Shown here: piece after piece, positions 1 through 64,000 of the stretch | Layout of the letters: every line of letters begins with the position of its first letter | How positions within the stretch are numbered: the stretch's first letter is position 1 | NCBI GenBank assembly: GCA_945861565.1 | Contig: CAMAUY010000002.1 | Span: 1-64,000 of the forward strand | DNA: 64,000 nt | Source: Akkermansia muciniphila | GTDB lineage: Bacteria; Verrucomicrobiota; Verrucomicrobiia; Limisphaerales; UBA9464 | Direction of reading: 5' to 3' | The notes under the pieces: generated by a model | Told to the model about the DNA's origin: nothing | Databases searched by the model: none | The model's input: the letters and a program-made list of their open reading frames with translations, nothing else | Position numbers and translations under genes: made by a program

Positions 1-99
1 GCTCGGTAAACATGCCCCCGAGGGTAACGCCGCCCGAGTCGGAAGTTCAGGCTCAATCGGACCCAAACCGCGCCCCGCTCCGCGGCACTCCAGGGTGGG

Positions 100-249
100 C
101 TAACCTTCAGCGGATGAGCCCGCCAAAAACTCCTCCAATCGGTCCTCGACCCGACCCCGCTTTTCGCTCCTTTTCAGGGAATTGAACTTCCACATCTTCT
201 CAACCAATTTTGCCGGTTTTACTGAGGTCTGAATGTAGAATGCTATCAC
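100..249 (-). CDS. Possible small protein of 49 aa, unrecognised
   Basis: This is a short open frame downstream of the recombinase gene on the same strand. It starts at a GTG (249) and ends at a TAG. The predicted product is rich in Lys, Arg and Glu, with a hydrophobic start (MIAFYIQTSV) and a charged helical tail (RVEDRLEEFL). No family is recognised and no strong ribosome binding site is seen, so it may be chance. The rest of bases 1-464 shows no other gene. Confidence 0.2.
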   Translation of the reverse strand: MIAFYIQTSVKPAKLVEKMWKFNSLKRSEKRGRVEDRLEEFLAGSSAEG

Positions 250-464
250 GAAAGGCCCTGTAAAAGCTAGCCGGCGCCCGTTAGGTCAGAGAAATGTCGT
301 CCTGTCCAGAGGCGATGCGGCGGGCAATGGGTCGATGCACGGGCTAGCTTGCAGGCGTCATCCGGCGACAGAGAAAAGAGCCCTGGCGACCAAGGAGGCC
401 AGCCTTGACGGAAGCGCCCGGGTGCTGGCTGGGCACCACCGGTTCCCAGCGGAACGGAACGATT

Positions 465-1583
465 TCAGTTCAACCCGTCGATGGCTTGCTTCAGCGGCTC
501 GGTGCTGAGGTGGGTGTATTTTTTGTGCATGTCGGATGACGCATGGCCGGTCAGCTTCATCCGCACTTCCTCGGAAACGCCGGAATTCGCGAGTGCCGAA
601 ATGAATCCGTGTCGGAGGCTGTGAAAGGTTCGCTTGGTGAACTTCTGTTTGCCTTTTCCCTGGACGATCATCGGATCGATTCCGGCGCGCTTCACGATTC
701 GCTTGAAGACTTCCGACAATCCGTGCTTTCCGCTCGGCGTTTTCGACGCCAGGGACGGGCAGAGATACCCGAGAACGTGTTGCTCCGAGAGGTGATGCAG
801 GTGGCTGACCAAGCGTCGATGGATTGGCACCGCGACCATTTTTCCAGTCTTTTTTTGTGGATAGCGCAGGAATCCGGATTCTGCGTCGACATGATCCCAC
901 GTCATTGCGACGCAATCTCCCAGACGAGCCCCGGTGTAGGCGCCCAGAAGTATGGCGGTTTGCCAATCGAGGTCTCCGGTGGCGGCGACCAATTTCTCGA
1001 CCTCCGGCATGGTGAATGGCTCGCGCTCGCTGCTGACGATTTTGGGAATGGCGACCGCCGGCACGGGATTGCGATCCAGGTCCCCGAACTTCTCGGCTCG
1101 GCTAAAGGCCACACCGAGGATCGTGACCTCAATGGCGGCTGTCTTGGGTGCAACTCCCTGATCGAGACGCCCGTTCAGGAACCGCTCGACGTGGATGGGC
1201 GACACCCCACGAACGGATTGCTTTGCCGCCGGGCCGAGCGATTTGAGGAACCCGTTCACGACATGCCGGTAACGTTCCAACGTCGTTGCGGCATTCCGCC
1301 GTTGGACGCCTTCCAACCATTCTTGCAGGTAGACTTCGATCGATTTCGACGGCAACGATTGACCGATGACGTCCTTGGCGACCTGGTTGACGACGTGCTG
1401 AAACTGCGACAGGGCGGCTGTGCCATGCTTGGCCAGGTTCTCAACCCCCTCCCATTCGAGTGCCATTTTGAGAGCTGCGGTTTTGTCCGTTGACTTGGTC
1501 GACTTGCGAATCTGTCGACCGTGGCGATTGCGGTAGCAGGCGAACCAGAATTGGGACGTAGGACGTTTAAACAGATTGGCCAT
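465..1583 (-). CDS. Tyrosine-type site-specific recombinase/integrase
   Basis: The 372-residue protein cuts and rejoins DNA at specific sites through a covalent phosphotyrosine. The N-terminal part (about residues 75-170) resembles a SAM-like core-binding domain. The catalytic half holds the full set of active-site residues: Arg in GARLGD, a beta-hairpin Lys in QKKTGK, His and Arg in HSLRHG, His in LTGHAS and the nucleophile Tyr in KKYTHL. It is therefore probably active. The start is an ATG at 1583. There is no excisionase, no phage gene and no clear attachment site in view. It may be the remnant or edge of an integrative element, or a stand-alone recombinase. A housekeeping XerC/D role is less likely because of the divergent N-terminus. 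Confidence 0.9.
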   Translation of the reverse strand: MANLFKRPTSQFWFACYRNRHGRQIRKSTKSTDKTAALKMALEWEGVENLAKHGTAALSQFQHVVNQVAKDVIGQSLPSKSIEVYLQEWLEGVQRRNAATTLERYRHVVNGFLKSLGPAAKQSVRGVSPIHVERFLNGRLDQGVAPKTAAIEVTILGVAFSRAEKFGDLDRNPVPAVAIPKIVSSEREPFTMPEVEKLVAATGDLDWQTAILLGAYTGARLGDCVAMTWDHVDAESGFLRYPQKKTGKMVAVPIHRRLVSHLHHLSEQHVLGYLCPSLASKTPSGKHGLSEVFKRIVKRAGIDPMIVQGKGKQKFTKRTFHSLRHGFISALANSGVSEEVRMKLTGHASSDMHKKYTHLSTEPLKQAIDGLN

Positions 1584-1601
1584 GGCGAAACTCTTTCAGG
1601 G

Positions 1602-1624
1602 ACATAGTCACGACACATAGTCAC
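1602..1624. repeat. 10-bp direct repeat upstream of the recombinase gene
   Basis: The sequence acatagtcac occurs twice with starts 13 bp apart, just upstream of the recombinase ATG. The spacing is a little over one helical turn. Such pairs can be regulator sites, but that is inference only. Confidence 0.35.
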
Positions 1625-1733
1625 AAAAATGGGAACAACAAAATGCAAAAACAGGCAGAAACATTCATAAAAATGGCCTTTAAATGATGTGAACTGAAGT
1701 GGTGCTTCGGTTCACGGTCCCAATTCATGGGGC

Positions 1734-1880
1734 GCATCCCGAGATTGATGGTAATGCTGGTAAAGTGGTGGAGCCGTCTCGGCTCTGCCCGGAACAGCGG
1801 CGGGACGCCGCTGCCACGATAGGAACCTCACATTGGGAATTTCTCAGGTCGTGCTCCACCACCAACAACTTCGGGATACG
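1734..1880. repeat. MITE-like element with imperfect terminal inverted repeats, copy 1
   Basis: The left end reads gcatcccgagattgatggt. The right end, read on the other strand, is gtatcccgaagttgttggt. Both ends then continue into gtggtggag. The interior carries a GC hairpin (agcggc...gccgct around 1796-1815). There is no coding capacity. The ends match the second element at 4967-5122, so this is likely one family of small non-autonomous repeats. Confidence 0.55.
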
Positions 1881-2067
1881 CCCCTACCGAAAACCCTGAT
1901 CCGCGGATAGGAGTCTGAAAATGAGAGAAAAAGCTCTCGACGGTGCCTTTTTTCCACGTGCAGTTGTTATATATGCTGTATTGAACACAGGCACGCAGCC
2001 CTATTTCCCCGGAGACAGTGCTTGCCATGAGAATTGAATTCGTCGCCACCGACGAAAGGGGAGTGGG

Positions 2068-2142
2068 AACCGCGGATAAACGCCGATCGACGCAGATTCC
2101 AGGCCTTTTTCTATCCGCGTCAATCCGAGTTCATCCGCGGTT
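2068..2142. repeat. Imperfect 30-bp inverted repeat of the CGCGGAT type
   Basis: The left arm (from 2068, starting aaccgcggataaacg) and the right arm (ending at 2142, ending ttcatccgcggtt) are reverse complements over about 30 bp with a few mismatches. The spacer is about 15 bp. Extra copies of the core palindrome atccgcggat lie at 1899-1908 and 2161-2170. This looks like an intergenic repeat element placed just before a gene start. Confidence 0.5.
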
Positions 2143-2224
2143 CTTCTTCGCGGCTTCCTTATCCGCGGATTTGGGGAAAAACACACACCTTGAGAATTGC
2201 ACCGCTTCCTGGGATAAGTGGCTC

Positions 2225-3091
2225 GTGTCCCGGTTTCTTCAATGTCTTGCGCTCGCGTGCTCGATGGCCCTTTCCACGTGGGCGCAATGGGGCGGATTCC
2301 AGGGCGGCGGAGAGATTCGTGTCAGTGAGGACACGCGCACCGCCCGGGCCGTCGATACGCGCAGCACGGGAACACCGAATTGGACCAACGCCGCCGGCTT
2401 CGAGAAGGAGGCGTTCACCTTCGCCCGACTTCGCTACGACAAAGACCCCATGCACCGCCCCATCGGACACACCGGCGGGTGGACCACCGATCTTCCCGAC
2501 AGCGACCTGAACCTTTCCTTTCGATTACAACAAATGACTTCGCTGATGGTGGATCCGGACGGACGCCTCCTCCGCGCGACCAATGTCGATCTGGTTCATT
2601 ACCCGTTCCTCTTCGCCTCCGCGCCCGGGGCACTTCACTTTACGGAACCGGAGGCTACGGCGCTTCGGAAGTACCTTCTCAACGGTGGCTTTTTGCTGAT
2701 GGACGATTTCTGGGGCGAACGGGAATGGATGAACTGCGAGGCCGTCATGAAACAGGTCTTCCCCGAGCGTTCGTTCTTCGAGTTGCCGCCGGACCATCCC
2801 CTCTACCACGGCGTTTTTGAGATTAAAGCCAAGCACCAAAATGCCAACGTCGGACTGGGAATTCGGAGTGAGTACACGGGCGTGACTTGGGAACGGCAGG
2901 ACGGCAAAGAAGTCCATCACCGGGGAATTGCCGACGACAAGGGGCGCCTCATGGTGCTCACACTGCACAATACCGATACGGCGGACGGCTGGGAGCGGGA
3001 GGGCGAAAGCGACTACTACTTCCACAACTTCTCCGAAAAGATTGCCTACCCGCTGGGGGTCAACATCATCTTCTACGCGATGACCCACTGA
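2225..3091 (+). CDS. DUF4159 domain protein, exported
   Basis: The protein is 288 residues from the GTG at 2225. That start gives a clean signal peptide (basic start, hydrophobic core, cleavage near STWAQ). The frame is open further upstream, but it would then translate the palindromic repeats. The mature part contains segments such as LLNGGFLLMDDFWG and an HNTD block, typical of DUF4159, a family of unknown function related to glutamine-amidotransferase-like folds and common in Verrucomicrobiota, Planctomycetota and Bacteroidota. In other genomes DUF4159 genes often sit near MoxR/DUF58 genes, but none is here. The function is unknown and a periplasmic location is inferred. Confidence 0.75.
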   Translation: MSRFLQCLALACSMALSTWAQWGGFQGGGEIRVSEDTRTARAVDTRSTGTPNWTNAAGFEKEAFTFARLRYDKDPMHRPIGHTGGWTTDLPDSDLNLSFRLQQMTSLMVDPDGRLLRATNVDLVHYPFLFASAPGALHFTEPEATALRKYLLNGGFLLMDDFWGEREWMNCEAVMKQVFPERSFFELPPDHPLYHGVFEIKAKHQNANVGLGIRSEYTGVTWERQDGKEVHHRGIADDKGRLMVLTLHNTDTADGWEREGESDYYFHNFSEKIAYPLGVNIIFYAMTH

Positions 3092-3208
3092 CCGGCATCC
3101 GAGAGACGTCGAATACTACAATACCATTGACTGACCCCATGGGAGAGTGGAGTGGCATGAAATTTCCCGCTTCTGACCGCTAAGGTCCGTCGGTAGCCTC
3201 AGGCTGGC

Positions 3209-4951
3209 ATGCATCACCTGCTTCGCGACATCGCTTTCTGCATCGTTGCCGCCTGGTCGCTGGGGGTGGTCGCGCAACAGTTTCGCCTGCCCGTGATGTT
3301 GGCGTACCTCGTGGCAGGCTTTTTCCTCGGTCCGAATGGACTTGCCGCCGTCACGGAGGCGGAATCGATTGAAACAATCGCCGAGCTCGGGTTGATCTTC
3401 CTTCTCTTTATGATCGGTCTCGAAATCGATCTGAAGAAAATCATCAGCGCCGGCAAACCCATCACCCTGACCGCGCTGACCCAAATCCTCGGCGGATTCT
3501 TCCTGGGTGTGATCGGATTTCGCCTCCTCGGATTTCCATTGGGTGGCGGCAAATGGGACGCCCTGTACCTGGCGGTGGCAGCGTCGATGAGCAGTACGGT
3601 GATCATTGTGAAGGTGCTTTACGAAAAGCGGGAGCTCGACACGCTTCCAGGCCGAATTTCTCTGGGTGTCCTCGTGGTCCAAGACCTCTTCGCAATCCTT
3701 TTCCTCGCCATCCAACCCAGCCTCGACAACCTGAAAATTTCCATCGTTCTGATGTCGATTTTCCGAGTCGGCGTCTTGGTTGCCACCGCCCTCGCCGTCA
3801 GTCGCTACATCCTGCCTCCCATTTTTAAACGGGTCGCCCGGTTGCCCGAATTGGTGTTGGTGGGCGCCATCGCCTGGTGTTTTTTCATCGGCGAGATCGG
3901 GGAACGACTCGATCTCTCGCGGGAGATGGGAGCCCTGATTGCCGGGGTGTGTCTGTCCACGTTCCCGTATGCCCTGGATGTTACCGCCAAGGTCACCAGC
4001 CTTCGGGATTTCTTTGTGACCCTGTTTTTCGTCGGTCTCGGAATGAAAATCCCGGTACCCACGCTTCCTCTGCTCGGTTGGGCGATCATTTTTGCCCTAT
4101 TTACGGTAGTGAGTCGGGTGGTGACAACCTTCACTCCTCTGTACCGAATGCACCAGGGACTGCGGATGAGCCTGTTGCCCGCCATCAGTCTTGCCAATAT
4201 CAGTGAATTCTCCCTCGTGGTCCTGAAACTGGGGGCGGACAAAAACCACCTGGGCGATCCGGCGACGGTTGGACTGGCATCGTTTGCGTTCGTGCTGCTG
4301 GCGGCCCTCAGCACCTTCGCGATGGCCAAATCAGACGGACTCGTCCGAACAGCCATCCCCTGGCTAAAGCTGCGGGGTCTGTCGGATCTCGATGATTCAA
4401 CGACCCATTTTCATCCGCGGGACGGCGGGGGCGAATCCGGACACGCCCAGGGTTCCCGTATCCTGGTGCTCGGTTTTTTTCGAACAGCTTCCTCGCTGCT
4501 TGAAGAAATCTCCCGCCGCTCACCCGAACTGCTGGACCATCTGGCGGTGGTAGATTTCAACCCCCAGGTGCGCGAAGGCCTCAAACAGCGCGGGATCCGG
4601 GTTATTTATGGCGATATCAGCCAACGGGACACGCTCGTCCACGCCGGAATTGAAAAGGCGGAGATCCTTGTCTGCACAGTGCCCGACTCCATCCTCAAAG
4701 GAATTTCAAACATCAAGCTCGTGCGGCAGCTTCGGCAACTCAATCCGGAGGCCAAAATCATCGCTCCAGCGGAATTGCTCTCGGATGTCGAGCCGCTGTA
4801 TCGGGCCGGAGCCGACTACGTCACGGTCGGCCGACTGCACGAGGCAGGCGATGTTTGGGAAGCAATGGTGGCTGCGGAAAGCGGCTTGCTTTCCGAGAAG
4901 AAGACCCAACTCGACACCCGGCTCCTGAGCCGAAAGGAGATACTGTCCTAA
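3209..4951 (+). CDS. Kef-type cation/proton antiporter with C-terminal TrkA-N (RCK) domain
   Basis: The 580-residue inner-membrane protein probably exchanges K+ or Na+ for protons. Residues 1-385 hold about 12 hydrophobic segments of the CPA2 family, including LGLIFLLFMIGLEIDL and the half-helix region SREMGALIAGV. Residues about 415-545 form a nucleotide-binding RCK domain (RILVLGFFRTASSLL, VVDFN, VIYGDISQRDTL). The dinucleotide loop is unusual: GFFRTAS replaces the common GxGxxG, so the ligand may differ or be lost. The start is an ATG at 3209. The gene stands alone; a repeat element follows it at 4967. Confidence 0.9.
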   Translation: MHHLLRDIAFCIVAAWSLGVVAQQFRLPVMLAYLVAGFFLGPNGLAAVTEAESIETIAELGLIFLLFMIGLEIDLKKIISAGKPITLTALTQILGGFFLGVIGFRLLGFPLGGGKWDALYLAVAASMSSTVIIVKVLYEKRELDTLPGRISLGVLVVQDLFAILFLAIQPSLDNLKISIVLMSIFRVGVLVATALAVSRYILPPIFKRVARLPELVLVGAIAWCFFIGEIGERLDLSREMGALIAGVCLSTFPYALDVTAKVTSLRDFFVTLFFVGLGMKIPVPTLPLLGWAIIFALFTVVSRVVTTFTPLYRMHQGLRMSLLPAISLANISEFSLVVLKLGADKNHLGDPATVGLASFAFVLLAALSTFAMAKSDGLVRTAIPWLKLRGLSDLDDSTTHFHPRDGGGESGHAQGSRILVLGFFRTASSLLEEISRRSPELLDHLAVVDFNPQVREGLKQRGIRVIYGDISQRDTLVHAGIEKAEILVCTVPDSILKGISNIKLVRQLRQLNPEAKIIAPAELLSDVEPLYRAGADYVTVGRLHEAGDVWEAMVAAESGLLSEKKTQLDTRLLSRKEILS

Positions 4952-4966
4952 GCCAGCGGGTCCCGT

Positions 4967-5122
4967 GGATCCCGAAGTTTTTGGAGACGGTAGCGGACGC
5001 CGCGCTGCGGCGTCCCCGCGCCGTTCAGGCGTGGCACGAACCGCGCAGCGGCCCGGTCCGCCCGTTGGACGCAGGCGGGGTTGTCGCAGCGCGACAACCC
5101 TCTACCAACAACTTCGGGATGC
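4967..5122. repeat. MITE-like element with terminal inverted repeats, copy 2
   Basis: The left end ggatcccgaagtttttgg and the right end, read on the other strand as catcccgaagttgttgg, are inverted copies. Inside are two strong hairpins: gacgccgc/gcggcgtc (4996-5014) and gggttgtcgc/gcgacaaccc (5078-5100). There is no coding capacity. It lies between the antiporter gene and the following phosphatase gene, so it could also act as a transcription end for the antiporter. The ends match the element at 1734-1880. Confidence 0.6.
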
Positions 5123-5192
5123 ACCATCGACGGTCCGGGTGCACCCGGAATTGCTTTTCATCGAATCCTCCGTTAGGGTGCCCCCTTTGCGG

Positions 5193-5999
5193 ATGAAACC
5201 AAGCGAACTTGCCGCCGCGCTCAAGGCGGCCTCGGAAGCGGCCCACGCCGCCGGCGATTTGATGCGTCGCAATCTCCGACGAACCAAGAAGGTCAATGAA
5301 TCCACCCACCACGACCTGAAACTCGACCTGGATGTCCGTTGCCAGCGACTCATCACCCGTCGGCTGGCCTCCGCCTTTCCCGAGGTGCCCGTTCTGGGCG
5401 AAGAGGGCATCGACGAAGAGTCACTGCGGGCGGCGACGCGATGGGTGGTGGATCCGATCGATGGCACGGTTAATTTCGCCTATGGGATCCCCCACGCCTG
5501 CGTGAGCATTGCCCTGCAAACCCGCATCGCGGCAACGCCCTGTGACGCCTCCTTTCGCACCGACGTCGGCGTGGTCTACGATCCGTTTCTGGGGGAGGAA
5601 TTCACGGCGATTCGCGGAAAACCGGCCCGGCTGAACGGCCGGCCCATACGGGCAAGCCGGCGGAGTAGCCTCGACGAGGCGATTATTTCTGTAGGCTTCG
5701 CAAAGAGCGAGGCGACCTTGAACTCCATGCTGCCCGCGATCGGTCGCCTTGCCCACCAGGTAAGAAAGCTGCGTCTGATGGGCTCCGCTGCATTGGCGTT
5801 GGTTTACGTGGCGGACGGGCGGTTCGATGCTTACATTGAGCCCGGAGTCCGGCTCTGGGACATTGCCGCAGGCGGGCTGATTGTGGAGTGTGCCGGCGGG
5901 GAGTTTTGGTGTGAGCCCCTTCCCGGGGATCACGTGTATCGATTAAACGCAAACAACGGACGACTGCGAAAACAGATCGAACGGGTTATTCGGAAATAG
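5193..5999 (+). CDS. Inositol monophosphatase family protein
   Basis: The enzyme (268 residues) belongs to the Mg2+-dependent, Li+-sensitive phosphatase superfamily that hydrolyses phosphate esters such as inositol-1-phosphate or histidinol phosphate. The metal site is complete: LGEEG (Glu), WVVDPIDGTVNF (the family signature) and WDIAAGG near the C-terminus. The frame is open upstream, but that part lies in the repeat element, so the ATG at 5193 (MKPSEL) is chosen. The exact substrate (SuhB, HisN or CysQ type) cannot be told from sequence reading. It is followed 13 bp later by the cyclophilin gene on the same strand. Confidence 0.88.
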   Translation: MKPSELAAALKAASEAAHAAGDLMRRNLRRTKKVNESTHHDLKLDLDVRCQRLITRRLASAFPEVPVLGEEGIDEESLRAATRWVVDPIDGTVNFAYGIPHACVSIALQTRIAATPCDASFRTDVGVVYDPFLGEEFTAIRGKPARLNGRPIRASRRSSLDEAIISVGFAKSEATLNSMLPAIGRLAHQVRKLRLMGSAALALVYVADGRFDAYIEPGVRLWDIAAGGLIVECAGGEFWCEPLPGDHVYRLNANNGRLRKQIERVIRK

Positions 6000-6012
6000 A
6001 ACGAATCGGAAT

Positions 6013-7002
6013 ATGAAAACACGGTTGATTATACTTGGATTTTTGTTGCTGGGAATTACCGCCAAGGCTGGAACTCTCATTCAGTTCCGCACCGCGGTGG
6101 GCGATGTACAGGTTGAACTCTACGACCAAGAAAAGCCTGGGACCGTCCAAAATTTCCTCAAGTACGTCGACTTTGGCCTGTATCGAGATATGTTCTTGCA
6201 CCGACTCGTTGAGCGTACCGTTCTACAAGGCGGAGGTTATGCTCTGCCGGGCCGAAACACCGGAATTTTTTCCGGATTTTGGACGACCCCCACGTTTCCT
6301 CCGATCACGAACGAATTCGATGTCGGGCCTATGCTCAGCAACATTGCTGGAACAATCGCCATGGCTAAGCAGCCCTACGGTACCAACGTGGTGGTGGAAT
6401 ACGTCACCAATATCGTGGGTTCCGTAACCAATCTCACCCCGGTCAGCACCAACTACTTCGTATACGGTGGCCCCGACAGCGCCGCTTCCCAGTTTTTTTT
6501 CAACCTTAAGGACAACCACAGCGCGATCGATCCGGGAACTGGGCAAGACCAAGGTCTGGATTTTAATAACGGAGGATATACCGTTTTTGGGCGTGTCGTG
6601 GCGGGGATGGGCGTACTCGACTACATCGGTGCCTTTATGAGGAGCGTCCCGACGGATAACCCGATCAACGTTATTGTCAACTTCACTTTTGACCCCGCAT
6701 TGAATAGCATTCCGTTGTACCGGCCACCCGGCGCAAAAGTCGAGAACTTGTTTACGGGTGTGGTCTACGCCGACATCACCCGTCACAACGTCCAGGTGAC
6801 CACCGTATTCGAAACGCAACGCCAGATCCGTTGGAATGTCGTCAACGGGTTAACCAACTGGGTCGAGTTCACGGGGGAATTCCCACCGGTCTGGCAGACG
6901 CTTTACGCCGACATCCCGGCGACCAACAGCCCCACGGCAACCGTGATTGATCCGTCGCCGGAGTCTGAACATCGTTTCTACCGGGTGCGGGTGACGTACT
7001 AA
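6013..7002 (+). CDS. Exported peptidyl-prolyl cis-trans isomerase, cyclophilin type
   Basis: The 329-residue protein catalyses cis-trans isomerisation of prolyl bonds, probably in the periplasm. A signal peptide is clear (MKTRLIILGFLLLGITAKAG). The cyclophilin domain covers about residues 22-225 (VGDVQVELYDQEKPGTVQNF, FVYGGPDSAASQFFFNL, YTVFGRVVAGMGVLDYI). A C-terminal region of about 100 residues is not part of the standard fold and ends in a short beta-rich segment like those of verrucomicrobial exported proteins. The usual active-site FxR motif is altered in this divergent family (FLHRLVER), so activity is not certain. Confidence 0.85.
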   Translation: MKTRLIILGFLLLGITAKAGTLIQFRTAVGDVQVELYDQEKPGTVQNFLKYVDFGLYRDMFLHRLVERTVLQGGGYALPGRNTGIFSGFWTTPTFPPITNEFDVGPMLSNIAGTIAMAKQPYGTNVVVEYVTNIVGSVTNLTPVSTNYFVYGGPDSAASQFFFNLKDNHSAIDPGTGQDQGLDFNNGGYTVFGRVVAGMGVLDYIGAFMRSVPTDNPINVIVNFTFDPALNSIPLYRPPGAKVENLFTGVVYADITRHNVQVTTVFETQRQIRWNVVNGLTNWVEFTGEFPPVWQTLYADIPATNSPTATVIDPSPESEHRFYRVRVTY

Positions 7003-7021
7003 ACGCCCATTCGAACACAGG

Positions 7022-8065
7022 TTAATCGTCGTGGGGCTCGAGGGGCGGGCGAACGCCGTACTTCTTCTTCAGGGCCTCGACTTGCGCGAGCGTTTTCATC
7101 CCACCCGTGCAAGTCGGGTCACTGAGACAGGCCGCCGCCGCACAGACACCCGTCAGAAGACAGCGCTGCAGGTCCCAACCGTCGTGCAGACCAAGGAGTA
7201 CCCCTGCAGCAAAGGCATCCCCAGCGCCCGCCGTCCCGGCAATCCCCTTGTCCGGAACCTTCAAAGACGGCTGCCAATGATCCTTCCCGTCACGGGTTCG
7301 GGCGAAACAACCTTCCGGAAAATGAATGACCACCAACTCCTTCACACCATACTGCAGCATGGCACCGGCTGCATGCCGCAAGGAGACGGTGTCGAGCACC
7401 CCGTCCTTGCGGATTCGAAAGCCCGTGGTCAATCCTGCCTCGTACTCGTTCACGATGCAGTAGTCGCAAAATTTCAACGCCGGCGTCACCACCGCCTTGA
7501 ACCGGTCACTCGCTTCGCTGACCACATCCACACAGGTCTTTAGCCCCGCGGCCTGGGCGTCCGACAATAACCTCGCGGCCCGGGTGCCAAGTAACTTGTC
7601 CGGTCCATCCAGGCGATCGAGTAGAAGGAGGTAGCCCAATTGAAAAATCCGCGCCTTGGACTTGGCAAAATCCAAATCCTTGCCATCCCAATGAGCATTG
7701 GCACCGCGAAGATGAAAAAACGTCCGCTTCCCCGTGCCCGAGACGGTCATTACATCGGTGTAACTCGTCGGCATGTTCGGCGCCGCTTTCAACCACCGGA
7801 TATCGATCCCGCGACGGGTGCAGTCGGCAAGAATCTGTTCTCCGAGAAAGTCCTTCCCCACCAATCCTGCCCCGGCCAGCGGGAAACCGGCTCCCAGGAT
7901 TGCGAGATTAACGAGGACGTTATAGGGGGAACCGCCGGTGCCTTGATGCTGGCTTTTGATGTTGGCGAGTTGCTCGGGAGCGGGATACGTGTCGATGATC
8001 TTGACCTGGTCAATGATCCAATTGCCGCCGGCGAGAATGCCGGAGCGCTTGCTAGGGGCCTTCAT
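7022..8065 (-). CDS. PfkB-family carbohydrate or nucleoside kinase
   Basis: The protein is 347 residues from the ATG at 8065; an upstream in-frame extension is not supported. It belongs to the ribokinase family, which phosphorylates sugars, sugar acids or nucleosides with ATP. The substrate-side Gly-rich segment is HQGTGGSPYNVLVNLAILG. The C-terminal signature is GTAGAGDAFAAGVLLG, holding the catalytic Asp, and NEYEA forms the mid-domain motif. The gene converges on the cyclophilin gene with a 19-bp gap and diverges from the alcohol dehydrogenase gene. The substrate is unknown; adenosine- or sugar-kinase-like members are both possible. Confidence 0.85.
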   Translation of the reverse strand: MKAPSKRSGILAGGNWIIDQVKIIDTYPAPEQLANIKSQHQGTGGSPYNVLVNLAILGAGFPLAGAGLVGKDFLGEQILADCTRRGIDIRWLKAAPNMPTSYTDVMTVSGTGKRTFFHLRGANAHWDGKDLDFAKSKARIFQLGYLLLLDRLDGPDKLLGTRAARLLSDAQAAGLKTCVDVVSEASDRFKAVVTPALKFCDYCIVNEYEAGLTTGFRIRKDGVLDTVSLRHAAGAMLQYGVKELVVIHFPEGCFARTRDGKDHWQPSLKVPDKGIAGTAGAGDAFAAGVLLGLHDGWDLQRCLLTGVCAAAACLSDPTCTGGMKTLAQVEALKKKYGVRPPLEPHDD

Positions 8066-8303
8066 TTTGAAAAGTCGTGATTTCGGAGCGGTCCAGAAAG
8101 GAGGGTCAAAAAGTCCGTTGGAGTCCAGACTAGGTGAACGATGGACGACTCTAGCGAACAATCAGCTCGGTTGTCTCTACTGAAAGTGTTCCGCCTGAAA
8201 GTGCCGTCAACGCCGCCAAGCCGTCCCAACCGCAACGCAAGTACTACTTTCGCAACTTCGGACTTGAACACTCCCTTCGCCTCGTGCGTCTTCTTTGGAT
8301 TGC

Positions 8304-9485
8304 ATGGACTTCCATTCACCCGGGCCGATCACGGCATTTGACCATTCGCCCCAAACGCGCCTGGTTTTTTCGCCCGGCGCAATCGCCCGCTTGGGTGAGT
8401 TTGCCCGGCATTTGGGAGGAACGCGGGCGCTCATCGTGACAGACCCGGGCCTGGCGACCGCCGGGCATGCGTCAAAAGCTGAAGAATCTCTGATCAAGGC
8501 CGGAATCACCCCTCTCCGCTACGATCGCGTCCGGGAGAATCCCACCACCGGGGATGTCGACGAATGCGTGGCCAGTGCGCGGGCAGGTCGGGCGGACCTC
8601 TTGATCGGATTGGGAGGTGGCAGTTCAATGGACACCGCCAAGGGATGCAATTTTCTTCTGACCAACGGCGGCGAGATGCGCGACTACTGGGGAGTCGGAA
8701 AGGCGACGCATCCCATGTTGCCCTTCATCGCAGTTCCAACGACCGCTGGAACCGGTAGCGAGTGCCAGAGTGCGGCCCTCATCGCCAACGCTACGACCCA
8801 TCAGAAAATGGCCTGCCTTGATCCGAAGGCCGCCGCCCGAATTGCCCTGCTCGACCCAGAACTCACGCTGTCGCTACCGGCCCGGGTCACGGCCGCCACC
8901 GGCGTGGATGCCGTTTCCCACGCCCTGGAGAGTGCCGTCTCCACCCGGCGCAACCGGATCTCCACGCTGTACTCCACCGAGGCTTTCGGGTTGTGCCTGC
9001 ATGGGCTCAAAGCCGTGCTCACCGTACCCACCGACATCGAGAACCGCGGCCGCATGCTCCTGGGGGCCGCTTTCGGTGGTTTGGCAATCGAAAATTCCAT
9101 GCTCGGAGCGGCCCACGCCGCGGCGAATCCCCTGACCGCACGATTCAATGTGATCCATGGTACCGCCGTAGGTCTGATGTTGCCCTCCGTAATCCGGTTT
9201 AATTCCGCCGACCCGGCAGCCGCGGCGATTTATGCCCAACTTGCCGTCCAAGCCGGCCTCGCTGGCAGTCACTCGTCGACTCCCATGGCGATTCAGTTGT
9301 TGGTCAGCGCCCTTGAAACACTTCTGAACCTAGCCGGTATTCCAAGGTCACTCGCAGCCTGCGGCATTCGCAGCGAGGTCTTCCCGGAACTCGCGAACGA
9401 CGCCGCAAAACAGTGGACCGCAGGGTTCAATCCCCGAGCAATTACGACCGCCGATTTTATCTCGCTGTACCGGTCGGTCGCTTAA
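8304..9485 (+). CDS. Iron-containing alcohol dehydrogenase
   Basis: The 393-residue NAD(P)-dependent dehydrogenase belongs to the group III (iron) family, which acts on alcohols, lactaldehyde, glycerol or similar. The cofactor-binding segment is LIGLGGGSSMDTAKG. The metal-binding region holds GVDAVSHALE, ENSMLGAAHAAANPLTA and FNVIHGTAVGLMLP with the Asp and His ligands. The ATG at 8304 is preferred over a TTG three codons upstream. The gene is divergent from the PfkB kinase, with a 238-bp shared upstream region in which I see no clear operator. Confidence 0.9.
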   Translation: MDFHSPGPITAFDHSPQTRLVFSPGAIARLGEFARHLGGTRALIVTDPGLATAGHASKAEESLIKAGITPLRYDRVRENPTTGDVDECVASARAGRADLLIGLGGGSSMDTAKGCNFLLTNGGEMRDYWGVGKATHPMLPFIAVPTTAGTGSECQSAALIANATTHQKMACLDPKAAARIALLDPELTLSLPARVTAATGVDAVSHALESAVSTRRNRISTLYSTEAFGLCLHGLKAVLTVPTDIENRGRMLLGAAFGGLAIENSMLGAAHAAANPLTARFNVIHGTAVGLMLPSVIRFNSADPAAAAIYAQLAVQAGLAGSHSSTPMAIQLLVSALETLLNLAGIPRSLAACGIRSEVFPELANDAAKQWTAGFNPRAITTADFISLYRSVA

Positions 9486-9566
9486 TGACCCACCGAGACG
9501 GCCGCAGCGGGTAGGAAAATAATCTTTTTCCAAGCGCCGCGCCCGCGCCCGCGCTAGCCTCGCCCC

Positions 9567-10724
9567 ATGCGCGATCCGCATGCGGTTGTTGGACACTGGA
9601 ATGGCGGATGGGACGAGCCGGCGCTCGCTAAGTGGGCCGCCGGTCTCCGGTCCCGTCTGCCGCACCCCTTTGTGAGCGTCGGACTCTTGTTTGCCAGTCC
9701 CGCGTTGGCGGCGCACGCCACGGACCTCCTCGAGATCCTCCGAGTGCACGCCCACATTCCTTTGCTCGTCGGCGCGACCAGCCGGCAGTTCGTCTGCAAT
9801 GCGGAGGAAACGGAAGGCGGCCTGGTCCTTGGCCTCTTTCATCTTCCCGGCGCCCGACTCGATGCCCACCACTTTACCCCTGAACAACTGCACACGCCGG
9901 AGGATGCTACATCCCCGGCGATAACGCGTTCCCCGCCCGATTTGAAAGGGTGGATCGTCTTGGCCGACCCGTCCGATCTCGATGGGGACCGGTGGATGCG
10001 ATCCTGGAACCAGTCGCAGCCGGGAATCACAACCATTGGCGGAATTACAACCAAAGCGCCCTTGTTCCTGAACGGCTCTGTGCTTGAATCCGGAGTCGTG
10101 GCTCTGGCGGTCGGAGGTCAAATTCGGATCGAGGCCGTCGTGTCCCAAGGGTGCACCCCCATTGGACAGCCGTGGACCATTACCCGGGCGGAACGAAATT
10201 TCATTCACACCATCGCCAATAAACCCGCCTACCAAGTCCTCGTCGAGACGTTCAATTCCTTGCCGAAGGAGGAGCAGGCCGGATCGCAGGGGCATCTGTT
10301 TGTGGGGTTGGCTGGGACCGAATATCAGGATGAATTTGGCCGGGGCGACTTCCTCATCCGTAATCTCCTCGGCGCCGATCCCCGCCAGGGGATCCTGGCA
10401 GTCGGGGCACTCCCCCGCGCCGGACAGACAATCCAATTCCAACGACGCGATCCCGCGGCGGCGACGGAAGACCTCGGGCGATTGCTGGCCCGAGCACGGA
10501 CGCGGTTGACCGGACATTCGATCTATGGCGGGATTCTCTGTTGCTGCAGTGGCCGTGGGGCACGGCACTTCGGCCGCCCCAACCCGGATTCCGGTCTTAT
10601 TCAGGAACAACTCGGCCCCCTGCCCCTCATCGGATTTTTTGCCAATGGCGAAATCGGTCCGACGGGCCATCAGACTTTCTTGCATGCTTACACCGCCGCA
10701 CTCGCCCTTTTCGTCGCCGCCTGA
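9567..10724 (+). CDS. FIST domain signal-sensing protein
   Basis: The 385-residue protein has the FIST-N and FIST-C arrangement predicted to bind small ligands such as amino acids. FIST-N covers about residues 20-210 (LLVGATSRQFVCNAEE, VSQGCTPIG) and FIST-C about 215-375 (GILCCCSGRGARHFG, PLIGFFANGEIGPTG). No signal peptide, kinase or methyl-accepting domain is attached, so it is a stand-alone cytoplasmic FIST protein. It is followed 31 bp later by trmB on the same strand and probably shares its transcript. The ligand and signalling partner are unknown. Confidence 0.85.
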   Translation: MRDPHAVVGHWNGGWDEPALAKWAAGLRSRLPHPFVSVGLLFASPALAAHATDLLEILRVHAHIPLLVGATSRQFVCNAEETEGGLVLGLFHLPGARLDAHHFTPEQLHTPEDATSPAITRSPPDLKGWIVLADPSDLDGDRWMRSWNQSQPGITTIGGITTKAPLFLNGSVLESGVVALAVGGQIRIEAVVSQGCTPIGQPWTITRAERNFIHTIANKPAYQVLVETFNSLPKEEQAGSQGHLFVGLAGTEYQDEFGRGDFLIRNLLGADPRQGILAVGALPRAGQTIQFQRRDPAAATEDLGRLLARARTRLTGHSIYGGILCCCSGRGARHFGRPNPDSGLIQEQLGPLPLIGFFANGEIGPTGHQTFLHAYTAALALFVAA

Positions 10725-10755
10725 CCTTCCCACCGGATCGGTCGACTCCCCAGCC

Positions 10756-11394
10756 ATGGCACCCGAGCCTTCGTGCCGGCTGCTGCCCAACATTCTTGAG
10801 CGGCTTAACTTCGCGGCCCGGTTTGCAAACGACCACCCGGTCGAATTGGAACTTGGCTCGGGCGATGGCTCCTTCCTCGCTCAATACGCGGCCTTGCACC
10901 CCGAAATAAACTTCATCGGCGTCGAGCGTCTGCTCGGCCGACTCCGCAAAATCGACCGTAAATCCCGGCGCCTGGGCCTGGCCAACATCCGCGTCATCCG
11001 CTTGGAAGCGAGCTACGTTGTCCAATGGATGATTCCCCAGGGATCCCTCGCCGCCCTCCACATCTATTTCCCGGATCCCTGGCCCAAGCGGCGTCACTGG
11101 AAGCGGCGCCTCGTAAATGAATTGTTTAGCCACCTCGCGGCGCAGGCCCTGTCAACGGGTGGCCGGGTCTATTTCCGGACGGATGAACCCAGCTATTTCT
11201 CACAAATACAGGAGGTTTTCGCCGCGGCATGCGCGCGGGGTGACTTTGTCCCGGAACCGGAACCCGCCGAGCTCCTGGCCGTCAAAACCGATTTTGAAGC
11301 GGCCTTCAATGCCCAGGGGATTCCGACCCGGTATGCCGCGTTCCGACGAACAGCGAAACCAGCCAATCCCCTGCCAACGGCGGAATCCTCGTAA
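10756..11394 (+). CDS. trmB: tRNA (guanine-N7-)-methyltransferase
   Basis: The 212-residue enzyme methylates G46 of tRNA using S-adenosylmethionine. Visible motifs are the SAM-binding ELGSGDGSFLAQYAA, the family signature IYFPDPWPKRRHWKRR and the C-terminal TDEPSYF. The frame is open far upstream into the FIST gene, but the conserved domain begins just after the ATG at 10756, so that start is chosen. A short, low-complexity tail (PANPLPTAESS) follows the domain. The gene lies 31 bp after the FIST gene. Confidence 0.9.
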   Translation: MAPEPSCRLLPNILERLNFAARFANDHPVELELGSGDGSFLAQYAALHPEINFIGVERLLGRLRKIDRKSRRLGLANIRVIRLEASYVVQWMIPQGSLAALHIYFPDPWPKRRHWKRRLVNELFSHLAAQALSTGGRVYFRTDEPSYFSQIQEVFAAACARGDFVPEPEPAELLAVKTDFEAAFNAQGIPTRYAAFRRTAKPANPLPTAESS

Positions 11395-11449
11395 TTCCAC
11401 AAAAATACCATTCGCCATTCCGACGGAGTGAGGGGACGATGACAGACTC

Positions 11450-12061
11450 ATGCCGTCGCCAACTCAATCGGAACCAAGCAACGAAGCCACTCCGCCGACA
11501 TCCAAGCGGCCGGTGATTACTGCGCCGGATTTTTCCGGCACGCCCCAGCCCATCCGTGAGCTGGCGGGACGGGAAGACTTTCCGCACTGCGCGTATGGCG
11601 TGTATATCGACATCCAGGGATTTGCGGGTGTCGTTGTGGAGATTATCGCCCAGTCCATCAAAGTACGCCCGTCGGAGGGGATGACGCAGAGGTTCAACGT
11701 CAATCGACTCAAAGTGCTCTTCGCGCCCGAGGTCCGCCCGGAGCCGGTTGCCGTCGCGGTGACTGCGCGGGCTGACGATCGCCCGGTGGCGATCCGGCGA
11801 GGGACCGTCGAGGAGAGGCCCGCCCGTCCAGAGCGCACGTATGTTTCCGACCCTGACTTCACCGCCTCCATTCTACCAATCAATGCCTATGCAGGACAGC
11901 CGGACTTCCCAAAATGTGCCTATGGCAAGCACGTGGAAATCGAGGGTTACACCGGGGTGGTAGTCGAGTTCGTTAAAAGCTCGCTCAAGATTCGGTCAGC
12001 GGCTGGCACCACTCGAAGTTACAACGCCGAGGTGCTCCGAAAGAACTACGGCAGCCCCTGA
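11450..12061 (+). CDS. Unrecognised protein made of two copies of one 66-residue domain
   Basis: The 203-residue protein has no signal peptide or membrane segment. Residues 26-91 and 135-200 are two versions of the same domain. In an ungapped alignment I count 28 identical positions out of 66. Conserved points are PDF at the start, DFP-x-CAYG in the middle and GxxGVVVE, which resembles a KOW/SH3-like strand-turn-strand. The copies are joined by a Pro/Arg/Glu-rich linker (92-134), and the first is preceded by a Ser/Pro-rich stretch. No family is recognised. The 3' end overlaps the 3' end of nuoN, on the opposite strand, by 66 bp. Confidence 0.7.
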   Translation: MPSPTQSEPSNEATPPTSKRPVITAPDFSGTPQPIRELAGREDFPHCAYGVYIDIQGFAGVVVEIIAQSIKVRPSEGMTQRFNVNRLKVLFAPEVRPEPVAVAVTARADDRPVAIRRGTVEERPARPERTYVSDPDFTASILPINAYAGQPDFPKCAYGKHVEIEGYTGVVVEFVKSSLKIRSAAGTTRSYNAEVLRKNYGSP

Positions 12062-13504
12062 TGGCTGAAGCGGGGCGATGGCATCCGCGGAGAGTTGAAG
12101 CAGTCCGTGCGGAGCAATGCCCAAGTACAAGATTCCCACAACGCAGACGAGGAGAGCGATGCCCGCCCCGGGAGTTAGGGCGATTCCTGACCGCTCCCGG
12201 GGTTCCCCCCCCCAGTACATCATCCGAACAATTCCGAAATAGTAGTAGAGCGAAATCACGGCGCCGAGCACGGCAACCGCCGCCAACCCGTAATATCCCG
12301 GATGGGTTGCACCGGCCGCGACCACCGCGCGAAGTATAAGAAACTTCCCGATGAATCCCGCCAGCGGTGGCACACCTGCCAGCGACGCCAACGCCAATGT
12401 CATCACCGCCGCGAGCACCGGAGACCGGATACCCAGGCCGGCGAGGTCCGCCATGTCATCCGTATCCGAGCAATTCATCACGACGCATAGCACGGTGAAC
12501 ACCGCCAGAACTGTGAAACAGTAGGCACCCATGTAATAGAGGACTGCCAGGGAACCCGCCGGACTGACCGTCGCCACCCCCAGGAGCAGGAATCCGGCGT
12601 TGGCGATGCTCGAATAACCCATCAGCCGCTTCACGCTCCGTTGCGGAATCGCGCACAAACTCCCGTAGAGAAGACTGAGGACCGCCAGGCCCCCAAGGCA
12701 CCCCCGCCACTCTGCTGCAATTTGGGGCACGGCGCCCAACAGCAGCCGCAAGAGTAAGACAAAACCCGCCGCCTTCGAACCGACGGCGAGCAAGGCCGTC
12801 GCCGGAGCCGGCGACCCCTGGTAAACATCGGGCGCCCAGCCGTGAAATGGAAAGGCGGCGATCTTGAATCCGAGACCGGCGAGCACGAGTGCCAGCCCGG
12901 TGAGGAAGATCCGCGAGCCCGACAGCTCCCGTTGGCGGAGTGCCAGTTCAGGGAACTGAGTGGTGTTGGCCGAGCCGAAAATCAGAGCGATCCCGAACAC
13001 CATGAAGGCGGAAGCGAGCGCCCCGAGTATCAGATACTTCACACCGGCTTCAATCGAAGCCAGTTTGCCGCGTTGAAAGCTGTTCAGGACATAGAACGTG
13101 ACCGTGATCAACTCGAGTGAAACGAACATCATCGTGAGATCGTTGGCCGACGCGGCGAACAGCATCCCGGTAACCGCAAACAAGGTCAGCGCAAAGAATT
13201 CCGATAACCCGACCGCAAGCCGGTCAGCGTACTCCACTGTCATCAGGAGTACCACAACACCCGAAAGCAGAAAGAACGCCTTGAAAAACCGGGCGAGCGG
13301 ATCAACGACGTAGAGTCCGGAAAAGCCGGTTCCCGACTGCGGAGCGAGAGTGCCCAGGCCAAACACCAACAAACAGGTTAATGCCGCCGCCGCACCCCAG
13401 CCAAGATAGCGCCGATTGGCCGGCGCAATCCACAGGTCAGCCATCAACACCAGGAGACCCAATAGGCCGACGCCCAGTTCGATCGAAATCAGTCCGGAAT
13501 TCAT
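11996..13504 (-). CDS. nuoN: NADH-quinone oxidoreductase subunit N
   Basis: This is an antiporter-like membrane subunit of respiratory complex I, 502 residues from the ATG at 13504, and it contributes to proton pumping. About 14 hydrophobic segments are visible. The proton-translocation signature includes MFVSLELITVTFYVLNSF (the conserved Glu), KIAAFPFHGWAPDVYQGSP (conserved Lys) and LMGYSSIANAGFLLLG. It is the last gene of the nuo operon, 13 bp after nuoM. Its 3' end overlaps the convergent gene ending at 12061. Confidence 0.95.
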   Translation of the reverse strand: MNSGLISIELGVGLLGLLVLMADLWIAPANRRYLGWGAAAALTCLLVFGLGTLAPQSGTGFSGLYVVDPLARFFKAFFLLSGVVVLLMTVEYADRLAVGLSEFFALTLFAVTGMLFAASANDLTMMFVSLELITVTFYVLNSFQRGKLASIEAGVKYLILGALASAFMVFGIALIFGSANTTQFPELALRQRELSGSRIFLTGLALVLAGLGFKIAAFPFHGWAPDVYQGSPAPATALLAVGSKAAGFVLLLRLLLGAVPQIAAEWRGCLGGLAVLSLLYGSLCAIPQRSVKRLMGYSSIANAGFLLLGVATVSPAGSLAVLYYMGAYCFTVLAVFTVLCVVMNCSDTDDMADLAGLGIRSPVLAAVMTLALASLAGVPPLAGFIGKFLILRAVVAAGATHPGYYGLAAVAVLGAVISLYYYFGIVRMMYWGGEPRERSGIALTPGAGIALLVCVVGILYLGIAPHGLLQLSADAIAPLQPSGAAVVLSEHLGVVTSSGASR

Positions 13505-13517
13505 TTCGGAAAATAGC

Positions 13518-15050
13518 TCAACGTTGCATCGCCGCAGTTGCGCCAAGTGGAGCGGCCGGCTGGGCGCGCTGACCTGCCATTTTAATAATCGCGACCACCG
13601 CCGGCTCAATTCGCCGGGTGAGGATTCCCGGGGCAACTCCGAACAAAACGAGCGCCGCCAGAAGCGCAACAAACGGGAGCCGACGCCACCCGGAGGTGGC
13701 ATCGGAAACGTCGGCCCACTCCCGCTTGGGTTCTCCGTGCAACACCAACCGGATCGCTCGCATCATGTAAACGCCTCCAATCACCAATCCGCCCCACGCT
13801 GCCGCCAACACCCATCCGTGCAACGAATACACTGTCCCTTTCCAAGCCCCAAAAAGCACTCCCAACTCTCCCGCAAAATTAACAAAACCCGGCACCCCGC
13901 ACCCGGCCAGAAAACACAGGATCATCATCGAGCCAACAAACGGCATGGTCCGCAGCAACCCTCCCAACCGCAGCATTTCCACCGTGCCCGTTTGATGCCG
14001 CACCCAACCGGTCAGGGCAAAGCTCAAGCCCGCCAGAAAAGCGTGCCCCACCATGACCAGCACGGTCCCGGTGAGACCAATCACGTTCATGCTCGCCAGG
14101 CCCAGGAAGGCAAATCCCATGTGAGCCAGGCTGGAGTTGCCAACCAACAGATTGAGATCCCGCTGGCGCAACGCCACGAACCCACAGAAAAGAAGATTCC
14201 CGAGGCAGAGCCAAGCCAGCACCGGCATCCAGTACTCCACCGCATCCGGAAGAAATGGCCACGCCACCCGCAGGAGCGCCAGCAATCCCGCCTTCTTCAA
14301 GATGCCCGCATGCATCATCGCGGTTGCCGCCGGTGCGCTGGCGTACCCCTGGGGTGCCCAGGAATGGAAGGGCCACAGTCCAACCAACGTTCCAAATCCA
14401 AAAAGCAGGCACGGGAAGACCAGCATCTGCGTCTTCCGCGGCAAAGGGTGACCGGCAAGCTGCCGCTGCAATTCCGTGACATCCAGCGTACCCGTCGCCG
14501 CATAAAGAGCCACCAGACCGACCAGCGCCACCAGCGCTCCCAGGGTCAGGTAGAGCGTGATGCGGAAAGCCGCCGCCTGTCGATCCGTCCCCCACCCCCA
14601 CACCCCGATCATTATAAATGTCGGCACAAGAGCCATCTCGTTGAAAAAGTAGAAGAAGAACAGGTCCAGTGAGGCAAACGCCCCGATCGAACCACTGATC
14701 ATCAGCATCAGCAGTATATAGAACATCTTGCTCTCCCGTTCGACATCCCAGGAGACCGCGGTGGCGGCAAAGCCCACCCAGGCCGCCGCCAACACCAGAC
14801 CGACACTAATTCCATCGATACCCACGTGGTAGTTCACATGCAGTCCGCCGGCCGAAATCCAGGGGACGAGCTGCTCGAACTGATAATCCGGAGTGCCGGG
14901 CACGGAGCGGAAAAACAGGACTGCCGCCCAGATCGCTGTCTCCAGCGTTCCCAATAACGCGACGCAACGGATGATGAAACGGTAGTGGCCAGGAATCGCC
15001 AGGATCACCAGCGCCGTGATCACCGGCAGAAGAATTAGAAAGGTCAGCAT
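13518..15050 (-). CDS. nuoM: NADH-quinone oxidoreductase subunit M
   Basis: The 510-residue antiporter-like membrane subunit of complex I starts at the ATG at 15050; the open frame upstream belongs to nuoL sequence. Key segments are DLFFFYFFNEMALVPTFIMI (conserved Glu), LWPFHSWAPQGYASAP and ILKKAGLLALLR (conserved Lys residues), and LVGNSSLAHMGFAFLG. About 14 membrane helices are expected. It begins 5 bp after nuoL ends, which fits translational coupling. Confidence 0.95.
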   Translation of the reverse strand: MLTFLILLPVITALVILAIPGHYRFIIRCVALLGTLETAIWAAVLFFRSVPGTPDYQFEQLVPWISAGGLHVNYHVGIDGISVGLVLAAAWVGFAATAVSWDVERESKMFYILLMLMISGSIGAFASLDLFFFYFFNEMALVPTFIMIGVWGWGTDRQAAAFRITLYLTLGALVALVGLVALYAATGTLDVTELQRQLAGHPLPRKTQMLVFPCLLFGFGTLVGLWPFHSWAPQGYASAPAATAMMHAGILKKAGLLALLRVAWPFLPDAVEYWMPVLAWLCLGNLLFCGFVALRQRDLNLLVGNSSLAHMGFAFLGLASMNVIGLTGTVLVMVGHAFLAGLSFALTGWVRHQTGTVEMLRLGGLLRTMPFVGSMMILCFLAGCGVPGFVNFAGELGVLFGAWKGTVYSLHGWVLAAAWGGLVIGGVYMMRAIRLVLHGEPKREWADVSDATSGWRRLPFVALLAALVLFGVAPGILTRRIEPAVVAIIKMAGQRAQPAAPLGATAAMQR

Positions 15051-15055
15051 GGCGG

Positions 15056-17020
15056 TTACTTTTTGAGGGCCAAAACGGCCAGCAGCGCGGCCCCCGCGGC
15101 AAACCAAAGTCCATACGTTTGCAGATTGCCCGTCTGCACCAGTCGCAGCGCCCGACCGGCAATTTCGACCGTGCCGGGCAGACCCCGGACGAACAGGCCC
15201 GAAATAACCCAGCGATCAAACCACCCGGCAATCGCCGCTATGCCGTCGTGCAGTGGCACCACGGTCGCCTCATAGATCTCGTCAAAATAGAACCGGTGCC
15301 GCATCGCCCGGGCAAGCCGCCCGATCAGGCCGGGCAGCGGATCACGCTCCGCCCCCACATAAAGCCACGCGGCCAGGCTCGTGCCAAAGAGGACCGCCGC
15401 AAACCCAAACATCGCCGCTGTCGGATTGTGATTGAACGGGCCGAACAAGGGATCGAGTTCGTGCACCTGGAATGTCGGCCAAAAGTGACGGGTCAGAAAC
15501 TGGGACACCCCAAAGATCTGCCATCCGGAAAACACGGACGGAAGGGCCAGCATAATCAACGGCCCTGTCATGGTGGGCGGAGATTCGAGGGCCTGCCCGG
15601 CTCCGCTGCCGCGGGGACGTCCTAGAAACGCCACCAGCAGCAGGCGACCCATGTAAAAGGTGGTTAGCACCGAAACCAGCACCACCAACCCAAAGAGAAC
15701 CGGTGCCGCTTCCAGTGACGTTGCCAGGATGTCGTCCTTGGAATAGAAGCCACTGAATAACGGCACTCCCATGAGGGCAAGCGTTCCCACCAGGAACGTG
15801 ACAAACGTCACGGGCATCCGCTGCCAAAGCCCGCCCATTTTCCAGATATCCTGCTCGTGATGACAGGCATGGATGACGGACCCGGCTCCCAGAAAGAGGA
15901 GAGCCTTAAAGGACGCGTGGGTCACGAGGTGAAACATCGCCGCCCCGGCGTTGGGGGCACGCAACTGAGCTCCCAGCCCCACTGCCAACACCATCAGTCC
16001 AAGTTGTGACAAGGTCGAATAGGCAAGAATCCGCTTGATATCGTTCTGTTGTACCGCAATGAGCGCCGCCAGCAGGGCGGTCATCCCACCGATCCAGGCG
16101 ATGATCGAAGAGGCCGGAATTCCCTGAAGGAATCCCAGCCAGTCCGGCCAGCCGGCCGGCAAGGTGTAAAGAAAGAAGACTCGGCACAGCATGTAGACAC
16201 CGGCCGCCACCATGGTCGCCGCATGGATCAGGGCGGAGACCGGTGTGGGACCTTCCATCGCATCCGGCAGCCAGACATGCAGCGGAAACTGCGCGCTCTT
16301 ACCCATCGCCCCCATAAAAATCAGGACGCCGGCGAGCGAGGCGGTGGAGCCCAGGGCCAGGGGATGCGCGAGCAGAAACGCCTCCGCCGACCCAAAATGT
16401 ACCGTGCCGGTGGCAGACCAGATCAGGAGAATCCCGAGTAAAAAACCAAAATCACCGAGCCGATTGGTCAGAAACGCCTTCTTCGCGGCATCCGCAGCCG
16501 CGCCGCGATCATACCAGAACCCGATCAACAAATAGCTCGAGACACCGACCAATTCCCAAAAGACGAACATCATCACGAAGTTGTCGGCGAGGACAATCCC
16601 GAGCATGGAAAAAACAAAAAGGCTCAGGGTGCAGAAGAAACGGCTATACCCCGGATCCTCGTGCATATAACCCGTGGAAAAAAGCATCACGAGCAGCGCA
16701 ACTCCCGTAACCACCAGCAGCATAAGGAGCGAGAGATTGTCGAGGCGCAGCCCAAACGAGACCTCCAACCCCGCAACCGGCAACCAGGAAAACGGAGAGC
16801 CCGCCACGTTTTGTCCTGCAAAGGCGGCGAACAACACCCCGCTCAGGAGAAAACTCAGGGCGACGGCGGCGATGTTGAAACCCGCCGTAAGCGAGCGATC
16901 GCGGCGGAGAAAAATATAGCTTCCGGCCGCCGCAATCAATGGGGCAAACAACACCATCCAGGCGAGATCCTGCAGGCGACTGCCGGAATCGGCGGCATGT
17001 TCTAGGATGTGAGAATCCAT
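15056..17020 (-). CDS. nuoL: NADH-quinone oxidoreductase subunit L
   Basis: The 654-residue largest antiporter-like subunit of complex I has about 16 hydrophobic segments and the long lateral C-terminal helix of this family. Signatures are FVFWELVGVSSYLLIGFWY (conserved Glu), SAQFPLHVWLPDAMEGPTPV and LIHAATMVAAGVYM (Lys and His residues of the channel), and ILAYSTLSQLGLM. The start ATG at 17020 lies 10 bp after nuoK ends. The length is normal for the family. Confidence 0.95.
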   Translation of the reverse strand: MDSHILEHAADSGSRLQDLAWMVLFAPLIAAAGSYIFLRRDRSLTAGFNIAAVALSFLLSGVLFAAFAGQNVAGSPFSWLPVAGLEVSFGLRLDNLSLLMLLVVTGVALLVMLFSTGYMHEDPGYSRFFCTLSLFVFSMLGIVLADNFVMMFVFWELVGVSSYLLIGFWYDRGAAADAAKKAFLTNRLGDFGFLLGILLIWSATGTVHFGSAEAFLLAHPLALGSTASLAGVLIFMGAMGKSAQFPLHVWLPDAMEGPTPVSALIHAATMVAAGVYMLCRVFFLYTLPAGWPDWLGFLQGIPASSIIAWIGGMTALLAALIAVQQNDIKRILAYSTLSQLGLMVLAVGLGAQLRAPNAGAAMFHLVTHASFKALLFLGAGSVIHACHHEQDIWKMGGLWQRMPVTFVTFLVGTLALMGVPLFSGFYSKDDILATSLEAAPVLFGLVVLVSVLTTFYMGRLLLVAFLGRPRGSGAGQALESPPTMTGPLIMLALPSVFSGWQIFGVSQFLTRHFWPTFQVHELDPLFGPFNHNPTAAMFGFAAVLFGTSLAAWLYVGAERDPLPGLIGRLARAMRHRFYFDEIYEATVVPLHDGIAAIAGWFDRWVISGLFVRGLPGTVEIAGRALRLVQTGNLQTYGLWFAAGAALLAVLALKK

Positions 17021-17030
17021 GGAAATACGT

Positions 17031-17336
17031 TCAAAACTTGAGAGTCGTCAGATCCTCAACATGCGCAGTCTGGCGCTTGCGGTATAGGGCGACGATTAAC
17101 GCGAGACCGACCGCCACTTCCGCCGCCGCCACCGTGATCGTGAAAAACACCATCACCTGCCCGTTCAGATTTGCGTTAAATCGTGAAAAGGACACCAGGG
17201 CGAGATTGCCGGCATTGAGCATGAGCTCCAGCCCCATATAAATGATTAAAAGGTTGCGGCGCCCCAACACTCCCAGCAAACCGAGGGAAAATAAGAGGCC
17301 ACTCACCACCAGGTAATGATTGAGTCCGGGAGTCAT
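17031..17336 (-). CDS. nuoK: NADH-quinone oxidoreductase subunit K
   Basis: This small membrane subunit of complex I (101 residues, the usual length) has three hydrophobic helices. The conserved segments [19 protein letters not shown] and [20 protein letters not shown] carry the two buried Glu residues used in proton transfer. It lies between nuoJ (27 bp upstream) and nuoL. Confidence 0.95.
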
Positions 17337-17363
17337 GGGTTTTTGATGCGATTCTGCGAGGCG

Positions 17364-17873
17364 TTACTTGATGTCCTTCTTGCTCAAGAGAATGACTCCC
17401 ACCATCGCGACAAGGAGCAACAGCGACAACACTTCAAATGGCAGCACGTATTGTTCCAATAGAATCCGCCCGAGGATCTTCGTGTGGCCCTCGACCTCGG
17501 GACCGGTCTGGCGGACGGGCGCGGCGCCAGACAAAACTCGAACGAGCAGGCCGACGATGACCATGACGATCAGGGCGCCGGTCGCCAGCGTAAAGGTCCG
17601 AATACGACGACGCTCCTCCTCCCGCAAGTCGAGTAACATAATCACAAAGAGAAAAAGCACCATCACCGCTCCTGCGTAAACAAGGATTTGGACCGCCGCC
17701 AGGAAGAAGGCGTGCAACAGGATAAACAGCCCCGCCATCGATACGATGGTCAGAACGAGGAACATGGCACTCGTCACCGGGTTGCGGCTGAAGGGATTGG
17801 CCACGCACAAGAAACCACACACCAGGGTCAGCCCGGCAAACACGTAAAACAGCAAGTCAGTCAGCGGCGGCAT
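17364..17873 (-). CDS. nuoJ: NADH-quinone oxidoreductase subunit J
   Basis: This is a membrane subunit of complex I (169 residues) with five hydrophobic helices. Conserved parts are NPVTSAMFLVLTIVSMAGLF, LHAFFLAAVQILVYAGAVMV (helix 3 with its pi-bulge region) and LFLFVIMLLDL. The C-terminus ends VGVILLSKKDIK. The gene starts 57 bp after nuoI ends. Confidence 0.94.
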   Translation of the reverse strand: MPPLTDLLFYVFAGLTLVCGFLCVANPFSRNPVTSAMFLVLTIVSMAGLFILLHAFFLAAVQILVYAGAVMVLFLFVIMLLDLREEERRRIRTFTLATGALIVMVIVGLLVRVLSGAAPVRQTGPEVEGHTKILGRILLEQYVLPFEVLSLLLLVAMVGVILLSKKDIK

Positions 17874-17930
17874 GGCTTAGATAGGGATCGACCGGGTTTC
17901 AGCGTTCTGCGGCCGGTGCATTGGGATACT

Positions 17931-18497
17931 TCATGATGCTGAACCCTGTACCGGAAACACTTCCTGTTCGCGGGCCTCGTCCAGCTTTTGCTTCCACTTT
18001 TGAATGCCCGTGTCAACGCCCCCGAGCTTCAGCAGTTTCTCTTTGTTATAGATCATCTCCCCCCGAGCCAGCCCGGTCAGAGAATAATCCTTCTGCAAGA
18101 AGATCGCCTCTTCGGGGCATACCTCCTGGCAAAGTCCGCAAAAGATGCAACGAAGCATGTTGATCTCGAATTCCCGCGGCATCTTTTCCGCGTTCGGCCG
18201 ATCCGCGGCCATCCCCGCCGGCCCTGGCGGCGTAATCAGAATCGCCTTGGGCGGGCAGATGAACTCGCAGAGTTGGCAGGAAACACATTTCGTATGACCG
18301 TCCACATCCGACACCAGATAGGGAGCCCCACGATATCCCTCCGGCATCACCCACTTTTCCTCCGGGTACTGCATCGTAACCGATTTTCGGCGAAAAACGG
18401 TGTTGGCGAAATGCCGCCACGTGACCCGGAACCCTCCGGCAATTGCCGGCAAGTAGCTCCGCTCCCACCAATTTAGAGGTTTGCGATCGACAACCAT
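17931..18497 (-). CDS. nuoI: NADH-quinone oxidoreductase subunit I (2x[4Fe-4S] ferredoxin-like)
   Basis: The 188-residue peripheral subunit carries electrons between NuoG and NuoB. Two complete cluster motifs are present, CVSCQLCEFICPPKA and CIFCGLCQEVCPEEAI, binding clusters N6a and N6b. The rest matches the NuoI/NQO9 layout. The start codon is next to the nuoH stop (1 bp between), which suggests coupled translation. Confidence 0.96.
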   Translation of the reverse strand: MVVDRKPLNWWERSYLPAIAGGFRVTWRHFANTVFRRKSVTMQYPEEKWVMPEGYRGAPYLVSDVDGHTKCVSCQLCEFICPPKAILITPPGPAGMAADRPNAEKMPREFEINMLRCIFCGLCQEVCPEEAIFLQKDYSLTGLARGEMIYNKEKLLKLGGVDTGIQKWKQKLDEAREQEVFPVQGSAS

Positions 18498-18498
18498 A

Positions 18499-19572
18499 TT
18501 ACCTTTGCCACAGAGCCACGACGAACGCCGTGACCAGAATGTTAAACAGGGCTATCGGAATGAACCGCCGCCACCCGAGATCCATCAACTGATCGTAGCG
18601 AAACCGTGGCAGCATCCAACGGACCCAGATGAAAAGCAGCATCATGCCGATCACCTTTACCAGGAAGCAGGCCAAATGCCCCAACCCGGCCCACAGCGTG
18701 GTCGCCGCCTCGGCACCCCAGGGAGGCGTCCAGCCTCCAAAAAACAAGGTCACCATCATCGAGCAGGACGCGATCATGTTGGCGTATTCCCCGAGAAAAA
18801 AGAGGGCAAACTTCATCGAACTATACTCGGTGTGATAGCCTCCGATTAGCTCGGACTCCGATTCCGGCATATCGAACGGCAGACGGTTCGTTTCGGCAAA
18901 CGCCGCGATTAGAAAGATGAAAAACGCCAGCGGCTGCTTCCACACCAGCCAGGTGTGCAACCCACCGCTCTGGTAGCCAACCACATCGCCCAGGTTCAGG
19001 CTGCCGACGAGAAGGAAAATCGGGATGACACTGAGCCCCATCGCAATTTCGTAGGATATCATCTGCGCACTTGAACGGATCCCGCCCAGGAATGGGTACT
19101 TCGAGTTGGACGCGTAGCCAGCCAGCACGATGCCGTAGACGCCGAGCGAGACAACGCCGAAGGTGTAGAGAATGCCCACGTTCAGGTTAGCGATCACCAT
19201 CCGGTTGTTTGGATTTCCCAACGTTGAGCCGAAGGGAATCACCGCCAGGGTCAGAAATGCCGGGATCAGAGTGATTGCCGGAGCCAGCCAGAAATAAACC
19301 GTTCGAACATAGTTGGGGGTAAAGTCCTCCTTGAGAAGGAACTTGAGACCGTCCGCCAGCATCTGGCCCAGCCCCAGGAACCGGATGTTCGTGAAGGGGA
19401 TGCCCACGCGATTCGGGCCGACCCGATCCTGGATCCAGGCGGAGACCCGCCGCTCAGCCACCACCGACAGGGACACGAAGACCAGAGTCACACCGAAGAC
19501 CACAAGAATCTTCAGTGCACTGAACAGGACAAACTGCGCGGCAGGATCCCAATATTGGACGGACTCAAACAT
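18499..19572 (-). CDS. nuoH: NADH-quinone oxidoreductase subunit H
   Basis: The 357-residue membrane subunit sits under the quinone site of complex I. Eight to nine helices are visible. Conserved parts are AERRVSAWIQDRVGPNRVG, QMLADGLKFLLKEDF and AETNRLPFDMPESESELIGG, the Glu-rich loop beside the quinone channel. The gene lies 52 bp after nuoG. The length is normal. Confidence 0.96.
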   Translation of the reverse strand: MFESVQYWDPAAQFVLFSALKILVVFGVTLVFVSLSVVAERRVSAWIQDRVGPNRVGIPFTNIRFLGLGQMLADGLKFLLKEDFTPNYVRTVYFWLAPAITLIPAFLTLAVIPFGSTLGNPNNRMVIANLNVGILYTFGVVSLGVYGIVLAGYASNSKYPFLGGIRSSAQMISYEIAMGLSVIPIFLLVGSLNLGDVVGYQSGGLHTWLVWKQPLAFFIFLIAAFAETNRLPFDMPESESELIGGYHTEYSSMKFALFFLGEYANMIASCSMMVTLFFGGWTPPWGAEAATTLWAGLGHLACFLVKVIGMMLLFIWVRWMLPRFRYDQLMDLGWRRFIPIALFNILVTAFVVALWQR

Positions 19573-19624
19573 GATACATTAAATCAGTGAGGATCTCTTG
19601 TTCCGGAAACGCATGCGATCGTTC

Positions 19625-21349
19625 TTAGAGTGGCACGGTCACGCCCGTATCGCCGACGCGGGCCCATTCAAGCCCGGCAAAGGCCGGCACGTCCCGGACC
19701 ATCTGATTAAAAATTCCCTCGATGTTCGCGGGAGCCCTCCTCGCGACACCGCCCTCCACGAGGTCCCAAAGAAATTCCAATTCAGGCCGTGCATCTCCGG
19801 GAGCTTCCACCGCTTTCAAGAATTTCTGCAACCGCCCCTTCACGTTCACGAAGGTTCCACGCTTCTCCGCCGCGGCACAACCCGGAAGCAGATAGTGGGC
19901 CGCCCTCGTCGTCGCGCTCGGCAAAAGATCGCTCACCACGAGCGTCTCGAGGCTTGCCAGCAGCTCCGGACTAATGCCGTGACGCGTCACGTCCTCACCC
20001 AATACCACGAGCGTTCGGATGCCGCCCGCTCGGATATCCTCCGCGATGCGCGGAATCTGCGCCCCCATTGTTCCCGACCAGATCCCCGTAAGCCGGGCGC
20101 CCTGGGTGTTGCAATTCCTGTCGGCCGCCACCAGAAAACCATCCGCCGCCCCCGTGCGAGGCACGGAATCCGTGACGGCCCCAAAACGGTCCGCAAGCTT
20201 CTTCAGCAAATAAAGTTCCTCGGTCGTCTGGCGGGCTCCGGCCAAGATCGCGACGGAACCCCGCGGAGCCTTCGCCAAAACTGCCTGAATCTCAGGCAAC
20301 GCTACGCTCCAGGTCGAATGTTCCCCTCGCACCCGCACCTCAGCCAACCGGTCCGCTCGGCCCATCCACTTATAGTTGAGACGCCCGGAATCGCACATCC
20401 AGGACGAATTGACGGCCTCATTCTCACGCGGCTCGAAGCGATAAATGGTATCCTCCCGGGATCCAATCACAATATTACATCCCGTTCCACAACTCGTGCA
20501 GAGGCTCCGCGTCTCCTTCAGGAACCAGACCCGCATCTTGAACCGGAAATCCTTCGACGTCAGGGCACCCACCGGACACAAGTCGACCGTGTTCAACGAA
20601 TAGTTGTTGTCAAACTGCCGACCCGGGAACGCCGCGATCGAATTGTAACTGCCACGGTTGACGATTCCGAGTGCGTCATCCCCCGCGATGTCTTTCGTGA
20701 ACCGAATGCAGCGCGTGCACAAGATGCAACGCTCGTCGTCGAGCATGATCCGGGGCCCGAGATCCACGGCCTTGGGTTTATGGACCTTGGTCTCGAAGAA
20801 TCCACTGGCGGACTGCCCATGCTCAACCGAGTACTCCTGGAGCTTGCACTCGCCCGCCTGGTCGCAGATGGGACAGTCCAGCGGGTGATTGATCAGCAGG
20901 GACTCGAGCACCGCTTCCCGCATCTGCTTGGTTGCCGGCGAATCGGCGTAAATCTCCATACCCGGTGAAATCGGGGTCGCGCAGGCGATCGCACCGCGCG
21001 CAGTGCCCGGCTCATAGGGCAGTATGGAACGGGCGATCTTGGGCGTGCCATCCGCATTCAGGGCGGGCTTCCGCGTCGCGGGATCCAGCGCGGGTGTGCC
21101 AAATTCCACCAGACACATCCGGCAATTGCCCGCCACGGGCAGTTTGTCGTGGTAACAGTAGTGGGGAATCTCGACTCCACCGAGCCGCGCGGCTTGCAAC
21201 ATCGTGGTGGGTTGAGGTTTCCCCTGCCAGTCCGGCATTGTCTTCGGCACCTGCACGGTGCGGCCGTTGACCTTTACGGTCACGGTCTCCGCCGCAGGCG
21301 GAGGAGGCGGCGCGGGCGTTGCAGGTGCAGCAGTTGCGGGTGCAGACAT
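19625..21349 (-). CDS. nuoG: NADH-quinone oxidoreductase subunit G
   Basis: The 574-residue iron-sulfur subunit of the peripheral arm has an N-terminal Ala/Pro-rich stretch (about 20 residues) ahead of a [2Fe-2S] ferredoxin domain (HYCYHDKLPVAGNCRMC, then a Cys in AIACATP). The HxxxCxxC-type cluster follows (HPLDCPICDQAGECKLQ), then the CILCTRCIRF ... CPVGAL cluster and an extra CTSCGTGC motif at the start of the molybdopterin-oxidoreductase-like domain. The protein is shorter than E. coli NuoG (about 900 residues) but fits the compact bacterial and mitochondrial type. The Pro-rich leader is not part of the standard domain. Confidence 0.94.
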   Translation of the reverse strand: MSAPATAAPATPAPPPPPAAETVTVKVNGRTVQVPKTMPDWQGKPQPTTMLQAARLGGVEIPHYCYHDKLPVAGNCRMCLVEFGTPALDPATRKPALNADGTPKIARSILPYEPGTARGAIACATPISPGMEIYADSPATKQMREAVLESLLINHPLDCPICDQAGECKLQEYSVEHGQSASGFFETKVHKPKAVDLGPRIMLDDERCILCTRCIRFTKDIAGDDALGIVNRGSYNSIAAFPGRQFDNNYSLNTVDLCPVGALTSKDFRFKMRVWFLKETRSLCTSCGTGCNIVIGSREDTIYRFEPRENEAVNSSWMCDSGRLNYKWMGRADRLAEVRVRGEHSTWSVALPEIQAVLAKAPRGSVAILAGARQTTEELYLLKKLADRFGAVTDSVPRTGAADGFLVAADRNCNTQGARLTGIWSGTMGAQIPRIAEDIRAGGIRTLVVLGEDVTRHGISPELLASLETLVVSDLLPSATTRAAHYLLPGCAAAEKRGTFVNVKGRLQKFLKAVEAPGDARPELEFLWDLVEGGVARRAPANIEGIFNQMVRDVPAFAGLEWARVGDTGVTVPL

Positions 21350-21365
21350 TGTCTAGAAAACAGAG

Positions 21366-22793
21366 TTAGGCGGGCGGGCGGGGTTTGCGGTCGGAGTCCG
21401 GGGGAGAGCCAGCGGCCGCCCGGGCGGCAACATCCGCTTCGCCCCGCGCCTCAAATTCCTCCCGGAACTTCTTCACAAAGCTCAGTACCGGCCAGGCGGC
21501 GGCTTCACCGAAGGCACAAATGGTTCGGCCCTGAATGTTCTGGGCGATGTGGGCGAGATAAGCGGCATCTTCCTTCCGACCATCCCCATGGGTCAAGCGA
21601 TGCAACCCTTTGGCCATCCAGAGGGCACCCTCGCGGCAGGGAGTGCACTGACCACAACTTTCGTGAGCGTAGAACTCCGACAAGTTGGCCAGCGCATCCA
21701 CCATGCTCCGAGAATCGTCCATGACGATCACCGCCCCGGATCCCGACATCGTGCCGGCCGACTGCAGGGAATCAAAATCGTACGGCAAATCGAGCATCGG
21801 CACATCCACCGGAGTCATCTGTCCGTCTGCTCCCTTTCGTTTCAATGGAAAAACCTCACCCGCCTTGAGCACTTTCGACGAGGAGCCGCCCGGAATCACC
21901 GCCTTGAGTTGGCGACCGGGCTTCAGGCCGCGCCCAAAGTTTTCGTGAAAGATCAGCTCGCCAATCGTCACTCTCCCCACTTCCACCTCAAAATAGCCGG
22001 GGCGTTGCACATCGCCACTCACGCTGACAATCCGCGTACCGGTGTTGTTCGGGGTCCCCAGGCGCGCGAACTCCGCCGGTCCCATCGCGGCAACGTGCTT
22101 CACATGGCACAACGTTTCAACGTTGTTAACAATCGTCGGGCAGAGGTAAAGCCCCAAAACCGCTGGAAAATAGGGCGGTTTGATTCGCGGGTACGCCCGT
22201 TTGCCTTCCAACGATTCGATCAACCCAGTCTCCTCACCGCAGATGTAGGCGCCCGCACCGCGGTGAACCCAGATGTCGAGGTCGTAGCCGGTGCCAAGAA
22301 TATTCTTTCCCAGGAAACCCTTCGCCCGGGCCTCGGCTAGCGCCCGGTTCAAAAGGCGCGCACCTTCCGGGAATTCGCCCCGAATATAAATGTACGCGAG
22401 CTTAACGTCGTTGGCCCAACAGGAGAGCACCATCCCTTCGATCAGCTGATGGGGATCCTTGTGAAGAATTTGGCGGTCCTTGAAGGTGCCCGGCTCGGAC
22501 TCATCCGCATTGCAGATCAGGTAAATGGGCTTGCCGCTGCGGCGATCGACAAAACTCCACTTCAACCCGGCGCTGAAACCCGCCCCGCCCCGCCCCCGGA
22601 GACCGGAGGCCTTCACGTCCTCTCGCAACGCTTCCTGCGGCGAAAGCTTTTTGCCGTCCGGCAGATCACGCCCCGGCGCCTGCAAGGCCTTTTTCAAGGT
22701 CTCGTATCCGCCGTGCTGCAGATAGCACCCGATGTCGGGCGTGTAGCCCGGCTCGTCGGCGTGCTTTAAAATCAGTTTGAATTCCTGCGGCAT
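21366..22793 (-). CDS. nuoF: NADH-quinone oxidoreductase subunit F (NADH and FMN binding)
   Basis: The 475-residue subunit oxidises NADH and passes electrons through FMN to cluster N3. The FMN/NADH region shows GLRGRGGAGFSAGLKWSF and GAGAYICGEETGLIESLEGK. The [4Fe-4S] motif is ESCGQCTPCREGALWM with a later Cys in GRTICAFGEA. The C-terminal tail is basic and proline-rich. The start is an ATG at 22793. Upstream, the opposite-strand tRNA-Gln separates it from nuoE, so nuoF is about 180 bp from its operon neighbour. Confidence 0.96.
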   Translation of the reverse strand: MPQEFKLILKHADEPGYTPDIGCYLQHGGYETLKKALQAPGRDLPDGKKLSPQEALREDVKASGLRGRGGAGFSAGLKWSFVDRRSGKPIYLICNADESEPGTFKDRQILHKDPHQLIEGMVLSCWANDVKLAYIYIRGEFPEGARLLNRALAEARAKGFLGKNILGTGYDLDIWVHRGAGAYICGEETGLIESLEGKRAYPRIKPPYFPAVLGLYLCPTIVNNVETLCHVKHVAAMGPAEFARLGTPNNTGTRIVSVSGDVQRPGYFEVEVGRVTIGELIFHENFGRGLKPGRQLKAVIPGGSSSKVLKAGEVFPLKRKGADGQMTPVDVPMLDLPYDFDSLQSAGTMSGSGAVIVMDDSRSMVDALANLSEFYAHESCGQCTPCREGALWMAKGLHRLTHGDGRKEDAAYLAHIAQNIQGRTICAFGEAAAWPVLSFVKKFREEFEARGEADVAARAAAGSPPDSDRKPRPPA

Positions 22794-22845
22794 GGCAATG
22801 CTTGACTCGACCGATTAACCCTCTATTTTTCCGCCCGCTCCGCAC

Positions 22846-22919
22846 TGCCCGATGGTGTAACGGTAGCACAACAGACTCTGAATCTGTTTGTCATGGTTCG
22901 AATCCATGTCGGGCAGCCA
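22846..22919 (+). tRNA. tRNA-Gln, anticodon CTG
   Basis: A full cloverleaf can be drawn. The acceptor stem is tgcccga/tcgggca, the D-arm lies around ggtgtaacggtagcacc-type sequence, the anticodon stem is acaga/tctgt with loop ctctgaa (anticodon CTG at 22878-22880), and the T-arm is atggttcgaatccat. The 3' CCA is encoded (22917-22919). The tRNA reads CAG codons. It lies on the plus strand inside the minus-strand nuo operon, in the gap between nuoF and nuoE. Confidence 0.95.
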
Positions 22920-22920
22920 T

Positions 22921-22944
22921 TCTCTTCCGAAGTCTCTTCCGAAG
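22921..22944. repeat. Perfect 12-bp tandem duplication beside the tRNA
   Basis: The 12-mer tctcttccgaag occurs twice back to back, starting two bases after the tRNA CCA end. This might be the trace of an integration or slippage event at the tRNA 3' end. There is no other sign of an inserted element. Confidence 0.5.
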
Positions 22945-22970
22945 TATTTGGTTTCACGTGCCGTGTCTCC

Positions 22971-23456
22971 TTATTTTCCGCGGGCGAGAATTTCGTCCGC
23001 CTGCCCTTTCCCCACTCGTTCGTGCAGGGCTTCGTTGACCAGCACCACGGGCGCCGATCCGCAGGCGGCCAGACACTCCACAAACTCCACCGTAAACCGG
23101 CCGTCGGGCGTCGTCTGCGGCATATGGGCACGCGGATCCAGCCCGAGCTTGCGACAGAAGTGCTCCCGGATCTCCGCGGCACCCGCCAGGGCGCAACTCA
23201 ACGTCCGACACACCTTGACCTGGGTCTTCCCGATCGGCTTCTGCCGAAACATCGGGTAGAACGTGACCAGTTCGTAAATATGAATCGGCTGCAATCCCAG
23301 CTTTCCCGCGGTCCATTCTGCCGCATCGTTCGAGATGAATCCGAAGTGCTCCTGCAGCGCGTGCAAAAACATCAGCGAGGCACTCCGTTTCACCGGATAA
23401 TGCGTCACCAGCTCGTCGAGCTCGGCTTCCAGATTTTTGGGAATGGTAAAACTCAT
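22971..23456 (-). CDS. nuoE: NADH-quinone oxidoreductase subunit E ([2Fe-2S] protein)
   Basis: The 161-residue subunit starts at the ATG at 23456 (MSFTIPKN) and holds the [2Fe-2S] cluster N1a next to the FMN of NuoF. The four Cys ligands are in CRTLSCALAGA and CLAACGSAPVVLVN. The frame is open upstream into nuoD, but the chosen start leaves a normal 13-bp gap after nuoD and matches family length. Confidence 0.94.
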   Translation of the reverse strand: MSFTIPKNLEAELDELVTHYPVKRSASLMFLHALQEHFGFISNDAAEWTAGKLGLQPIHIYELVTFYPMFRQKPIGKTQVKVCRTLSCALAGAAEIREHFCRKLGLDPRAHMPQTTPDGRFTVEFVECLAACGSAPVVLVNEALHERVGKGQADEILARGK

Positions 23457-23469
23457 CGCGCTCTCTTCT

Positions 23470-24750
23470 CTACCGATCACACTCGCCCATGACGAAATCG
23501 ATCGATCCCAGGATCGCCACCATGTCACTCATCATGTGTCCCGGCAGGATCGCCGGCAGGATCCCCAGATTCACAAAGGAAGGCGCTCGAATCTTCAGGC
23601 GGTGCGGCGTTCCGCCCCCTCGGCTATTGATATAGAAACCCAGCTCACCCTTCGGATTCTCGGCCCCAAAATAGATCTCTCCTGCCGGGGCGTTCACCCC
23701 CTGGGTCACCAGCATGAATTGATGGATCAACTCCTCCATGCGGGTCATCACTTTCTGCTTCGTCGGCAATACCGTCTTGCCATCCGACACATTTACGGGC
23801 TCGCCACCCCGGTTGTCCGCCCCCCCCGGCAGCTTCGCAATGCACTGATGCAGGATCCGTACGCTCTGCCGCATCTCTTCCATGCGCACAAGATACCGGT
23901 CATAGCAATCCCCCACCGAGCCCACCGGCACATCAAACTCCAGCTCGCGATAACAGAGGTACGGCTGCGCCTTCCGGACGTCGTAATCAACCCCACTCGC
24001 CCGAAGGTTCGGCCCGCTGAGCGCGTAATCGATCGCGAGCGTCCGGGAGATAATTCCCACGTCCCGCGTTCGGTCGACAAAAATTCGGTTCCGGGTCAGC
24101 AACGTCTCAGTCTCATCGAGATTGACGATCACTTCGGAAAGGAATTTTCGCAGCTGATCAATCCAGCCCGGCGGCAGATCTCGCGAAAGGCCGCCAATTC
24201 GCGTATAACTGGTGGTGAACCGGGCTCCGGTGAGCGATTCGCACAGGTTATAAATCTTCTCCCGCTCGGTAAACGTATGAAGGAAGACCGTCATCGCTCC
24301 CACATCCATCGCAAAGGCACCGAGCCCCAGCAGGTGGGCAGATATCCGGGCCATCTCACAGCAGATCACTCGGATATACTGGCACCGAGGCGGCAATTTG
24401 CCGTCAATGCCCAGCAACTTTTCCACCGCCAGTGCGTAGGCGACATTATTGGCCAACGGCGCCAGGTAATCCAGCCGGTCCGTATACGGAATGAACTGGG
24501 TATACGTCATGTTCTCGGCGATCTTTTCATCGCCCCGGTGAAGGTACCCCACCTCCGGCATCGCCTTCGTGATCGTCTCACCGTCCAGTTCGATCAACAC
24601 CCGCAGCACCCCGTGCGTCGAGGGGTGCGAAGGCCCAATATTGAGCACCATTTTCTCGCCGTGTAGCTCCCGCAACTCTTCGTCGGTCACAGGGGGGGGA
24701 ACGGACGCGCGGGCCGCCGGTTCTTTAAATTCAATGCTCTGGGTTGCCAT
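23470..24750 (-). CDS. nuoD: NADH-quinone oxidoreductase subunit D
   Basis: The 426-residue 49-kDa-type subunit forms the quinone-binding pocket with NuoB. Conserved parts are NIGPSHPSTHGVLRVLIELD (pocket His), VGYLHRGDEKIAE, RIGGLSRDLPPGW and the C-terminal segment IDFVMGECDR. Subunits C and D are separate here, not fused as in E. coli. The gene starts 6 bp after nuoC. Confidence 0.96.
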   Translation of the reverse strand: MATQSIEFKEPAARASVPPPVTDEELRELHGEKMVLNIGPSHPSTHGVLRVLIELDGETITKAMPEVGYLHRGDEKIAENMTYTQFIPYTDRLDYLAPLANNVAYALAVEKLLGIDGKLPPRCQYIRVICCEMARISAHLLGLGAFAMDVGAMTVFLHTFTEREKIYNLCESLTGARFTTSYTRIGGLSRDLPPGWIDQLRKFLSEVIVNLDETETLLTRNRIFVDRTRDVGIISRTLAIDYALSGPNLRASGVDYDVRKAQPYLCYRELEFDVPVGSVGDCYDRYLVRMEEMRQSVRILHQCIAKLPGGADNRGGEPVNVSDGKTVLPTKQKVMTRMEELIHQFMLVTQGVNAPAGEIYFGAENPKGELGFYINSRGGGTPHRLKIRAPSFVNLGILPAILPGHMMSDMVAILGSIDFVMGECDR

Positions 24751-24756
24751 GGCAGT

Positions 24757-25338
24757 CTATTCCTCGGATACCCGGACTCGCGGTTCCCGGTCGACGGCCT
24801 CCCGCACGCCGGGCGCGGTAACAAAGGGTCCTCCCTCCAGCGACGCTCTGCGGGTAAAGGCCACCTCCGGCACGTCGCTCGGTTTCCCGCCCAACGGAAA
24901 ATCCTTCCGTAATGGAAAATAGGGATACCCCTCCCACATCAGGATCCGACGGAGATCCGGATGACCCGCGAATCGAATCCCCAACATGTCGTAGACCTCC
25001 CGCTCATGCCAGTCAGCCGCCCGCCACACCCCGCTGACCGTCGGCAACTCCGAAACGGCCTCACTCACTCGTGTCGAAATGCGCAGATGGCACCCGTGGG
25101 TGAGTCCGAACAATTCGTAGACAATCTGCCACCGCGGATCCTCGCCGTAGTTGTCCACTCCCGTCAGATCGGTCAGATAATCAAACCCCCGCTCAACCTT
25201 GGCATACCGACACACTTCGGCAATGCGTTGGGGATCGGAAATCAGGACGGAAACCTCGCCACGAAACTCAACGGACGGCGACACAAGTTCCCCGAACTTT
25301 TCGCGCAATTGTTGAGCAAATTCGAGGGCGGTGGGCAC
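24757..25338 (-). CDS. nuoC: NADH-quinone oxidoreductase subunit C
   Basis: The 193-residue 30-kDa-type subunit of the peripheral arm has conserved parts RGFDYLTDLTGVDNYGEDPR and WHEREVYDMLGIRFAGHPDL, followed by ILMWEGYPYFPLRKDFPL. An in-frame extension runs back into nuoB and is rejected. The GTG at 25338 is chosen because ggaaag lies 6 nt upstream and the family begins here. Gap to nuoB: 44 bp. Confidence 0.92.
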   Translation of the reverse strand: MPTALEFAQQLREKFGELVSPSVEFRGEVSVLISDPQRIAEVCRYAKVERGFDYLTDLTGVDNYGEDPRWQIVYELFGLTHGCHLRISTRVSEAVSELPTVSGVWRAADWHEREVYDMLGIRFAGHPDLRRILMWEGYPYFPLRKDFPLGGKPSDVPEVAFTRRASLEGGPFVTAPGVREAVDREPRVRVSEE

Positions 25339-25382
25339 AGGTGTCTTTCCAGCGATTCCGTGGGGGCGTGCTATCGGGCGAA

Positions 25383-25961
25383 TCAAAGTTTCAAATCGAG
25401 CGATCCCAGCTTTTCGGGCAGCGAATCCCGCTTTAAATCGGCTAGAATGGGCTCCCGCGCCACCTTGTTCTGCAATTTTATTAAAGCATCCAAAAGAGCT
25501 TCCGGCCGGGGTGGACACCCCGCAACGTAGACATCGACGGGCAGAATCTGATCCACGCCCTGCAACACCGAATAACTCCGATACATCCCACCGGTCGATG
25601 CACAGGCACCCATTGCTATAACCCATTTAGGTTCAGCCATTTGCTCATATATTCTCCGAACTGCGAGCGCCATCTTGTAGGTCACCGTCCCTGCAACAAT
25701 CATGACATCCGATTGTCGCGGCGAAAATCGCATTACCTCCGAGCCAAAGCGGGAAATATCAAATCGACTCGCCCCCGCCGCCATGAGTTCGATGGCGCAG
25801 CACGCCAGCCCCATCGGCATCGGCCATAACGAATTCTTGCGAAACCAATTCAATGCCGCATCCAGCCGCGTCACCACGATCTCACCCTCGATTTTCGAGT
25901 TGTAGCCATAGTCGGTGCTGACCGGTAGAACTCTGGCTGGATCGGTGACAGTGGCTTCCAT
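25383..25961 (-). CDS. nuoB: NADH-quinone oxidoreductase subunit B
   Basis: This 192-residue subunit carries the terminal [4Fe-4S] cluster N2 that reduces quinone. The tandem Cys pair is in [19 protein letters not shown], and the other two ligands are in [12 protein letters not shown] and [11 protein letters not shown]. The ATG at 25961 is preferred over an upstream start. It is the first recognisable gene of the operon. No nuoA is seen upstream, where only about 180 bp precede the divergent DUF3748 gene. Confidence 0.95.
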
Positions 25962-26143
25962 AAAACAGTCTTGAATACGGGCGATGCGAGGCAATATCGC
26001 GTAATCCTCAGAACGCTATGACTGAGGTTTCAGGGGGGCAAGCCGCATTTGTGATTTTTTTCACAAGCGAATCGTGAACTTACCTTTGTGTGCGGCTCCC
26101 TTCAGAAATTCCACACGGAAAACCTCACACAAAGGTGCGGAAG

Positions 26144-27634
26144 ATGATCAACTGCCGGGGGTTCCGACACAACGCGATGCCCCCTTTTACTTGTTTCGAG
26201 TTCCCCGGGTCGATTTCCATCTCCACTCGGGGCGAGCGCAACTCGCGCCCGCTCGCTCTCCTGCTCGCATTCCTTTTGACGAGTTCCTGCCAACCCCTCC
26301 CCTCCCATTCCACTCTGAAATCTCCCGAACATATCCTGACGTCCCAACCCTGTGGTCATCTCCTCACCAACACCGGCGTCTGGTCTCCCGACGGCGAGTG
26401 GATTGTCTATGACGTCCGCTCCGATGCGGTCGGGGAGCTCTTTGACGGCAGGCATATCGAAATCGTCCACACTCGCACCCGGGAAATTCATCGCCTCTAT
26501 TCCTCCCGCAACGGTGCCCACTGCGGGGTTGCGACATTTGACCCAATTCATCCACGCACCGTATTCATTCTCGGTCCCGAACGTCCTACTCCGGACTGGT
26601 CCTACAGCCCGTGGCATCGGCAGGGGGTACTCGTCGACCTGACTCACCCTGGAAATGCCGTCCAGCTCGATGCCCGAGACCTCACACCCCCCTTCACTCC
26701 CGGCGCTCTCCGCGGTGGCTCCCATGTTCATGTCTTCTCCGCCGATGGCTCGCGCGTCAGCTTCACCTACGAAGACCATGTGCTGACGACACCCCCTCAA
26801 GGAAGTCCGGCGGGAGACGGCAACCAGCGAAACGTCGGCGTTAGTTTGCTCGGCCGACCCGTGACTGTTGCCAAAGGCCACCCACGCAACCACAGCGGCG
26901 TCGCCTTTTCCGTCCTGGTCACCTCCACCCAACCCAATCCAAAACCGGGTTCCGACGAGATCCAGAAGGCATTCGAAGAAGGTTGGATTGGAACGAACGG
27001 CTACCGGCGATTCGACGGCACACACCAACGGTACGCCCTCGCATTTCAAGGGCAGGTAATGACGGACGGCGGACAATCCATTGCGGAAGTCTTCCTCGTC
27101 GATCTCCCAGACGATCTCACCCGCCCTGGCTCGGCACCCATCGAGGGGACGTCACTCCGTCGTCCGGCGCCGCCGGTCGGCACGCAACAGCGTCGTCTGA
27201 CGTTCACAGATCGACGGACATTTCCGGGAATCCAGGGGCCTCGGCACTGGTTGCGCAGTTCCCCGGACGGCTCTCGAATTGCCTTCCTGATGAAGGACGA
27301 TTCCGGTGTGGTCCAATTGTGGACCGTGACGCCGGCCGGCGGTCCACCCGTGCAACTGACCCAGAACTCATTCGATATTGCGTCGGCATTCACATGGAGT
27401 CCGGACGGACGCTGGATCGCCCATGTCATGGATCATTCGGTGTGTCGAACGGACACCCGAACCGGGCGGACCGAACGGATTACAGCTCGAACGCCCGGGT
27501 CCTCTTCGCCACGGAAAGAGGCTTGCGTGTTTTCCCCGGAAGGGCACCGGATCGCATTCGTCCGGCGGCTACCCCGCGGAGAAGCCGCGTTCAATCAGAT
27601 CTGTGTGGTAAATGTTCCTGACGTCGGCAATTGA
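26144..27634 (+). CDS. DUF3748 (YidR-like) beta-propeller protein
   Basis: The protein is about 496 residues. It resembles TolB/WD40-like propellers, with blade signatures such as GVWSPDGEWIVYDVRSD, WLRSSPDGSRIAFLMKDD, FTWSPDGRWIAHVMD and VFSPEGHRIAFVRR. It matches the DUF3748 family (E. coli YidR), whose function is unknown. A hydrophobic segment followed by Cys (ALLLAFLLTSSC, about residues 35-47) could be a lipoprotein signal, but the stretch before it is long. The start is therefore uncertain: ATGs at 26144 and 26177 are both possible. A periplasmic location is inferred. Confidence 0.75.
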   Translation: MINCRGFRHNAMPPFTCFEFPGSISISTRGERNSRPLALLLAFLLTSSCQPLPSHSTLKSPEHILTSQPCGHLLTNTGVWSPDGEWIVYDVRSDAVGELFDGRHIEIVHTRTREIHRLYSSRNGAHCGVATFDPIHPRTVFILGPERPTPDWSYSPWHRQGVLVDLTHPGNAVQLDARDLTPPFTPGALRGGSHVHVFSADGSRVSFTYEDHVLTTPPQGSPAGDGNQRNVGVSLLGRPVTVAKGHPRNHSGVAFSVLVTSTQPNPKPGSDEIQKAFEEGWIGTNGYRRFDGTHQRYALAFQGQVMTDGGQSIAEVFLVDLPDDLTRPGSAPIEGTSLRRPAPPVGTQQRRLTFTDRRTFPGIQGPRHWLRSSPDGSRIAFLMKDDSGVVQLWTVTPAGGPPVQLTQNSFDIASAFTWSPDGRWIAHVMDHSVCRTDTRTGRTERITARTPGSSSPRKEACVFSPEGHRIAFVRRLPRGEAAFNQICVVNVPDVGN

Positions 27635-27665
27635 TGGCTGGAACGGGCCCTGTATTGTGTCACCC

Positions 27666-27911
27666 ATGAAGACGGCCAGCATCCGCGAACTAAAGCATGA
27701 CACGACAACCGTCCTCGGCTGGGTGGCAGAGGGTCAACGTGTAGAAATCCAGAGGCGGGGTAAACCTGTCGCTGTCCTCAGCCGTTTCAGCCGTCGTGTG
27801 AAATCTGCGAAACGTCCTGATTTCGGCGCTCGGCTCAAATCCATCTACGGCGACACTGTCCTCGGGGTGACCGCCACCGACTTGCTTTGCCACGAGCGCG
27901 GCGACCGATGA
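27666..27911 (+). CDS. Type II antitoxin, Phd/YefM-like
   Basis: The 81-residue protein starts at the ATG at 27666. It has the Phd-like layout MKTASIRELKHDT...VAEGQRVEIQRRGKPVAVLSR, a short DNA-binding N-terminal domain that normally represses its own operon, plus a C-terminal toxin-binding tail. Such antitoxins usually pair with a PIN-domain RNase (VapC). Here only the 3' part of such a toxin follows directly after the stop codon, so this is an orphan antitoxin. Confidence 0.8.
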   Translation: MKTASIRELKHDTTTVLGWVAEGQRVEIQRRGKPVAVLSRFSRRVKSAKRPDFGARLKSIYGDTVLGVTATDLLCHERGDR

Positions 27912-28019
27912 CTGTATGTTGCTTCCGCACTGGTGCTCGGGGCGCGTGACTTCCTGACGTTCGATACCCGCCAGGGCGCATTGGCGGCCGCCGTCGGCCT
28001 GCGCCTGCCATCAATCTGA
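27912..28019 (+). pseudogene. Remnant of a PIN-domain (VapC-like) toxin
   Basis: Directly after the antitoxin TGA and in the same frame, 35 codons read LYVASALVLGARDFLTFDTR followed by QGALAAAVGLRLPSI and a TGA. This matches the C-terminal end of PIN toxins (xHVASALxLGAxxFLTFDxRQ), including the last acidic residue of the active site. The first hundred or so residues are missing, and no start codon with a full domain exists. A deletion joining the antitoxin to the toxin tail is the simplest reading. Confidence 0.65.
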
Positions 28020-28026
28020 GGCCCGT

Positions 28027-29055
28027 TTAATCCTTTCGCCCCACCTCGTCGACCCACGCCTGGTTTTCCAAGTACCATCGCACCGTTTCCCGAATGCCTT
28101 GTTCAAACGTATGGGCCGGCTTCCAACCAAGCTCCTGTTCCATCTTGCCCGCATCGACGGCGTAGCGGCGGTCATGGCCGGGGCGATCCTTGACGAAGGT
28201 GATTAATCGTCGGGACTCGCCCCCTCGCGCCGGTTCGAGTTCATCGACCAGATCACATAGCAGTTCCACGATGCGAATATTGGCCCACTCATTGTGACCA
28301 CCGATGTTATAGGTCTCCCCGAGTCGCCCGCGCCGAAGCACCTGCCACAACGCTTCGCTATGGTCACCGACATAAAGCCAGTCCCGCACGTTCAACCCAT
28401 CGCCATAAACCGGTATCGGTTTGCGGTTCAGAATATTTTGAATGACGACTGGGATCAGTTTTTCAGGAAATTGCCGAGGCCCATAATTATTGGAACAGTT
28501 GGTGATCAGGGTAGGAAGCCCATAAGTGTGGTGGTACGACCGCACCAGCAGATCACTGGCCGCCTTGCTGGCGGAATAGGGGGAATTCGGAGCGTACGGT
28601 GTCGACTCCTTAAAATACCCAGTAGGCCCAAGAGATCCGTACACTTCATCAGTGGAGACATGCAGGAATCGCGCGCCGGCATTGGCACCCGCCGGCCCAC
28701 TCTGGGACCACATTTCACGGCACGCCTCCAGCAGGTGAAATGTTCCCACGATGTTCGTATGAATGAAATCGCCGGGCCCACTGATCGAACGATCCACATG
28801 CGATTCCGCGGCCAGATGCATCACCTGATCGATGGCGTGTTCCTGGACGACGCGCAAGACCGCGGCCTTATTCCGTAAATCGACCTTCTCGAACCGATAC
28901 TGCGGATGCCCTGCCACCGACCGCAAATTGGCTGGATGCCCCGCATAGGTAAGGCAGTCCAAATTGACGAGGCGATTCACCTCGGGGCGACCCATGAGGT
29001 GTTGAATCAAACTGGAACCGATGAATCCGGCACCGCCGGTGACGAGAAGGTTCAT
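28027..29055 (-). CDS. rfbB: dTDP-glucose 4,6-dehydratase
   Basis: The 342-residue SDR enzyme turns dTDP-glucose into dTDP-4-keto-6-deoxyglucose. Visible features are the NAD-binding GGAGFIGSSLIQHL, HLAAESHVDRS, the catalytic STDEVYG triad segment and YSASKAASDLL (Tyr and Lys), and NNYGPRQFPEKLIP. It is the last gene of a three-gene nucleotide-sugar block on the minus strand, after rfbA and an rfbD-like gene. The product likely feeds lipopolysaccharide or exopolysaccharide synthesis. Confidence 0.93.
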   Translation of the reverse strand: MNLLVTGGAGFIGSSLIQHLMGRPEVNRLVNLDCLTYAGHPANLRSVAGHPQYRFEKVDLRNKAAVLRVVQEHAIDQVMHLAAESHVDRSISGPGDFIHTNIVGTFHLLEACREMWSQSGPAGANAGARFLHVSTDEVYGSLGPTGYFKESTPYAPNSPYSASKAASDLLVRSYHHTYGLPTLITNCSNNYGPRQFPEKLIPVVIQNILNRKPIPVYGDGLNVRDWLYVGDHSEALWQVLRRGRLGETYNIGGHNEWANIRIVELLCDLVDELEPARGGESRRLITFVKDRPGHDRRYAVDAGKMEQELGWKPAHTFEQGIRETVRWYLENQAWVDEVGRKD

Positions 29056-29124
29056 ATTAAATTGAGGGCGAGAAAGGGTGGAACAAATTGACGGCCAGGG
29101 GCATCAGCGTCCATTGGAAAAGCG

Positions 29125-30081
29125 TCATGCCCGCTCGGGCTTCCAATGCCGCAACGCATCCATCAAAGCATCTTCCACCCCTCGTATAACCACACCCGCG
29201 CTCAGAATTTTGTTCGTGTCCAGTACGCAATTGGAACGTGGGGCCCTGGCTGCGAGACGATAAAACTCGAGATCGCTGGACCAAAAATCAAACACCCTGC
29301 CCGGGAGCAACTCCCGTTCGATGGCTTCGATTACCTGACGGGTGGTCACAAACCCCGGATTGGTCACATTGTAGATTCCGAAGGGAGCCCGGATGTCCCA
29401 AAGGTCGAGGCAAGCGCGTACATAATCTCCAAGGTGCGAAATCGAATTTACATTATCGTATACCTTTGCATACCGCTGCACCTTGGAGAGGTAGTTTCGC
29501 GGATTGTCCCGCTCGTCGAACGGGATTCGAAGCCGCCACAGATAGCTCCGCCCCAAACCGGCAATTGCCTCCTCACCCAGCGCTTTGGTGCCACTGTAGA
29601 AACTGCAAGGCCCCCGCCGGAACGAAAAATTCGGCTCGTCCGTTTCGCGAAAACCCTCAACCCGATCCGGTTCGGACTCGACAATGCGGCGGACCTCCGC
29701 GCGGGTCAAATCGGGCTCAACGTGGAGCGAGCCATCCGGCTCGCGGATGCGTGCGCCGGTATAGATGCATCCGGAAGAAACGTGCCCCCACGGAACCTCG
29801 GCCGCGGCACAGGCATGGGCGATCGTCTGGGGCAACAGGGTATTGCCGGCCAAGGTGTCGGCTTGTGCCCCTTCGCAGGCATCAACGTTGGGCTTCCCCG
29901 TGTATCCAGCCGCATTGATAAGAAATGTGGGACGTTGCTCCCGGAGCCTCCGGTACAACGATTCGAAATCGGAATAGTCGAATCTCTGCCGCGACAGCTC
30001 CTCAAACGGGATGCTTCGTCGGCTCAACTCACGCGCGAACTCGCTCCCCACGTAACCCGTATGACCCAAGAGTAAAACCAT
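29125..30081 (-). CDS. NAD-dependent nucleotide-sugar reductase/epimerase (RfbD-like)
   Basis: The 318-residue SDR-fold protein has the Rossmann motif GHTGYVGSEFARELSRR, NAAGYTGKPNVDACE, SSGCIYTG and the catalytic YSGTKALGEE. The layout (short N-terminal strand, NAAxxTxVDxxE-like block) resembles dTDP-4-dehydrorhamnose reductase, but the sequence is divergent. A related dTDP-keto-sugar reductase role is inferred from its place between rfbA and rfbB. Gaps are 8 bp after rfbA and 69 bp before rfbB. Confidence 0.75.
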   Translation of the reverse strand: MVLLLGHTGYVGSEFARELSRRSIPFEELSRQRFDYSDFESLYRRLREQRPTFLINAAGYTGKPNVDACEGAQADTLAGNTLLPQTIAHACAAAEVPWGHVSSGCIYTGARIREPDGSLHVEPDLTRAEVRRIVESEPDRVEGFRETDEPNFSFRRGPCSFYSGTKALGEEAIAGLGRSYLWRLRIPFDERDNPRNYLSKVQRYAKVYDNVNSISHLGDYVRACLDLWDIRAPFGIYNVTNPGFVTTRQVIEAIERELLPGRVFDFWSSDLEFYRLAARAPRSNCVLDTNKILSAGVVIRGVEDALMDALRHWKPERA

Positions 30082-30089
30082 CGCGGCGG

Positions 30090-30965
30090 TTAGCTCGATC
30101 GCCGGGCCTCCTCCGCCACCGCGACGAGATATTCCCGATACTCACATCGCGGCATGGCAGCGGCAAGGTCATCCAATGTTTTCAAGGACAGGAAGCCGCG
30201 TCGGAAAGCGGCTTCCTCGGGGCAGCCCACCTTGATGCCCTGCCGCTTCTCAATCGTCTGCACGAAGGCGCTGGCCTCATGCAGACTGCTGCTCGTGCCG
30301 GCATCCAGCCAAGCAAAACCCCGGCTGAGTTTCTGAACCCGCAACTGGCCTCGACGGAGATACTCGCTGTTCACATCGGTGATTTCCAGTTCTCCCCGCG
30401 GGCTGGGCTTCAGATTGCGGGCAATTTCCACAATCGAGTTGTCATACAAATACAGGCCCGGCACCGCATAGTTGCTCCGCGGCTCCCGCGGCTTCTCGAC
30501 GATCGAGAGAGCCTGCCCCGCGCTGTCGAACTCCACCACGCCATATCGCTCCGGGTCGTGAACACGGTATCCAAAAATCATTGCCCCGGCGCAGAACTGC
30601 GAGAACGCTTGATGAAAGACGTCGCCTCCGTAAAAAATATTGTCCCCAAGAATCAAGGTTACGGGGTCGCTCCCGATGAACGATTCCGCAATTCGAAATG
30701 CCTGGGCAATTCCTTCGGGGCGCGATTGTTCCCGGTAGTCGAACGAAACCCCAAGCCCGGATCCATCTCCCAATAGCTGCCGGTACCGTGGCAGATCGTG
30801 CGGGGTGGAAATCAGGCAGATCTCCCGGATTCCGCCTTCGATCAGAGTTGTCAGCGGATAGTACACCATGGGTTTATCATAAATCGGCTGGAGCTGTTTG
30901 CTTGCCACGAGCGTGAGCGGGTAGAGACGCGACCCGGCACCGCCGGCGAGCAGGATTCCCTTCAT
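30090..30965 (-). CDS. rfbA: Glucose-1-phosphate thymidylyltransferase
   Basis: The 291-residue enzyme joins dTTP and glucose-1-phosphate into dTDP-glucose, the first step of dTDP-sugar synthesis. It shows the nucleotidyltransferase signature GILLAGGAGSRLYPLT, KPMVYYPLTTLIEGGI, LILGDNIFYG and YAVPGLYLYDN, with WLDAGTSSSLHEAS near the C-terminus. It is the first gene of the block, with rfbD-like and rfbB genes downstream. No rfbC epimerase gene is in the block. Confidence 0.94.
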   Translation of the reverse strand: MKGILLAGGAGSRLYPLTLVASKQLQPIYDKPMVYYPLTTLIEGGIREICLISTPHDLPRYRQLLGDGSGLGVSFDYREQSRPEGIAQAFRIAESFIGSDPVTLILGDNIFYGGDVFHQAFSQFCAGAMIFGYRVHDPERYGVVEFDSAGQALSIVEKPREPRSNYAVPGLYLYDNSIVEIARNLKPSPRGELEITDVNSEYLRRGQLRVQKLSRGFAWLDAGTSSSLHEASAFVQTIEKRQGIKVGCPEEAAFRRGFLSLKTLDDLAAAMPRCEYREYLVAVAEEARRSS

Positions 30966-31121
30966 TCGACTCCGATCCTAGACAGGGAGGCACGCGATGA
31001 CAAGGGGGGGGCAGTTTTTCCAACAAACTCACTCATTCACTCCATTGTCCAGAGGACTACCCCAAACGACCTAAGGAGGGTCTGATTGGCGGTGGAATGT
31101 TCCCGGTCGAGAGATTCAATT

Positions 31122-32066
31122 TCAACGCGTCGCCGCGGCGATCTTCGATAACTCATCAAACACCGGCCCGCGCGTCGGAATATCCACGGCGAACACGTCA
31201 GAAATGACGCGCGTCCAGCCGTGGAGAAAATAGACCCAGCCATCCTCGATCTGAAGGTGGCGCGACCTTGCCTGCGCGCGCGCCTGGTCGAGGAAGATAA
31301 GGTCTCCGCGATAGTTGAACTCCCACACCCGGGCGCGTTCGGGAAACACGGCGGCGGCGGTGAGAGGCGACCCGGGCGCATCCTTACCGAGGCCCGTGGC
31401 ATTCACCACGAGGGAGCCCGGCGGCAGTTTGGGCAGCAGCGCATCAGCCAACTCCGGTCGCGGGACGTGATGGGTGTCGAGCGGTACGCCGCCCTGCCAC
31501 GAGGCGTGCAGGTCCCGGACGTGGTGGAGGCGCGGCAGGCTGCGATTCGCGATGTGCACGCGCGCCGGCCGGTTCGCGCCAAACTCGGGCCGACATAAAT
31601 GCCAGGCTAGCGCCGTCGCCGAACCGCCCGCGCCCAGAATGAGCGCCTCCGCGCCCGTGTCGCGCCAGTAGCTCGCCGGGATAAATGCGTCGAGCGAATA
31701 ACCGACGGTCCACGGATCGACCGCGCGGGCGTGGAGCTTGCCGTCCCGTTTGAAGAGACTGCTGACTTCGCCCAACGCGGCGGAGATGGGCTCAAAGGCG
31801 TCGAACGCGTCGCGCGATGCGGCGCAGAGGTCAATCTTGTGCGAGGTGACGAGTGCGCCACGCGTAAGCGGATCGCGCTTAATGAACTGGACGGCCTCGC
31901 GGTAACGCGCCGGGTCTGCATGCAGCGGAAAATCCATGCCGCGCAATTCGCAGTCACCCAATCCGAGCCGCTGAGCCCAGGGGGGGAAGACTTTGTTGAT
32001 GGACGATTTTCCCGTGGTGACACCGATGAAGATCATCGCTGGCTTGGTGGAAGGAGTGTAAGTCAT
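31122..32066 (-). CDS. Shikimate-dehydrogenase-like oxidoreductase
   Basis: The 314-residue protein has the AroE fold: an N-terminal substrate domain and a C-terminal NADP domain (LILGAGGSATALAW, HIANRS, VVNATGLGKD). The catalytic Lys (K77 in VTSHKID) and Asp (D117 in AVDPW) line up with AroE. The usual shikimate contacts do not: SLSP is SSIN, and the NTD block is AVDP. It is therefore probably not the biosynthetic enzyme. It is the last gene of a minus-strand set with an FGGY kinase, a zinc-type dehydrogenase and a Gfo/Idh protein, which points to catabolism of a polyol or cyclitol (inference). Confidence 0.8.
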   Translation of the reverse strand: MTYTPSTKPAMIFIGVTTGKSSINKVFPPWAQRLGLGDCELRGMDFPLHADPARYREAVQFIKRDPLTRGALVTSHKIDLCAASRDAFDAFEPISAALGEVSSLFKRDGKLHARAVDPWTVGYSLDAFIPASYWRDTGAEALILGAGGSATALAWHLCRPEFGANRPARVHIANRSLPRLHHVRDLHASWQGGVPLDTHHVPRPELADALLPKLPPGSLVVNATGLGKDAPGSPLTAAAVFPERARVWEFNYRGDLIFLDQARAQARSRHLQIEDGWVYFLHGWTRVISDVFAVDIPTRGPVFDELSKIAAATR

Positions 32067-32078
32067 GAATAAAGTACG

Positions 32079-33569
32079 TCAGCGAGCGGCCCAATCATTG
32101 AGTGTCGTCAGCAACGCCTCATAATGCTCACAACGCTTTTGGTAATGGGCGGCGTGCACGGCGTTTGGCAGGAAGCGCCGTCCCATCCGCACCCAACGTG
32201 CCGCGGCGGCCGGCGGACTCGGGAATATTCCCACGCCGACGCCCGCGAGCATCGCCGCCCCCATCGGCGCGCCACCGCTGTTTTCGATCTGCACGATGGG
32301 CATCTGCAGCACGTCGGCCTTGAGTTGGTTCCACATTCCGCTCTTCTCGCCGCCGCCGGTGATGCGCAGTTCGGCGAAGGTAACGCCCGGCAGCAACCGC
32401 CGCAAAGCCTGCTGATAGAGAGCGTATTCGAGTGCGACGCTTTCCAGCACAGCGCGATAGAGTTCACCGCGCGTGTGGTCCCACGTCAGCCCGACCCATG
32501 CGCCGCGTAACGCCGGCCAACCCGGTGAGACACGCCCGCCGAGATGCGGCACGAATAACGGGAGCGCATCGTCCGGTGGCACGGCGGCGGCGAGTGCATC
32601 GAGTTCGTCGAAGGTCAAATCCGGGCCACCGCCGAACTCACGGCGAAACCATTCGAGGTTCAAGCCGCCGCCATTGATGTAGGCGTAGGGATGCCATAGG
32701 CCGGCCGTGACCGATTGGCCGCAACCGAGTGTGCCGCTGTAAACGTCGGGCGCAAAAGCGTCGGCCGTCGCCGCGAACACCGACGCGGTCCCGGCAACAT
32801 CGACACAGACACCGGGCGCGGTCGCGCCACAGGAAAGGAAACTCGCTGCAGTGTCCCCACAGCCAGCGATCACCGGTGTGCCAACCGGCAGGCCGCAATC
32901 CTGTGCAAACCTGGAGACAAGCCCGCCAACCGGCGCGGAAGGTTCGACAATCCGGGGAAGTTTTTCCAACGCGACGCCGAACTGCCTACAGAGCGCCGCA
33001 TCCCAGCATTTGCTGCGGTTGTCCGCGAAGCCGGAGAAGTGAAGGTAGCTCGTGTCCATGAACGCATCGAGCGCGCGCAGTCCGCACAAGCCCATCGCAA
33101 CGTAAGCGCCCGGCTGGACGAACTTGGCGATCTGCGCATATTCCCTAGGACGCTCCCGCTGCCACCAGAGGATCTTGGGACCGTGATTGAAACTCGGCGC
33201 GTTGCCGGTGGCGCCGAGCACGGCGTCGCCCGCCTCGGTCTGCATCCGCCTGATCTGATCACCGCAGCGCGTGTCGAGCCAAGAGTCATAGGGCGTGACC
33301 GCACGCCCATCCGGACCAATGCCAATCACGCCGGCCATCTGTCCCGCGATGCCCAAAGCGGCCACGTCCCGCGCGCCGCTTCGATCAATGCACTCGCGTA
33401 CGAGCCGGCAAGTCGAGGCGAGTTGAAATTCGGGATCCTCCTCGACGACCCCCGGCGCGGGTCGATGCGGGCGGGACGCCTCGAACGCCTCGGCGCGACA
33501 TTCACCGTCAGCCGAATACAGCGCGGCCTTCACTCCCTGCGTGCCGATGTCAATGCCGACGAGGGTCAT
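32079..33569 (-). CDS. FGGY-family carbohydrate kinase (xylulokinase-like)
   Basis: The 496-residue kinase starts at the ATG at 33569 (MTLVGIDIGTQGVK), which overlaps the dehydrogenase stop by 4 nt (ATGA). A long upstream open frame is rejected. The N-terminal phosphate-binding loop GIDIGTQGVKAALYS, LGIAGQMAGVIG, YDSWLDTRCGDQI and the C-terminal LRITGGGEKSGMWNQLKADV fit the xylulokinase branch, which makes keto-sugar 5-phosphates. The ADH-kinase overlap suggests an oxidise-then-phosphorylate pair. The substrate is unknown. Confidence 0.88.
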   Translation of the reverse strand: MTLVGIDIGTQGVKAALYSADGECRAEAFEASRPHRPAPGVVEEDPEFQLASTCRLVRECIDRSGARDVAALGIAGQMAGVIGIGPDGRAVTPYDSWLDTRCGDQIRRMQTEAGDAVLGATGNAPSFNHGPKILWWQRERPREYAQIAKFVQPGAYVAMGLCGLRALDAFMDTSYLHFSGFADNRSKCWDAALCRQFGVALEKLPRIVEPSAPVGGLVSRFAQDCGLPVGTPVIAGCGDTAASFLSCGATAPGVCVDVAGTASVFAATADAFAPDVYSGTLGCGQSVTAGLWHPYAYINGGGLNLEWFRREFGGGPDLTFDELDALAAAVPPDDALPLFVPHLGGRVSPGWPALRGAWVGLTWDHTRGELYRAVLESVALEYALYQQALRRLLPGVTFAELRITGGGEKSGMWNQLKADVLQMPIVQIENSGGAPMGAAMLAGVGVGIFPSPPAAAARWVRMGRRFLPNAVHAAHYQKRCEHYEALLTTLNDWAAR

Positions 33570-34597
33570 GCGGTAAATTCCAGTCGCGATTTCAACCCAC
33601 GTGCCGTCGCCATCGCCAGAATGGCCTGTTCGGCCTCCTCGATCGGATGGGTCGACGTAACGAGGTCTTCGAGGCGAAGCACGCGATCGCTCACCAGCGC
33701 AAGCACGGCCTGAAACTGACGCAGGCTCTGCCGCGTCGTGCCGGTGACCATGAGCTGGCGATAATGGATGAGGTTGGTATCGAGTGGAACGACCGCACGG
33801 TCCTTCGGCAGGCCGCCGAAGAAGATGACACGGCCGTTCACCGCCGCGAGTTCGAGCGCGAGCGTCTGCACTTCCGGTACGGGGCACGCGGTGATGATCA
33901 CGTCCGCACCGGCACCACCGGTAAGTTTCATCAACTCAGCGCGCAGATCCCCACCGAGGGGGATGAACATCGGGTCAATGCGCCGCGCCATTTGCAGGCG
34001 TTCAGCGTTGAGGTCATTGATGAGGACCTTGCCCGCGCCAGCGAGTCGTGACATTTTTCCGTGCATCACGCCAATGGGTCCCGCACCGATAATGAGGACG
34101 GTGTCGCCGGGGCCGGTGCGGGCCTTTTCATAGGCATTGAAAACGCACGCCATCGGCTCGATCAGCGCGCCCTCGGTGAAACTGACGTGGTCGGGGATGG
34201 GAAACACGTTACCTTGCTGCACCGCGTGCGCCGGAATGCGCACAAACTCCGCGAACGCGCCATCCTCGTGAATGCCCAGCGCGCGGTAGCCGGGGTCGAG
34301 ATGGCCCTCGCCCGCGAGGGTGAGTTTGGAGGCAACCGGATTGTAGTTGGGTGCGACACAGACGCGCTGGCCCGGTCGAAAACTCATCACGCCCGCGCCG
34401 ACGCGCTCGAGCGTGCCGGACATTTCGTGACCGATGACGAGCGGCGTGACCGCGTGGCCGTGCTTGAGCATCCGGATGTCTGTGCCGCACACGCTGGCGC
34501 AGGCGGTGCGGAGAAGAAGTTCGCCTGGCCCAACTTGCGGCACCGGGAGTTCCTCGATACGAAGATCGTTTTTTCCAAAAAGACGGGCGGCTTTCAT
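33566..34597 (-). CDS. Zinc-type alcohol/polyol dehydrogenase (MDR family)
   Basis: The 343-residue medium-chain dehydrogenase has the catalytic zinc ligands SVCGTD (Cys), VIGHEMSG (His, Glu) and ALIEPMACV (Glu), and the NAD-binding GAGPIGVMHGKMSR. The four-cysteine structural zinc lobe of classical members is absent; the region around residues 98-115 reads NYNPVASKLTLAGEG. The protein resembles sorbitol- or threonine-dehydrogenase-like members. Its stop overlaps the kinase start. Heptamer repeat arrays begin just upstream of its start. Confidence 0.88.
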   Translation of the reverse strand: MKAARLFGKNDLRIEELPVPQVGPGELLLRTACASVCGTDIRMLKHGHAVTPLVIGHEMSGTLERVGAGVMSFRPGQRVCVAPNYNPVASKLTLAGEGHLDPGYRALGIHEDGAFAEFVRIPAHAVQQGNVFPIPDHVSFTEGALIEPMACVFNAYEKARTGPGDTVLIIGAGPIGVMHGKMSRLAGAGKVLINDLNAERLQMARRIDPMFIPLGGDLRAELMKLTGGAGADVIITACPVPEVQTLALELAAVNGRVIFFGGLPKDRAVVPLDTNLIHYRQLMVTGTTRQSLRQFQAVLALVSDRVLRLEDLVTSTHPIEEAEQAILAMATARGLKSRLEFTA

Positions 34598-34618
34598 GGT
34601 GAGGGAGGACGGAGGGGG

Positions 34619-34670
34619 CAGTATTCAGTATTCAGTATTCAGTATTCAGTATTCAGTATTCAGTATTCAG
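34619..34670. repeat. Heptanucleotide tandem repeat, cagtatt x 7.4
   Basis: The unit cagtatt is repeated seven times plus cag without any change over 52 bp. It lies 22 bp upstream of the dehydrogenase start codon (minus strand). Perfect repeats of this length are prone to slippage. Confidence 0.95.
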
Positions 34671-34730
34671 TGGTCATGGGTTATTGGACAGCTATTCCCA
34701 GTCGCGTGTGAATTCCAGCCTCATTACCTA

Positions 34731-34849
34731 TCACTGACCACTGATTACTGATCACTGATTACTGATTACTGATCACTGATCACTGATTACTGATCACTGA
34801 TCACTGATTACTGATTACTGATCACTGGTTACTGATTACGGATTACTCA
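34731..34849. repeat. Heptanucleotide tandem repeat, t(t/c)actga x 17
   Basis: Seventeen 7-bp units fill 119 bp, alternating mainly between tcactga and ttactga. The last units are degenerate (tcactgg, ttacgga, ttactca). The final tca is the reverse complement of the TGA stop of the Gfo/Idh gene that ends at 34847, so the array reaches into its stop codon. The unit is a near reverse complement of the array at 34619-34670, so the two can fold into a long imperfect stem. Confidence 0.92.
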
Positions 34850-35887
34850 TTTTCCCGGTTTCTCATTGGTGACTCCCACGGGACGCCGCTCGAGAATGGA
34901 GCGGTTGCCAGCATTGACGACGGCAACGGCAGCACGCCCATCGCGACCCGTGACACCGGCGGGCCGTTGCTCGCGGATGGCGGTGATAAATTCGATGTCC
35001 TCGGCAAGATACGCGTCTCGATAGAGCTGCGTCCACGAGACGACCGCCGGGCGGCGCAGTTCCTTTTCGCGTGTGCAGATAACGGTCGTGCCGGCATTGA
35101 GGTTGCCGATGCTAATGAGGCCGTGGGTGCCGATGATCTCGACGCGCGAATCGTAGGCGTACTGGACGCCTTGCGCGCCGGTGATGCAACCCTGCGGGCC
35201 ATTGCTGATACGCGCGGAGAGCAGTATCTGGTCATAAAAATCGGGATGTGACTGACGGGCCTCCGGAGTGCGGTAGTTGCCGGCGATGGCATATACTTCC
35301 GTGAATTCGCCGCCGGTGAACCAACGCACGGTGTCAATGTCGTGGCTGCAAACCTCGGCGAGCGGACCGTTGCTTTGCGCGAGGTCAAACATCCACGGCT
35401 TGGGATAGGTCGGGCCGTGGGTGCAGGATTTGACCAGCACAACGTCGCCAATCTCGCCCGCTTGCACCCGCTCGTGTGCGGCCCGAAAGTGATCATCGAA
35501 GCGGCGCATAAACCCAATCTGTAGAATGACACCCGCTTTGTCGGCCGCCGTAATCATCGCGTCGCATTCGGCGGAATTCATCGCCATCGGCTTCTCGCAA
35601 AAGACGTGTTTGCCTCGGCCTGTCGCGGCGAGGGTGATCTCGTGGTGCAGCGCGGTGGGGGCGGCAATGAGTATCCCCTGCACGGAACGATCGTCGAGCA
35701 GCGCCCGGTAATCTGAATAGTCGGCGACCCCTCCGAGTTCACCCGTCGCTGCTGCGCGGGCCGCTGCGACCGGATCGGAAATGGCCGCGACGCGCGCACC
35801 GGGCACGAGTCGGGCAAAGTTGCGGGCATGGATCATCCCGGCACGGCCCGAGCCGACAATCCCAATGCCGATTGCGGAACTGTTCAT
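34847..35887 (-). CDS. Gfo/Idh/MocA family oxidoreductase (inositol 2-dehydrogenase-like)
   Basis: The 346-residue NAD(P)-dependent dehydrogenase starts at the ATG at 35887. The Rossmann part shows GIGIVGSGRAGMIHARNF and the family signature HVFCEKPMAM (Lys). The catalytic domain shows CSHDIDTVRWFTGG (Asp, His). The overall pattern is close to myo-inositol 2-dehydrogenases. No signal peptide is present, unlike the Gfo/Idh protein at 60.4 kb. It is the first gene of the sugar/cyclitol set. Its last codons abut the heptamer array. Confidence 0.88.
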   Translation of the reverse strand: MNSSAIGIGIVGSGRAGMIHARNFARLVPGARVAAISDPVAAARAAATGELGGVADYSDYRALLDDRSVQGILIAAPTALHHEITLAATGRGKHVFCEKPMAMNSAECDAMITAADKAGVILQIGFMRRFDDHFRAAHERVQAGEIGDVVLVKSCTHGPTYPKPWMFDLAQSNGPLAEVCSHDIDTVRWFTGGEFTEVYAIAGNYRTPEARQSHPDFYDQILLSARISNGPQGCITGAQGVQYAYDSRVEIIGTHGLISIGNLNAGTTVICTREKELRRPAVVSWTQLYRDAYLAEDIEFITAIREQRPAGVTGRDGRAAVAVVNAGNRSILERRPVGVTNEKPGK

Positions 35888-36117
35888 GGGTCTGATCGTA
35901 GCAGCCCCCTGCGGTAGGCCCAAGGATGGATGCTCCCAACGCGCAATGGGTATTCACCCTTAACAAACTCAACGTTTAGAAAAAGGAAAGCCAGGGGAGG
36001 CCCAAAAGTGTCCAAACTCCAGTTCCGAGCGCTCCTGCGGAACGATCGGGGGTTCCCACATTTTATCGCCAAGTTCATTGCGACCGGAGTGGTCCGCGTG
36101 CTAAAAACACACCATCC

Positions 36118-36948
36118 ATGAAAGTCGGCGCTGACTCTTCAACGTTACGGGGCGGCTTCACGTTGATCGAACTGCTCGTGGTGATTGCGATCATCGCGAT
36201 CCTCGCCGGCATGCTCCTACCCGCCTTGAGCAAGGCCAAGGAAAAGGCCCGCGGCACCGCCTGCCTGAGCAATTCACGCCAGATTGGCCTCGCATTCGGA
36301 ATGTATGCGGATGACAACCGCGACCGCATGGTGCCGCTGGAAGTCCTGGGCGCTCCGCCGCCCGATGCGTACGTGCCCGGCGGGTCCACAATCTGGTGGC
36401 CGGACCTGCTCCGGCAGTATCTACCGAACAAATTCGCCTCCGACTGCCCCAGTGTTCTCGGCACGAATCAGACGGGAATTGCAAGCGGTCCCCCGAGCAC
36501 CCGCGGCAAGGGCCGCTTCGGTATCGGGATGAATCACATCGAGTTCAGTTACTCGCCTTGGGCGGGAGATCGAATCGGCACGTTCAAACTCGCCGCGGTG
36601 AAGAATCCGAGTGAGTCCGTCGTGTTCGCCGATGCCGGCAAGATTAAGAATGCCGCCGAGAAGGACCCCGACCAATGGACCGAGATCAAAGGCGCGCAAT
36701 TGCTTTATTTTTTGACGCCGAGCCATCCTGATTACGCGGCCAATAATCCCTACCGGGTGATTGGGCGACACGGCGGGCGCGCGATGAGCACCTGGGCGGA
36801 TGGACACGGTGAGTCCGTAAAAGTGAGCAGGATCGGTTTCCAATTCTACCCAGGGCGGACGGAAAGTGGCGAAATCGCCCGGGGCGATCCGATCCTTGGG
36901 GTGGGCAACGGCAAATTTGACCCGCGTTGGCTATGGGACCGCGAGTGA
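36118..36948 (+). CDS. Pseudopilin-like protein with prepilin leader and DGH tail
   Basis: The 276-residue protein has a short positive leader, Gly-Phe cleavage point ([10 protein letters not shown]) and the hydrophobic N-terminal helix typical of type IV pilin-like proteins, processed by a prepilin peptidase. The C-terminal part has [19 protein letters not shown], the H-x9-DG tail of the large verrucomicrobial and planctomycetal pseudopilin group. These proteins are multi-copy, and their exact surface role is not known. It converges on the MCE gene. Confidence 0.85.
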
Positions 36949-37080
36949 CGGTCGCGAGCGGTAAGCCCAACTCAACTTGCCGGCCCGTTGATCTTCCAAT
37001 CCGCGGGCGCGGAGATTTTCTTCCGCCGGATCGAACTCCCTCCATTGCCGGCCGGGAAATAACGGCCCGGTCCCTCCCAA

Positions 37081-38100
37081 TCAGAACAAAGCCTGGATCA
37101 GAGTTCCCAGGATGCTCATGGGGCCAGTGTCTTCGAGACCTTCGGTCGCTTTATCGACTTTATGCAGCGTCATTTTGACGTTCTTTAGAAAGCTTTCGTC
37201 GTTCACCAATTTGCCCACGCTCCCCTGGCCCTGGTTAATCTTACCCAGAATCTCTCGAAGGTTGGTCATCGCCGTGGTGGATTCCGTGTAGAGCTTTTCA
37301 TCCTTGAGCAGCAGGCCGACAGTGCCTTCACCCCGCTGCATTCCGGCCACGACGTTGGTCGCCTGGCCGAGGGCGGTGCGGGCGTCCGCAACGAGACCTT
37401 TGGCGTCCCCAAACAATCCCCCCAGTTCTCCCGAGAAATGGTTCAGGTTGGTGACCGCGGTGAGGGTCGAGCTGTAAAGCGTATCGTCGGTGATCATCTT
37501 GCCCACGGTGCCTTTGCCGTCGGCGATCAAGGTTGAGATATTGGCCATGTTTCCGAGGATCGTGGCAAGCTTCGGACTGTTATCCCGTAGGAAATCGGTT
37601 AACGGCCCGAGGAGTTTTGAAAACTCCTCACCACTGAAACTGCGGGTCATGTTTTTAACTCCATCGGCTACCCCTTCGAGCTTGGCCATGAGTTGCCCGA
37701 GATCAGCCTGTTCCGTGGATTCGACCAGCCCCCCCGCCTCCAGCGCCGGAGCTCCGGGGGAACCAAAGGTCAAGCTCACGAAATTCTGTCCCATCAGCCC
37801 GGTAAAAAGAATCGATGCCCGGCTGTCAGTCTTCACCACCGCGGCCCGATCCAGCTTTAGCACCACTTCAACGCGGGACTCGTTTGGAGCAAGGCGGATG
37901 GCCTTCACCCGACCGACCATCACGCCGGCCAGCCTGACCGGGTCACCCGCCTTGAGGTCCTGAACGGAATTAAAACGAGCTCGAATCTCGCGGCCGGGGT
38001 GAAAAAAACTGCCGCCTCCGGCCATTTCGAACAAGAGAAAGCCCGCAACGCAGGCCAGTGCGAAGAACAATCCCAATCGAGTTTCGAGCGAGTTTTTCAT
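37081..38100 (-). CDS. MlaD/MCE family protein, lipid transport
   Basis: The 339-residue protein starts at the ATG at 38100. It has one N-terminal membrane helix (LGLFFALACVAGFLLFEMA) and an MCE domain (about residues 35-115) with LKAGDPVRLAGVMVGRVKAI and LFTGLMGQNFVSLTFGSP. A long helical C-terminal half holds repeated GxGTVGKMITDDTLY-like motifs (ADGKGTVGKMI, RGEGTVGLLL, QGQGSVGKLV). MCE proteins form hexameric rings that carry phospholipids between membranes, with MlaE/MlaF partners. Those partners are not in this window. Confidence 0.87.
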   Translation of the reverse strand: MKNSLETRLGLFFALACVAGFLLFEMAGGGSFFHPGREIRARFNSVQDLKAGDPVRLAGVMVGRVKAIRLAPNESRVEVVLKLDRAAVVKTDSRASILFTGLMGQNFVSLTFGSPGAPALEAGGLVESTEQADLGQLMAKLEGVADGVKNMTRSFSGEEFSKLLGPLTDFLRDNSPKLATILGNMANISTLIADGKGTVGKMITDDTLYSSTLTAVTNLNHFSGELGGLFGDAKGLVADARTALGQATNVVAGMQRGEGTVGLLLKDEKLYTESTTAMTNLREILGKINQGQGSVGKLVNDESFLKNVKMTLHKVDKATEGLEDTGPMSILGTLIQALF

Positions 38101-38174
38101 GAATCCACGAGGTCGGAGGTGCAGCCTAAACCCGACCGGAGTGGCTTTGCACGGAGGAAGGAGGCAAAAATCAA

Positions 38175-38369
38175 ATGGAGGCAAACCATTCTAAGGAGAA
38201 ACCAACGGGTGCCATCGAAAAGGAGCTGTTGGGAGTATTGCTCGAAAGCGCGAAGCAGGCGAAGACCATTGCGAAGGGCGAACTCAAGCCCGCGAGCGGA
38301 TTCATGATGAATGGGTCACCGGATCGATCGAAAAACGGCCAGCCCGATTCGAGCCATTGTCGGCAATAA
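38175..38369 (+). CDS. Possible small protein of 64 aa with strong ribosome binding site
   Basis: An AGGAGG lies 10 nt before the ATG at 38175. The product begins MEANHSKEKPTGAIEKEL and contains a likely amphipathic helix (LLGVLLESAKQAKTIAKG). No family is recognised. It is divergent from the MCE gene and its start is 74 bp from that gene's start. The strong Shine-Dalgarno is the main support. The following 293 bp (38370-38662) show only a short unsupported open frame (38492-38629) and nothing recognisable. Confidence 0.4.
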   Translation: MEANHSKEKPTGAIEKELLGVLLESAKQAKTIAKGELKPASGFMMNGSPDRSKNGQPDSSHCRQ

Positions 38370-38662
38370 ACTTATTATAACATATTCATTTCCAACAGGT
38401 TCCGAACCGTTCTAGTTTTCGGACACGACGGGAACATCCAGACTCGCCAACGCCTCGGCAGCCTGCTGAAATCCTCCTACCGAGAGGCCGCATGAGTATT
38501 TTGATCCGGGACTCGATGGGAGCAATGTCGCCATTGCGCCCATTCTTGATGACGCCGGCCCAAGCGCTCTGGGTTGTCGCAAAAGAACCCAAGCTCGTTC
38601 TGCGCGCGGCCGGTGTGCCCATCCTGTGATCCGACCCGACCCGAGCTGCACCTTCCTTTTCC

Positions 38663-39562
38663 ATGCATCCTCCACTGCCAAAATTTCTCCGTCTCGTTGC
38701 CCTCGCCGCGGCTCTCACTTCCGCGGGCCTCGCCGCCAAGGAGCGCAACGCCGTCGTCATCCAAGCCGACTTCGGTGGCGCCGTGATGCCCGGCGTCGTC
38801 TTTAGCGTCGATAAGGACATCCCCATTTTCACGGTTCAGCCGCTGATCGAACTCTACAATATCGACGCGGCCGCCCGTAGCCTGGCCTACACGGCGCCCG
38901 TTTGGCCCGCCGGCACCATCTTCATTTCCGTTGTCGATCCCGGCGTCGGCACGAAGCGCAAATCCGTCGTCCTCAAAACCAAGAACGGCCAATTTTTCGT
39001 CAGCCCGGACAACGGCACGCTCAGTCAGGTCGCCAAAGAATTCGGCATCGAGGCGGTGCGGGAGATTGACGAACAAATCAACCGCCGGCCCGGCACGGAA
39101 TGGTCACACACCTTTCACGGTCGCGACGTCTACGCCTACACGGCCGGACGACTCGCTGCCGGCGTGATCTCCTACGAACACGTCGGACCTCTGCTCGAAG
39201 CCAAAGTCGTGACCCTCGAATACCCCAAGCCCGTCGTTAAAGACGGCACGGCCACCGGCATGATCGATCAATCTCGCGGCCACCTCGGCAACACGACCTG
39301 CCTTATCGATCGTCAGACGTTTGAAACACTCGGCCTCAAAGAAGGCGAACTCGTCGTCGTCACGATCCGCCAAGCCGGAAAAAAGGTTTGGGAGGAAACC
39401 GTGCCCTACGCCCGCACGTTCGGCGACGTGCCGGTCGGCAAGAATCTAATGTTCATCAACAGCAGCGGCTTCGTTTCCATGGCCGTCAATCAGGGTAATT
39501 TCGCCGACAAATACAGCATCGACTCCGGTCGCGAGTGGACGCTCGCGGTGCGGCGAAAATAA
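38663..39562 (+). CDS. Exported SAM hydroxide adenosyltransferase family protein (DUF62)
   Basis: The 299-residue protein has a signal peptide (about residues 1-24, ending SAGLAA) followed by a full DUF62 domain: VVIQADFGG, FISVVDPGVGT, FFVSPDNGTLS and HTFHGRDVYAYTAGRLA. Known members split S-adenosylmethionine (or chlorinate/fluorinate it) into adenosine and methionine, and are cytoplasmic. Here a clear export signal suggests a periplasmic or surface form acting on another nucleotide or on leaked SAM. The start is an ATG at 38663. It is not in an operon. Confidence 0.85.
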   Translation: MHPPLPKFLRLVALAAALTSAGLAAKERNAVVIQADFGGAVMPGVVFSVDKDIPIFTVQPLIELYNIDAAARSLAYTAPVWPAGTIFISVVDPGVGTKRKSVVLKTKNGQFFVSPDNGTLSQVAKEFGIEAVREIDEQINRRPGTEWSHTFHGRDVYAYTAGRLAAGVISYEHVGPLLEAKVVTLEYPKPVVKDGTATGMIDQSRGHLGNTTCLIDRQTFETLGLKEGELVVVTIRQAGKKVWEETVPYARTFGDVPVGKNLMFINSSGFVSMAVNQGNFADKYSIDSGREWTLAVRRK

Positions 39563-39658
39563 GCCAGCCGCAGGTTCAGGCGCGGCTCAAATTGCGCGCT
39601 GTGTTCGCGGCGTTTTTTCCAAGTTGATCAACGAAGCCATCGCGGGTGTATTGTTCAA

Positions 39659-40645
39659 ATGACTGCGCAACTTGCCTGGAGGATTCGAATGGCGCCGATC
39701 GTTCTGATGCTCGTCGTCGCCTGGCTCGGCGGCGGATGCGTTGGTGTTTCGCCCTTGAGCCAGGCGCCGAAGTTCAGCGCGTCGATCCAGCGGGCGACAA
39801 TTCAAGTGGGCGAACGGAGCCGTTCCTATCTGTACTACGTCCCGCAATCGCTTCCGTCCAACGCTCCGATGGTCTTTGTGCTGCACGGTTCAACCCAAAC
39901 GCCGCAACAGATGCAAGTGTCCACCGGCTACGAATTTGAGCGGCTTGCCGACCAACACGGTTTCGTGGTCGTCTATCCCGCCGGCTATCGGAAGCATTGG
40001 AACGATTGCCGGAAGGCCGCCACGTATGCGGCCCGCCGCCGCAACATCGATGATAAAGCGTTTGTCTCCGCGCTGGTGGAGCATTTCCGATCCACCCGGG
40101 GCGTGGACACAAAGCGGGTGTTCGCCATGGGCTACTCCAATGGCGGCCACCTCGCGTATCGGCTCGCGCTTGAAATGCCAGAGCGCATTGCCGCCATCGC
40201 GGCTGTCGCCGCAAACCTGCCGGCCGATGAAAACTGTGACTGCAGGAAATCCGACCGGCCTGTTCCAGTGTTGATCCTGAACGGCACGCGCGATCCCATC
40301 AATCCCTTCAACGGGGGAAATGTCCGTCTGTTTGGTTTTGCCAATCGCGGGCCGGTCATCTCCGCGAGGGCATCGGCGGAGTATTTTGCGCGGCTGAATG
40401 GCCATTACAGCGAGCCGCGGGTCACCCTGCGAGGCGATCGGCTGCCGGTTGAAATTACGAGTTGGCAGGACCCGGGCAGACCGGAAGTCGTGATTGCCAC
40501 GATCCAGGGCGGTGGGCACGTCGTGCCGCAGCCGCGCTACAGTGCGCCGCCTTTTCTCGGTCGGACCACTCATGCCGTCAATGGTCCGGAGGAGATCTGG
40601 GAATTCTTCGCGCGACAGCGTCCTCTGCCACTGCCGGATCGTTGA
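39659..40645 (+). CDS. PHB depolymerase/feruloyl-esterase-like lipoprotein
   Basis: The 328-residue alpha/beta hydrolase has a lipobox (VVAWLGGGC, Cys about 27). The catalytic triad can be seen: Ser in MGYSNGGHLAYR, Asp in LNGTRDPINPFNGG and His in QGGGHVVPQP. The oxyanion segment is MVFVLHGSTQTP. It belongs to the LpqC/esterase-PHB family, which cleaves esters in plant polymers or polyhydroxyalkanoates. The substrate is not known. The ATG at 39659 or, less likely, 39689 is the start. Confidence 0.88.
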   Translation: MTAQLAWRIRMAPIVLMLVVAWLGGGCVGVSPLSQAPKFSASIQRATIQVGERSRSYLYYVPQSLPSNAPMVFVLHGSTQTPQQMQVSTGYEFERLADQHGFVVVYPAGYRKHWNDCRKAATYAARRRNIDDKAFVSALVEHFRSTRGVDTKRVFAMGYSNGGHLAYRLALEMPERIAAIAAVAANLPADENCDCRKSDRPVPVLILNGTRDPINPFNGGNVRLFGFANRGPVISARASAEYFARLNGHYSEPRVTLRGDRLPVEITSWQDPGRPEVVIATIQGGGHVVPQPRYSAPPFLGRTTHAVNGPEEIWEFFARQRPLPLPDR

Positions 40646-40737
40646 TACGTTCCCTGGGGAAAGCCCTGCTTGGGGGTGGCGAACTCCCCTAGAATCAATG
40701 TGTTCGGGGACCGGCAACACGTACGGGAATCGAACCT

Positions 40738-42132
40738 CTATTTCCCCAGGCAAAACTGACGGAAGATCATATCGAGGAGATGCTCCGTCGAAGTCGCACC
40801 GACGACTTCTCCCACCGCATTCGTCGCGATCCGCAATTCAAAGGCCGGTAATTCCAGTGTGTCGTTGCGACGTAGTCCGTCCATTGTCCGGACCAACGCC
40901 TCTCGCGCCCGGCGAAGGGCTTCGCTGTGGCGGGCATTAATCGTGACAGGGATGTTTTCAGCCGACATAGAACCGCTCCAAACTCGGTTCTGGATGGCGT
41001 CGCACAGCAACTCCATGCCCGCCCCCGTTTCACAACTCACCAACACGGCCTCCGCCTCACACCGGGGTGGCAACACCAGCCGGCGGGGAAGATCCGACTT
41101 ATTCACGACGATCACTCGCGAACGCGGTAACGAATCCTCGAGCCGAAGCGCATCATCGCTCGCGAGGGGTTCGTGGCCATCCAGGACATGTAGGACGAGT
41201 TCGGCTCGTTCGGCGGCTTCACGACTACGGCGAATTCCCTCCTGCTCCAATGCATCCGTCGAATCTCGCAGTCCCGCCGTGTCGACAAATACCACCGGCA
41301 CCCCGCGGATACTCGCAGTTTCCTCAATGGTATCGCGGGTCGTTCCCGGCACCGGCGAGACAATCGCCCGATCGTGGCCCAACAATTGATTCAAAAGACT
41401 GGACTTGCCCGCATTAGGACGCCCCAGGATGGCCGCCCGAATTCCACGCCGCAAAATTTGCCCGTCGCGCGCTGTCGCGAGCAATTCATCCGTAGAAGTC
41501 AGCCCCATTTGCAGACGACCCAACAAGGTTTCGCGCGTATCCGGTGAAATATCCTCGTCGGGAAAATCAATGTGCGCTTCCAGGTGCGCCAAAACACCCA
41601 TCAGGTCCTGTCGCAATCCCCGGATCCGCCCAGAAAGTCTGCCCGCGAGTTGCTCCTGGGCTGCCATCAAGGAGAGGTCGGTTCGCGCGTGGATCAGGTC
41701 TGCCACCGCTTCGGCTTGGGCAAGGTCGAGCCGTCCATTGAGGAAGGCCCGTTGGGTGAATTCTCCCGGTTCAGCGGATCGTGCGCCAGCGGCCAAAACC
41801 GACTCCAGCACCCGCCGCACCACGAGCATTCCGCCATGACAAGAAATCTCCACGACATCCTCCCGGGTAAACGTACGCGGCGCTCGGAAGACAGAGATCA
41901 GGACCTCATCCACCTCACGATCGTCCCGAACAATGTGGCCATAGTGAACGGTGTGGCTTTCGGCCACCGACAACGGCCGCGCAGGGCGGCCGCCCGGGCG
42001 AAAAATTCGCTCAGCAACGGCCACGGCATCCGGCCCGGAAATTCGCAGCACGGCAATTCCCGCCTCACCGATCGCCGTCGCGATCGCGGCGATGGTATCA
42101 GCGGGGGTGGCGTCACGATCAGCATTTCTCAT
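40738..42132 (-). CDS. mnmE: tRNA uridine-5-carboxymethylaminomethyl modification GTPase
   Basis: The 464-residue MnmE (TrmE) works with MnmG to modify U34 of certain tRNAs. The N-terminal folate-binding domain opens DTIAAIATAIGEAGIAVLR. The G domain shows GRPNAGKSSLLNQLL (about 237-251), PGTTRDTIEE and NKSD. The C-terminus is the invariant FCLGK (usual FCIGK) with the reactive Cys. The length is normal. It follows the RR-phosphatase gene on the same strand, 139 bp apart with hairpins between. Confidence 0.96.
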   Translation of the reverse strand: MRNADRDATPADTIAAIATAIGEAGIAVLRISGPDAVAVAERIFRPGGRPARPLSVAESHTVHYGHIVRDDREVDEVLISVFRAPRTFTREDVVEISCHGGMLVVRRVLESVLAAGARSAEPGEFTQRAFLNGRLDLAQAEAVADLIHARTDLSLMAAQEQLAGRLSGRIRGLRQDLMGVLAHLEAHIDFPDEDISPDTRETLLGRLQMGLTSTDELLATARDGQILRRGIRAAILGRPNAGKSSLLNQLLGHDRAIVSPVPGTTRDTIEETASIRGVPVVFVDTAGLRDSTDALEQEGIRRSREAAERAELVLHVLDGHEPLASDDALRLEDSLPRSRVIVVNKSDLPRRLVLPPRCEAEAVLVSCETGAGMELLCDAIQNRVWSGSMSAENIPVTINARHSEALRRAREALVRTMDGLRRNDTLELPAFELRIATNAVGEVVGATSTEHLLDMIFRQFCLGK

Positions 42133-42173
42133 TTTGCTTATACGGGGTAGGGCTCGGGGTTACCGGTTCCCGG

Positions 42174-42232
42174 AGGCTCAGACTCTGTGCGGGGTCGGAG
42201 ACCCCCGCCAGCGGCAGACCGGGAGGTCTGCG
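42174..42232. repeat. Pair of GC hairpins between the phosphatase gene and mnmE
   Basis: Two hairpins stand close together: ggggtc/gacccc around 42191-42205 and gcagacc-ggga-ggtctgc at 42214-42231. No T-run follows on either strand, so they are not classical terminators. They may be a repeat element or a processing signal between the two minus-strand genes. Confidence 0.45.
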
Positions 42233-42271
42233 ACTGCACGACCTTGTGTATGGACATGCTCGATTCCACGC

Positions 42272-43801
42272 CTAGCCAACCTTCATGACAACGGCCGTCA
42301 AATCATCGGCTTGCGGCTCCGGTACTGAATAGGCGCGGGCTGCATCGGCCAGTTTCCCTACGATTGCGCCCGCGGGAATTCCTCGGTTGGAGTGAATCAA
42401 TGCCAACACTCGTTCCCGGCCAAATGCGTCCGACCCATTTGCCGCCTCCAAGATGCCATCGGTTAGGAAGACCCCGATGTCCCCGTCGGCCAGTTCAATG
42501 TCCGGGCCGTTCGTAAACAAAAACTCGCGCCGCTGCCCCAAGGCGGGTCCCGTTCGACGGAGTTCCTTCTTTAACTGACCCGATGCATCCAAAATCCACC
42601 CGGGCGGATGGCCGGCGCTCGCGAATCTCAGCCTGCGACGCACCGGATCGAGCCGGACCAAGAGCAGGGTAATGTAACGGCAGTTGTCGAGATCTTCGGC
42701 CAGAATTCGATTTGCAGCCGTGAGAACTTTCGCCGGATCCGGCTCCGTGCGAGCCAGAATCCGAAGACAAGTCCGCGCTTCTGCCATGACCAATGCCGGA
42801 CCCAATCCGTGACCACTAACATCGGCGACCACAATCCCCAGACAACCGTCGTCGTAAGGGATGAAATCGAAATAATCACCTCCCGCCGCCTCGGCCGGTT
42901 GGGACACGCCGGCGAATTCAAATCCCGTCACTTGTGGGAATCGTCGCGGAAACAGGCGCTGTTGAATCTCCCGGGCAGCGGCGAATTCCTCCCGATTTTT
43001 TTGCAGTTCAGACTCAGCGGCCTTCCGGGCGGTAATATCCCGGATGAAGGCCGCCACGAGCTGAAGGTCGTTCAACCGCAGTTCGCTGAGGGCGATATCC
43101 ACCGCCACCGTCGTCCCATCGCGTCGACATCCGACGGATTCACCGCGCAAAATCTGGCGGTCAGACCACCAGTGAGGTCCGGGCAGGCGGGTGTCGCGGA
43201 GCGAATCCAGCGGCCGGCCGACCAATTCGTGAGGATCCCAGCCGAAGACAGTCTGAACGGCGGGATTGGCAAAACGGATGTCACCGTTTGCATCGAGCAG
43301 CAGCACGGCATCGGCGGAATTCTCCCAGACGAGACGGTACCGCAGTTCGTTTTCTCGGAGGGAGTTCTCGGCGGTGCGGCGAGCCAAGCGGATGCCCGCT
43401 TCGCGAATTTCCCGCTCGACTGCCGGCACAAGGCGGGCAAGGTCCCCCTTGATCAGAAAATCGTTAGCCCCCGCCTTCATTGCGGCCACGGCAACATCTT
43501 CCCCGATTCCTGCCGACACGATTAAAAACGGGATGTCGAGACCGGTCTCCTGCAAGAGCCGGAGCGCCTCGGGTGCGCTGAACCCAGGCATCGAATGGTC
43601 GCAGAGAATGGCATCCCAACGCGACGAACGCAGTGCTTCCTGCATCCCTACGGCCGAAGCGACCCGGAGCCATTGAGGCTGATAACCACCCTGGCGCAGG
43701 TGGCCGACGAGCACGCGTGCATCCAGTTCACTGTCTTCGACAATGAGAACCTGGAGCGGGCGACCGGGTGCTAAGAGGGCGACAGAACCTTCGACTGGCA
43801 T
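42272..43801 (-). CDS. Response regulator with PAS and SpoIIE/PP2C phosphatase domains
   Basis: The 509-residue signalling protein starts at the ATG at 43801 (MPVEGS). The receiver domain (about residues 17-130) has VLIVEDSELDARVL, the phospho-acceptor Asp in ILCDHSMPGF and a Lys in FLIKGDLAR. A PAS domain (about 155-265) has NSADAVLLLDANGDIRFANP. The SpoIIE-type PP2C domain (about 300-508) has AAGGDYFDFIPYDDGCLGIV, VADVSGHGLGPALVMAEAR and LTDGILEAANG. Such RsbU/RssB-like phosphatases often act on anti-sigma antagonists. No partner gene is adjacent. Confidence 0.92.
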   Translation of the reverse strand: MPVEGSVALLAPGRPLQVLIVEDSELDARVLVGHLRQGGYQPQWLRVASAVGMQEALRSSRWDAILCDHSMPGFSAPEALRLLQETGLDIPFLIVSAGIGEDVAVAAMKAGANDFLIKGDLARLVPAVEREIREAGIRLARRTAENSLRENELRYRLVWENSADAVLLLDANGDIRFANPAVQTVFGWDPHELVGRPLDSLRDTRLPGPHWWSDRQILRGESVGCRRDGTTVAVDIALSELRLNDLQLVAAFIRDITARKAAESELQKNREEFAAAREIQQRLFPRRFPQVTGFEFAGVSQPAEAAGGDYFDFIPYDDGCLGIVVADVSGHGLGPALVMAEARTCLRILARTEPDPAKVLTAANRILAEDLDNCRYITLLLVRLDPVRRRLRFASAGHPPGWILDASGQLKKELRRTGPALGQRREFLFTNGPDIELADGDIGVFLTDGILEAANGSDAFGRERVLALIHSNRGIPAGAIVGKLADAARAYSVPEPQADDLTAVVMKVG

Positions 43802-44145
43802 GATAGGCAATATTGTGTCGGATTCTCGACCTTTGGAAACGGCAATCGACTGGCCGCAAAGATTCAACTTGAAAACACGAATTAGCGAGCAGTAGAACCG
43901 CTGACTCACACGGATTGACCCGGATAGAATGACGCCGATGTCACTCACTTTCGGGATGACCTCTCCAACGTTACCCAGCGCCTGGAATCAGCGGTGATCC
44001 GCTTTCAACTACAGTTCCAAGTCCGGCTTCTGAGTTCAAGCCAGGTTATTTGGGAGCACGCTGGAAACCCGCGGGCGTCCACAAAAAAAGACCCGCAGGC
44101 GACAACTCGCCAACGGGTGAAATTGAATCGGAATGTACTTCCCTC
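43802..44145. other. Intergenic region with a degenerate CGGAT repeat and one terminator
   Basis: No gene is supported here. The short segment cacggattgacccggatag (43908-43926) looks like a decayed copy of the CGCGGAT repeat type seen near 2.1 kb. The 3' half holds the terminator of the PEP-CTERM gene. Confidence 0.6.
44082..44118 (-). terminator. Rho-independent terminator of the PEP-CTERM gene
   Basis: Read on the minus strand, the stem acccg (with ggcga/tcgcc inside) closes with cgggt, and a run of seven T follows after one C. It lies about 30 bp after the stop of the gene ending at 44146. Confidence 0.8.
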
Positions 44146-44880
44146 TTAGCGGCGACGGCGGAGAGCCAAGAGCAAGCCACCCCCGACGGCCACGAGCGCC
44201 AGCGTGGCAGGCTCGGGAACCGCGGTGACCTGTGCCACGAAATTCGCCTTTAACGTACCCCCGGGAAAGATCTTCGTGGACCACGAGCCATCCTCTTTCT
44301 TCTCCCAGTAATCATTGAAGCTTTTCCCAATGGTAATCGGATCTCCTAGCACCAACCCGCCTGCATCCGTGTTGTTCACGTTTGCGTATTGGATAGTCCA
44401 CGTGAACGAATCAGGAACCTTGATGCCGGGCACGGCCAACGTTACCAAACCCGCCCCCGTCGAAATCGGCTGTGCGGCACTTTCCCAGAGCAACGAGCCC
44501 GGACCCAGGATCACCTTCGGACCCGGATCGGCGTCCGCGCCATCATTCTTGTAAAAACGGATGACGAAATTCGCGTTCGGAAAAGAATTACCGACGAGGG
44601 CCGGGTCGACCTTGAACTGGACTACGTCGCGAGCAAACCCCGCCAGTGTAATCTCGTCACCAAACTCCAGACCAAGAGGGCTACGGTAGTTGACCTGACT
44701 TCCGCCCGCATCCTTCACCGGGACGCTGTTGTCAAAGACGATCGTCTCACCGTCCTGAGCGGCGTGGAGAGCTCCTCCCGCAAATCCCAGGGCCATGAGT
44801 GTCATCGCCAACACCGACGAGGCGTCAGTGACCGATTTTCCCCAAAATTGTGAAGCCGAAAAAAACAGTGACCTTTTCAT
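44146..44880 (-). CDS. PEP-CTERM sorting domain protein
   Basis: The 244-residue exported protein starts at the ATG at 44880 (MKRSLFF); a TTG three codons upstream is less likely. There is a long signal peptide (cleavage near GALHAAQ) and a C-terminal sorting signal: VPEPATLALVAVGGGLLLAL followed by a basic RRRR end. Such proteins are processed by an exosortase and often occur with exopolysaccharide. The middle is a beta-rich domain with no recognised family. It is followed by a strong terminator, so it is transcribed alone. Confidence 0.88.
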   Translation of the reverse strand: MKRSLFFSASQFWGKSVTDASSVLAMTLMALGFAGGALHAAQDGETIVFDNSVPVKDAGGSQVNYRSPLGLEFGDEITLAGFARDVVQFKVDPALVGNSFPNANFVIRFYKNDGADADPGPKVILGPGSLLWESAAQPISTGAGLVTLAVPGIKVPDSFTWTIQYANVNNTDAGGLVLGDPITIGKSFNDYWEKKEDGSWSTKIFPGGTLKANFVAQVTAVPEPATLALVAVGGGLLLALRRRR

Positions 44881-45025
44881 AGGAATCAAGCACCCAACTC
44901 CGGAAGCCCGAAGAAGTTAGAGAAGAGAATGCTCACTCACGGCGGGAAGTCAAGAATGCATGAGAAAATTCTAAGCGACCAAGCGACCCGCCCTGAAAAA
45001 ATTGGCGCCTCCCATTCCGCGAATC

Positions 45026-45053
45026 AAAAACCCCGCCGGATCGCGGCGAGGTT
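45026..45053 (-). terminator. Rho-independent terminator after pal
   Basis: On the minus strand the stem aacctcgccg pairs with cggcggggtt (one mismatch) around a cgatc loop, and five T follow. It ends the tol-pal transcript about 40 bp after the pal stop. Confidence 0.75.
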
Positions 45054-45089
45054 TGACTGGGGAATTTCAAGTGGACGCGCCAATCGCGG

Positions 45090-45773
45090 TTAGCGAGTCG
45101 GTGCTGGCAAGAGGCGGCCAAATTCGCAGCGTCGGTTCTTGGACCACGCGGCCTCGTCATGGCTATCAACCGCCGGGTGATCTTCCCCGTAGCTGAGCGT
45201 CCGGATGCGATCCGCCTGCACGCCGAGGTTTACAACATATTCCCGCGCCGCCAGGGCACGACGTTCACCCAGAGATCGATTGTACTCCTCGGTTCCGCGT
45301 TCATCGCAGTGACCCTCGATCAGGAGCGCATCGCCCGGGTTAGCCTTCAAGTGATCTGCCACGACCGCGAGTTTTCCCATTTCGCTTTTCCGAAGCGTTG
45401 CGCGGTCGAACTCAAAATAGATCGTATTACCTTTGAACAGCTCACGATCGAGGGCACGGCCCTCAAAATTTTCCAGATTGCTCAGGGGCGCAATGGCATT
45501 GGGATCGAGACCGGTACCCGGGCCTTGGCCAGAGGTACCCAGATCACGAGCTCCCGACGGGTTCCCTGCGGGGAGTCGGCTGCCCTGCGGGACATTGTTG
45601 CCCGAACCGTTGTTGCGAATCATCCCGGCGGTATCACTCTCTCCACCCGGGGCAGGGACAGCGGTGTAGCCCGGGATGGGAGTAGGATGAACGGGTTTCC
45701 GGCGGCAGCCGACGGCACTGAAGCCGAGCGAAAGCACCACGGCGAAAAAACTGAGGTGAGAGAGACGAATCAT
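45090..45773 (-). CDS. pal: Peptidoglycan-associated lipoprotein
   Basis: The 227-residue outer-membrane lipoprotein starts at the ATG at 45773, with lipobox FSAVGC (Cys about 23). A Gly/Pro-rich linker (25-100) leads to an OmpA-like domain: IYFEFDRATLRKSEMGKL, IEGHCDERGTEEYNRSLGER and KNRRCEF, which bind diaminopimelic-acid peptidoglycan. It is the last gene of tolQ-ZnR-tolR-tolA-tolB-pal, 23 bp after tolB, and is followed by a terminator. The Gly-rich linker is longer than in E. coli Pal. Confidence 0.94.
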   Translation of the reverse strand: MIRLSHLSFFAVVLSLGFSAVGCRRKPVHPTPIPGYTAVPAPGGESDTAGMIRNNGSGNNVPQGSRLPAGNPSGARDLGTSGQGPGTGLDPNAIAPLSNLENFEGRALDRELFKGNTIYFEFDRATLRKSEMGKLAVVADHLKANPGDALLIEGHCDERGTEEYNRSLGERRALAAREYVVNLGVQADRIRTLSYGEDHPAVDSHDEAAWSKNRRCEFGRLLPAPTR

Positions 45774-45796
45774 AGTAATCCTGCGGTTAATGACAA

Positions 45797-46972
45797 TCAC
45801 CGAGCCCAACTGGGTTGGGAGCAGCTTCCCGAAACCGAAACCCAATCCTTGACGCGGCCTGTGGGAACGTCAAGCAGAGACAGGGTTCGTTGGCCGCCGC
45901 CGAGGCGGCGAACGAACACTAGAGTACGGGAATTGGGACCCCAGGAGGCATCCTCGCCTTCCCTCAATGTCTTCGTCTCACCCCCTGCCGCGGGCACCAC
46001 GCAAATCTGGAAGGTGCCACCACTGGACCGGGTGAAAGATATCCACTTGCCATCGGGCGACCAATCCGGCTCGGTCGCTCCCGTAATGCCGCCAATGTCG
46101 AGCCTTTGCGGTGTGCCTCCCGTGGAGGAAATCGTGTACAACGCCGGGCGACCTTCCATCCGGGATGTGAAACAAATCCGACGTCCGTCCGGTGACCAAC
46201 ACGGGGAGGACTCATCCTCTTTGGAGCGGGTCAATTGGCGTGGACTGGATCCATCCGCGGCAGCTACCCACAGGTCGGGGCTTCCGCTCTTGCTCAATAC
46301 CATGGCCACACGAGAACCGTCGGGCGACGGCGCCGGGCTGATGTTGGACCCCGTGTACCGCGCCACCGTCACTCGTGTGCCGGTCGTTAAATTGTGCGAA
46401 TAGATATCCGGGTTGCTGAGACGATAGCTGGTGTAAAAAAGCGTCAATTGACCGGGGACCCATGCGGGTGCCGCCACGTCCGAGCCATCGCTCGTCATCT
46501 GCACGGAGTTGGCACCATCAAAATCAGCGACAAAAATCTCGCTCCCTTTCGCCGCCTTCTTTTTGAAAGCAATCTTTTTCCGGGATAGCCCGGAACCATG
46601 GTTGAGCGCCTTGGCAATATCGTCCGCGAGCGCGTGCGCCTGCGCACGGAGTCCTCCGCCGGGGTACTGTCGACGGAAAAGGTCCTGGTTGCTGATGCCA
46701 TCGCGCAGGGCTCCCGCGAATTCCGCCGCCGGCACGGACGATGCGATGTATTGGGCCTTGTCGCCCGCAACGACCTCAAACCCAACCACGGTAAGGTCGA
46801 ATTCGAGAATGCGACGAACCTCAGGCGTAAAGCCGGTGAGCGCAATCGGAGTGGCCCGGTTGGCACTCTGCTGGACAACGATGGCTGGCACCTGTTGTTG
46901 AGCGAGAGCCCACGGGGCCAGGACTCCCAGCGCCGCTGCGAAGAGATTGGGTAAACAGGGGAAAAGCCTCAT
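45797..46972 (-). CDS. tolB: Tol-Pal system beta-propeller protein TolB
   Basis: The 391-residue periplasmic protein has a signal peptide (cleavage near APWALAQ), an N-terminal alpha/beta domain (VPAIVVQQSANRATPIALTG) and a six-bladed propeller with repeats such as APSPDGSRVAMVLSKSGSPD, CWSPDGRRICFTSRMEG and DWSPDGKWISFTRSSGG. It links Pal to TolA. The start overlaps the tolA stop by 4 nt. Confidence 0.93.
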   Translation of the reverse strand: MRLFPCLPNLFAAALGVLAPWALAQQQVPAIVVQQSANRATPIALTGFTPEVRRILEFDLTVVGFEVVAGDKAQYIASSVPAAEFAGALRDGISNQDLFRRQYPGGGLRAQAHALADDIAKALNHGSGLSRKKIAFKKKAAKGSEIFVADFDGANSVQMTSDGSDVAAPAWVPGQLTLFYTSYRLSNPDIYSHNLTTGTRVTVARYTGSNISPAPSPDGSRVAMVLSKSGSPDLWVAAADGSSPRQLTRSKEDESSPCWSPDGRRICFTSRMEGRPALYTISSTGGTPQRLDIGGITGATEPDWSPDGKWISFTRSSGGTFQICVVPAAGGETKTLREGEDASWGPNSRTLVFVRRLGGGQRTLSLLDVPTGRVKDWVSVSGSCSQPSWAR

Positions 46973-47928
46973 GCTCCAGTATTGCCGTCAAGTTGAAAGG
47001 TTATCGGAAAAATCCGCTGCGCGTCCCGATTCGTTTTCGGAAATTCCGGCACGCGGCGAACTTCACGGAGAGCCCGCTCCACAGATCGGTCCACGTCTGC
47101 CACGCCCGAAGGGGTTACGACCCGCGCTGTGACAATGGTACCATCCCGAGCAATCGTCACTTCCGATCGTACCAGGACGACATCGCGACCGGTGGTCGAG
47201 GGTTTGAACCGACTCCAGGCCGATTTGTAAAGTTGTCCCAGGACGGAGGCATACCCGGCATAGGACTCACCGCCGACGGGAAGGTCGATATTCACTCCGG
47301 AGGAAAGCCCCTTCGCGAGCCGCCCCATAGCGCGTTCGGTCGCCTTGCGTCGGTTCTCGGTTAGCTCGCGTAGCTGTCGTTCGCTCTCGACCGCGGCTCG
47401 ACGGGATTCCTCCGCCTCCACTCGCTCCTGTTCCTGCTCGCGCTGTTGTTTTTCCTTCCGGGTGCTTTCAACCTCTTTCGCCGATACCTTCACCTTGTTG
47501 GCGGTGACCTGAATTTCTCGCTTCACCGGCTTGGCGGCCACCGGTTGAGGGTCACCAGCGGGATCCTCCGGCAATGGCTTGGAAGGCGTCTTTTTTTTCA
47601 CCGGCGATTCGGCAAGATGAATCTTTTCGACCACCTTCTCCGCCAACTTGGTGGTCGCCGGCGGCTCCACTTTAGTCAGTGCTGAAGCTACCTTCACCGG
47701 AGGCTTTTGAGGAGCGGGACCCCCGTGAGCCGGAGCGGATGCCAAGCTCCCGCCACTCAAATGATTGAACTCCTGCTCAAGTATGTTGGCGGGAATAAAT
47801 TCCAGCGTCTGCACCTCGATTATCTCGGGAGGCTTCTGCGAGAAGGCGGGCGCCAGAAGCAGCACAGCCATGAGGATCCCGTGCAACGAGATCGACGCGG
47901 CAAGGCATCTGGAGGGATTCAATGTCAT
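46969..47928 (-). CDS. tolA: TolA/TonB-like energy-transducing protein
   Basis: The 319-residue protein has one N-terminal membrane helix (ISLHGILMAVLLLAP) and a long Lys/Glu/Arg-rich helix (about 90-200, REQEQERVEAEESRRAA). The C-terminal domain (about 225-319) has VRSEVTIARDGTIVTARVV and SVERALREVRRVPEFP. The architecture and operon position between tolR and tolB identify it as TolA, although the sequence is more TonB-like. It spans the periplasm and connects TolQR to TolB/Pal. Confidence 0.86.
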   Translation of the reverse strand: MTLNPSRCLAASISLHGILMAVLLLAPAFSQKPPEIIEVQTLEFIPANILEQEFNHLSGGSLASAPAHGGPAPQKPPVKVASALTKVEPPATTKLAEKVVEKIHLAESPVKKKTPSKPLPEDPAGDPQPVAAKPVKREIQVTANKVKVSAKEVESTRKEKQQREQEQERVEAEESRRAAVESERQLRELTENRRKATERAMGRLAKGLSSGVNIDLPVGGESYAGYASVLGQLYKSAWSRFKPSTTGRDVVLVRSEVTIARDGTIVTARVVTPSGVADVDRSVERALREVRRVPEFPKTNRDAQRIFPITFQLDGNTGA

Positions 47929-48350
47929 CGGACGCGTCCCGGGGCGGGTTCTGCCGCCAGGGAAATGCTAACCCCCAATCGCTGGCACAGGTTCATGATC
48001 GCAAACGGAAGCTTGTAGGCACCCTCGCCGGAGGCTCGAATGTTGACCACGAGGTCGGGCTTGCTCTGTTTCAATTTCACGAGCGCCGCCTCGAGTTGCT
48101 CGTAGGATCCGAGAATTTTCCCGTTCAAGGCGTAGCGGCCACGTGCATCCACCTCCGCGGTCGCCAAATCGTCTCGCTTGATCTTGCGATTAACCGACCC
48201 GCCCTGCGGCAGGGTGAGAGGAAGAGCCTGCTCAAGAATGGGTGTTGTGATGACAAAGATGATCAAGAGGACGAAGGCCAGGTCGAGCAACGGCGTGATG
48301 TTGATGTCATTCAACGTCACCAGTGAATTCCGTTGGGAGAATCGACGCAT
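47925..48350 (-). CDS. tolR: Biopolymer transporter TolR/ExbD
   Basis: The 141-residue inner-membrane protein starts at the ATG at 48350; the longer open frame upstream is not supported. One membrane helix carries the conserved Asp (NITPLLDLAFVLLIIFVITT). The periplasmic domain shows VDARGRYALNGKIL. It forms the proton channel with TolQ. It overlaps tolA by 4 nt. Confidence 0.93.
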   Translation of the reverse strand: MRRFSQRNSLVTLNDINITPLLDLAFVLLIIFVITTPILEQALPLTLPQGGSVNRKIKRDDLATAEVDARGRYALNGKILGSYEQLEAALVKLKQSKPDLVVNIRASGEGAYKLPFAIMNLCQRLGVSISLAAEPAPGRVR

Positions 48351-48370
48351 GGAGTCCGGGGGTGTGGAGA

Positions 48371-48727
48371 TCAGTGATTGCGAAAGTTTGAGGCGTAAAT
48401 GACCACCGCGAGCACAAGAAGAATCGCCACGAATCCGATGCCGATCACCAGAAGGTTGATATCCCCATCCTTGCCCTTCACCCGGATTCCTACGCCCCGG
48501 TGGAGACTGCCCCGACACTGTTCGCACCGTGAATTTACTCGGGCATTCTTTGCGCCACAACGGTGACAGAACACGTGCAGGTGGGAATGACACCGGACAC
48601 AAAGTTCCGCTCCGGGATCGTTCAGACACTCGCATTTGACGCAGAGCGCACCCCGATGACTTCCGGGCGGAAGTTTTGAGACGTTCGAAGCCGGTGAGGA
48701 TACGGCGGTCTGGATGTCGTCACTCAT
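48371..48727 (-). CDS. Zinc-ribbon membrane protein within the tol-pal operon
   Basis: The 118-residue protein starts at the ATG at 48727, overlapping the tolQ stop by 8 nt. Four CxxC knuckles (CVKCECL, CVRCHSH, CHRCGAK, CEQCRGS) form a double zinc ribbon at about residues 27-75. A Gly/Lys linker and a single C-terminal membrane helix follow (LLVIGIGFVAILLVLAVVIY). The ribbon would face the cytoplasm. No known Tol protein matches. Its place suggests a role in the TolQR complex, but this is inference. Confidence 0.75.
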   Translation of the reverse strand: MSDDIQTAVSSPASNVSKLPPGSHRGALCVKCECLNDPGAELCVRCHSHLHVFCHRCGAKNARVNSRCEQCRGSLHRGVGIRVKGKDGDINLLVIGIGFVAILLVLAVVIYASNFRNH

Positions 48728-49442
48728 CTTGCAAATACTCAGTTTCCATGCGCGATACGAGACTTTGAGCAAAGTTGTCGAGTTCCACCGTCAACACTCG
48801 CAGCGTATGGACCAGCCAATTATAGCCAAACATGGATGGAATGGCCACCAGAAGACCTGCCACGGTGGTAATCAACGCGGCGGCCACACCGGGAGCCATC
48901 GTGCCCAGGTCCGCTCGACCGCCCTGAGCCACACTTTGCGCCACGTAACTGAACGCGTCCATGACCCCCCAAACAGTTCCCAGTAGCCCTAGAAACGGCG
49001 CTCCACTCACCGCAATTGCCAGGATGATCAGACCCGATTCCAATCGCAGCGCCTCGCGGGCGACGGCCCCCTCGAGAACCCGCTTGACATGTTCCATCGA
49101 CTTTAAGGAGAGGTGGGGACGGCGGACCTCCGTACCTCCTTTCAAGCGGGCATTCAATTCGACACAACCATCCTGATAAACGGAAAACAACGGACAACCG
49201 CCCACCTGCAATCGTCGATCAAAAATGCCGAAGACGAGCTTCTGACTGCGAAATTCACTTTCGAAATGCTGATTCAACAGCTTCGCCCGCCGCATCTGGG
49301 TCGCCTTCTGGAGCATCGTCATCCAGGCAAGGATCGAGAAAACGATGAGGATACCAATGATGACCTTGGCCTCCCAGGTGGCTTGGTGCCATACGTATAT
49401 CAGAGAAAATCCGCCGCGCCCCGAAACCGGGGTCGCAGTCAT
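48720..49442 (-). CDS. tolQ: MotA/TolQ/ExbB proton channel family protein
   Basis: The protein is 240 residues from the ATG at 49442; a GTG at 49478 would add 12. Three membrane helices are visible. The conserved TolQ core is LAIAVSGAPFLGLLGTVWGV, MDAFSYVA and IATTxAGL-like segment PGVAAALITTVAGLLVAIPS. It forms the proton-driven motor with TolR. It is the first gene of the tol-pal operon, and its cytoplasmic loop (about 60-140) is of normal size. Confidence 0.93.
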   Translation of the reverse strand: MTATPVSGRGGFSLIYVWHQATWEAKVIIGILIVFSILAWMTMLQKATQMRRAKLLNQHFESEFRSQKLVFGIFDRRLQVGGCPLFSVYQDGCVELNARLKGGTEVRRPHLSLKSMEHVKRVLEGAVAREALRLESGLIILAIAVSGAPFLGLLGTVWGVMDAFSYVAQSVAQGGRADLGTMAPGVAAALITTVAGLLVAIPSMFGYNWLVHTLRVLTVELDNFAQSLVSRMETEYLQDE

Positions 49443-49725
49443 GGCGGCGAGAAATAAACTACAAACGGGTGGATACACGACAACGGGTCACCAGAAAACA
49501 ACCCTGCTTTGAATTAGCGATGCCGAGCCATCGGGTCAAAGGGTTTTCCGCTGCGCAGACGACAGTTGTTCACAGCCAACCCGAACGGACGGGACATCAC
49601 CAGCCGCTCCGCGGACCCAGGAATCACACCCCGCCGGACGCTTCCCGCATCCATTTCCGCATTGCCAATCCATCGCAATCCGCCGCACGTCCTTGCGAAT
49701 GTCATGGCGCATATCCCGGGTCCGG

Positions 49726-49753
49726 AAAAAACCCGTCAGGCTTTCACCGGTTC
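49726..49753 (-). terminator. Possible terminator at the recA 3' end
   Basis: On the minus strand a short stem (aaccg ... cgggt, with a bulge) overlaps the recA stop region and is followed by a run of six T. The stem is weak. Confidence 0.3.
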
Positions 49754-50842
49754 GGTCAGTTCCGCCAACTTCGCCGCCCGGATTCCGTCTCCAATCTTCC
49801 GGGCGATCTCTGGCTTCTCGAGGAGTGCCTTCCGCGCCGCCTCCTTCCCCTGCCCGATCAACTCTCCGTTGAACTGCAACCAAGCACCTTTCTTTTCGAC
49901 CACACCACAATCGATGCCGACTTCCAGCAGACTTCCCTCCTTGTCAATCCCATGATTAAAGAGGATGTCGAACTCCGCCTCGGCAAACGGCGGTGCCACC
50001 TTGTTCTTCACGATCTTCACCTTCACGTGGTTGCCCATCACATTGCCGGCCGCATCCTTGATCGCGTCCTTGCGCCGGATATCGATGCGCACCGACGCGT
50101 AAAACTTCAACGCCTTGCCGCCCGGAGTGGTCTCCGGATTTCCATACATCACGCCCACCTTCTCCCGAAGTTGGTTGGTGAAGAGGCAGGTCGTCTTGGA
50201 CTTGCTGAGCAGCGCCGTGAGCTTCCGTAACGCCTGACTCATCAAACGCGCCTGCATACCCATCGTGGCCATGCCCATCTCGCCTTCCAATTCCGCCTTC
50301 GGCACCAGGGCGGCCACCGAATCAATCACAATGATGTCCAGGGCACCGGAACGCGCCAATGTCTCGCAAATCGTTAAGGCTTCTTCTCCCGAATCGGGCT
50401 GTGACACCAGCAGATCATCGAGGTTGACTCCCAACTTCTTTGCGTAACCAGGGTCCAGCGCATGCTCAGCATCGATGAACGCCGCGATTCCACCCGCCTT
50501 CTGTGCATTGGCGATCAGATGCAGCATCAGGGTCGTCTTGCCGGAACTCTCCGGTCCGTAAATCTCCACCACGCGCCCCCGTGGAACACCGCCCACCCCT
50601 AGGGCGAGATCGATCGCAATCGCCCCGGTTGGAATGACCTCGATCTGCCGGAGGGCCTGAGCCGCCCCCAGCCGCATAATCGCACCGTCCCCGTAGGCCT
50701 TGGTAATCGACGCAATGGCCGACTCGAGCTCGCGTGCTTTGGCCGCATTGATTTTTGCCGCTTCGGGCAGGTGCGCGGCGGCCTTCGTTTCGGCAATCTT
50801 GGATTCGGCGGATTTTGATTCAACGGTCTTAGCAGTAGCCAT
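49736..50842 (-). CDS. recA: Recombinase A
   Basis: The 368-residue RecA makes filaments on single-stranded DNA for strand exchange and SOS induction. Walker A is GPESSGKTT (96-104) and Walker B is [12 protein letters not shown]. The L2 loop region reads [19 protein letters not shown] and MAW-motif-type sequence is seen. It has an N-terminal extension of about 35 residues, Ala/Lys/Glu-rich, beyond the usual start. The C-terminus lacks the acidic tail of E. coli RecA. Monocistronic. Confidence 0.97.
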
Positions 50843-51029
50843 GGCAAAAAGGATCTGAGTGTTTCTCTCGGGGGCGCAGGTTAGGAGCGAACCCGTTCAA
50901 GTCAATTGCTGCCTGTGCCCGTTAACAAAGAACCCTCGGGGGATTCGGATTTCGCGAATGTTTGCGCGTTCCATCTTCTTGTTCGCACTCCGGCACGCCC
51001 CTTGCTAGGATTCCCAATCAAAAAAACGC

Positions 51030-52322
51030 ATGAGTTCCGCCAGCTTGACTCCGCGAGTCTGTTTCTCGGCACGCTCTTCCCTACGCGCCGTCGCCGTGGC
51101 CGTCGGGTTGCGCCTCGTGTCTCCAACTCGGATGATCGCTGAAGACCGGGTTGAATATCGGTTCGAGGATTACAATGAAGACGGAAACCGGATGCACATC
51201 CAGACCCATTCGGCATACTTCGAAAAGGAGCTCAATTCCCGAATCACAGCCCGAGGAACTTTCGTGTACGATTCCATTTCGGGCGCATCGCCCACGGGTG
51301 GGGCACCTGATTACGGTTCCGATAAGGTTCCCGTAAATCAATTCCTCATCCACGACATCCGACGGGCCGAGAGTCTGGATTTCGCCGTTCGATACGGGGG
51401 CATCCACATGACCACCCCCCAAATCGCCTACAGCAAGGAAAGGGATTATGAATCCGTTGGCCTAGCCCTGAATCACGCCATCGAGTTCAACCAGAAGAAC
51501 ACCACCGTACTGCTCGGGCTCGCCCGAAATTTTGACGAACTTTCGGGACGCTACCAGACAAAGCCAGCGGACAAGGATACCCTCGACGGGATCATTGGAT
51601 TGACCCAACTCCTCAATCCGCAGACCTATCTTACCGCGAATTTAAGTTTCGGCTATGGGGAGGGGTATTTAGATGATCCCTACAAGGGAGTGAATTTCTT
51701 TTTTCCCTATCCGGGCACCCGCCCAGAGGACTGGCCGACCGAGGCCAATCTCGCCGAGAAGAGGCCCTCACACCGGTCGAGACAAGTGCTGTTCCTAGGC
51801 GTCACTCATTTTGTCACGCCGCTCAAGGCAGGCGTCGATGCTAATTACCGCTTTTATCACGACAGTTACGACATATTCGCTCACACCGTGACGCTGCAGT
51901 GGAACCAGAAGCTGGGTGAAAAAGTCACCGTGTCGCCCCTGGTTCGATGGTATCGCCAGGGCGCCGCACGCTTCTATCAACCGCGCTTCATCGGCGAGGC
52001 CGACTACCCGGACGGCACCACGGCCGCCTATCAGGATGGCGAGTTTGTCGACTACGAGGGAGGCCCAGCTTATCCCGAAGATCCAGCGGGCTACACGTTT
52101 ATCGACATTCCTGCCCATCCTAGTTCGTATTCCGCGGACTATCGGCTGAGCGAATTTGAAGCGTATTCAATCGGAATCGGCATGCACTGGCGACTCCACG
52201 ATCACGTCTCCTTGGATGCGGCGTATAAGCGCTACGAAATGCACGGCGTCGGCCACATAACACCCAAAGATGCCTATCCAAAGGCTCATGTGCTGACCGC
52301 CGGATTGGCCCTATGGTTTTAA
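51030..52322 (+). CDS. DUF3570 outer-membrane beta-barrel-like protein with a flavinylation-like motif
   Basis: The 430-residue protein has an N-terminal hydrophobic leader and a repeated beta-strand pattern rich in Tyr/Phe and Asp. It closes with a terminal aromatic (AGLALWF), as outer-membrane barrels do. It matches DUF3570, a family of unknown function. Residues 81-87 (bases 51270-51290) read DSISGAS. This fits the D-x-x-[ST]-G-A-[ST] pattern modified by ApbE, and an ApbE gene follows with a 10-nt overlap. It is the first gene of a four-gene unit with thioredoxin and DUF4266 genes. The exact role is unknown. Confidence 0.82.
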   Translation: MSSASLTPRVCFSARSSLRAVAVAVGLRLVSPTRMIAEDRVEYRFEDYNEDGNRMHIQTHSAYFEKELNSRITARGTFVYDSISGASPTGGAPDYGSDKVPVNQFLIHDIRRAESLDFAVRYGGIHMTTPQIAYSKERDYESVGLALNHAIEFNQKNTTVLLGLARNFDELSGRYQTKPADKDTLDGIIGLTQLLNPQTYLTANLSFGYGEGYLDDPYKGVNFFFPYPGTRPEDWPTEANLAEKRPSHRSRQVLFLGVTHFVTPLKAGVDANYRFYHDSYDIFAHTVTLQWNQKLGEKVTVSPLVRWYRQGAARFYQPRFIGEADYPDGTTAAYQDGEFVDYEGGPAYPEDPAGYTFIDIPAHPSSYSADYRLSEFEAYSIGIGMHWRLHDHVSLDAAYKRYEMHGVGHITPKDAYPKAHVLTAGLALWF

Positions 52323-53350
52323 CGCCTCCCATCCCGGCAGCGTCCCCGGATGCGGTCAACCTGCATCCGCCCGACCTCCGCCCGGTGCACCAGCGAATTG
52401 TGGCCTCGGCGCACGAAGAGGCTCGCGAGGGCGGACACAGCCTGACGTTCCAGGCGATGGGCACGAACTGCCGCGCTTGCTTCTCCGCTCCCCGGGACAT
52501 CGCCCGCCAGTACCGCGACGCCCTGCTTCGGTGGGTCGCGTCGTTTGAGGCCCGCTACTCCCGGTTTCGAGAGGACAGCCTGATCTCACAAATCAATCGG
52601 GAGGCCGGCAGACGCTGGGTAACTCTCGACCCGGAGACGGATCGGTTGATGGCGCTTTGCCACGAACTCGTTTTTCTTACAAAGGGCATTCTGGATCCAA
52701 CTTCCCTGCCGCTGATCGGGCTCTGGAACTGGAAGAATTCACCCCCAGCGGTTCCGACGCCGGAACAGATTGCCACCGCCCGGGAGCAGGTCGGTTGGCG
52801 GAAGTTGCAGCGCCGTCCCGGGGCGATCTTTCTGCCCTCTTCCGGGATGTCGCTCGACCTCGGAGGTGTGGGCAAGGAATACGCCGTCGACCAAGCCGTG
52901 CTGCTCGCCGGGTCCATGGGTGTGACCGGCGTACTGGTGGATTTTGGAGCCGACGTCCGCGTTGCCGGCCTGCCGCCGGACGGCCGACCGTCTTGGTCTA
53001 TTGGGCTCGAAGACCCTCGCAAGCCTGGCTCCACCTGGAAGGGTCTAACGCTTCGGGACGGAGCCGTCGCCACATCCGGTGACTATTTTCGGAAATTTGA
53101 AGTCAACGGCCGGCGCTACGGTCATATTATCGATCCGCGCACAGGCGAACCCGTCCACAATACCTGCTTGGCGGTCAGCATCATTGCCCCAAGCTGCACG
53201 CAGGCGGGCATGCTTTCGACAGCGGCGTTTGTGTTGGGCGCCGATGCCGGTCTAAAACTGATTGAAGCCCAACCCGCCACCGCCGGAGCCATTGTCACTG
53301 AATCCGGTATCCATCTCAGCCGTCGATTCCATGAATATGCACTCGCTTAA
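52313..53350 (+). CDS. apbE: FAD:protein FMN transferase (ApbE family)
   Basis: The 345-residue enzyme would attach FMN covalently to a Thr/Ser of a target protein. Motifs are FQAMGTNC, the signature SLDLGGVGKEYAVDQA, DFGADVRVAG, VATSGDYFRKF and YGHIIDPRTGEPVHN, which bind FAD and Mg2+. A signal peptide or lipobox normally precedes the domain, but none is seen in the first 45 residues. Either export uses an unrecognised signal, or the protein acts in the cytoplasm. It overlaps the DUF3570 gene by 10 nt and the thioredoxin gene by 20 nt. Confidence 0.9.
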   Translation: MVLTPPIPAASPDAVNLHPPDLRPVHQRIVASAHEEAREGGHSLTFQAMGTNCRACFSAPRDIARQYRDALLRWVASFEARYSRFREDSLISQINREAGRRWVTLDPETDRLMALCHELVFLTKGILDPTSLPLIGLWNWKNSPPAVPTPEQIATAREQVGWRKLQRRPGAIFLPSSGMSLDLGGVGKEYAVDQAVLLAGSMGVTGVLVDFGADVRVAGLPPDGRPSWSIGLEDPRKPGSTWKGLTLRDGAVATSGDYFRKFEVNGRRYGHIIDPRTGEPVHNTCLAVSIIAPSCTQAGMLSTAAFVLGADAGLKLIEAQPATAGAIVTESGIHLSRRFHEYALA

Positions 53351-53864
53351 ATTCAACCGCCGGGAGTGGCTGACCGCCACGGCCAGCGTCCTCGCAGCCA
53401 CCGCAACCCCAGAATTTGTCCGGGCAGCCTCCGTCGGCCCCAAGGCCGGTGACACGCTTCCTGACCTCGCCAGTTTTGGATTGGAAGGAACTCTGCCCGA
53501 TCTGAAGGGCAAGACCGTCTTGATCGATTTTTGGGCATCCTGGTGCGCTCCCTGCAAGCGGTCGTTTCCGTCGCTGGCCCAGCTGCATCAAAAATTCGCA
53601 GCGAGAGGATTCCTCGTTCTCGCCGTCAGTGTGGATGAGGAAAAGGAGGACATGGACAAGTTCCTGAAAAAAAATCCCGTTCCGTTTCCGGTGGTGCGGG
53701 ATCCCAAAAGCCAGTTGGCCGAAAAGCTCGGAATCGATGTAATGCCCACCTCAATTTTGGTGGGCAAGGACGGCAAAATCCGGATAGTGCATCGTGGATT
53801 CGAGGGCGAGTCGACCCGGAAACAATACCAGGCCGATATTGAGGCCGCGCTTGATTCAAAGTGA
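53331..53864 (+). CDS. Tat-exported TlpA/thioredoxin-like protein
   Basis: The 177-residue protein starts at the ATG at 53331 (or 53337). It has a twin-arginine type signal (FNRREWLTATASVLAATATP) and a thioredoxin fold with the active-site motif WCAPCKRSFPSL. The cis-Pro loop is VMPTSILVGKDG. The fold is of the AhpC/TSA-Redoxin type (DTLPDLASFGLEG opening). It likely handles disulfide or thiol redox in the periplasm. It overlaps apbE by 20 nt and is 37 bp before the DUF4266 gene. Confidence 0.9.
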   Translation: MNMHSLKFNRREWLTATASVLAATATPEFVRAASVGPKAGDTLPDLASFGLEGTLPDLKGKTVLIDFWASWCAPCKRSFPSLAQLHQKFAARGFLVLAVSVDEEKEDMDKFLKKNPVPFPVVRDPKSQLAEKLGIDVMPTSILVGKDGKIRIVHRGFEGESTRKQYQADIEAALDSK

Positions 53865-53901
53865 TCCAGTGTCGAGTTCCTCCGATCGACGCCCTTCTCC
53901 C

Positions 53902-54120
53902 ATGAAAAATCTGATCCCTCTGCTGATTCTAGCCGTGTGCGCCACCTGGGCTGCAGGCTGCAAGAATGTGAAACCGTACCAGCGGAAAACGTTGTCGGAC
54001 CGAACGATGCGCGGGGACCGGGACCCGATGGGGGTCGCGTTATCGGAACACATGTACTTCTCGCGCGAAGCCGCCGCCGGCGGGCGAGGCGTCGGCGGCG
54101 GCGGCTGTGGCTGCAACTAG
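53902..54120 (+). CDS. DUF4266 small lipoprotein with Gly/Cys tail
   Basis: The 72-residue lipoprotein starts at the ATG at 53902 (MKNLIPLLILAVCATWAAGC, Cys 20 lipidated). The mature part reads PYQRKTLSDRTM, DPMGVALSEHMYFSREAAA, and ends in GGRGVGGGGCGCN, a glycine-rich CxC tail. This layout is the DUF4266 family, short lipoproteins found with DUF3570, ApbE and thioredoxin-like genes. The function is unknown; a metal-binding or redox tail is possible. Confidence 0.85.
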   Translation: MKNLIPLLILAVCATWAAGCKNVKPYQRKTLSDRTMRGDRDPMGVALSEHMYFSREAAAGGRGVGGGGCGCN

Positions 54121-54293
54121 CTGCCAGTAAGATGCGTATAGGGATGGGTGGCACGCCAGTTGCTCTACCCCTACTCGTATGAATGATTCCGAGCATGCCC
54201 TGTGTCAGTACACCCGAAGACTGGCTTTGGATCACTGCTCGTAGGTTTTTCTGAACCGTCGGTGAACTCCATGAGTCCAACCTTACTCGTGCC

Positions 54294-55778
54294 GTGAGAC
54301 GCATCTTTCAAGTTCCATCGCTGCTGGTCGCCGTGCTCCTTCAGCTTGCACCCCTCAGCCGGACTCTGCCCGTGTCGGTTTTGCCCGTTGCATCGCCCAT
54401 CGCCGTCGTCTGGCAGATTCTTCTCCGAGCGGCCGCGGTGGCCGGAAGTTTTCACGCCGTGTCCGGTGCGACAACCCTGGTAAGCCCGGAATCCGCCAGC
54501 GGGAAAGTGGGGGTACCCTTCAACTACAAGGCAGAAATCTTCAGCGACCAATACCTTTCACCTAAATCGTATTCCGCCACCGGCATTACCCCCACTCCGA
54601 AGGACATTGCCACGCTTGGATTCGTGATCGACAATCTTTCCGGCCAAATCAGCGGGACGCCGAACAAGGCCGGAACCCACAAGATTAAGCTCACCGGTTG
54701 GCATAAGTCGAATCTCTCGGGCGATAGTGCATCGTATAATATCACGTTCGTCATTAGTCCAGGCGGTACTGCTCCGACGATTTCCCTGCAGCCCCTCGCC
54801 CAAACCGCAACCGTCGGTGACACGGTCACACTTCGTGTTGCCGCCACCGGAGACTCGCCATTTACCTACCGATGGATCCGCAACGGAATTGAACTTTCTG
54901 GCAAAACGAATTCGACCCTCACTTTCAGTCCCGTCGCGCTAACGGATGACGCCGACTACTCCGTTCGCGTCACAAATCCCTCCGGCAACACTCCCAGTGC
55001 AACGGTCCATCTGACCGTCGTCGCGCCCCCAGTTTCCCCCGTGATCACGCTCCAGCCGTTGGGCGTCAGCGCCAATTCGGGCGCCAACGTTGAATTCCGG
55101 TCGCAGGCCAGCGGGGCTCCAGCCCCAACCTATCAGTGGTTCAAAGGATCGACGCTTCTCGCCGGTAAAGTAAGTTCCACTCTCTTCCTGCCCAATGTCA
55201 CCACCAATGATGAGGGTGCCTACTCCGTTCACGTCAGCAATGCCGGCGGCACGGTCCCCAGCAATCCTGCACTCCTGACGGTCTTTGTCGCCCCCAGCGT
55301 CACCCTGCACCCGTCGGATCAGACAGTGCCGGCGGGGACATCGGTCACGTTCAACGTTGCCGCCACGGGCAAACCCGCCCCGTCCTTCCAGTGGTACCAT
55401 GGAAACACTCTCCTGATCGATTCCACCAATGCCATCTTGGAAGTGACCGCTTCCGACTCAACAATGGGATCGTACCACGCCGTTGCGAGCAATGTCGCCG
55501 GCACTGCCCTCAGCACTTCCGCCTCTCTGACGTTGGAGCCAACGGTCGTGCTGACCGTTCCACCACTTCATCTGATTTCGGTGGGCGAGACCGTTTCCGT
55601 GCTGGAGTTCACAGCCTCGCCCGGAGGCGCGTATGTGATCGAATATCTGGATACGCTCCACGGCACCCGCTGGGCACCCGGTCCAACGCTGTCGAACAGC
55701 ACCGGGTCCGTCTTCGTCGAAGTGCCCAGTGGTGAAGTCGGAGCTCGTTTTTGGAGGGTCCGATTGGGCACGAATTAA
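54294..55778 (+). CDS. Exported protein with three immunoglobulin-like domains
   Basis: The 494-residue protein starts at a GTG (54294), with a hydrophobic leader (SLLVAVLLQLAPLSRTLP). A putative Ig-like/He_PIG domain (about 75-155, LSGQISGTPNKAGTHKI) precedes three Ig-like domains at about 160-243, 248-330 and 332-417. These carry repeat patterns such as YRWIRNGIELSGKTNSTL, YQWFKGSTLLAGKVSSTL and FQWYHGNTLLIDSTNAIL. A beta-rich C-terminal part ends ARFWRVRLGTN. Such proteins are common on verrucomicrobial surfaces, probably for adhesion or binding. The preceding 173 bp hold no gene. Confidence 0.85.
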   Translation: MRRIFQVPSLLVAVLLQLAPLSRTLPVSVLPVASPIAVVWQILLRAAAVAGSFHAVSGATTLVSPESASGKVGVPFNYKAEIFSDQYLSPKSYSATGITPTPKDIATLGFVIDNLSGQISGTPNKAGTHKIKLTGWHKSNLSGDSASYNITFVISPGGTAPTISLQPLAQTATVGDTVTLRVAATGDSPFTYRWIRNGIELSGKTNSTLTFSPVALTDDADYSVRVTNPSGNTPSATVHLTVVAPPVSPVITLQPLGVSANSGANVEFRSQASGAPAPTYQWFKGSTLLAGKVSSTLFLPNVTTNDEGAYSVHVSNAGGTVPSNPALLTVFVAPSVTLHPSDQTVPAGTSVTFNVAATGKPAPSFQWYHGNTLLIDSTNAILEVTASDSTMGSYHAVASNVAGTALSTSASLTLEPTVVLTVPPLHLISVGETVSVLEFTASPGGAYVIEYLDTLHGTRWAPGPTLSNSTGSVFVEVPSGEVGARFWRVRLGTN

Positions 55779-55829
55779 ACGGGGACCTTGATCGCGGACT
55801 CTTGCTCCGGAGTCCTGACCCAATATCCC

Positions 55830-56723
55830 TCAAGCAAGGCCTAGATTTCTCACCACTTGGACTGCGGACCTCGCCCTGTTTAGCGTATAGAAGTGGATCC
55901 CAGGAGCGCCTTCCCGAAGCAGTTCCTCGCACTGGCGTGTGGCGTACTCAATGCCATATCGAGTTACCGCTTCGTCGTCGTCTCCCAACTCCTCCAGCCG
56001 CTGCAAAAATGCCGCCGGCAGACGCGCACCACACATCTCGGTAAACTTCTTCGTCTGATTCCGCGACAGCACCGGCAGGATACCTGGAATCAAGGGAACC
56101 GTTACTCCCAAGTTCCGCGTCAGGTGTTCCCGAAAGGCAAAGTAATCCGCGTTGTCAAAAAATAGCTGTGTTACGACAAAATCAGCCCCGGCAGCAATCT
56201 TTTCGCGCAGATGCCCCCAATCTACGTGTTTCCCTTCCGATTGAGCGACGTGTCCTTCAGGAAATCCCGCCGTTCCCACGGTGAAACCGCCCAGATCGTG
56301 CAGGTATCGGACCAATTCAGCCGAATATCGAAAGCCACCTTCGGTCGCCACCCAGTCGCCCGTTCCACCCGGCGGATCTCCTCGCAACGCCAGAATATTG
56401 TGAACGCCCCGCGACCGCGCCTCATCGATCACCGACCGCAGCTGCTCCCGCGTCGCATTCACGCAGGTCAGGTGCATCATCGTCGTAAGGTCAAACTCCC
56501 GCTGGATGCGATCCACAATTGCGAGCGTCTTCTCACGCGTGCTCCCACCCGCCCCATACGTCACAGAACAATAGTCGAACCGGCCCTCCTTCAACATGGG
56601 AAGGGTCTTCTCGAAAAGCGTCCGGTCGCCGTCATCGGACTTGGGCGGAAAGAACTCGATCGAAATCGACGGCCGCCCGAGTCGAGCGTTCGCAACATGA
56701 ATATCATGAATCGATTGAACCAT
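55830..56723 (-). CDS. metF: 5,10-methylenetetrahydrofolate reductase
   Basis: The 297-residue FAD enzyme reduces methylene-THF to methyl-THF for methionine synthesis. Motifs are SIEFFPPKSDDGD (catalytic Glu), CSVTYGAGGS, HLTCVNATREQL, LALRGDPPGG and FVVTQLFFDN, all typical of MetF. The ATG is at 56723. It is convergent with the Ig-domain gene and divergent from polX. Confidence 0.95.
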   Translation of the reverse strand: MVQSIHDIHVANARLGRPSISIEFFPPKSDDGDRTLFEKTLPMLKEGRFDYCSVTYGAGGSTREKTLAIVDRIQREFDLTTMMHLTCVNATREQLRSVIDEARSRGVHNILALRGDPPGGTGDWVATEGGFRYSAELVRYLHDLGGFTVGTAGFPEGHVAQSEGKHVDWGHLREKIAAGADFVVTQLFFDNADYFAFREHLTRNLGVTVPLIPGILPVLSRNQTKKFTEMCGARLPAAFLQRLEELGDDDEAVTRYGIEYATRQCEELLREGAPGIHFYTLNRARSAVQVVRNLGLA

Positions 56724-56895
56724 GCGCCGATTAGTAAACAGGTCCGGTCCTTAAATCAATAATCAAATCAACGCATCAGGATATGTTGATTTGAAAAGTT
56801 AGCTTCGCGGGAGCCGCCTCCGGCAACACCTCGCTTGAGTTTCGGGGGACAGGATTTCTGTTCACCCCTGCCACGGCTCATGCCACGGTCGCCCC

Positions 56896-58653
56896 ATGGA
56901 TAAGGATCACGTAGCTGCGGTCCTGACAGAAATCGGCACGCTGCTCGAACTAAAGGGCGAAAACCCCTTCAAAACGCGCGCCTACGTCAACGCCGCCCGA
57001 ATGTTGGAGGGACTGAACGAACCTCTGGAGAAGGTCGTCACGGAAAAGCGCCTTGGCAATCTCAAGGGCGTTGGTGACGCACTCGTGGAGAAGATCACCA
57101 CGCTCGTAACTACGGGCCGGTTGCCGTATTACGAAGAACTCAAGGCCTCGGTGCCATCCGGTCTGCTGGAAATGCTAGAGCTCCAGGGCCTGGGACCGAA
57201 GAAGGTCAAGAGACTGCACGACGAGCTAGCGATCACAGGCGTCGAACAGCTTGAGGCCGCGGCCCGAGCGGGAAAAATCGCTCGTCTCGAAGGTTTCGGT
57301 GAAAAAACCCAAACCCGAATCCTCGAAGCCATCGCTTTCAAACGCCAGTTCGCCTCCCGGCATCGCCTGGCCAGCGCGCTCACGGCGGCGGATCCCATCG
57401 TAGAATCGCTACGCTCTCACCCGGATGTTTTGCGATGTTCAACCGCCGGCAGCCTTCGGCGTTGGAAGGAAGTCATCGGTGACATCGACTTCGTCGTGTC
57501 TTCGAAGAAGCCCCTGGCCGTCCTCCAGCATTTCGTCACCCAGCCCGGAGTTCTGCAGGTGCTCGCGCATGGAGACACCAAGGCCAGCGTCTTGCTCAAC
57601 GGTGGCATCCAGGCCGACCTTCGCGTGGTGAGTGAAACCGAGTATCCCTTCGCCCTCGCCTATTTCACCGGCAGCAAGGAACACAATATCGTTATGCGTC
57701 AGCGTGCCATTGCCCGCGGCCTTCGTCTCAACGAGTACGGCTTATTCCGATCCACCGAAGAAACTCGCGACCCGGACCTGCGGATCTCCTGCAACAGCGA
57801 GGAGGAACTCTACCAGAACTTAGGTCTCCCATTCATCGCCCCCGAACTGCGCGAAGACCACGGCGAATTCGCCGCCGGAGAATCCCATACGTTGCCGCGA
57901 TTGATGGAATGGACCGACCTTCGGGGGTCCCTCCACAACCATTCAAACTGGAGTGACGGGCGGAACACCCTCGAAGACATCGTCCAACATACCTCGGACC
58001 TGGGCCTGGAATACTGGGCCATCACGGACCATTCCCGCGCCAGCTTTCAAGCCAATGGGCTCGATCCGAAACGACTGCGTCAGCAGCTCGAATCGGTCGC
58101 GCAAATCAATCGATCCCTGGCCGATGAAGGCACGGCGTTTCGGCTGCTCACCGGCACAGAAGTCGATATTCTCAAGGACGGCCTGGACTTCCCGGACGAT
58201 CTCCTCTCGCAACTGGAGGTGGTTGTTGCCAGCCTGCATGTGCCAGCCAGTGATGAAGCGGAAAATACGCGCCGATTGATCGCCGCCGCAGAGAATCCCT
58301 TCGTCCACATGCTGGGACACCCCACCGGGCGTCTTCTCCTCGAACGGGATGCGTATAAGGTCAACATTCAAGCCGTCATTGACGCCTGCGCCGAGACCGG
58401 AACCTGGATCGAATTGAATGCGTCCCCGTACCGTTTAGATCTCGATTGGCGGCACTGGAATTACGCAAAGTCCAAAGGGGCGCGCTGCGTAATCAACTGT
58501 GATGCCCACCGGTTGGAGCACGTCCAGTTCCTTCGCCTGGGGGCGGCCATCGCCCGGAAAGGATGGCTGGAGAAACCGGATGTTATCAACACGCTTCCTC
58601 TCGCAGCCCTCCGCAAGGCCCTCGGCAAGAAACGGACGGCGGCCGGTTCCTGA
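56896..58653 (+). CDS. polX: DNA polymerase/3'-5' exonuclease PolX
   Basis: The 585-residue repair polymerase has an N-terminal helix-hairpin-helix region (LGNLKGVGDALVEKI, LQGLGPKKVKRLH), the Pol X catalytic core with SLRRWKEVIGDIDFVV (GDID at 195-198), and a C-terminal PHP exonuclease domain from about 345 (LHNHSNWSDGRNTLEDI, ITDHS, HPTGRL, INCDAH). The PHP metal ligands are present. The usual length is 570-600. It fills short gaps and removes damaged ends in base excision repair. Confidence 0.95.
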   Translation: MDKDHVAAVLTEIGTLLELKGENPFKTRAYVNAARMLEGLNEPLEKVVTEKRLGNLKGVGDALVEKITTLVTTGRLPYYEELKASVPSGLLEMLELQGLGPKKVKRLHDELAITGVEQLEAAARAGKIARLEGFGEKTQTRILEAIAFKRQFASRHRLASALTAADPIVESLRSHPDVLRCSTAGSLRRWKEVIGDIDFVVSSKKPLAVLQHFVTQPGVLQVLAHGDTKASVLLNGGIQADLRVVSETEYPFALAYFTGSKEHNIVMRQRAIARGLRLNEYGLFRSTEETRDPDLRISCNSEEELYQNLGLPFIAPELREDHGEFAAGESHTLPRLMEWTDLRGSLHNHSNWSDGRNTLEDIVQHTSDLGLEYWAITDHSRASFQANGLDPKRLRQQLESVAQINRSLADEGTAFRLLTGTEVDILKDGLDFPDDLLSQLEVVVASLHVPASDEAENTRRLIAAAENPFVHMLGHPTGRLLLERDAYKVNIQAVIDACAETGTWIELNASPYRLDLDWRHWNYAKSKGARCVINCDAHRLEHVQFLRLGAAIARKGWLEKPDVINTLPLAALRKALGKKRTAAGS

Positions 58654-58666
58654 ATCGGACGTGAAA

Positions 58667-59467
58667 CTACGGCCCGCCCAACTCCGGCTTCAGCCAGGGT
58701 GTGTCCGCCCAATACCATTGCCTGGTTTTTAGCGAATCCACATGCCCGTCCGCATAAAGGTTATTCGCACGCGTGTTGTGTCGGGGATCAGGCCCGCCCC
58801 AGTTCGGGTCATCGGGCGAGGCAACACATCCGACACAGGGCGCATCGTTGCCGACATCATGGACGATCCAGGTGCCGATCTTGCGTTTGGAAAGCGGTGT
58901 CACGGCTTTTTCAGGATCCTTAGAGTTGGTCGCTGCAACCCCTCCATCCGTCACGTGCACGGTCCCCGCCGGATTACGAAGCCCACTGTCTTTGACCCCT
59001 CGAACCTCCCAGGTTTTCGGCCACCAACATCCGCCCAAGCGGAAATTCGCAGCATAGTTGCCATATAAACCATCCTTGGAATAGGTCACTTCGCCGTCAT
59101 TGCTCGTACCAAAGGCTCCGCCGGAATTTGGCTTGCGGTCCTTGGGGGCCGGACGAACCGGGCACAACAGAAGTTTCTTCGCCTGCTGATAGGCAAAGGT
59201 GTAGCTGTACCAGTTGGTCTGGTCGAGGCCGTTCATGGTCAGAGTAAAGGTCCACGGGAAGAGGTCCCGATAATCGTTGAGATACAACTTCGCCGCCAAG
59301 CCGAGTTGTTTCTCGTTGTTGACGCACTGGATCGCCTGCGCCTTAGACTTTGCCCGGGACAGCGCCGGCAACAGCATGCCCGCAAGAATCGCAATGATCG
59401 CGATTACCACCAGCAATTCGATCAGAGTGAAGCCGTGACGCGTGCATCGGAAGGGGTTCGATTTCAT
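58667..59467 (-). CDS. Pseudopilin-like protein, tandem copy A
   Basis: The 266-residue protein starts at the ATG at 59467. It has a prepilin leader ([12 protein letters not shown]), an N-terminal hydrophobic helix and then [20 protein letters not shown]. The C-terminal half has a Lys/Gly-rich stretch ([18 protein letters not shown]), a small Cys pair (APCVGCVAS) and the tail [18 protein letters not shown]. It is highly similar over its length to the neighbour at 59527-60330. The function as a pseudopilin or surface filament is inferred from the leader only. Confidence 0.85.
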
Positions 59468-59526
59468 GAAAAAGCGGAACAATCCGATGCAGTGACCTAC
59501 GAACAGGGTCTAAAATCAACCCAAAA

Positions 59527-60330
59527 CTAAGGCCCACCGACATCCGGCTTCAGCCAAGGCGTGTCTGCCCAATACCACTGCCTTGTTTTGAGCGAATCCG
59601 CATGGCCGTCGGCATAGAGGTTATTCGCACGCGTGTTGTGTCGGGGATCAGGCCCCCCCCAGTTCGGATCATCGAGCGAGGCAACACAGCCGACACAGGG
59701 GGCATCGTTGCCGACATCATGGACGATCCAGGTCCCGATCTTGCGTTTGGAAAGGGGTGTCACCGCCTTGTCGGGATCCTTACTATTGGTCGCCGCAACC
59801 CCTCCATCCGTCACGTGCACCGTCCCCGACGGATTGCGGACCGCCCCTTCCTTGACCCCCGGCACCACCCAGGTGCCCGGAAACCAGCATCCGCCCAAAC
59901 GAAAATTCGCAGCATAATTGCCGTACAAACCATCCCGGGAATAGGTCACTTCGCCGTCCTTGCTCGTACCAAACCCTGCGCCCGCGCCGGGCTTCCGGTC
60001 TTTGAGTGCCGGGCGGACCGGACAAAGCAGCAGTTTCTTCGACTGTTGATAGATAAAGGTATAGCTGTACCAGTTGGTCTGATCGAGACCATTCGCCGTC
60101 CCCGAAAATGTCCAAGGGTACAAGTCTCGAAAATCGTTCAGATATAATTTTGTGGCCAACCCGAGTTGCTTCTCGTTGTTGACACACTGAATCGACTGCG
60201 CCTTGGTCTTCGCTCGGGATAGCGCCGGCAACAACATGCCCGCAAGAATCGCAATAATCGCAATGACCACCAGCAATTCGATCAGCGTGAAGGCGCGCCG
60301 GGCCGATTGCGAACGGTTGTTCCAATTCAT
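59527..60330 (-). CDS. Pseudopilin-like protein, tandem copy B
   Basis: The 267-residue protein is the paralogue of copy A: the same leader ([10 protein letters not shown]), the same C-terminal DGH tail ([20 protein letters not shown]) and long identical blocks such as [18 protein letters not shown]. Copies A and B are 59 bp apart and in the same direction, so they arose by tandem duplication. Their main difference is in the first 17 residues and a few substitutions in the middle. The Gfo/Idh gene lies just upstream. Confidence 0.85.
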
Positions 60331-60366
60331 GGGGTAAACGAAAAATGAAAAGCGCCCGTTAGACTC

Positions 60367-61860
60367 CTAGACTCGGGAGGGCACTTCAAACCCGCGGCGA
60401 TACTCGCGTGTCAGCATCGAATTCGCCCGCCGACTGGAACCCGTGAAACGCTCGGTCTGCGTGTCCATATCGAGCGATGCACCCATCACGAATGGCGTCC
60501 GAGTCAGATCAATACCATTGGCTCCCAGGTGTTCATTGAGACGAGCCAACGTTTCGGATGCCGCCGGATTCCCCTGCAAACGCTCCCGGAGGGCTCCGGG
60601 AGAAAGCTTTTCCCCGAGTTGATAGCTCACATTGGCGGTGTGGCACAGGCCGCTGCTCAGGTGCCCCTCCTCGATCTCGGCATTCAAATCGTGCGGGCGG
60701 CGGCTGCGGACTGCGGCGATGAAATTTGCGTAATGATCCGCAGCCCCTTTCCAACGCTTAACCTCGTGGCCTGAGCGGTCGTAGGCGACGGCACTATCGT
60801 AACTTGGAATGCTGAGGTATCCGCCCTCGCACTCGACGATGACACCAATGCTGGCACCCCTGAGCACATCCATATTCTTGCCCCACAACGCCGGTGTCTG
60901 AAACTCCTGGGCCCTCGGCAATCCGCGCACTTCGAAGATCAACGGGGCCCGTTTGAAGCCATGGTAAACGAATTGGGAATTCGGGGTATTGCCATCGTCC
61001 ACGTATCCAAACCGTCCGCCCACGCTGAAGACCGTCGGGCTGAGGGTGCGCTCGCCCAGCGCCCAGCGGGCGATATCCATCTGATGGATGCCCTGGTTAC
61101 CCAGATCTCCGTTGCCGGTGATAAACTGCCAGTGCCAGTCGTAGTGTAACTTCTGCCGCATGAGGGGATTCATCGGTGACGGCCCGCACCAGAGGTCATA
61201 GTCGACGTGGGGCGGAATGGGCGTCGGAGCGGCTACCTTGCCAATGCTCTGGCGCGGCTTATAGCAAAGGCCCCGGGCGAGCGTGATCCTGCCCAGATTA
61301 TTTGCCTGGACCCACTCGACCGCCTCGCGGAGGCCGGGGTTGGAGCGGCTTTGAGTTCCCGTCTGCACGATGCGGCCGTACTTCCGGGCGGCCTTAACGA
61401 TTTGACGTCCTTCCCACGCGTTGTGGGACACGGGCTTCTCGACGTAGACGTCTTTGCCGTGCTGGCAGGCCCAGACGGCGATCAATGCGTGCCAGTGATT
61501 GGGGGTGGCGGTTGAGATTGCGTCAATGTCCCCCCGTTCCAACAGCTTGCGGACGTCGGTGAATTTTTCGACGTGAATGCCCTTGGCGGCAAGGTCCGTA
61601 GCTCCTTTGTCCAAGACGTTGCGATCGCAATCACAGAGCGCCACGAGACGAACGCCTTTTAATTTGGTGAAGCCATTGATATGATCCATGCCACGACCGT
61701 TGAATCCGATGACCGCCACCCGCACATCGTCGTTGGCTCCGATAACCCGTGCGCTCCGCGGCGCAGCCGGGCGTGATGTCGAACAACCTGGAACGGCTAG
61801 CCCTCCGACGCTCAGAGCGGCGGCGGCAAGAAACTGACGGCGTGTAACGTGGGTATTCAT
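60367..61860 (-). CDS. Tat-exported Gfo/Idh/MocA family oxidoreductase, lipoprotein-like
   Basis: The 497-residue protein starts at the ATG at 61860. A Tat signal (TRRQFLAAAALSVGG) ends in a lipobox-like AVPGC. The dehydrogenase domain shows VAVIGFNGRGMDHINGF, DVYVEKPVSHN and GNQGIHQMDIARWALGE. Such exported oxidoreductases are abundant in Verrucomicrobiota and Planctomycetota; some act on sugar derivatives, with cofactor bound before export. It is upstream of the pseudopilins and downstream of the DUF6807 gene on the same strand. Confidence 0.88.
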   Translation of the reverse strand: MNTHVTRRQFLAAAALSVGGLAVPGCSTSRPAAPRSARVIGANDDVRVAVIGFNGRGMDHINGFTKLKGVRLVALCDCDRNVLDKGATDLAAKGIHVEKFTDVRKLLERGDIDAISTATPNHWHALIAVWACQHGKDVYVEKPVSHNAWEGRQIVKAARKYGRIVQTGTQSRSNPGLREAVEWVQANNLGRITLARGLCYKPRQSIGKVAAPTPIPPHVDYDLWCGPSPMNPLMRQKLHYDWHWQFITGNGDLGNQGIHQMDIARWALGERTLSPTVFSVGGRFGYVDDGNTPNSQFVYHGFKRAPLIFEVRGLPRAQEFQTPALWGKNMDVLRGASIGVIVECEGGYLSIPSYDSAVAYDRSGHEVKRWKGAADHYANFIAAVRSRRPHDLNAEIEEGHLSSGLCHTANVSYQLGEKLSPGALRERLQGNPAASETLARLNEHLGANGIDLTRTPFVMGASLDMDTQTERFTGSSRRANSMLTREYRRGFEVPSRV

Positions 61861-61957
61861 GGAATTCTCGCGAGGGTTATAGAAAACAATTGAAAACAAT
61901 CAGACCGGGATTCTCTTTAAGTTCACTTCTATAGCGGGTGGGGTGGATGGAATCCGT

Positions 61958-62974
61958 TCAGGGCGATTCCTGGTAGCGGGTCCATTGTTCGGCGACTCTG
62001 CCTTGCTCCGTGTCGCCGCCGTGGAAGAGGAAACGATATCGAAACGTGACGCTCTTGCCGGCCGGAATTCGGAGATCACCCTCGCCCTTCGGCTTCTTCT
62101 CAAAATCATGCAAACCGAACGGGTTGGCCGCAAAAAGGCCGTAATCCCGCGCATGCCACCAGGTGGGATGGCGCGGATTGGACGGATGGTCAAACATTGA
62201 AATCCCGACCTTACGACCATCGACTGGACCATAATAGTCGCACCACTCGGCCCGTTTTCCCCAAACTGCCGCTCCGCTCGCGCCACGGGAACTGACCAGA
62301 TGCCCGGCACCCAACTGATCCTTCGGCTGCTTGACACGCATTGATTCGGGCACCCGGATAGACATCGACCCCTCCTTGGTGTCTCCCAGCACCAAGTCGC
62401 CGTGTGACGCAATCACGGTAATCTCAAAATCCATCAGCCGCGCATCCACGGGGGTACGATGGAACCGCATTGTCCGCTCATCGGTCGCCACCACCGTGCC
62501 ATCCTTCGCACGCCATTCATTGCGGGTTGTCAATACCCCACGGTCGGTTCCCGATTTCAATTGCGAAAAACCCTGGTGGACCGTCCGGCCGGCCTTCACC
62601 CCTTCGCTCCAGAAATCGACACCGTTGACCTCCCCGTGCGCCCACCAAAGACCGTGATGATGGGGATGATCGCGCTCCTCACCCGACACCTCCTCCTGCG
62701 GCCATCGGCGAGTCATATGCACCCCGCCTGGCCCCAAGATCGGGTAGAAATAGGGGCGGGTCACATCTTGGTAGCGATAGTCGGTGAAATGTTGCCCATC
62801 GACCTCGACCCGAATAACTCCGTTGGTCTCGATCAATGCCACACCCGGAGGGGCCGGAACGGCCGACGCACGATCGCCGAGGGATCGGTGAGTCTGACAA
62901 CCCGACCCCAGGACGGCGAGAATTCCCATTACGCAGAGAGAAAACGTTCCAGAATGACGCCGTTGGGGAAACAT
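61958..62974 (-). CDS. DUF6807 (PmoA-like) lipoprotein
   Basis: The 338-residue protein has a lipobox VLGSGC (Cys about 26). The mature part shows YFYPILGPGGVHMTRRWP, DHPHHHGLWWAHGEVNG, a His-rich block, and HPSNPRHPTWWHARDYGLFA. It belongs to the PmoA/DUF6807 family, which is found in polysaccharide-rich Verrucomicrobiota and is not a methane monooxygenase. The His-rich motif suggests metal or sugar binding. It lies 97 bp upstream of the Gfo/Idh gene on the same strand and probably shares its transcript. Confidence 0.85.
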   Translation of the reverse strand: MFPQRRHSGTFSLCVMGILAVLGSGCQTHRSLGDRASAVPAPPGVALIETNGVIRVEVDGQHFTDYRYQDVTRPYFYPILGPGGVHMTRRWPQEEVSGEERDHPHHHGLWWAHGEVNGVDFWSEGVKAGRTVHQGFSQLKSGTDRGVLTTRNEWRAKDGTVVATDERTMRFHRTPVDARLMDFEITVIASHGDLVLGDTKEGSMSIRVPESMRVKQPKDQLGAGHLVSSRGASGAAVWGKRAEWCDYYGPVDGRKVGISMFDHPSNPRHPTWWHARDYGLFAANPFGLHDFEKKPKGEGDLRIPAGKSVTFRYRFLFHGGDTEQGRVAEQWTRYQESP

Positions 62975-63076
62975 GAGAACTCTTTCTTAACCGGAACGAC
63001 AGGAGAGAACAATAGTATTCCAGGGGCAATGAAGCCAGCCGTTGAAATCTTTCCCCAAACCCCGCATATTGACGCC

Positions 63077-64000
63077 ATGGCTAATACGATTGTTCCTCCC
63101 CCATGGCGTATTCCGGAATCTGCCGTGACTCCCGAAAGCGTCCACCGCAATCGCCGCCGGTTTTTGCGCGATCTGGGATTCGGTGCCGCCGGCACTCTCG
63201 CTCTTGCCAGTGCGGGCAACGGATATTCCCAGTCGGCCGTGCCATCGACCGCAGCGGGCACCAACGCGGCGGGTACGGGAAGATATCCAGCCCGACGCAA
63301 TCCGGACTTCGATCCCAAATGGAAGCTCAGCGACGAGAAAACGGCCGCCACGTACAATAATTACTACGAATTTTCCACCCAGAAGGACCGGGTGCACCGA
63401 CTCGTCGATGGGTTCGTCATAACTCCCTGGCCGGTCGAGATCTATGGACTTTGTGAAAAGCCGTGGAAAGGCGACTTGAACGAGCTAATCGCTGAATTTG
63501 GACTCGAAGAGCGCATCTATCGGTTTCGTTGCGTTGAGGCCTGGGCCATGATCGTGCCGTGGACCGGCTTTCCGCTCGCAAAGCTGCTGGAAAAAGTCGT
63601 GCCGAAATCCGACGCCAAATTCGTCCGGTTCGAAACCGTCGCCCGCCCAACGCAAATGCCCGCCTACACCCGGCTGGTAAGCAACGGCTATCCATTGCCT
63701 TACAACGAAGGCTTGCGAATAGACGAAGCGATGCATCCCTTAACCCTCGTCGCGACGGGCATCTACGGAAAGGCGTTGCCCAAACAACATGGCGCTCCAG
63801 CCCGGCTCGTGGTCCCATGGAAGTACGGCTACAAGAGTATCAAGAGCATCGTGAAGATTGAATTGATCTCCCGGCAACCGGCCACCCTCTGGGAAACGCT
63901 CGCCCCGGACGAATATCCATTTGAATCCAATGTGAATCCAACGGTTCCGCATCCCCGTTGGTCTCAAGCCACCGAACGAATGATCGATACGGGAGATCGC
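63077..64000 (+). CDS. msrP: Protein-methionine-sulfoxide reductase catalytic subunit, partial at window end
   Basis: 308 codons are in view and the gene runs off the end. There is a Tat signal (RNRRRFLRDLGFGAAGTLAL). The molybdopterin domain shows YRFRCVEAWAMIVPWTGFPL, with the Cys that binds molybdenum, and PWKYGYKSIKSIVKIEL. MsrP (YedY) repairs oxidised methionine in the periplasm with the haem protein MsrQ, which may follow outside the window. The ATG at 63077 is used. Confidence 0.93.
   Translation, partial: MANTIVPPPWRIPESAVTPESVHRNRRRFLRDLGFGAAGTLALASAGNGYSQSAVPSTAAGTNAAGTGRYPARRNPDFDPKWKLSDEKTAATYNNYYEFSTQKDRVHRLVDGFVITPWPVEIYGLCEKPWKGDLNELIAEFGLEERIYRFRCVEAWAMIVPWTGFPLAKLLEKVVPKSDAKFVRFETVARPTQMPAYTRLVSNGYPLPYNEGLRIDEAMHPLTLVATGIYGKALPKQHGAPARLVVPWKYGYKSIKSIVKIELISRQPATLWETLAPDEYPFESNVNPTVPHPRWSQATERMIDTGDR

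Follow-up and report, generated by a model that had tools for sequence, protein, structure and literature searches.

The window, a 64,000-nucleotide stretch of DNA from a Verrucomicrobia-like genome analysed as a whole, contains four open reading frames on the minus strand at 31122–35887, confirming the gene set described in an earlier sequence-only reading (Table 1). The stop codon of the Zn dehydrogenase gene overlaps the start of the FGGY kinase gene in the ATGA at 33566–33569 that the same reading had described, and the kinase and AroE-like genes are separated by 12 bases. The IolG-like and Zn dehydrogenase genes lie 249 bases apart, mostly filled by two heptad-repeat arrays, and tight coupling is therefore limited to three of the four genes. 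The ATCACTG array has a shorter counterpart at the equal position in a sister locus (L005) and is absent from the short gap of locus L007. An alternative TTG start for the IolG-like gene is possible at 35923. The rml genes at 28027–30965 were excluded from the set because different genes follow the AroE-like gene in L005.

Table 1. Genes and repeat arrays of the four-gene locus (window coordinates)
Feature	Position	Strand	Description
AroE-fold dehydrogenase, P0001	31122..32066	-	314 aa
FGGY carbohydrate kinase, XylB-like, P0002	32079..33569	-	496 aa; Pfam FGGY_N/FGGY_C
Zn-dependent medium-chain dehydrogenase, P0003	33566..34597	-	343 aa; Pfam ADH_N/ADH_zinc_N
Heptad tandem repeat CAGTATT	34619..34671	.	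7.6 copies; between IolG-like and Zn dehydrogenase genes
Heptad tandem repeat ATCACTG	34730..34847	.	16.9 copies; within gene set
Gfo/Idh/MocA-family dehydrogenase, IolG-like, P0004	34847..35887	-	346 aa; Pfam GFO_IDH_MocA

Conservation of the gene set and its wider module

The comparison covers 73 loci, all chosen by their AroE-like gene, and so says little about the life of the other genes without it. Co-occurrence in other genomes, which the sequence-only reading had named as a check, was found: all four genes are present in 16 of the 73 loci, with identical order and strand in 13. Pairwise distances among the four proteins from 15 of these loci and the window are correlated for all six gene pairs (r 0.59–0.84), and for each pair none of 2000 permutations reached so high a value; L072 was left out because its FGGY and AroE-like genes are in pieces. 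Given the co-occurrence and the correlated distances, the four-gene cluster is a real, repeatedly conserved unit and not a chance grouping. The record titles of the carriers cover at least eight phylum-level groups.

Neighbouring genes were counted using bit thresholds if they lay no more than 12 kb from the AroE-like gene, or anywhere in the locus for Zn dehydrogenases. Counts were made by tblastn because the simple longest-ORF rule used for gene calls admits antisense frames; some queries came from the counted loci, which consequently match themselves. Among the 37 loci whose flanks each exceed 9 kb, an archaeal-type cupin phosphoglucose isomerase is found in 34, a PGDH-like dehydrogenase in 30, an FGGY kinase in 29, a UlaG-type or phosphotriesterase-type hydrolase in 28 and a KDPG-type aldolase in 25, and an IolG-like gene lies near the AroE-like gene in 13. 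The four genes are thus an incomplete account of the set: the recurring core adds an isomerase, a 2-hydroxyacid dehydrogenase, a hydrolase and an aldolase, and the IolG-like/Zn dehydrogenase pair is one among several front ends. L015, for example, combines SDR, kinase, isomerase, PGDH-like, AroE-like and hydrolase genes without IolG-like or Zn dehydrogenase genes. At the sparse extreme, the only partners are the IolG-like and Zn dehydrogenase genes in L046 and a phosphotriesterase-type gene in L070, and L014 has no partner genes within the stretch examined. A trio adjoining many IolG-type loci (a TIM-barrel protein, a levoglucosan-dehydrogenase-like protein and an unannotated 439-residue protein) was kept out of the set because it lies on a different contig in the window's genome. 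The earlier statement that no transporter is included holds for the four genes themselves, although a sugar ABC system is close by in the five annotated alphaproteobacterial plasmid regions examined.

Residues expected for function are retained in the added core proteins. The cupin isomerase, represented by the L012 protein (1j3p, 2e-55), keeps its HxH, E and H residues, which we take to be metal ligands, in all 54 loci where it gives a hit; the metallo-β-lactamase (MBL) hydrolase keeps HxHxDH in 38 of 38, and the aldolase its Glu and Lys in 33 of 33. The aldolase scanned exceeds the Eda cut-off (210.3 versus 156.05 bits), but many other family matches of module proteins fall below the curated equivalog cut-offs. 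The scanned MBL hydrolase scores 40.3 bits against UlaG, the L-ascorbate-6-phosphate lactonase (cut-off 306), and slightly higher, 48.2 bits, against a general metal-dependent hydrolase model (cut-off 144); the phosphotriesterase-type enzyme scores 178.5 bits against the phospho-furanose lactonase model NF045706 (cut-off 630). The two alternating hydrolase families therefore resemble, at scores below the curated cut-offs, enzymes of the UlaG L-ascorbate route and phosphotriesterase-family lactonases, both of which act on phosphorylated sugar lactones. Against a background of 145 related genomes, PF06560, the family of the cupin isomerase, is rare, with matches in 5; four of these five lack an AroE-like match, so the two proteins do not always occur together. 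The window's own copy of the module is reduced: the isomerase, PGDH-like, hydrolase and aldolase genes are not linked to the four genes, and the assembly (93.3% complete) has no PF06560 match.

Enzymes encoded by the four genes

The AroE-like protein retains the shikimate dehydrogenase fold. Its predicted model is confident (pLDDT 95.2), and the best solved structures among the matches listed are shikimate dehydrogenases (Z 27.2 over 275 residues), at 13–23% identity among the structural alignments listed; the 5-ketofructose reductase structures 7cok and 7col are also among the matches. In sequence, it matches Pfam Shikimate_DH at E 0.03 only, below the cut-off, and gives no Shikimate_dh_N (PF08501) match in the Pfam scan; the genome's sole PF08501 match is another gene, and a separate aroE is present. 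The best NCBIfam score is 37.1 bits against a cut-off of 295. We aligned the window protein with those of 53 of the 73 loci, excluding 20 that are partial, broken or near-duplicate. Lys77 and Asp117 are invariant in all 54 sequences and align with a Lys and an Asp in the product of the genome's separate aroE, a pair that we take to be the catalytic residues of shikimate dehydrogenase.

The changed substrate residues noted in the sequence-only reading are borne out at three positions. We assume that shikimate is held in Escherichia coli AroE by Ser14, Ser16, Asn86 and Gln244. The Ser14 position is kept, but that of Ser16 is an invariant Ile (Ile23), that of Asn86 is Ser102 in the window protein, and that of Gln244 is an invariant Gly (Gly283), less surely because the alignment is gapped there. 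Compared with the AroE/YdiB/QDH family and 7cok/7col, the protein thus shares the fold over nearly its full length and the catalytic pair, but differs where shikimate is contacted and is encoded beside sugar-phosphate enzymes. Although databases name it shikimate dehydrogenase, its function has probably changed.

The FGGY kinase scores 252.6 bits against XylB (TIGR01312; cut-off 380.25), and its Asp7 and Asp239 are kept in 16 of 16 sequences. The presumed zinc ligands of the Zn dehydrogenase (Cys37, His57, Glu58 and Glu147) are likewise present in 16 of 16. It scores 151.7 bits against IolM (NF041097; cut-off 450) and slightly more, 157.7 bits, against threonine dehydrogenase. The IolG-like protein reaches 265.5 bits against TIGR04380 (cut-off 355), below the IolG equivalog level. 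Its best solved relative is 3ezy, which we take to be Thermotoga maritima TM0414/IolG. Lys99, Glu178 and His182 are kept in all 16 IolG-like sequences. Five of five aligned inositol dehydrogenase-type structures have an Asp four residues before what we take to be the catalytic His of inositol 2-dehydrogenase, where all 16 IolG-like sequences have Glu.

A proposed route and competing interpretations

The earlier proposal of stepwise oxidation and phosphorylation fits a set of dehydrogenases with an FGGY kinase, and the four genes probably serve the breakdown of an unusual sugar or sugar alcohol. Whether such a compound is broken down by a phosphorylating, oxidative route of which they form the conserved front half is, in our judgement, evenly balanced. 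In that route the IolG-like and Zn dehydrogenases would turn a polyol or sugar into a ketose, the FGGY kinase would phosphorylate it, and the cupin isomerase would convert the ketose phosphate to an aldose phosphate. The AroE-like enzyme would then oxidise a ring carbon of the aldose phosphate, most simply turning the C1 hemiacetal into a lactone phosphate, to be opened by the UlaG-type or phosphotriesterase-type hydrolase. Oxidation of the phospho-acid at C2 by the PGDH-like enzyme and cleavage by the KDPG-type aldolase would yield a three-carbon keto acid and glyceraldehyde 3-phosphate. In the window, the four genes have no neighbours for isomerisation or for the steps from lactone opening onwards, so that stand-in enzymes would be needed there, or the route has partly decayed. 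As the best reading we infer this order of steps, a rare ketose or hexitol as substrate, and an AroE-like enzyme acting on a sugar phosphate. Its C1 role is reached by elimination, and a role as 5-keto reductase is about equally close to known precedent. 5-Ketofructose reductase is a precedent for an AroE-fold enzyme that acts on a keto-hexose (PMC7954740).

A more specific version, which we consider doubtful, makes the module a dehydratase-free relative of the Entner–Doudoroff pathway: after isomerisation of a rare ketose phosphate, the AroE-fold enzyme would oxidise C1, the lactone would be opened, the PGDH-like enzyme would oxidise C2, and the KDPG-type aldolase would release hydroxypyruvate together with glyceraldehyde 3-phosphate. 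As in Entner–Doudoroff and its sugar-acid variants, one set would lead from a sugar phosphate through a lactone phosphate and a phospho-aldonate to an aldolase of the KDPG type. Unlike these, the module includes a PGDH-like dehydrogenase, and a dehydratase was not among the regular members found; Edd exceeds its cut-off in only 3 of 30 module genomes, although all 30 have a family match of some strength, and the best Edd match in the window's genome is 213.1 bits against 708.25. If this version held, the AroE-like protein would, to our knowledge, be the first sugar-phosphate dehydrogenase with the AroE fold, C3-hydroxylated sugar acids would be degraded in a new way, and, judged from record titles, the route would have passed between bacteria of at least eight phylum-level groups. 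A module this compact and widely shared, which rhizobia amenable to culture also carry, would bring to light a route for a natural sugar or polyol that has so far been missing.

No description of such a gene set or enzyme was found in the open-access literature using narrow term combinations, which is no proof of absence. The lgu cluster of Luteolibacter LG18, for L-glucose and L-galactose, likewise has a Verrucomicrobiota host and, in the accessible part of its description, proceeds by oxidation to a 5-keto-hexonate with a KDPG aldolase at the end (PMC12632266). It was rejected as the answer for our set since the genes differ: those named in the same part include no FGGY kinase, AroE-like protein, cupin isomerase or lactonase of this kind (PMC12632266).

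A special case of the preferred phosphorylating, oxidative route, and a somewhat unlikely one, has as substrate a rare hexitol or ketohexose such as D-altritol, allitol or D-allulose, with the module handling the ketohexose 6-phosphate that results. It is suggested by the binding protein of the neighbouring ABC system in L059, which matches 4ry9 (VEIS_2079; E 2.4e-112, 57% identity), a protein whose ligand we take to be D-talitol. D-altritol and D-talitol are one compound (PMC12193009). In a check of the 4ry9 ligand, the single-sequence model was poor (pLDDT 54.4). The binding protein, however, belongs to a front end other than the window's, and 44 of the 53 plasmid records with this protein are from Sinorhizobium, a genus that supplies only one of the 15 records with the AroE-like gene. 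A D-psicose 3-epimerase above its cut-off adjoins the Zn dehydrogenase and IolG-like genes in L067, and related genes occur in L013, L017, L066 and eleven loci of rhizobial or rhodobacterial origin. The L067 epimerase favours this special case, but a psicose 3-epimerase alone would already give fructose. The rhizobial locus L040 has a GatD-like Zn dehydrogenase (293.4 bits, below the cut-off of 550), also in favour of this case; its kinase exceeds two cut-offs as a glycerol kinase, so that a polyol, not a ketose, may be phosphorylated first there.

The T. maritima inositol pathway includes IolG, IolM, IolN and IolO, and a route of this type is an unlikely alternative. The IolG-like enzyme would form 2-keto-inositol and the Zn dehydrogenase the diketone, and a hydrolase would open the ring to give a 5-keto-hexonate, which the kinase would phosphorylate and the AroE-like enzyme reduce at the 5-keto group. 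The two systems share a Gfo/Idh/MocA dehydrogenase adjoining a Zn dehydrogenase and, in some module loci, an epimerase of the IolO/psicose 3-epimerase family. This reading also draws on 3ezy as nearest solved relative, on the IolM match and on the existence of an AroE-fold 5-keto-sugar reductase. Further in its favour, iolB is above its cut-off in no more than 6 of the 30 module genomes (any match in 11), so that the classical inositol route seems to be absent from most; iolB gives no match in the window's genome. Against it, the IolM score lies far below the cut-off and slightly below that for threonine dehydrogenase, and IolN exceeds its cut-off in a single genome of the 30 (19 have some match, weak or better, at E 0.001) and not in the window's, where the best match is 50.5 bits against 245. 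In many loci no IolG-like gene lies close to the AroE-like core, and iolB is kept as well in three such genomes, rhizobial or rhodobacterial. Unlike the T. maritima pathway, the module carries an AroE-like enzyme with an FGGY kinase, a cupin isomerase and an aldolase. The UlaG-like hydrolase was rejected as an IolN homologue, as it gives no NF041098 match at E 0.001 and IolN is rare. Because Glu replaces the shared Asp in the 16 IolG-like sequences and IolN is so rarely above its cut-off, inositol appears the less likely substrate, which weakens the cyclitol part of the earlier polyol or cyclitol proposal.

The AroE-like protein might otherwise be an additional dehydrogenase for shikimate or quinate, encoded next to a sugar operon with which it has nothing to do. 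This agrees with the fold (Z up to 27) and with the name in public records, but is very improbable given the three changed shikimate-contacting positions, NCBIfam scores all far below cut-offs, the separate aroE and, among five annotated plasmid regions, no gene named for quinate or protocatechuate. On the preferred reading, proteins recorded as shikimate dehydrogenases would be doing another job, which would affect automated metabolic reconstruction. As in the shikimate dehydrogenase family, the AroE-like proteins have the glycine-rich loop, and their consensus keeps the Asn-Arg-Ser...Arg pattern, which some alphaproteobacterial members do not have.

Four-gene set and distribution of the AroE-like gene

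The set occupies the minus strand at the positions given by the sequence-only reading, in the order IolG-like dehydrogenase, zinc dehydrogenase (ZnDH), FGGY kinase and AroE-like protein. The ATGA overlap claimed in that reading joins ZnDH and FGGY. The FGGY and AroE-like genes are 12 bases apart, and a 249-base spacing containing two heptad-repeat arrays separates the IolG-like and ZnDH genes. The sister locus (L005) has a shorter version of these repeats; none are found in the same gap of L007, another locus holding the AroE-like gene. Three of the four proteins have clear Pfam matches. The AroE-like protein matches Pfam Shikimate_DH only at E 0.03 and its NCBIfam matches are weak and partial (37.1 bits at best, cut-off 295); an ordinary aroE is present as a separate gene on another contig of the genome.

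Close relatives of the AroE-like gene are rare near the window, with a match in 3 of 145 genomes searched, including the window's own. Scanning a single genome for each species gave 73 loci (41–93% best-segment identity) whose record titles, some of them apparently rough for metagenome-assembled genomes (e.g. Akkermansia for the window's sister), include Verrucomicrobia, Planctomycetes, Lentisphaerae, Kiritimatiellia, Spirochaetes, Alpha- and Betaproteobacteria, Actinobacteria, Clostridia, Anaerolinea and others. The gene is also carried on 15 plasmid records, 12 of which are named as Rhizobiaceae. A distribution this patchy suggests horizontal transfer.

The co-occurrence sought by the earlier reading is found: all four genes are together in 16 of the 73 loci, with titles from Verrucomicrobia or its groups, Lentisphaerae, planctomycetes, spirochaetes, one alphaproteobacterium and one Anaerolinea. 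The window's order on one strand is kept in 13, two of which (L010 and L019) have an extra 1.3 and 3.5 kb following the IolG-like gene; in the remaining three (L033, L047, L066) the AroE-like gene is elsewhere in the cluster. Another five loci contain IolG-like and ZnDH genes without a close FGGY. Pairwise distances of the four proteins correlate across 16 sequences, those of the window and of 15 loci with L072 left out (r 0.59–0.84), and in none of the six comparisons does any of 2000 permutations reach the observed value.

Features in the window and in other loci that hold the AroE-like gene or lie in the window's genome
Record	Positions	Feature
Window	28027-30965	rmlA, RmlD-like reductase, rmlB in a row
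Window	34619-34671	seven-base repeat array within gene set
Window	34730-34847	seven-base repeat array within gene set
Window	54294-55775	protein with three immunoglobulin-like stretches
Window	60370-62974	DUF6807 protein beside Gfo/Idh/MocA protein
L104 (window's genome, contig C31)	1651-5074	conserved trio
L019	2910-6356	conserved trio near IolG-type locus
L071	11616-14971	conserved trio near IolG-type locus
L054 (Gemmobacter aquatilis)	12468-13769	UlaG-type hydrolase fused to low-molecular-weight phosphatase domain PF01451
L067	4248-5999	DUF2961 protein adjoining IolG-like gene
L072 (Pedosphaerales)	8487-10937	FGGY and AroE-like genes in separate tblastn pieces
L081 (Shinella)	1761-2567	second protein annotated shikimate dehydrogenase, same gene neighbourhood

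The AroE-like enzyme

The AlphaFold model of the AroE-like protein (mean pLDDT 95.2) falls among the shikimate and quinate dehydrogenases in Foldseek and VIA-align comparisons (Z up to 27.2, 13–23% identity among the matches listed), and 5-ketofructose reductase (7cok/7col) is also among its structural matches (Z 25.2 and 24.6). Across 54 sequences, Lys77, Asp117, Thr74, Ser21 and Ser22 show no or almost no variation, and the same holds for the glycine-rich loop and for most of the NATGLGKD and WEFNYRGDL blocks. Alignment to the genome's own AroE bears out the changed substrate residues noted previously: Ser16, Asn86 and Gln244 (E. coli AroE numbering) correspond to Ile23, Ser102 and Gly283, the last in a gapped part of the alignment. 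Because the catalytic pair is kept and these positions differ, the protein looks like a working dehydrogenase with a substrate other than shikimate. According to PMC7954740, a Tatumella enzyme related to shikimate dehydrogenase has an activity of 1428 U/mg in reducing 5-ketofructose and none with 5-ketogluconate, and a comparable protein from Clostridium shows no activity on 5-ketofructose. The AroE fold can thus serve keto-hexoses, though not in every relative.

The larger module and its reduced copy

The set is probably a sugar catabolic module, of which the window has only part; narrow searches of open-access full text found no description of such a gene set, and other literature could hold one. 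In the 37 loci with more than 9 kb on both sides, several genes are found around the AroE-like gene more frequently than the IolG-like gene is (13/37): a cupin phosphoglucose isomerase (34), a PGDH-like dehydrogenase (30), an FGGY kinase of any type (29), a hydrolase (28; UlaG-type in 24, phosphotriesterase-type in four), a zinc dehydrogenase (27) and a KDPG-type aldolase (25). Among the exceptions, L014 has none of the partner genes, L046 only IolG-like and ZnDH, and L070 only the phosphotriesterase-type gene. Across all 73 loci, short contigs included, the counts are cupin 54, PGDH-like 50, UlaG-type 38, aldolase 34 and phosphotriesterase-type 7. Metal ligands are kept wherever the cupin (54/54) and MBL (38/38) proteins match, as are the aldolase Glu/Lys (33/33); the PGDH-like proteins keep Arg and His in 50 of 51 loci with a hit and Glu in 49 of 51. 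The FGGY and AroE-like genes of L072 are probably broken or misassembled.

The cupin family is rare outside the module, occurring in 5 of 145 related genomes (one a module carrier, one match weak, four without an AroE-like match) and, among 14 control genomes, in two archaea only. The L012 cupin matches archaeal isomerases of solved structure, such as 1j3p at E 2e-55. Of six plasmid regions examined, five carry annotation; among these five, isomerase, aldolase, AroE-like, PGDH-like and MBL hydrolase genes form a block in that order in four, the aldolase lies upstream in the fifth (L081), and all have a sugar ABC system and FGGY-group kinase nearby.

Downstream of the window's AroE-like gene, where the relative L006 has the isomerase and PGDH-like gene, lie rml genes. 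The middle one scores 70.6 bits, far under the rmlD cut-off of 224.05, and may make a sugar other than rhamnose. The partner genes have no match anywhere in the window, PF06560 has none in its assembly (93.3% complete) or the searched sister genome G002, and the genome's nearest PGDH-like protein is 45% identical and its nearest aldolase, in an hflKC context, 54%. This genus therefore seems to carry a reduced version of the module, its gene set interrupted by repeats.

Front ends, proposed route and substrate

Besides the window-type front end (IolG-like, ZnDH and XylB-like FGGY), 11 loci that are rhizobial, rhodobacterial or titled Xenophilus (L057) have an L040-type kinase, which in L040 scores over cut-offs as glycerol kinase, with an SDR and two zinc dehydrogenases. 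Others combine a different zinc dehydrogenase with a different kinase, or a GldA-like dehydrogenase with SDRs. These interchangeable front ends point to one common phosphorylated intermediate. In L067 a psicose 3-epimerase (389.7, cut-off 300) adjoins the ZnDH and IolG-like genes; relatives at 49–52% occur in L013, L017 and L066, and a further eleven loci have more remote relatives. The DUF2961 neighbour in L067 belongs to a family classed as glycoside hydrolase GH172, a hint at a furanoside substrate.

We infer the following steps. The cupin isomerase would convert ketose phosphate to aldose phosphate, as a lactone phosphate requires, and the AroE-like enzyme, the only regular candidate remaining, would oxidize C1 to that lactone phosphate. 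A lactonase would then supply the alpha-hydroxy acid needed by the PGDH-like enzyme, which in turn would provide the 2-keto acid for the aldolase. Both alternating hydrolase families are akin to phosphorylated-sugar-lactone enzymes at scores under cut-offs, and the scanned MBL protein scores slightly higher as a general metal-dependent hydrolase. Only 3 of 30 genomes have an Edd match over cut-off, and the IlvD/Edd-family matches of the remaining 27 fall short of it; this would allow a route that bypasses the dehydratase.

Inositol appears unlikely as the substrate. The nearest solved relative of the IolG-like protein is 3ezy, ZnDH has an IolM-like score and 24 of 30 module genomes have no iolB match that passes its cut-off, but the IolG and IolM cut-offs are not reached, an Asp common to all five aligned structures is Glu in the IolG-like sequences, IolN is over cut-off in just 1 of 30 genomes, and the module elsewhere occurs without close IolG-like genes.

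The conserved trio, which adjoins several IolG-type loci, L019 and L071 among them, comprises a TIM-barrel protein (PF01261 in L042), a Gfo/Idh/MocA protein resembling levoglucosan dehydrogenase (374 bits, cut-off 650) and a 439-residue protein that matches nothing in Pfam or NCBIfam. It may prepare substrate for the four-gene set via 3-keto glycoside cleavage. The DUF6807 and Gfo/Idh/MocA genes in the window are possibly another sugar-oxidation pair.

Follow-up and report, generated by a model that had tools for sequence, protein, structure and literature searches.

The window, the whole stretch of 64,000 nucleotides that was analysed, belongs to a 5.9-Mb genome of the Verrucomicrobiota for which the closest named relatives are assemblies of the Pedosphaera type and of other Verrucomicrobia. 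Four genes on the + strand at 51030-54120 encode a DUF3570 protein, an ApbE-family enzyme, a thioredoxin with a Tat-type signal, and a lipoprotein of the DUF4266 family, and a gene encoding an Ig-repeat protein follows them. The genes and the sites within them are as follows:

51030..52322, + strand: DUF3570 protein, 430 amino acids (PF12094; AF2 model; VIA-align to outer-membrane barrels)
51270..51290, + strand: ApbE target motif DSISGAS, residues 81-87 (S/T acceptor in 39/39; model topology)
51288-51290, + strand: codon of the presumed FMN acceptor Ser87 (end of strand 3 or outer loop 2 in the model)
52313..53350, + strand: ApbE-family FMN transferase, 345 amino acids, without a signal peptide (PF02424; signal absent clade-wide)
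52877..52879, + strand: ApbE Glu189 (GAA), in the sequence DLGGVGKEYAVD (Gly in 29/29 canonical ApbEs, Glu clade-wide)
53207..53209, + strand: ApbE Gly299 (GGC), in place of the metal-ligand Asp (alignment; roles from PMC8906456 and PMC4767422)
53331..53864, + strand: thioredoxin, TlpA/ResA-like, with a Tat-type signal (NRREWL) and CAPC at residues 72-75 (from 53544)
53902..54120, + strand: DUF4266 lipoprotein, 72 amino acids, lipobox AAGC, C-terminus GGGGCGCN (PF14086)
54294..55778, + strand: Ig-repeat protein, fifth gene, GTG start (Ig domains from Pfam; family in 79 loci)
54453-54473, + strand: HAVSGAT of the Ig-repeat protein, residues 54-60, end of the conserved N-terminal module

The DUF3570 and ApbE genes overlap by 10 nt, the ApbE and thioredoxin genes overlap by 20 nt, and a gap of 37 bp separates the thioredoxin gene from that of DUF4266, whose start was placed at 53902 on the basis of the lipobox peptide, the mechanical ORF start at 53794 being too early. 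The Pfam scores were 226 bits for DUF3570 (PF12094; cut-off, 25), 243.5 bits for ApbE (PF02424; cut-off, 25.6), 86 bits for Redoxin (PF08534; cut-off, 26.6), and 72 bits for DUF4266 (PF14086; cut-off, 27). The coordinates and the Pfam matches bear out the arrangement given in an earlier sequence-only reading of this DNA, namely, four same-strand genes with these overlaps and this gap, and the four-gene set is real and functionally linked.

Clusters of DUF3570, ApbE, thioredoxin-like, and DUF4266 genes have been described previously, with 227 linked to DsbD and 316 without DsbD (Meheust et al. 2021, eLife, PMC8238504). In the same study, the cognate ApbE of Chlorobium luteolum was found experimentally to flavinylate the DUF3570 protein of this species at two [S/T]GA[S/T] sites; the modification took place in E. 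coli, and the DUF3570 protein was mostly insoluble and was purified denatured (PMC8238504). The sequence-only reading had proposed DUF3570 as an ApbE substrate family, and this core inference is correct but already published, since DUF3570 flavinylation was shown in the C. luteolum experiment. It had also proposed an uncharacterised extracytosolic redox system. The four-gene set is not an unknown system, because it is described, with or without DsbD, in PMC8238504. Iron assimilation was put forward there as a possible role of DUF3570 systems, and a CXC motif was noted in DUF4266 (PMC8238504). In the literature searched, DUF3570 and DUF4266 are mentioned in that study alone. The present set resembles the published DsbD-type system in its four families, the CXC of DUF4266, the ApbE motif, and the electron supply by thioredoxin and DsbD proposed for it. 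It differs in that no DsbD adjoins the cluster and in that one motif is present, whereas C. luteolum has two flavinylation sites. In addition, flavinylation was treated as extracytosolic in the published study, whereas the ApbE here lacks an export signal and has an exchanged residue in its metal site, and the published text contains neither a barrel topology nor an Ig-protein partner. What is added here is an altered, signal-less, co-occurring ApbE, a predicted outer-mouth site, and a candidate fifth partner, none of which has an earlier report in the literature searched.

The conservation of the motif was assessed in 39 barrels from the Verrucomicrobiota and their neighbours, which were gathered by Pfam family without use of the motif. 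In 39/39 barrels, the acceptor is S/T and both G85 and P88, the Pro that follows the motif, are conserved. The motif begins with D in 30 barrels and with N in 9, and its fourth residue is S/T in 30 barrels, A in 8, and V in 1. DSISGAS lies at residues 81-87, where it had been reported (window positions 51270-51290), and, as judged from this alignment, it is more than a chance match. Some clear members would escape a strict D-x-x-[ST]-G-A-[ST] pattern; in a study of NqrC, the equivalent Asp-to-Ala change retained activity (PMC4767422). Planctomycete relatives carry two candidate sites in one loop, D-x-V-S-S-A-S and x-Q-S-G-A-S, which are probably the two-site form of the literature. A contig scan was excluded from the motif-conservation counts because the motif itself was its search pattern.

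The AF2 model of the DUF3570 protein (77 sequences) has a pLDDT of 92.4, a pTM of 0.84, and 16 long strands. VIA-align found known outer-membrane barrels to be collinear with residues 35-430, with Z scores of 16-22. These matches are to outer-membrane barrels in general, that to 6r2q_B of the Mtr complex included, and the assignment of a specific function from the fold search was dropped. Alternate connections in the model have 2-4 residues and the remaining connections are long, the C-terminus (LALWF) is aromatic, and the N-terminal signal is weak, with a helix at residues 14-28 of the model. To our knowledge, the termini lie inside in all outer-membrane barrels of this type, and with the termini so placed, DSISGAS falls where strand 3 ends on the outer side and outer loop 2 begins. 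A model of a Planctomycete barrel (pLDDT, 82) has the same strand order, with both motifs in outer loop 2. DUF3570 is thus predicted to form an outer-membrane barrel of 16 strands that bears the motif at its outer mouth; it had been suggested to be a surface or periplasmic flavoprotein, and the model agrees with an outer-membrane location and disagrees with a periplasmic one.

The outer loops of barrels are generally variable. In the DUF3570 barrel, 24/32 invariant residues belong either to the outer loops or to the upper third of a strand, 2/32 lie in the lower third of the strands, and 0/32 lie in the inner turns, and the upper thirds of the strands are more conserved than the lower thirds (p 0.003; 0.03 leaving out strands 3 and 4). 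This clustering of invariant residues points, within the model, to a functional site at the barrel's outer mouth that surrounds the presumed flavin. MtrB-type porin conduits are likewise outer-membrane barrels proposed to carry electrons to the surface, but the pore of MtrB is occupied by a haem protein, whereas the barrel here has no cytochrome and is predicted to carry FMN at its outer mouth.

The cluster ApbE shares with canonical ApbE, FmnB, and Ftp the fold family, the Ser of SGDY, the His of H-x-x-D-P-x-T-G, and the metal-loop Lys, and in the alignment the catalytic Ser255 and His271 are kept in 100/100 members of its clade. The canonical enzymes have a metal-ligand Asp and a Gly after the Lys, whereas the cluster ApbE has Gly and Glu. 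The metal-ligand Asp (V. cholerae D285, Listeria FmnB D301, and E. coli D280) corresponds to Gly299; this position is Gly in 99/99 resolved cluster ApbEs and Asp in 29/29 canonical ApbEs, the latter comprising 20 of the Planctomycete type, 7 paralogues, and 2 reference structures. In the same cluster ApbEs, the Gly after the conserved metal-loop Lys is replaced by Glu (Glu189). The resolved alignment rows contain 103 Glu/Gly pairs, 29 Gly/Asp pairs, and zero mixed pairs, and in a quick tree one branch with a support of 99 parts the canonical from the altered ApbEs. The Asp of FmnB binds both Mg ions, and its substitution with Ala greatly reduces or abolishes activity (PMC8906456); E. coli E169, the residue just before the position of the new Glu, binds the second Mg (PMC4767422). 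Our guess from these sequences is that Glu189 may compensate as a relocated carboxylate, the alternative being a loss of activity.

The canonical periplasmic ApbE, FmnB, and Ftp (PF02424) have a signal or a lipobox, which the cluster ApbE lacks. Its start (MVL) is contained in the end of the barrel coding sequence (ATGGTTTTAA) and overlaps the stop codon of the barrel gene; MVL or near variants of it are found in many loci. No hydrophobic stretch follows this start, and neither a signal peptide nor a lipobox was found. Signals were called as charge-free 12-residue stretches upstream of the domain with a mean hydropathy of at least 1.8, which is a measure of hydrophobicity and not a trained predictor, and by this measure 4/103 members of the cluster ApbE clade have a signal-like stretch, in contrast to 15/22 canonical ApbEs. 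Among the remaining canonical ApbEs, those of loci L191, L200, and L201 have a signal farther upstream, before an N-terminal extension or a thioredoxin domain. In the partner genes of the same loci, the same stretch is present in 107/108 DUF4266 proteins, 87/92 thioredoxins, and 81/117 barrels. An ApbE without a signal peptide is also found in Klebsiella pneumoniae, where it is cytosolic and serves a cytosolic fumarate reductase (PMC12052999), whereas the sole evident substrate here is an outer-membrane barrel.

DUF3570 was detected in 30 of 289 Verrucomicrobiota genomes, which were evenly sampled and are not independent. Three of the 30 (G059, G126, and G217) have a Planctomycete-type barrel with a canonical ApbE (L180-L182), and another (G181) has a 27.8-bit partial DUF3570 match. 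The altered ApbE clade, called at E < 1e-70 with the next match at 4e-46, is present in 26/26 genomes with the cluster-type DUF3570 and in 0/263 others (Fisher 1e-37, uncorrected for kinship). In the genome and locus comparisons, the motif tracks with ApbE. The 26 genomes span several families, DUF3570 and ApbE lie on separate contigs in one of them (G284), and the altered ApbE is the sole ApbE in G060, G140, G269, G139, G277, and G330. A Vibrio isolate has the gene order Trx-DUF4266-DUF3570-ApbE-DsbD, with the same Glu/Gly pair and an ApbE without a signal, and a locus from the Planctomycetota sample (L183) has the same Glu/Gly pair, which indicates that the altered ApbE is not a peculiarity of metagenome assemblies. 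Plasmids gave no match with the window barrel or with DUF4266, the Vibrio locus having been found via the barrel of a relative; viral contigs gave no match, and neither the barrel nor DUF4266 nor the N-terminus of the Ig protein has an NCBIfam model.

DUF4266 lies within 3.3 kb on either side of DUF3570 in 51/51, 29/30, and 17/17 cases in three sets, and ApbE lies within the same distance in 40, 26, and 16 cases, respectively. Where ApbE is absent near the barrel, a signal-less ApbE of the altered clade occurs elsewhere with its own thioredoxin (L223, L226, and L227). In some Planctomycetes (L185, L191, and L201), thioredoxin and ApbE are fused in one secreted protein. The barrel and DUF4266 look like a working pair, and ApbE and thioredoxin look like a second unit.

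The window thioredoxin has the Redoxin/thioredoxin fold, CAPC, and an RREWL export signal, and it reaches no NCBIfam equivalog cut-off. The partner thioredoxins in other loci, that of Vibrio included, have mostly Sec-type signals. DUF4266 has the C-terminal CXC, and its end is GGxGCGC[N/Y/Q/F] in nearly all loci. The only DsbD of the window's genome is on another contig (C1), and a DsbD adjoins the set in the Vibrio isolate. The export signal of the thioredoxin opens a route by which the cluster ApbE could reach the periplasm through Tat, riding on its neighbour, with flavinylation being periplasmic as usual. The twin-arginine signal of the window thioredoxin, the 20-nt overlap of the two genes, the secreted thioredoxin-ApbE fusions in Planctomycetes, and the ApbE-thioredoxin pairs found away from the barrel are consistent with this route. 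However, it is unlikely, as Sec, the route of most of the partners including that of Vibrio, is unable to carry a folded partner. The predominance of Sec-type signals among the partner thioredoxins also led to the rejection of Tat hitch-hiking as a general rule.

The Ig-repeat protein is the commonest further neighbour (79 loci) and is encoded directly downstream of DUF4266. Its N-terminus has two membrane-type hydrophobic segments and conserved Q, P, and R residues, and this module ends in [HDN]-x-[VLM]-[SA]-G-A-[TS], which is HAVSGAT in the window. A profile search with the module found it in 15/289 genomes, all within the 26, and elsewhere none at comparable scores, with two partial matches (E about 2e-4) being counted as background. 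Five more copies of the module away from the cluster were found without motif selection, and 5/5 have the motif. The Ig-repeat protein is a candidate for a second ApbE substrate or a partner; it is a candidate substrate only, because S-G-A, cut before the T, also fits signal peptidase. At position 4 (S/A), 39/60 pairs of barrel and Ig motifs are S-S or A-A, and this covariation was dropped because independent pairs gave no significant signal.

The barrel and the Ig protein share [DHN]xx[STA]GA[ST] and occur only with the altered ApbE. This would suit a dedicated system for surface export or assembly whose clients, the barrel and Ig proteins, are labelled by the motif for a different ApbE-type modification and whose redox parts act in the chemistry of the DUF4266 cysteines, and the altered metal site would suit it as well. 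However, the cognate ApbE of C. luteolum does flavinylate its DUF3570 protein, the loci have no export machinery gene in common beyond the set, and the Ig motif is also readable as a signal-peptidase site, and such a system is very improbable.

The preferred reading, to which a probability of about 0.5 is given, is that the locus encodes a variant of the published DUF3570 systems that is built around a flavinylated outer-membrane barrel, with a cytosolic ApbE, FMN at the outer mouth, and an electron supply from thioredoxin and DUF4266. The cluster ApbE would stay in the cytosol and modify the barrel precursor, while it is still unfolded, with FMN at Ser87, and the chain would be exported via Sec and inserted and folded by BAM, which would place FMN at the outer mouth seen in the model. 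Electrons, probably from the in-trans DsbD, would reach the flavin through the exported thioredoxin and through DUF4266, the lipoprotein with the CXC motif, and the flavin would hand them to an outside acceptor. The Ig-repeat protein would be a dedicated partner and perhaps a second substrate. Cytosolic flavinylation is suggested because the signal is missing, because six genomes have no other ApbE, and because C. luteolum DUF3570 was flavinylated though largely insoluble, so that a folded barrel is probably not needed. Two points stand against the preferred reading: the lost Asp is a Mg ligand critical in FmnB (PMC8906456), and periplasmic modification by a lipoprotein paralogue is possible in the window's genome.

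This genome has two further ApbEs, and the paralogue on contig C10 (L217) is a lipoprotein that keeps the Asp. A canonical enzyme of this kind could modify the barrel after export, with the cluster ApbE being a dead or regulatory paralogue, such as an FAD-binding helper; the presence of these paralogues and the loss from the cluster ApbE of an Asp that is essential or nearly so in FmnB are consistent with this explanation. It is doubtful, however, as the altered ApbE is alone in six barrel genomes, its active-site Ser and His are invariant, its Gly/Glu pair is fixed in 103/103, and its co-occurrence with the barrel is perfect. The preferred reading of a flavinylated barrel system can be extended to a cytosolic ApbE subfamily that has a relocated carboxylate (Asp299 to Gly and Gly189 to Glu) and would flavinylate secretory precursors before export, with covalent FMN crossing Sec and BAM to reach the cell surface both on the DUF3570 barrel and on the Ig-repeat protein, taken here as a surface protein. 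This extension is possible and is put forward tentatively.

If true, the flavinylation of envelope proteins need not be extracytosolic, and a bulky modified side chain would cross Sec and be accommodated as BAM folds the barrel. At the outer barrel mouth, cells would have a flavin in place of a haem. As a clean marker, the Gly/Glu swap would help to pick out such systems in genomes, and it would also test the requirements of the ApbE metal site. In addition, the finding would give a direct handle on the role of DUF3570 and DUF4266 systems, explain how these are made by organisms that lack a secreted ApbE, and name a second family of substrates.

Secreted proteins that fuse thioredoxin with ApbE were found in three loci from the Planctomycetota sample, where their genes adjoin those of DUF3570 and DUF4266:

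L185, 5873-7309, secreted thioredoxin-ApbE fusion protein
L191, 3868-5556, secreted thioredoxin-ApbE fusion protein
L201, 4386-5870, secreted thioredoxin-ApbE fusion protein

The L200 protein has an N-terminal extension resembling these fusions, but the extension lacks CxxC and had no Pfam thioredoxin match. DUF3570 occurs in tandem or double copies in four loci (L036, L037, L054, and L177); in L036 and L037, each copy keeps its own thioredoxin and DUF4266, and no ApbE is encoded nearby. In L205 (8351-12001) and L076 (10845-14727), a single barrel cluster is followed by 2 to 3 Ig-repeat genes in tandem, copies of the type that carries the GA[ST] module.

In the Lentisphaerae-type barrels (L095, L097, L098, L156-L158, and L175), the Asp of the ApbE target motif is replaced by Asn, and outer loop 2 contains a Pro/Ser/Thr-rich insert of 100 to 200 residues, which often includes a second AGAT.

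Genes encoding TonB-like, ExbD, MotA/ExbB, and zinc-ribbon proteins lie at 46969-49478 (-) in the window, divergent from the DUF3570 cluster, and no evidence ties this group to the cluster. A further secreted protein, possibly of the barrel type, recurs in 6 loci, including L083 (13489-14787) and L238 (2097-3437), and a similar protein is also encoded next to an Ig-module gene that lies apart from the cluster. A histidine-kinase-type gene recurs near the cluster in 26 loci (e.g., L170, 1324-2289, -) and may encode a regulator.
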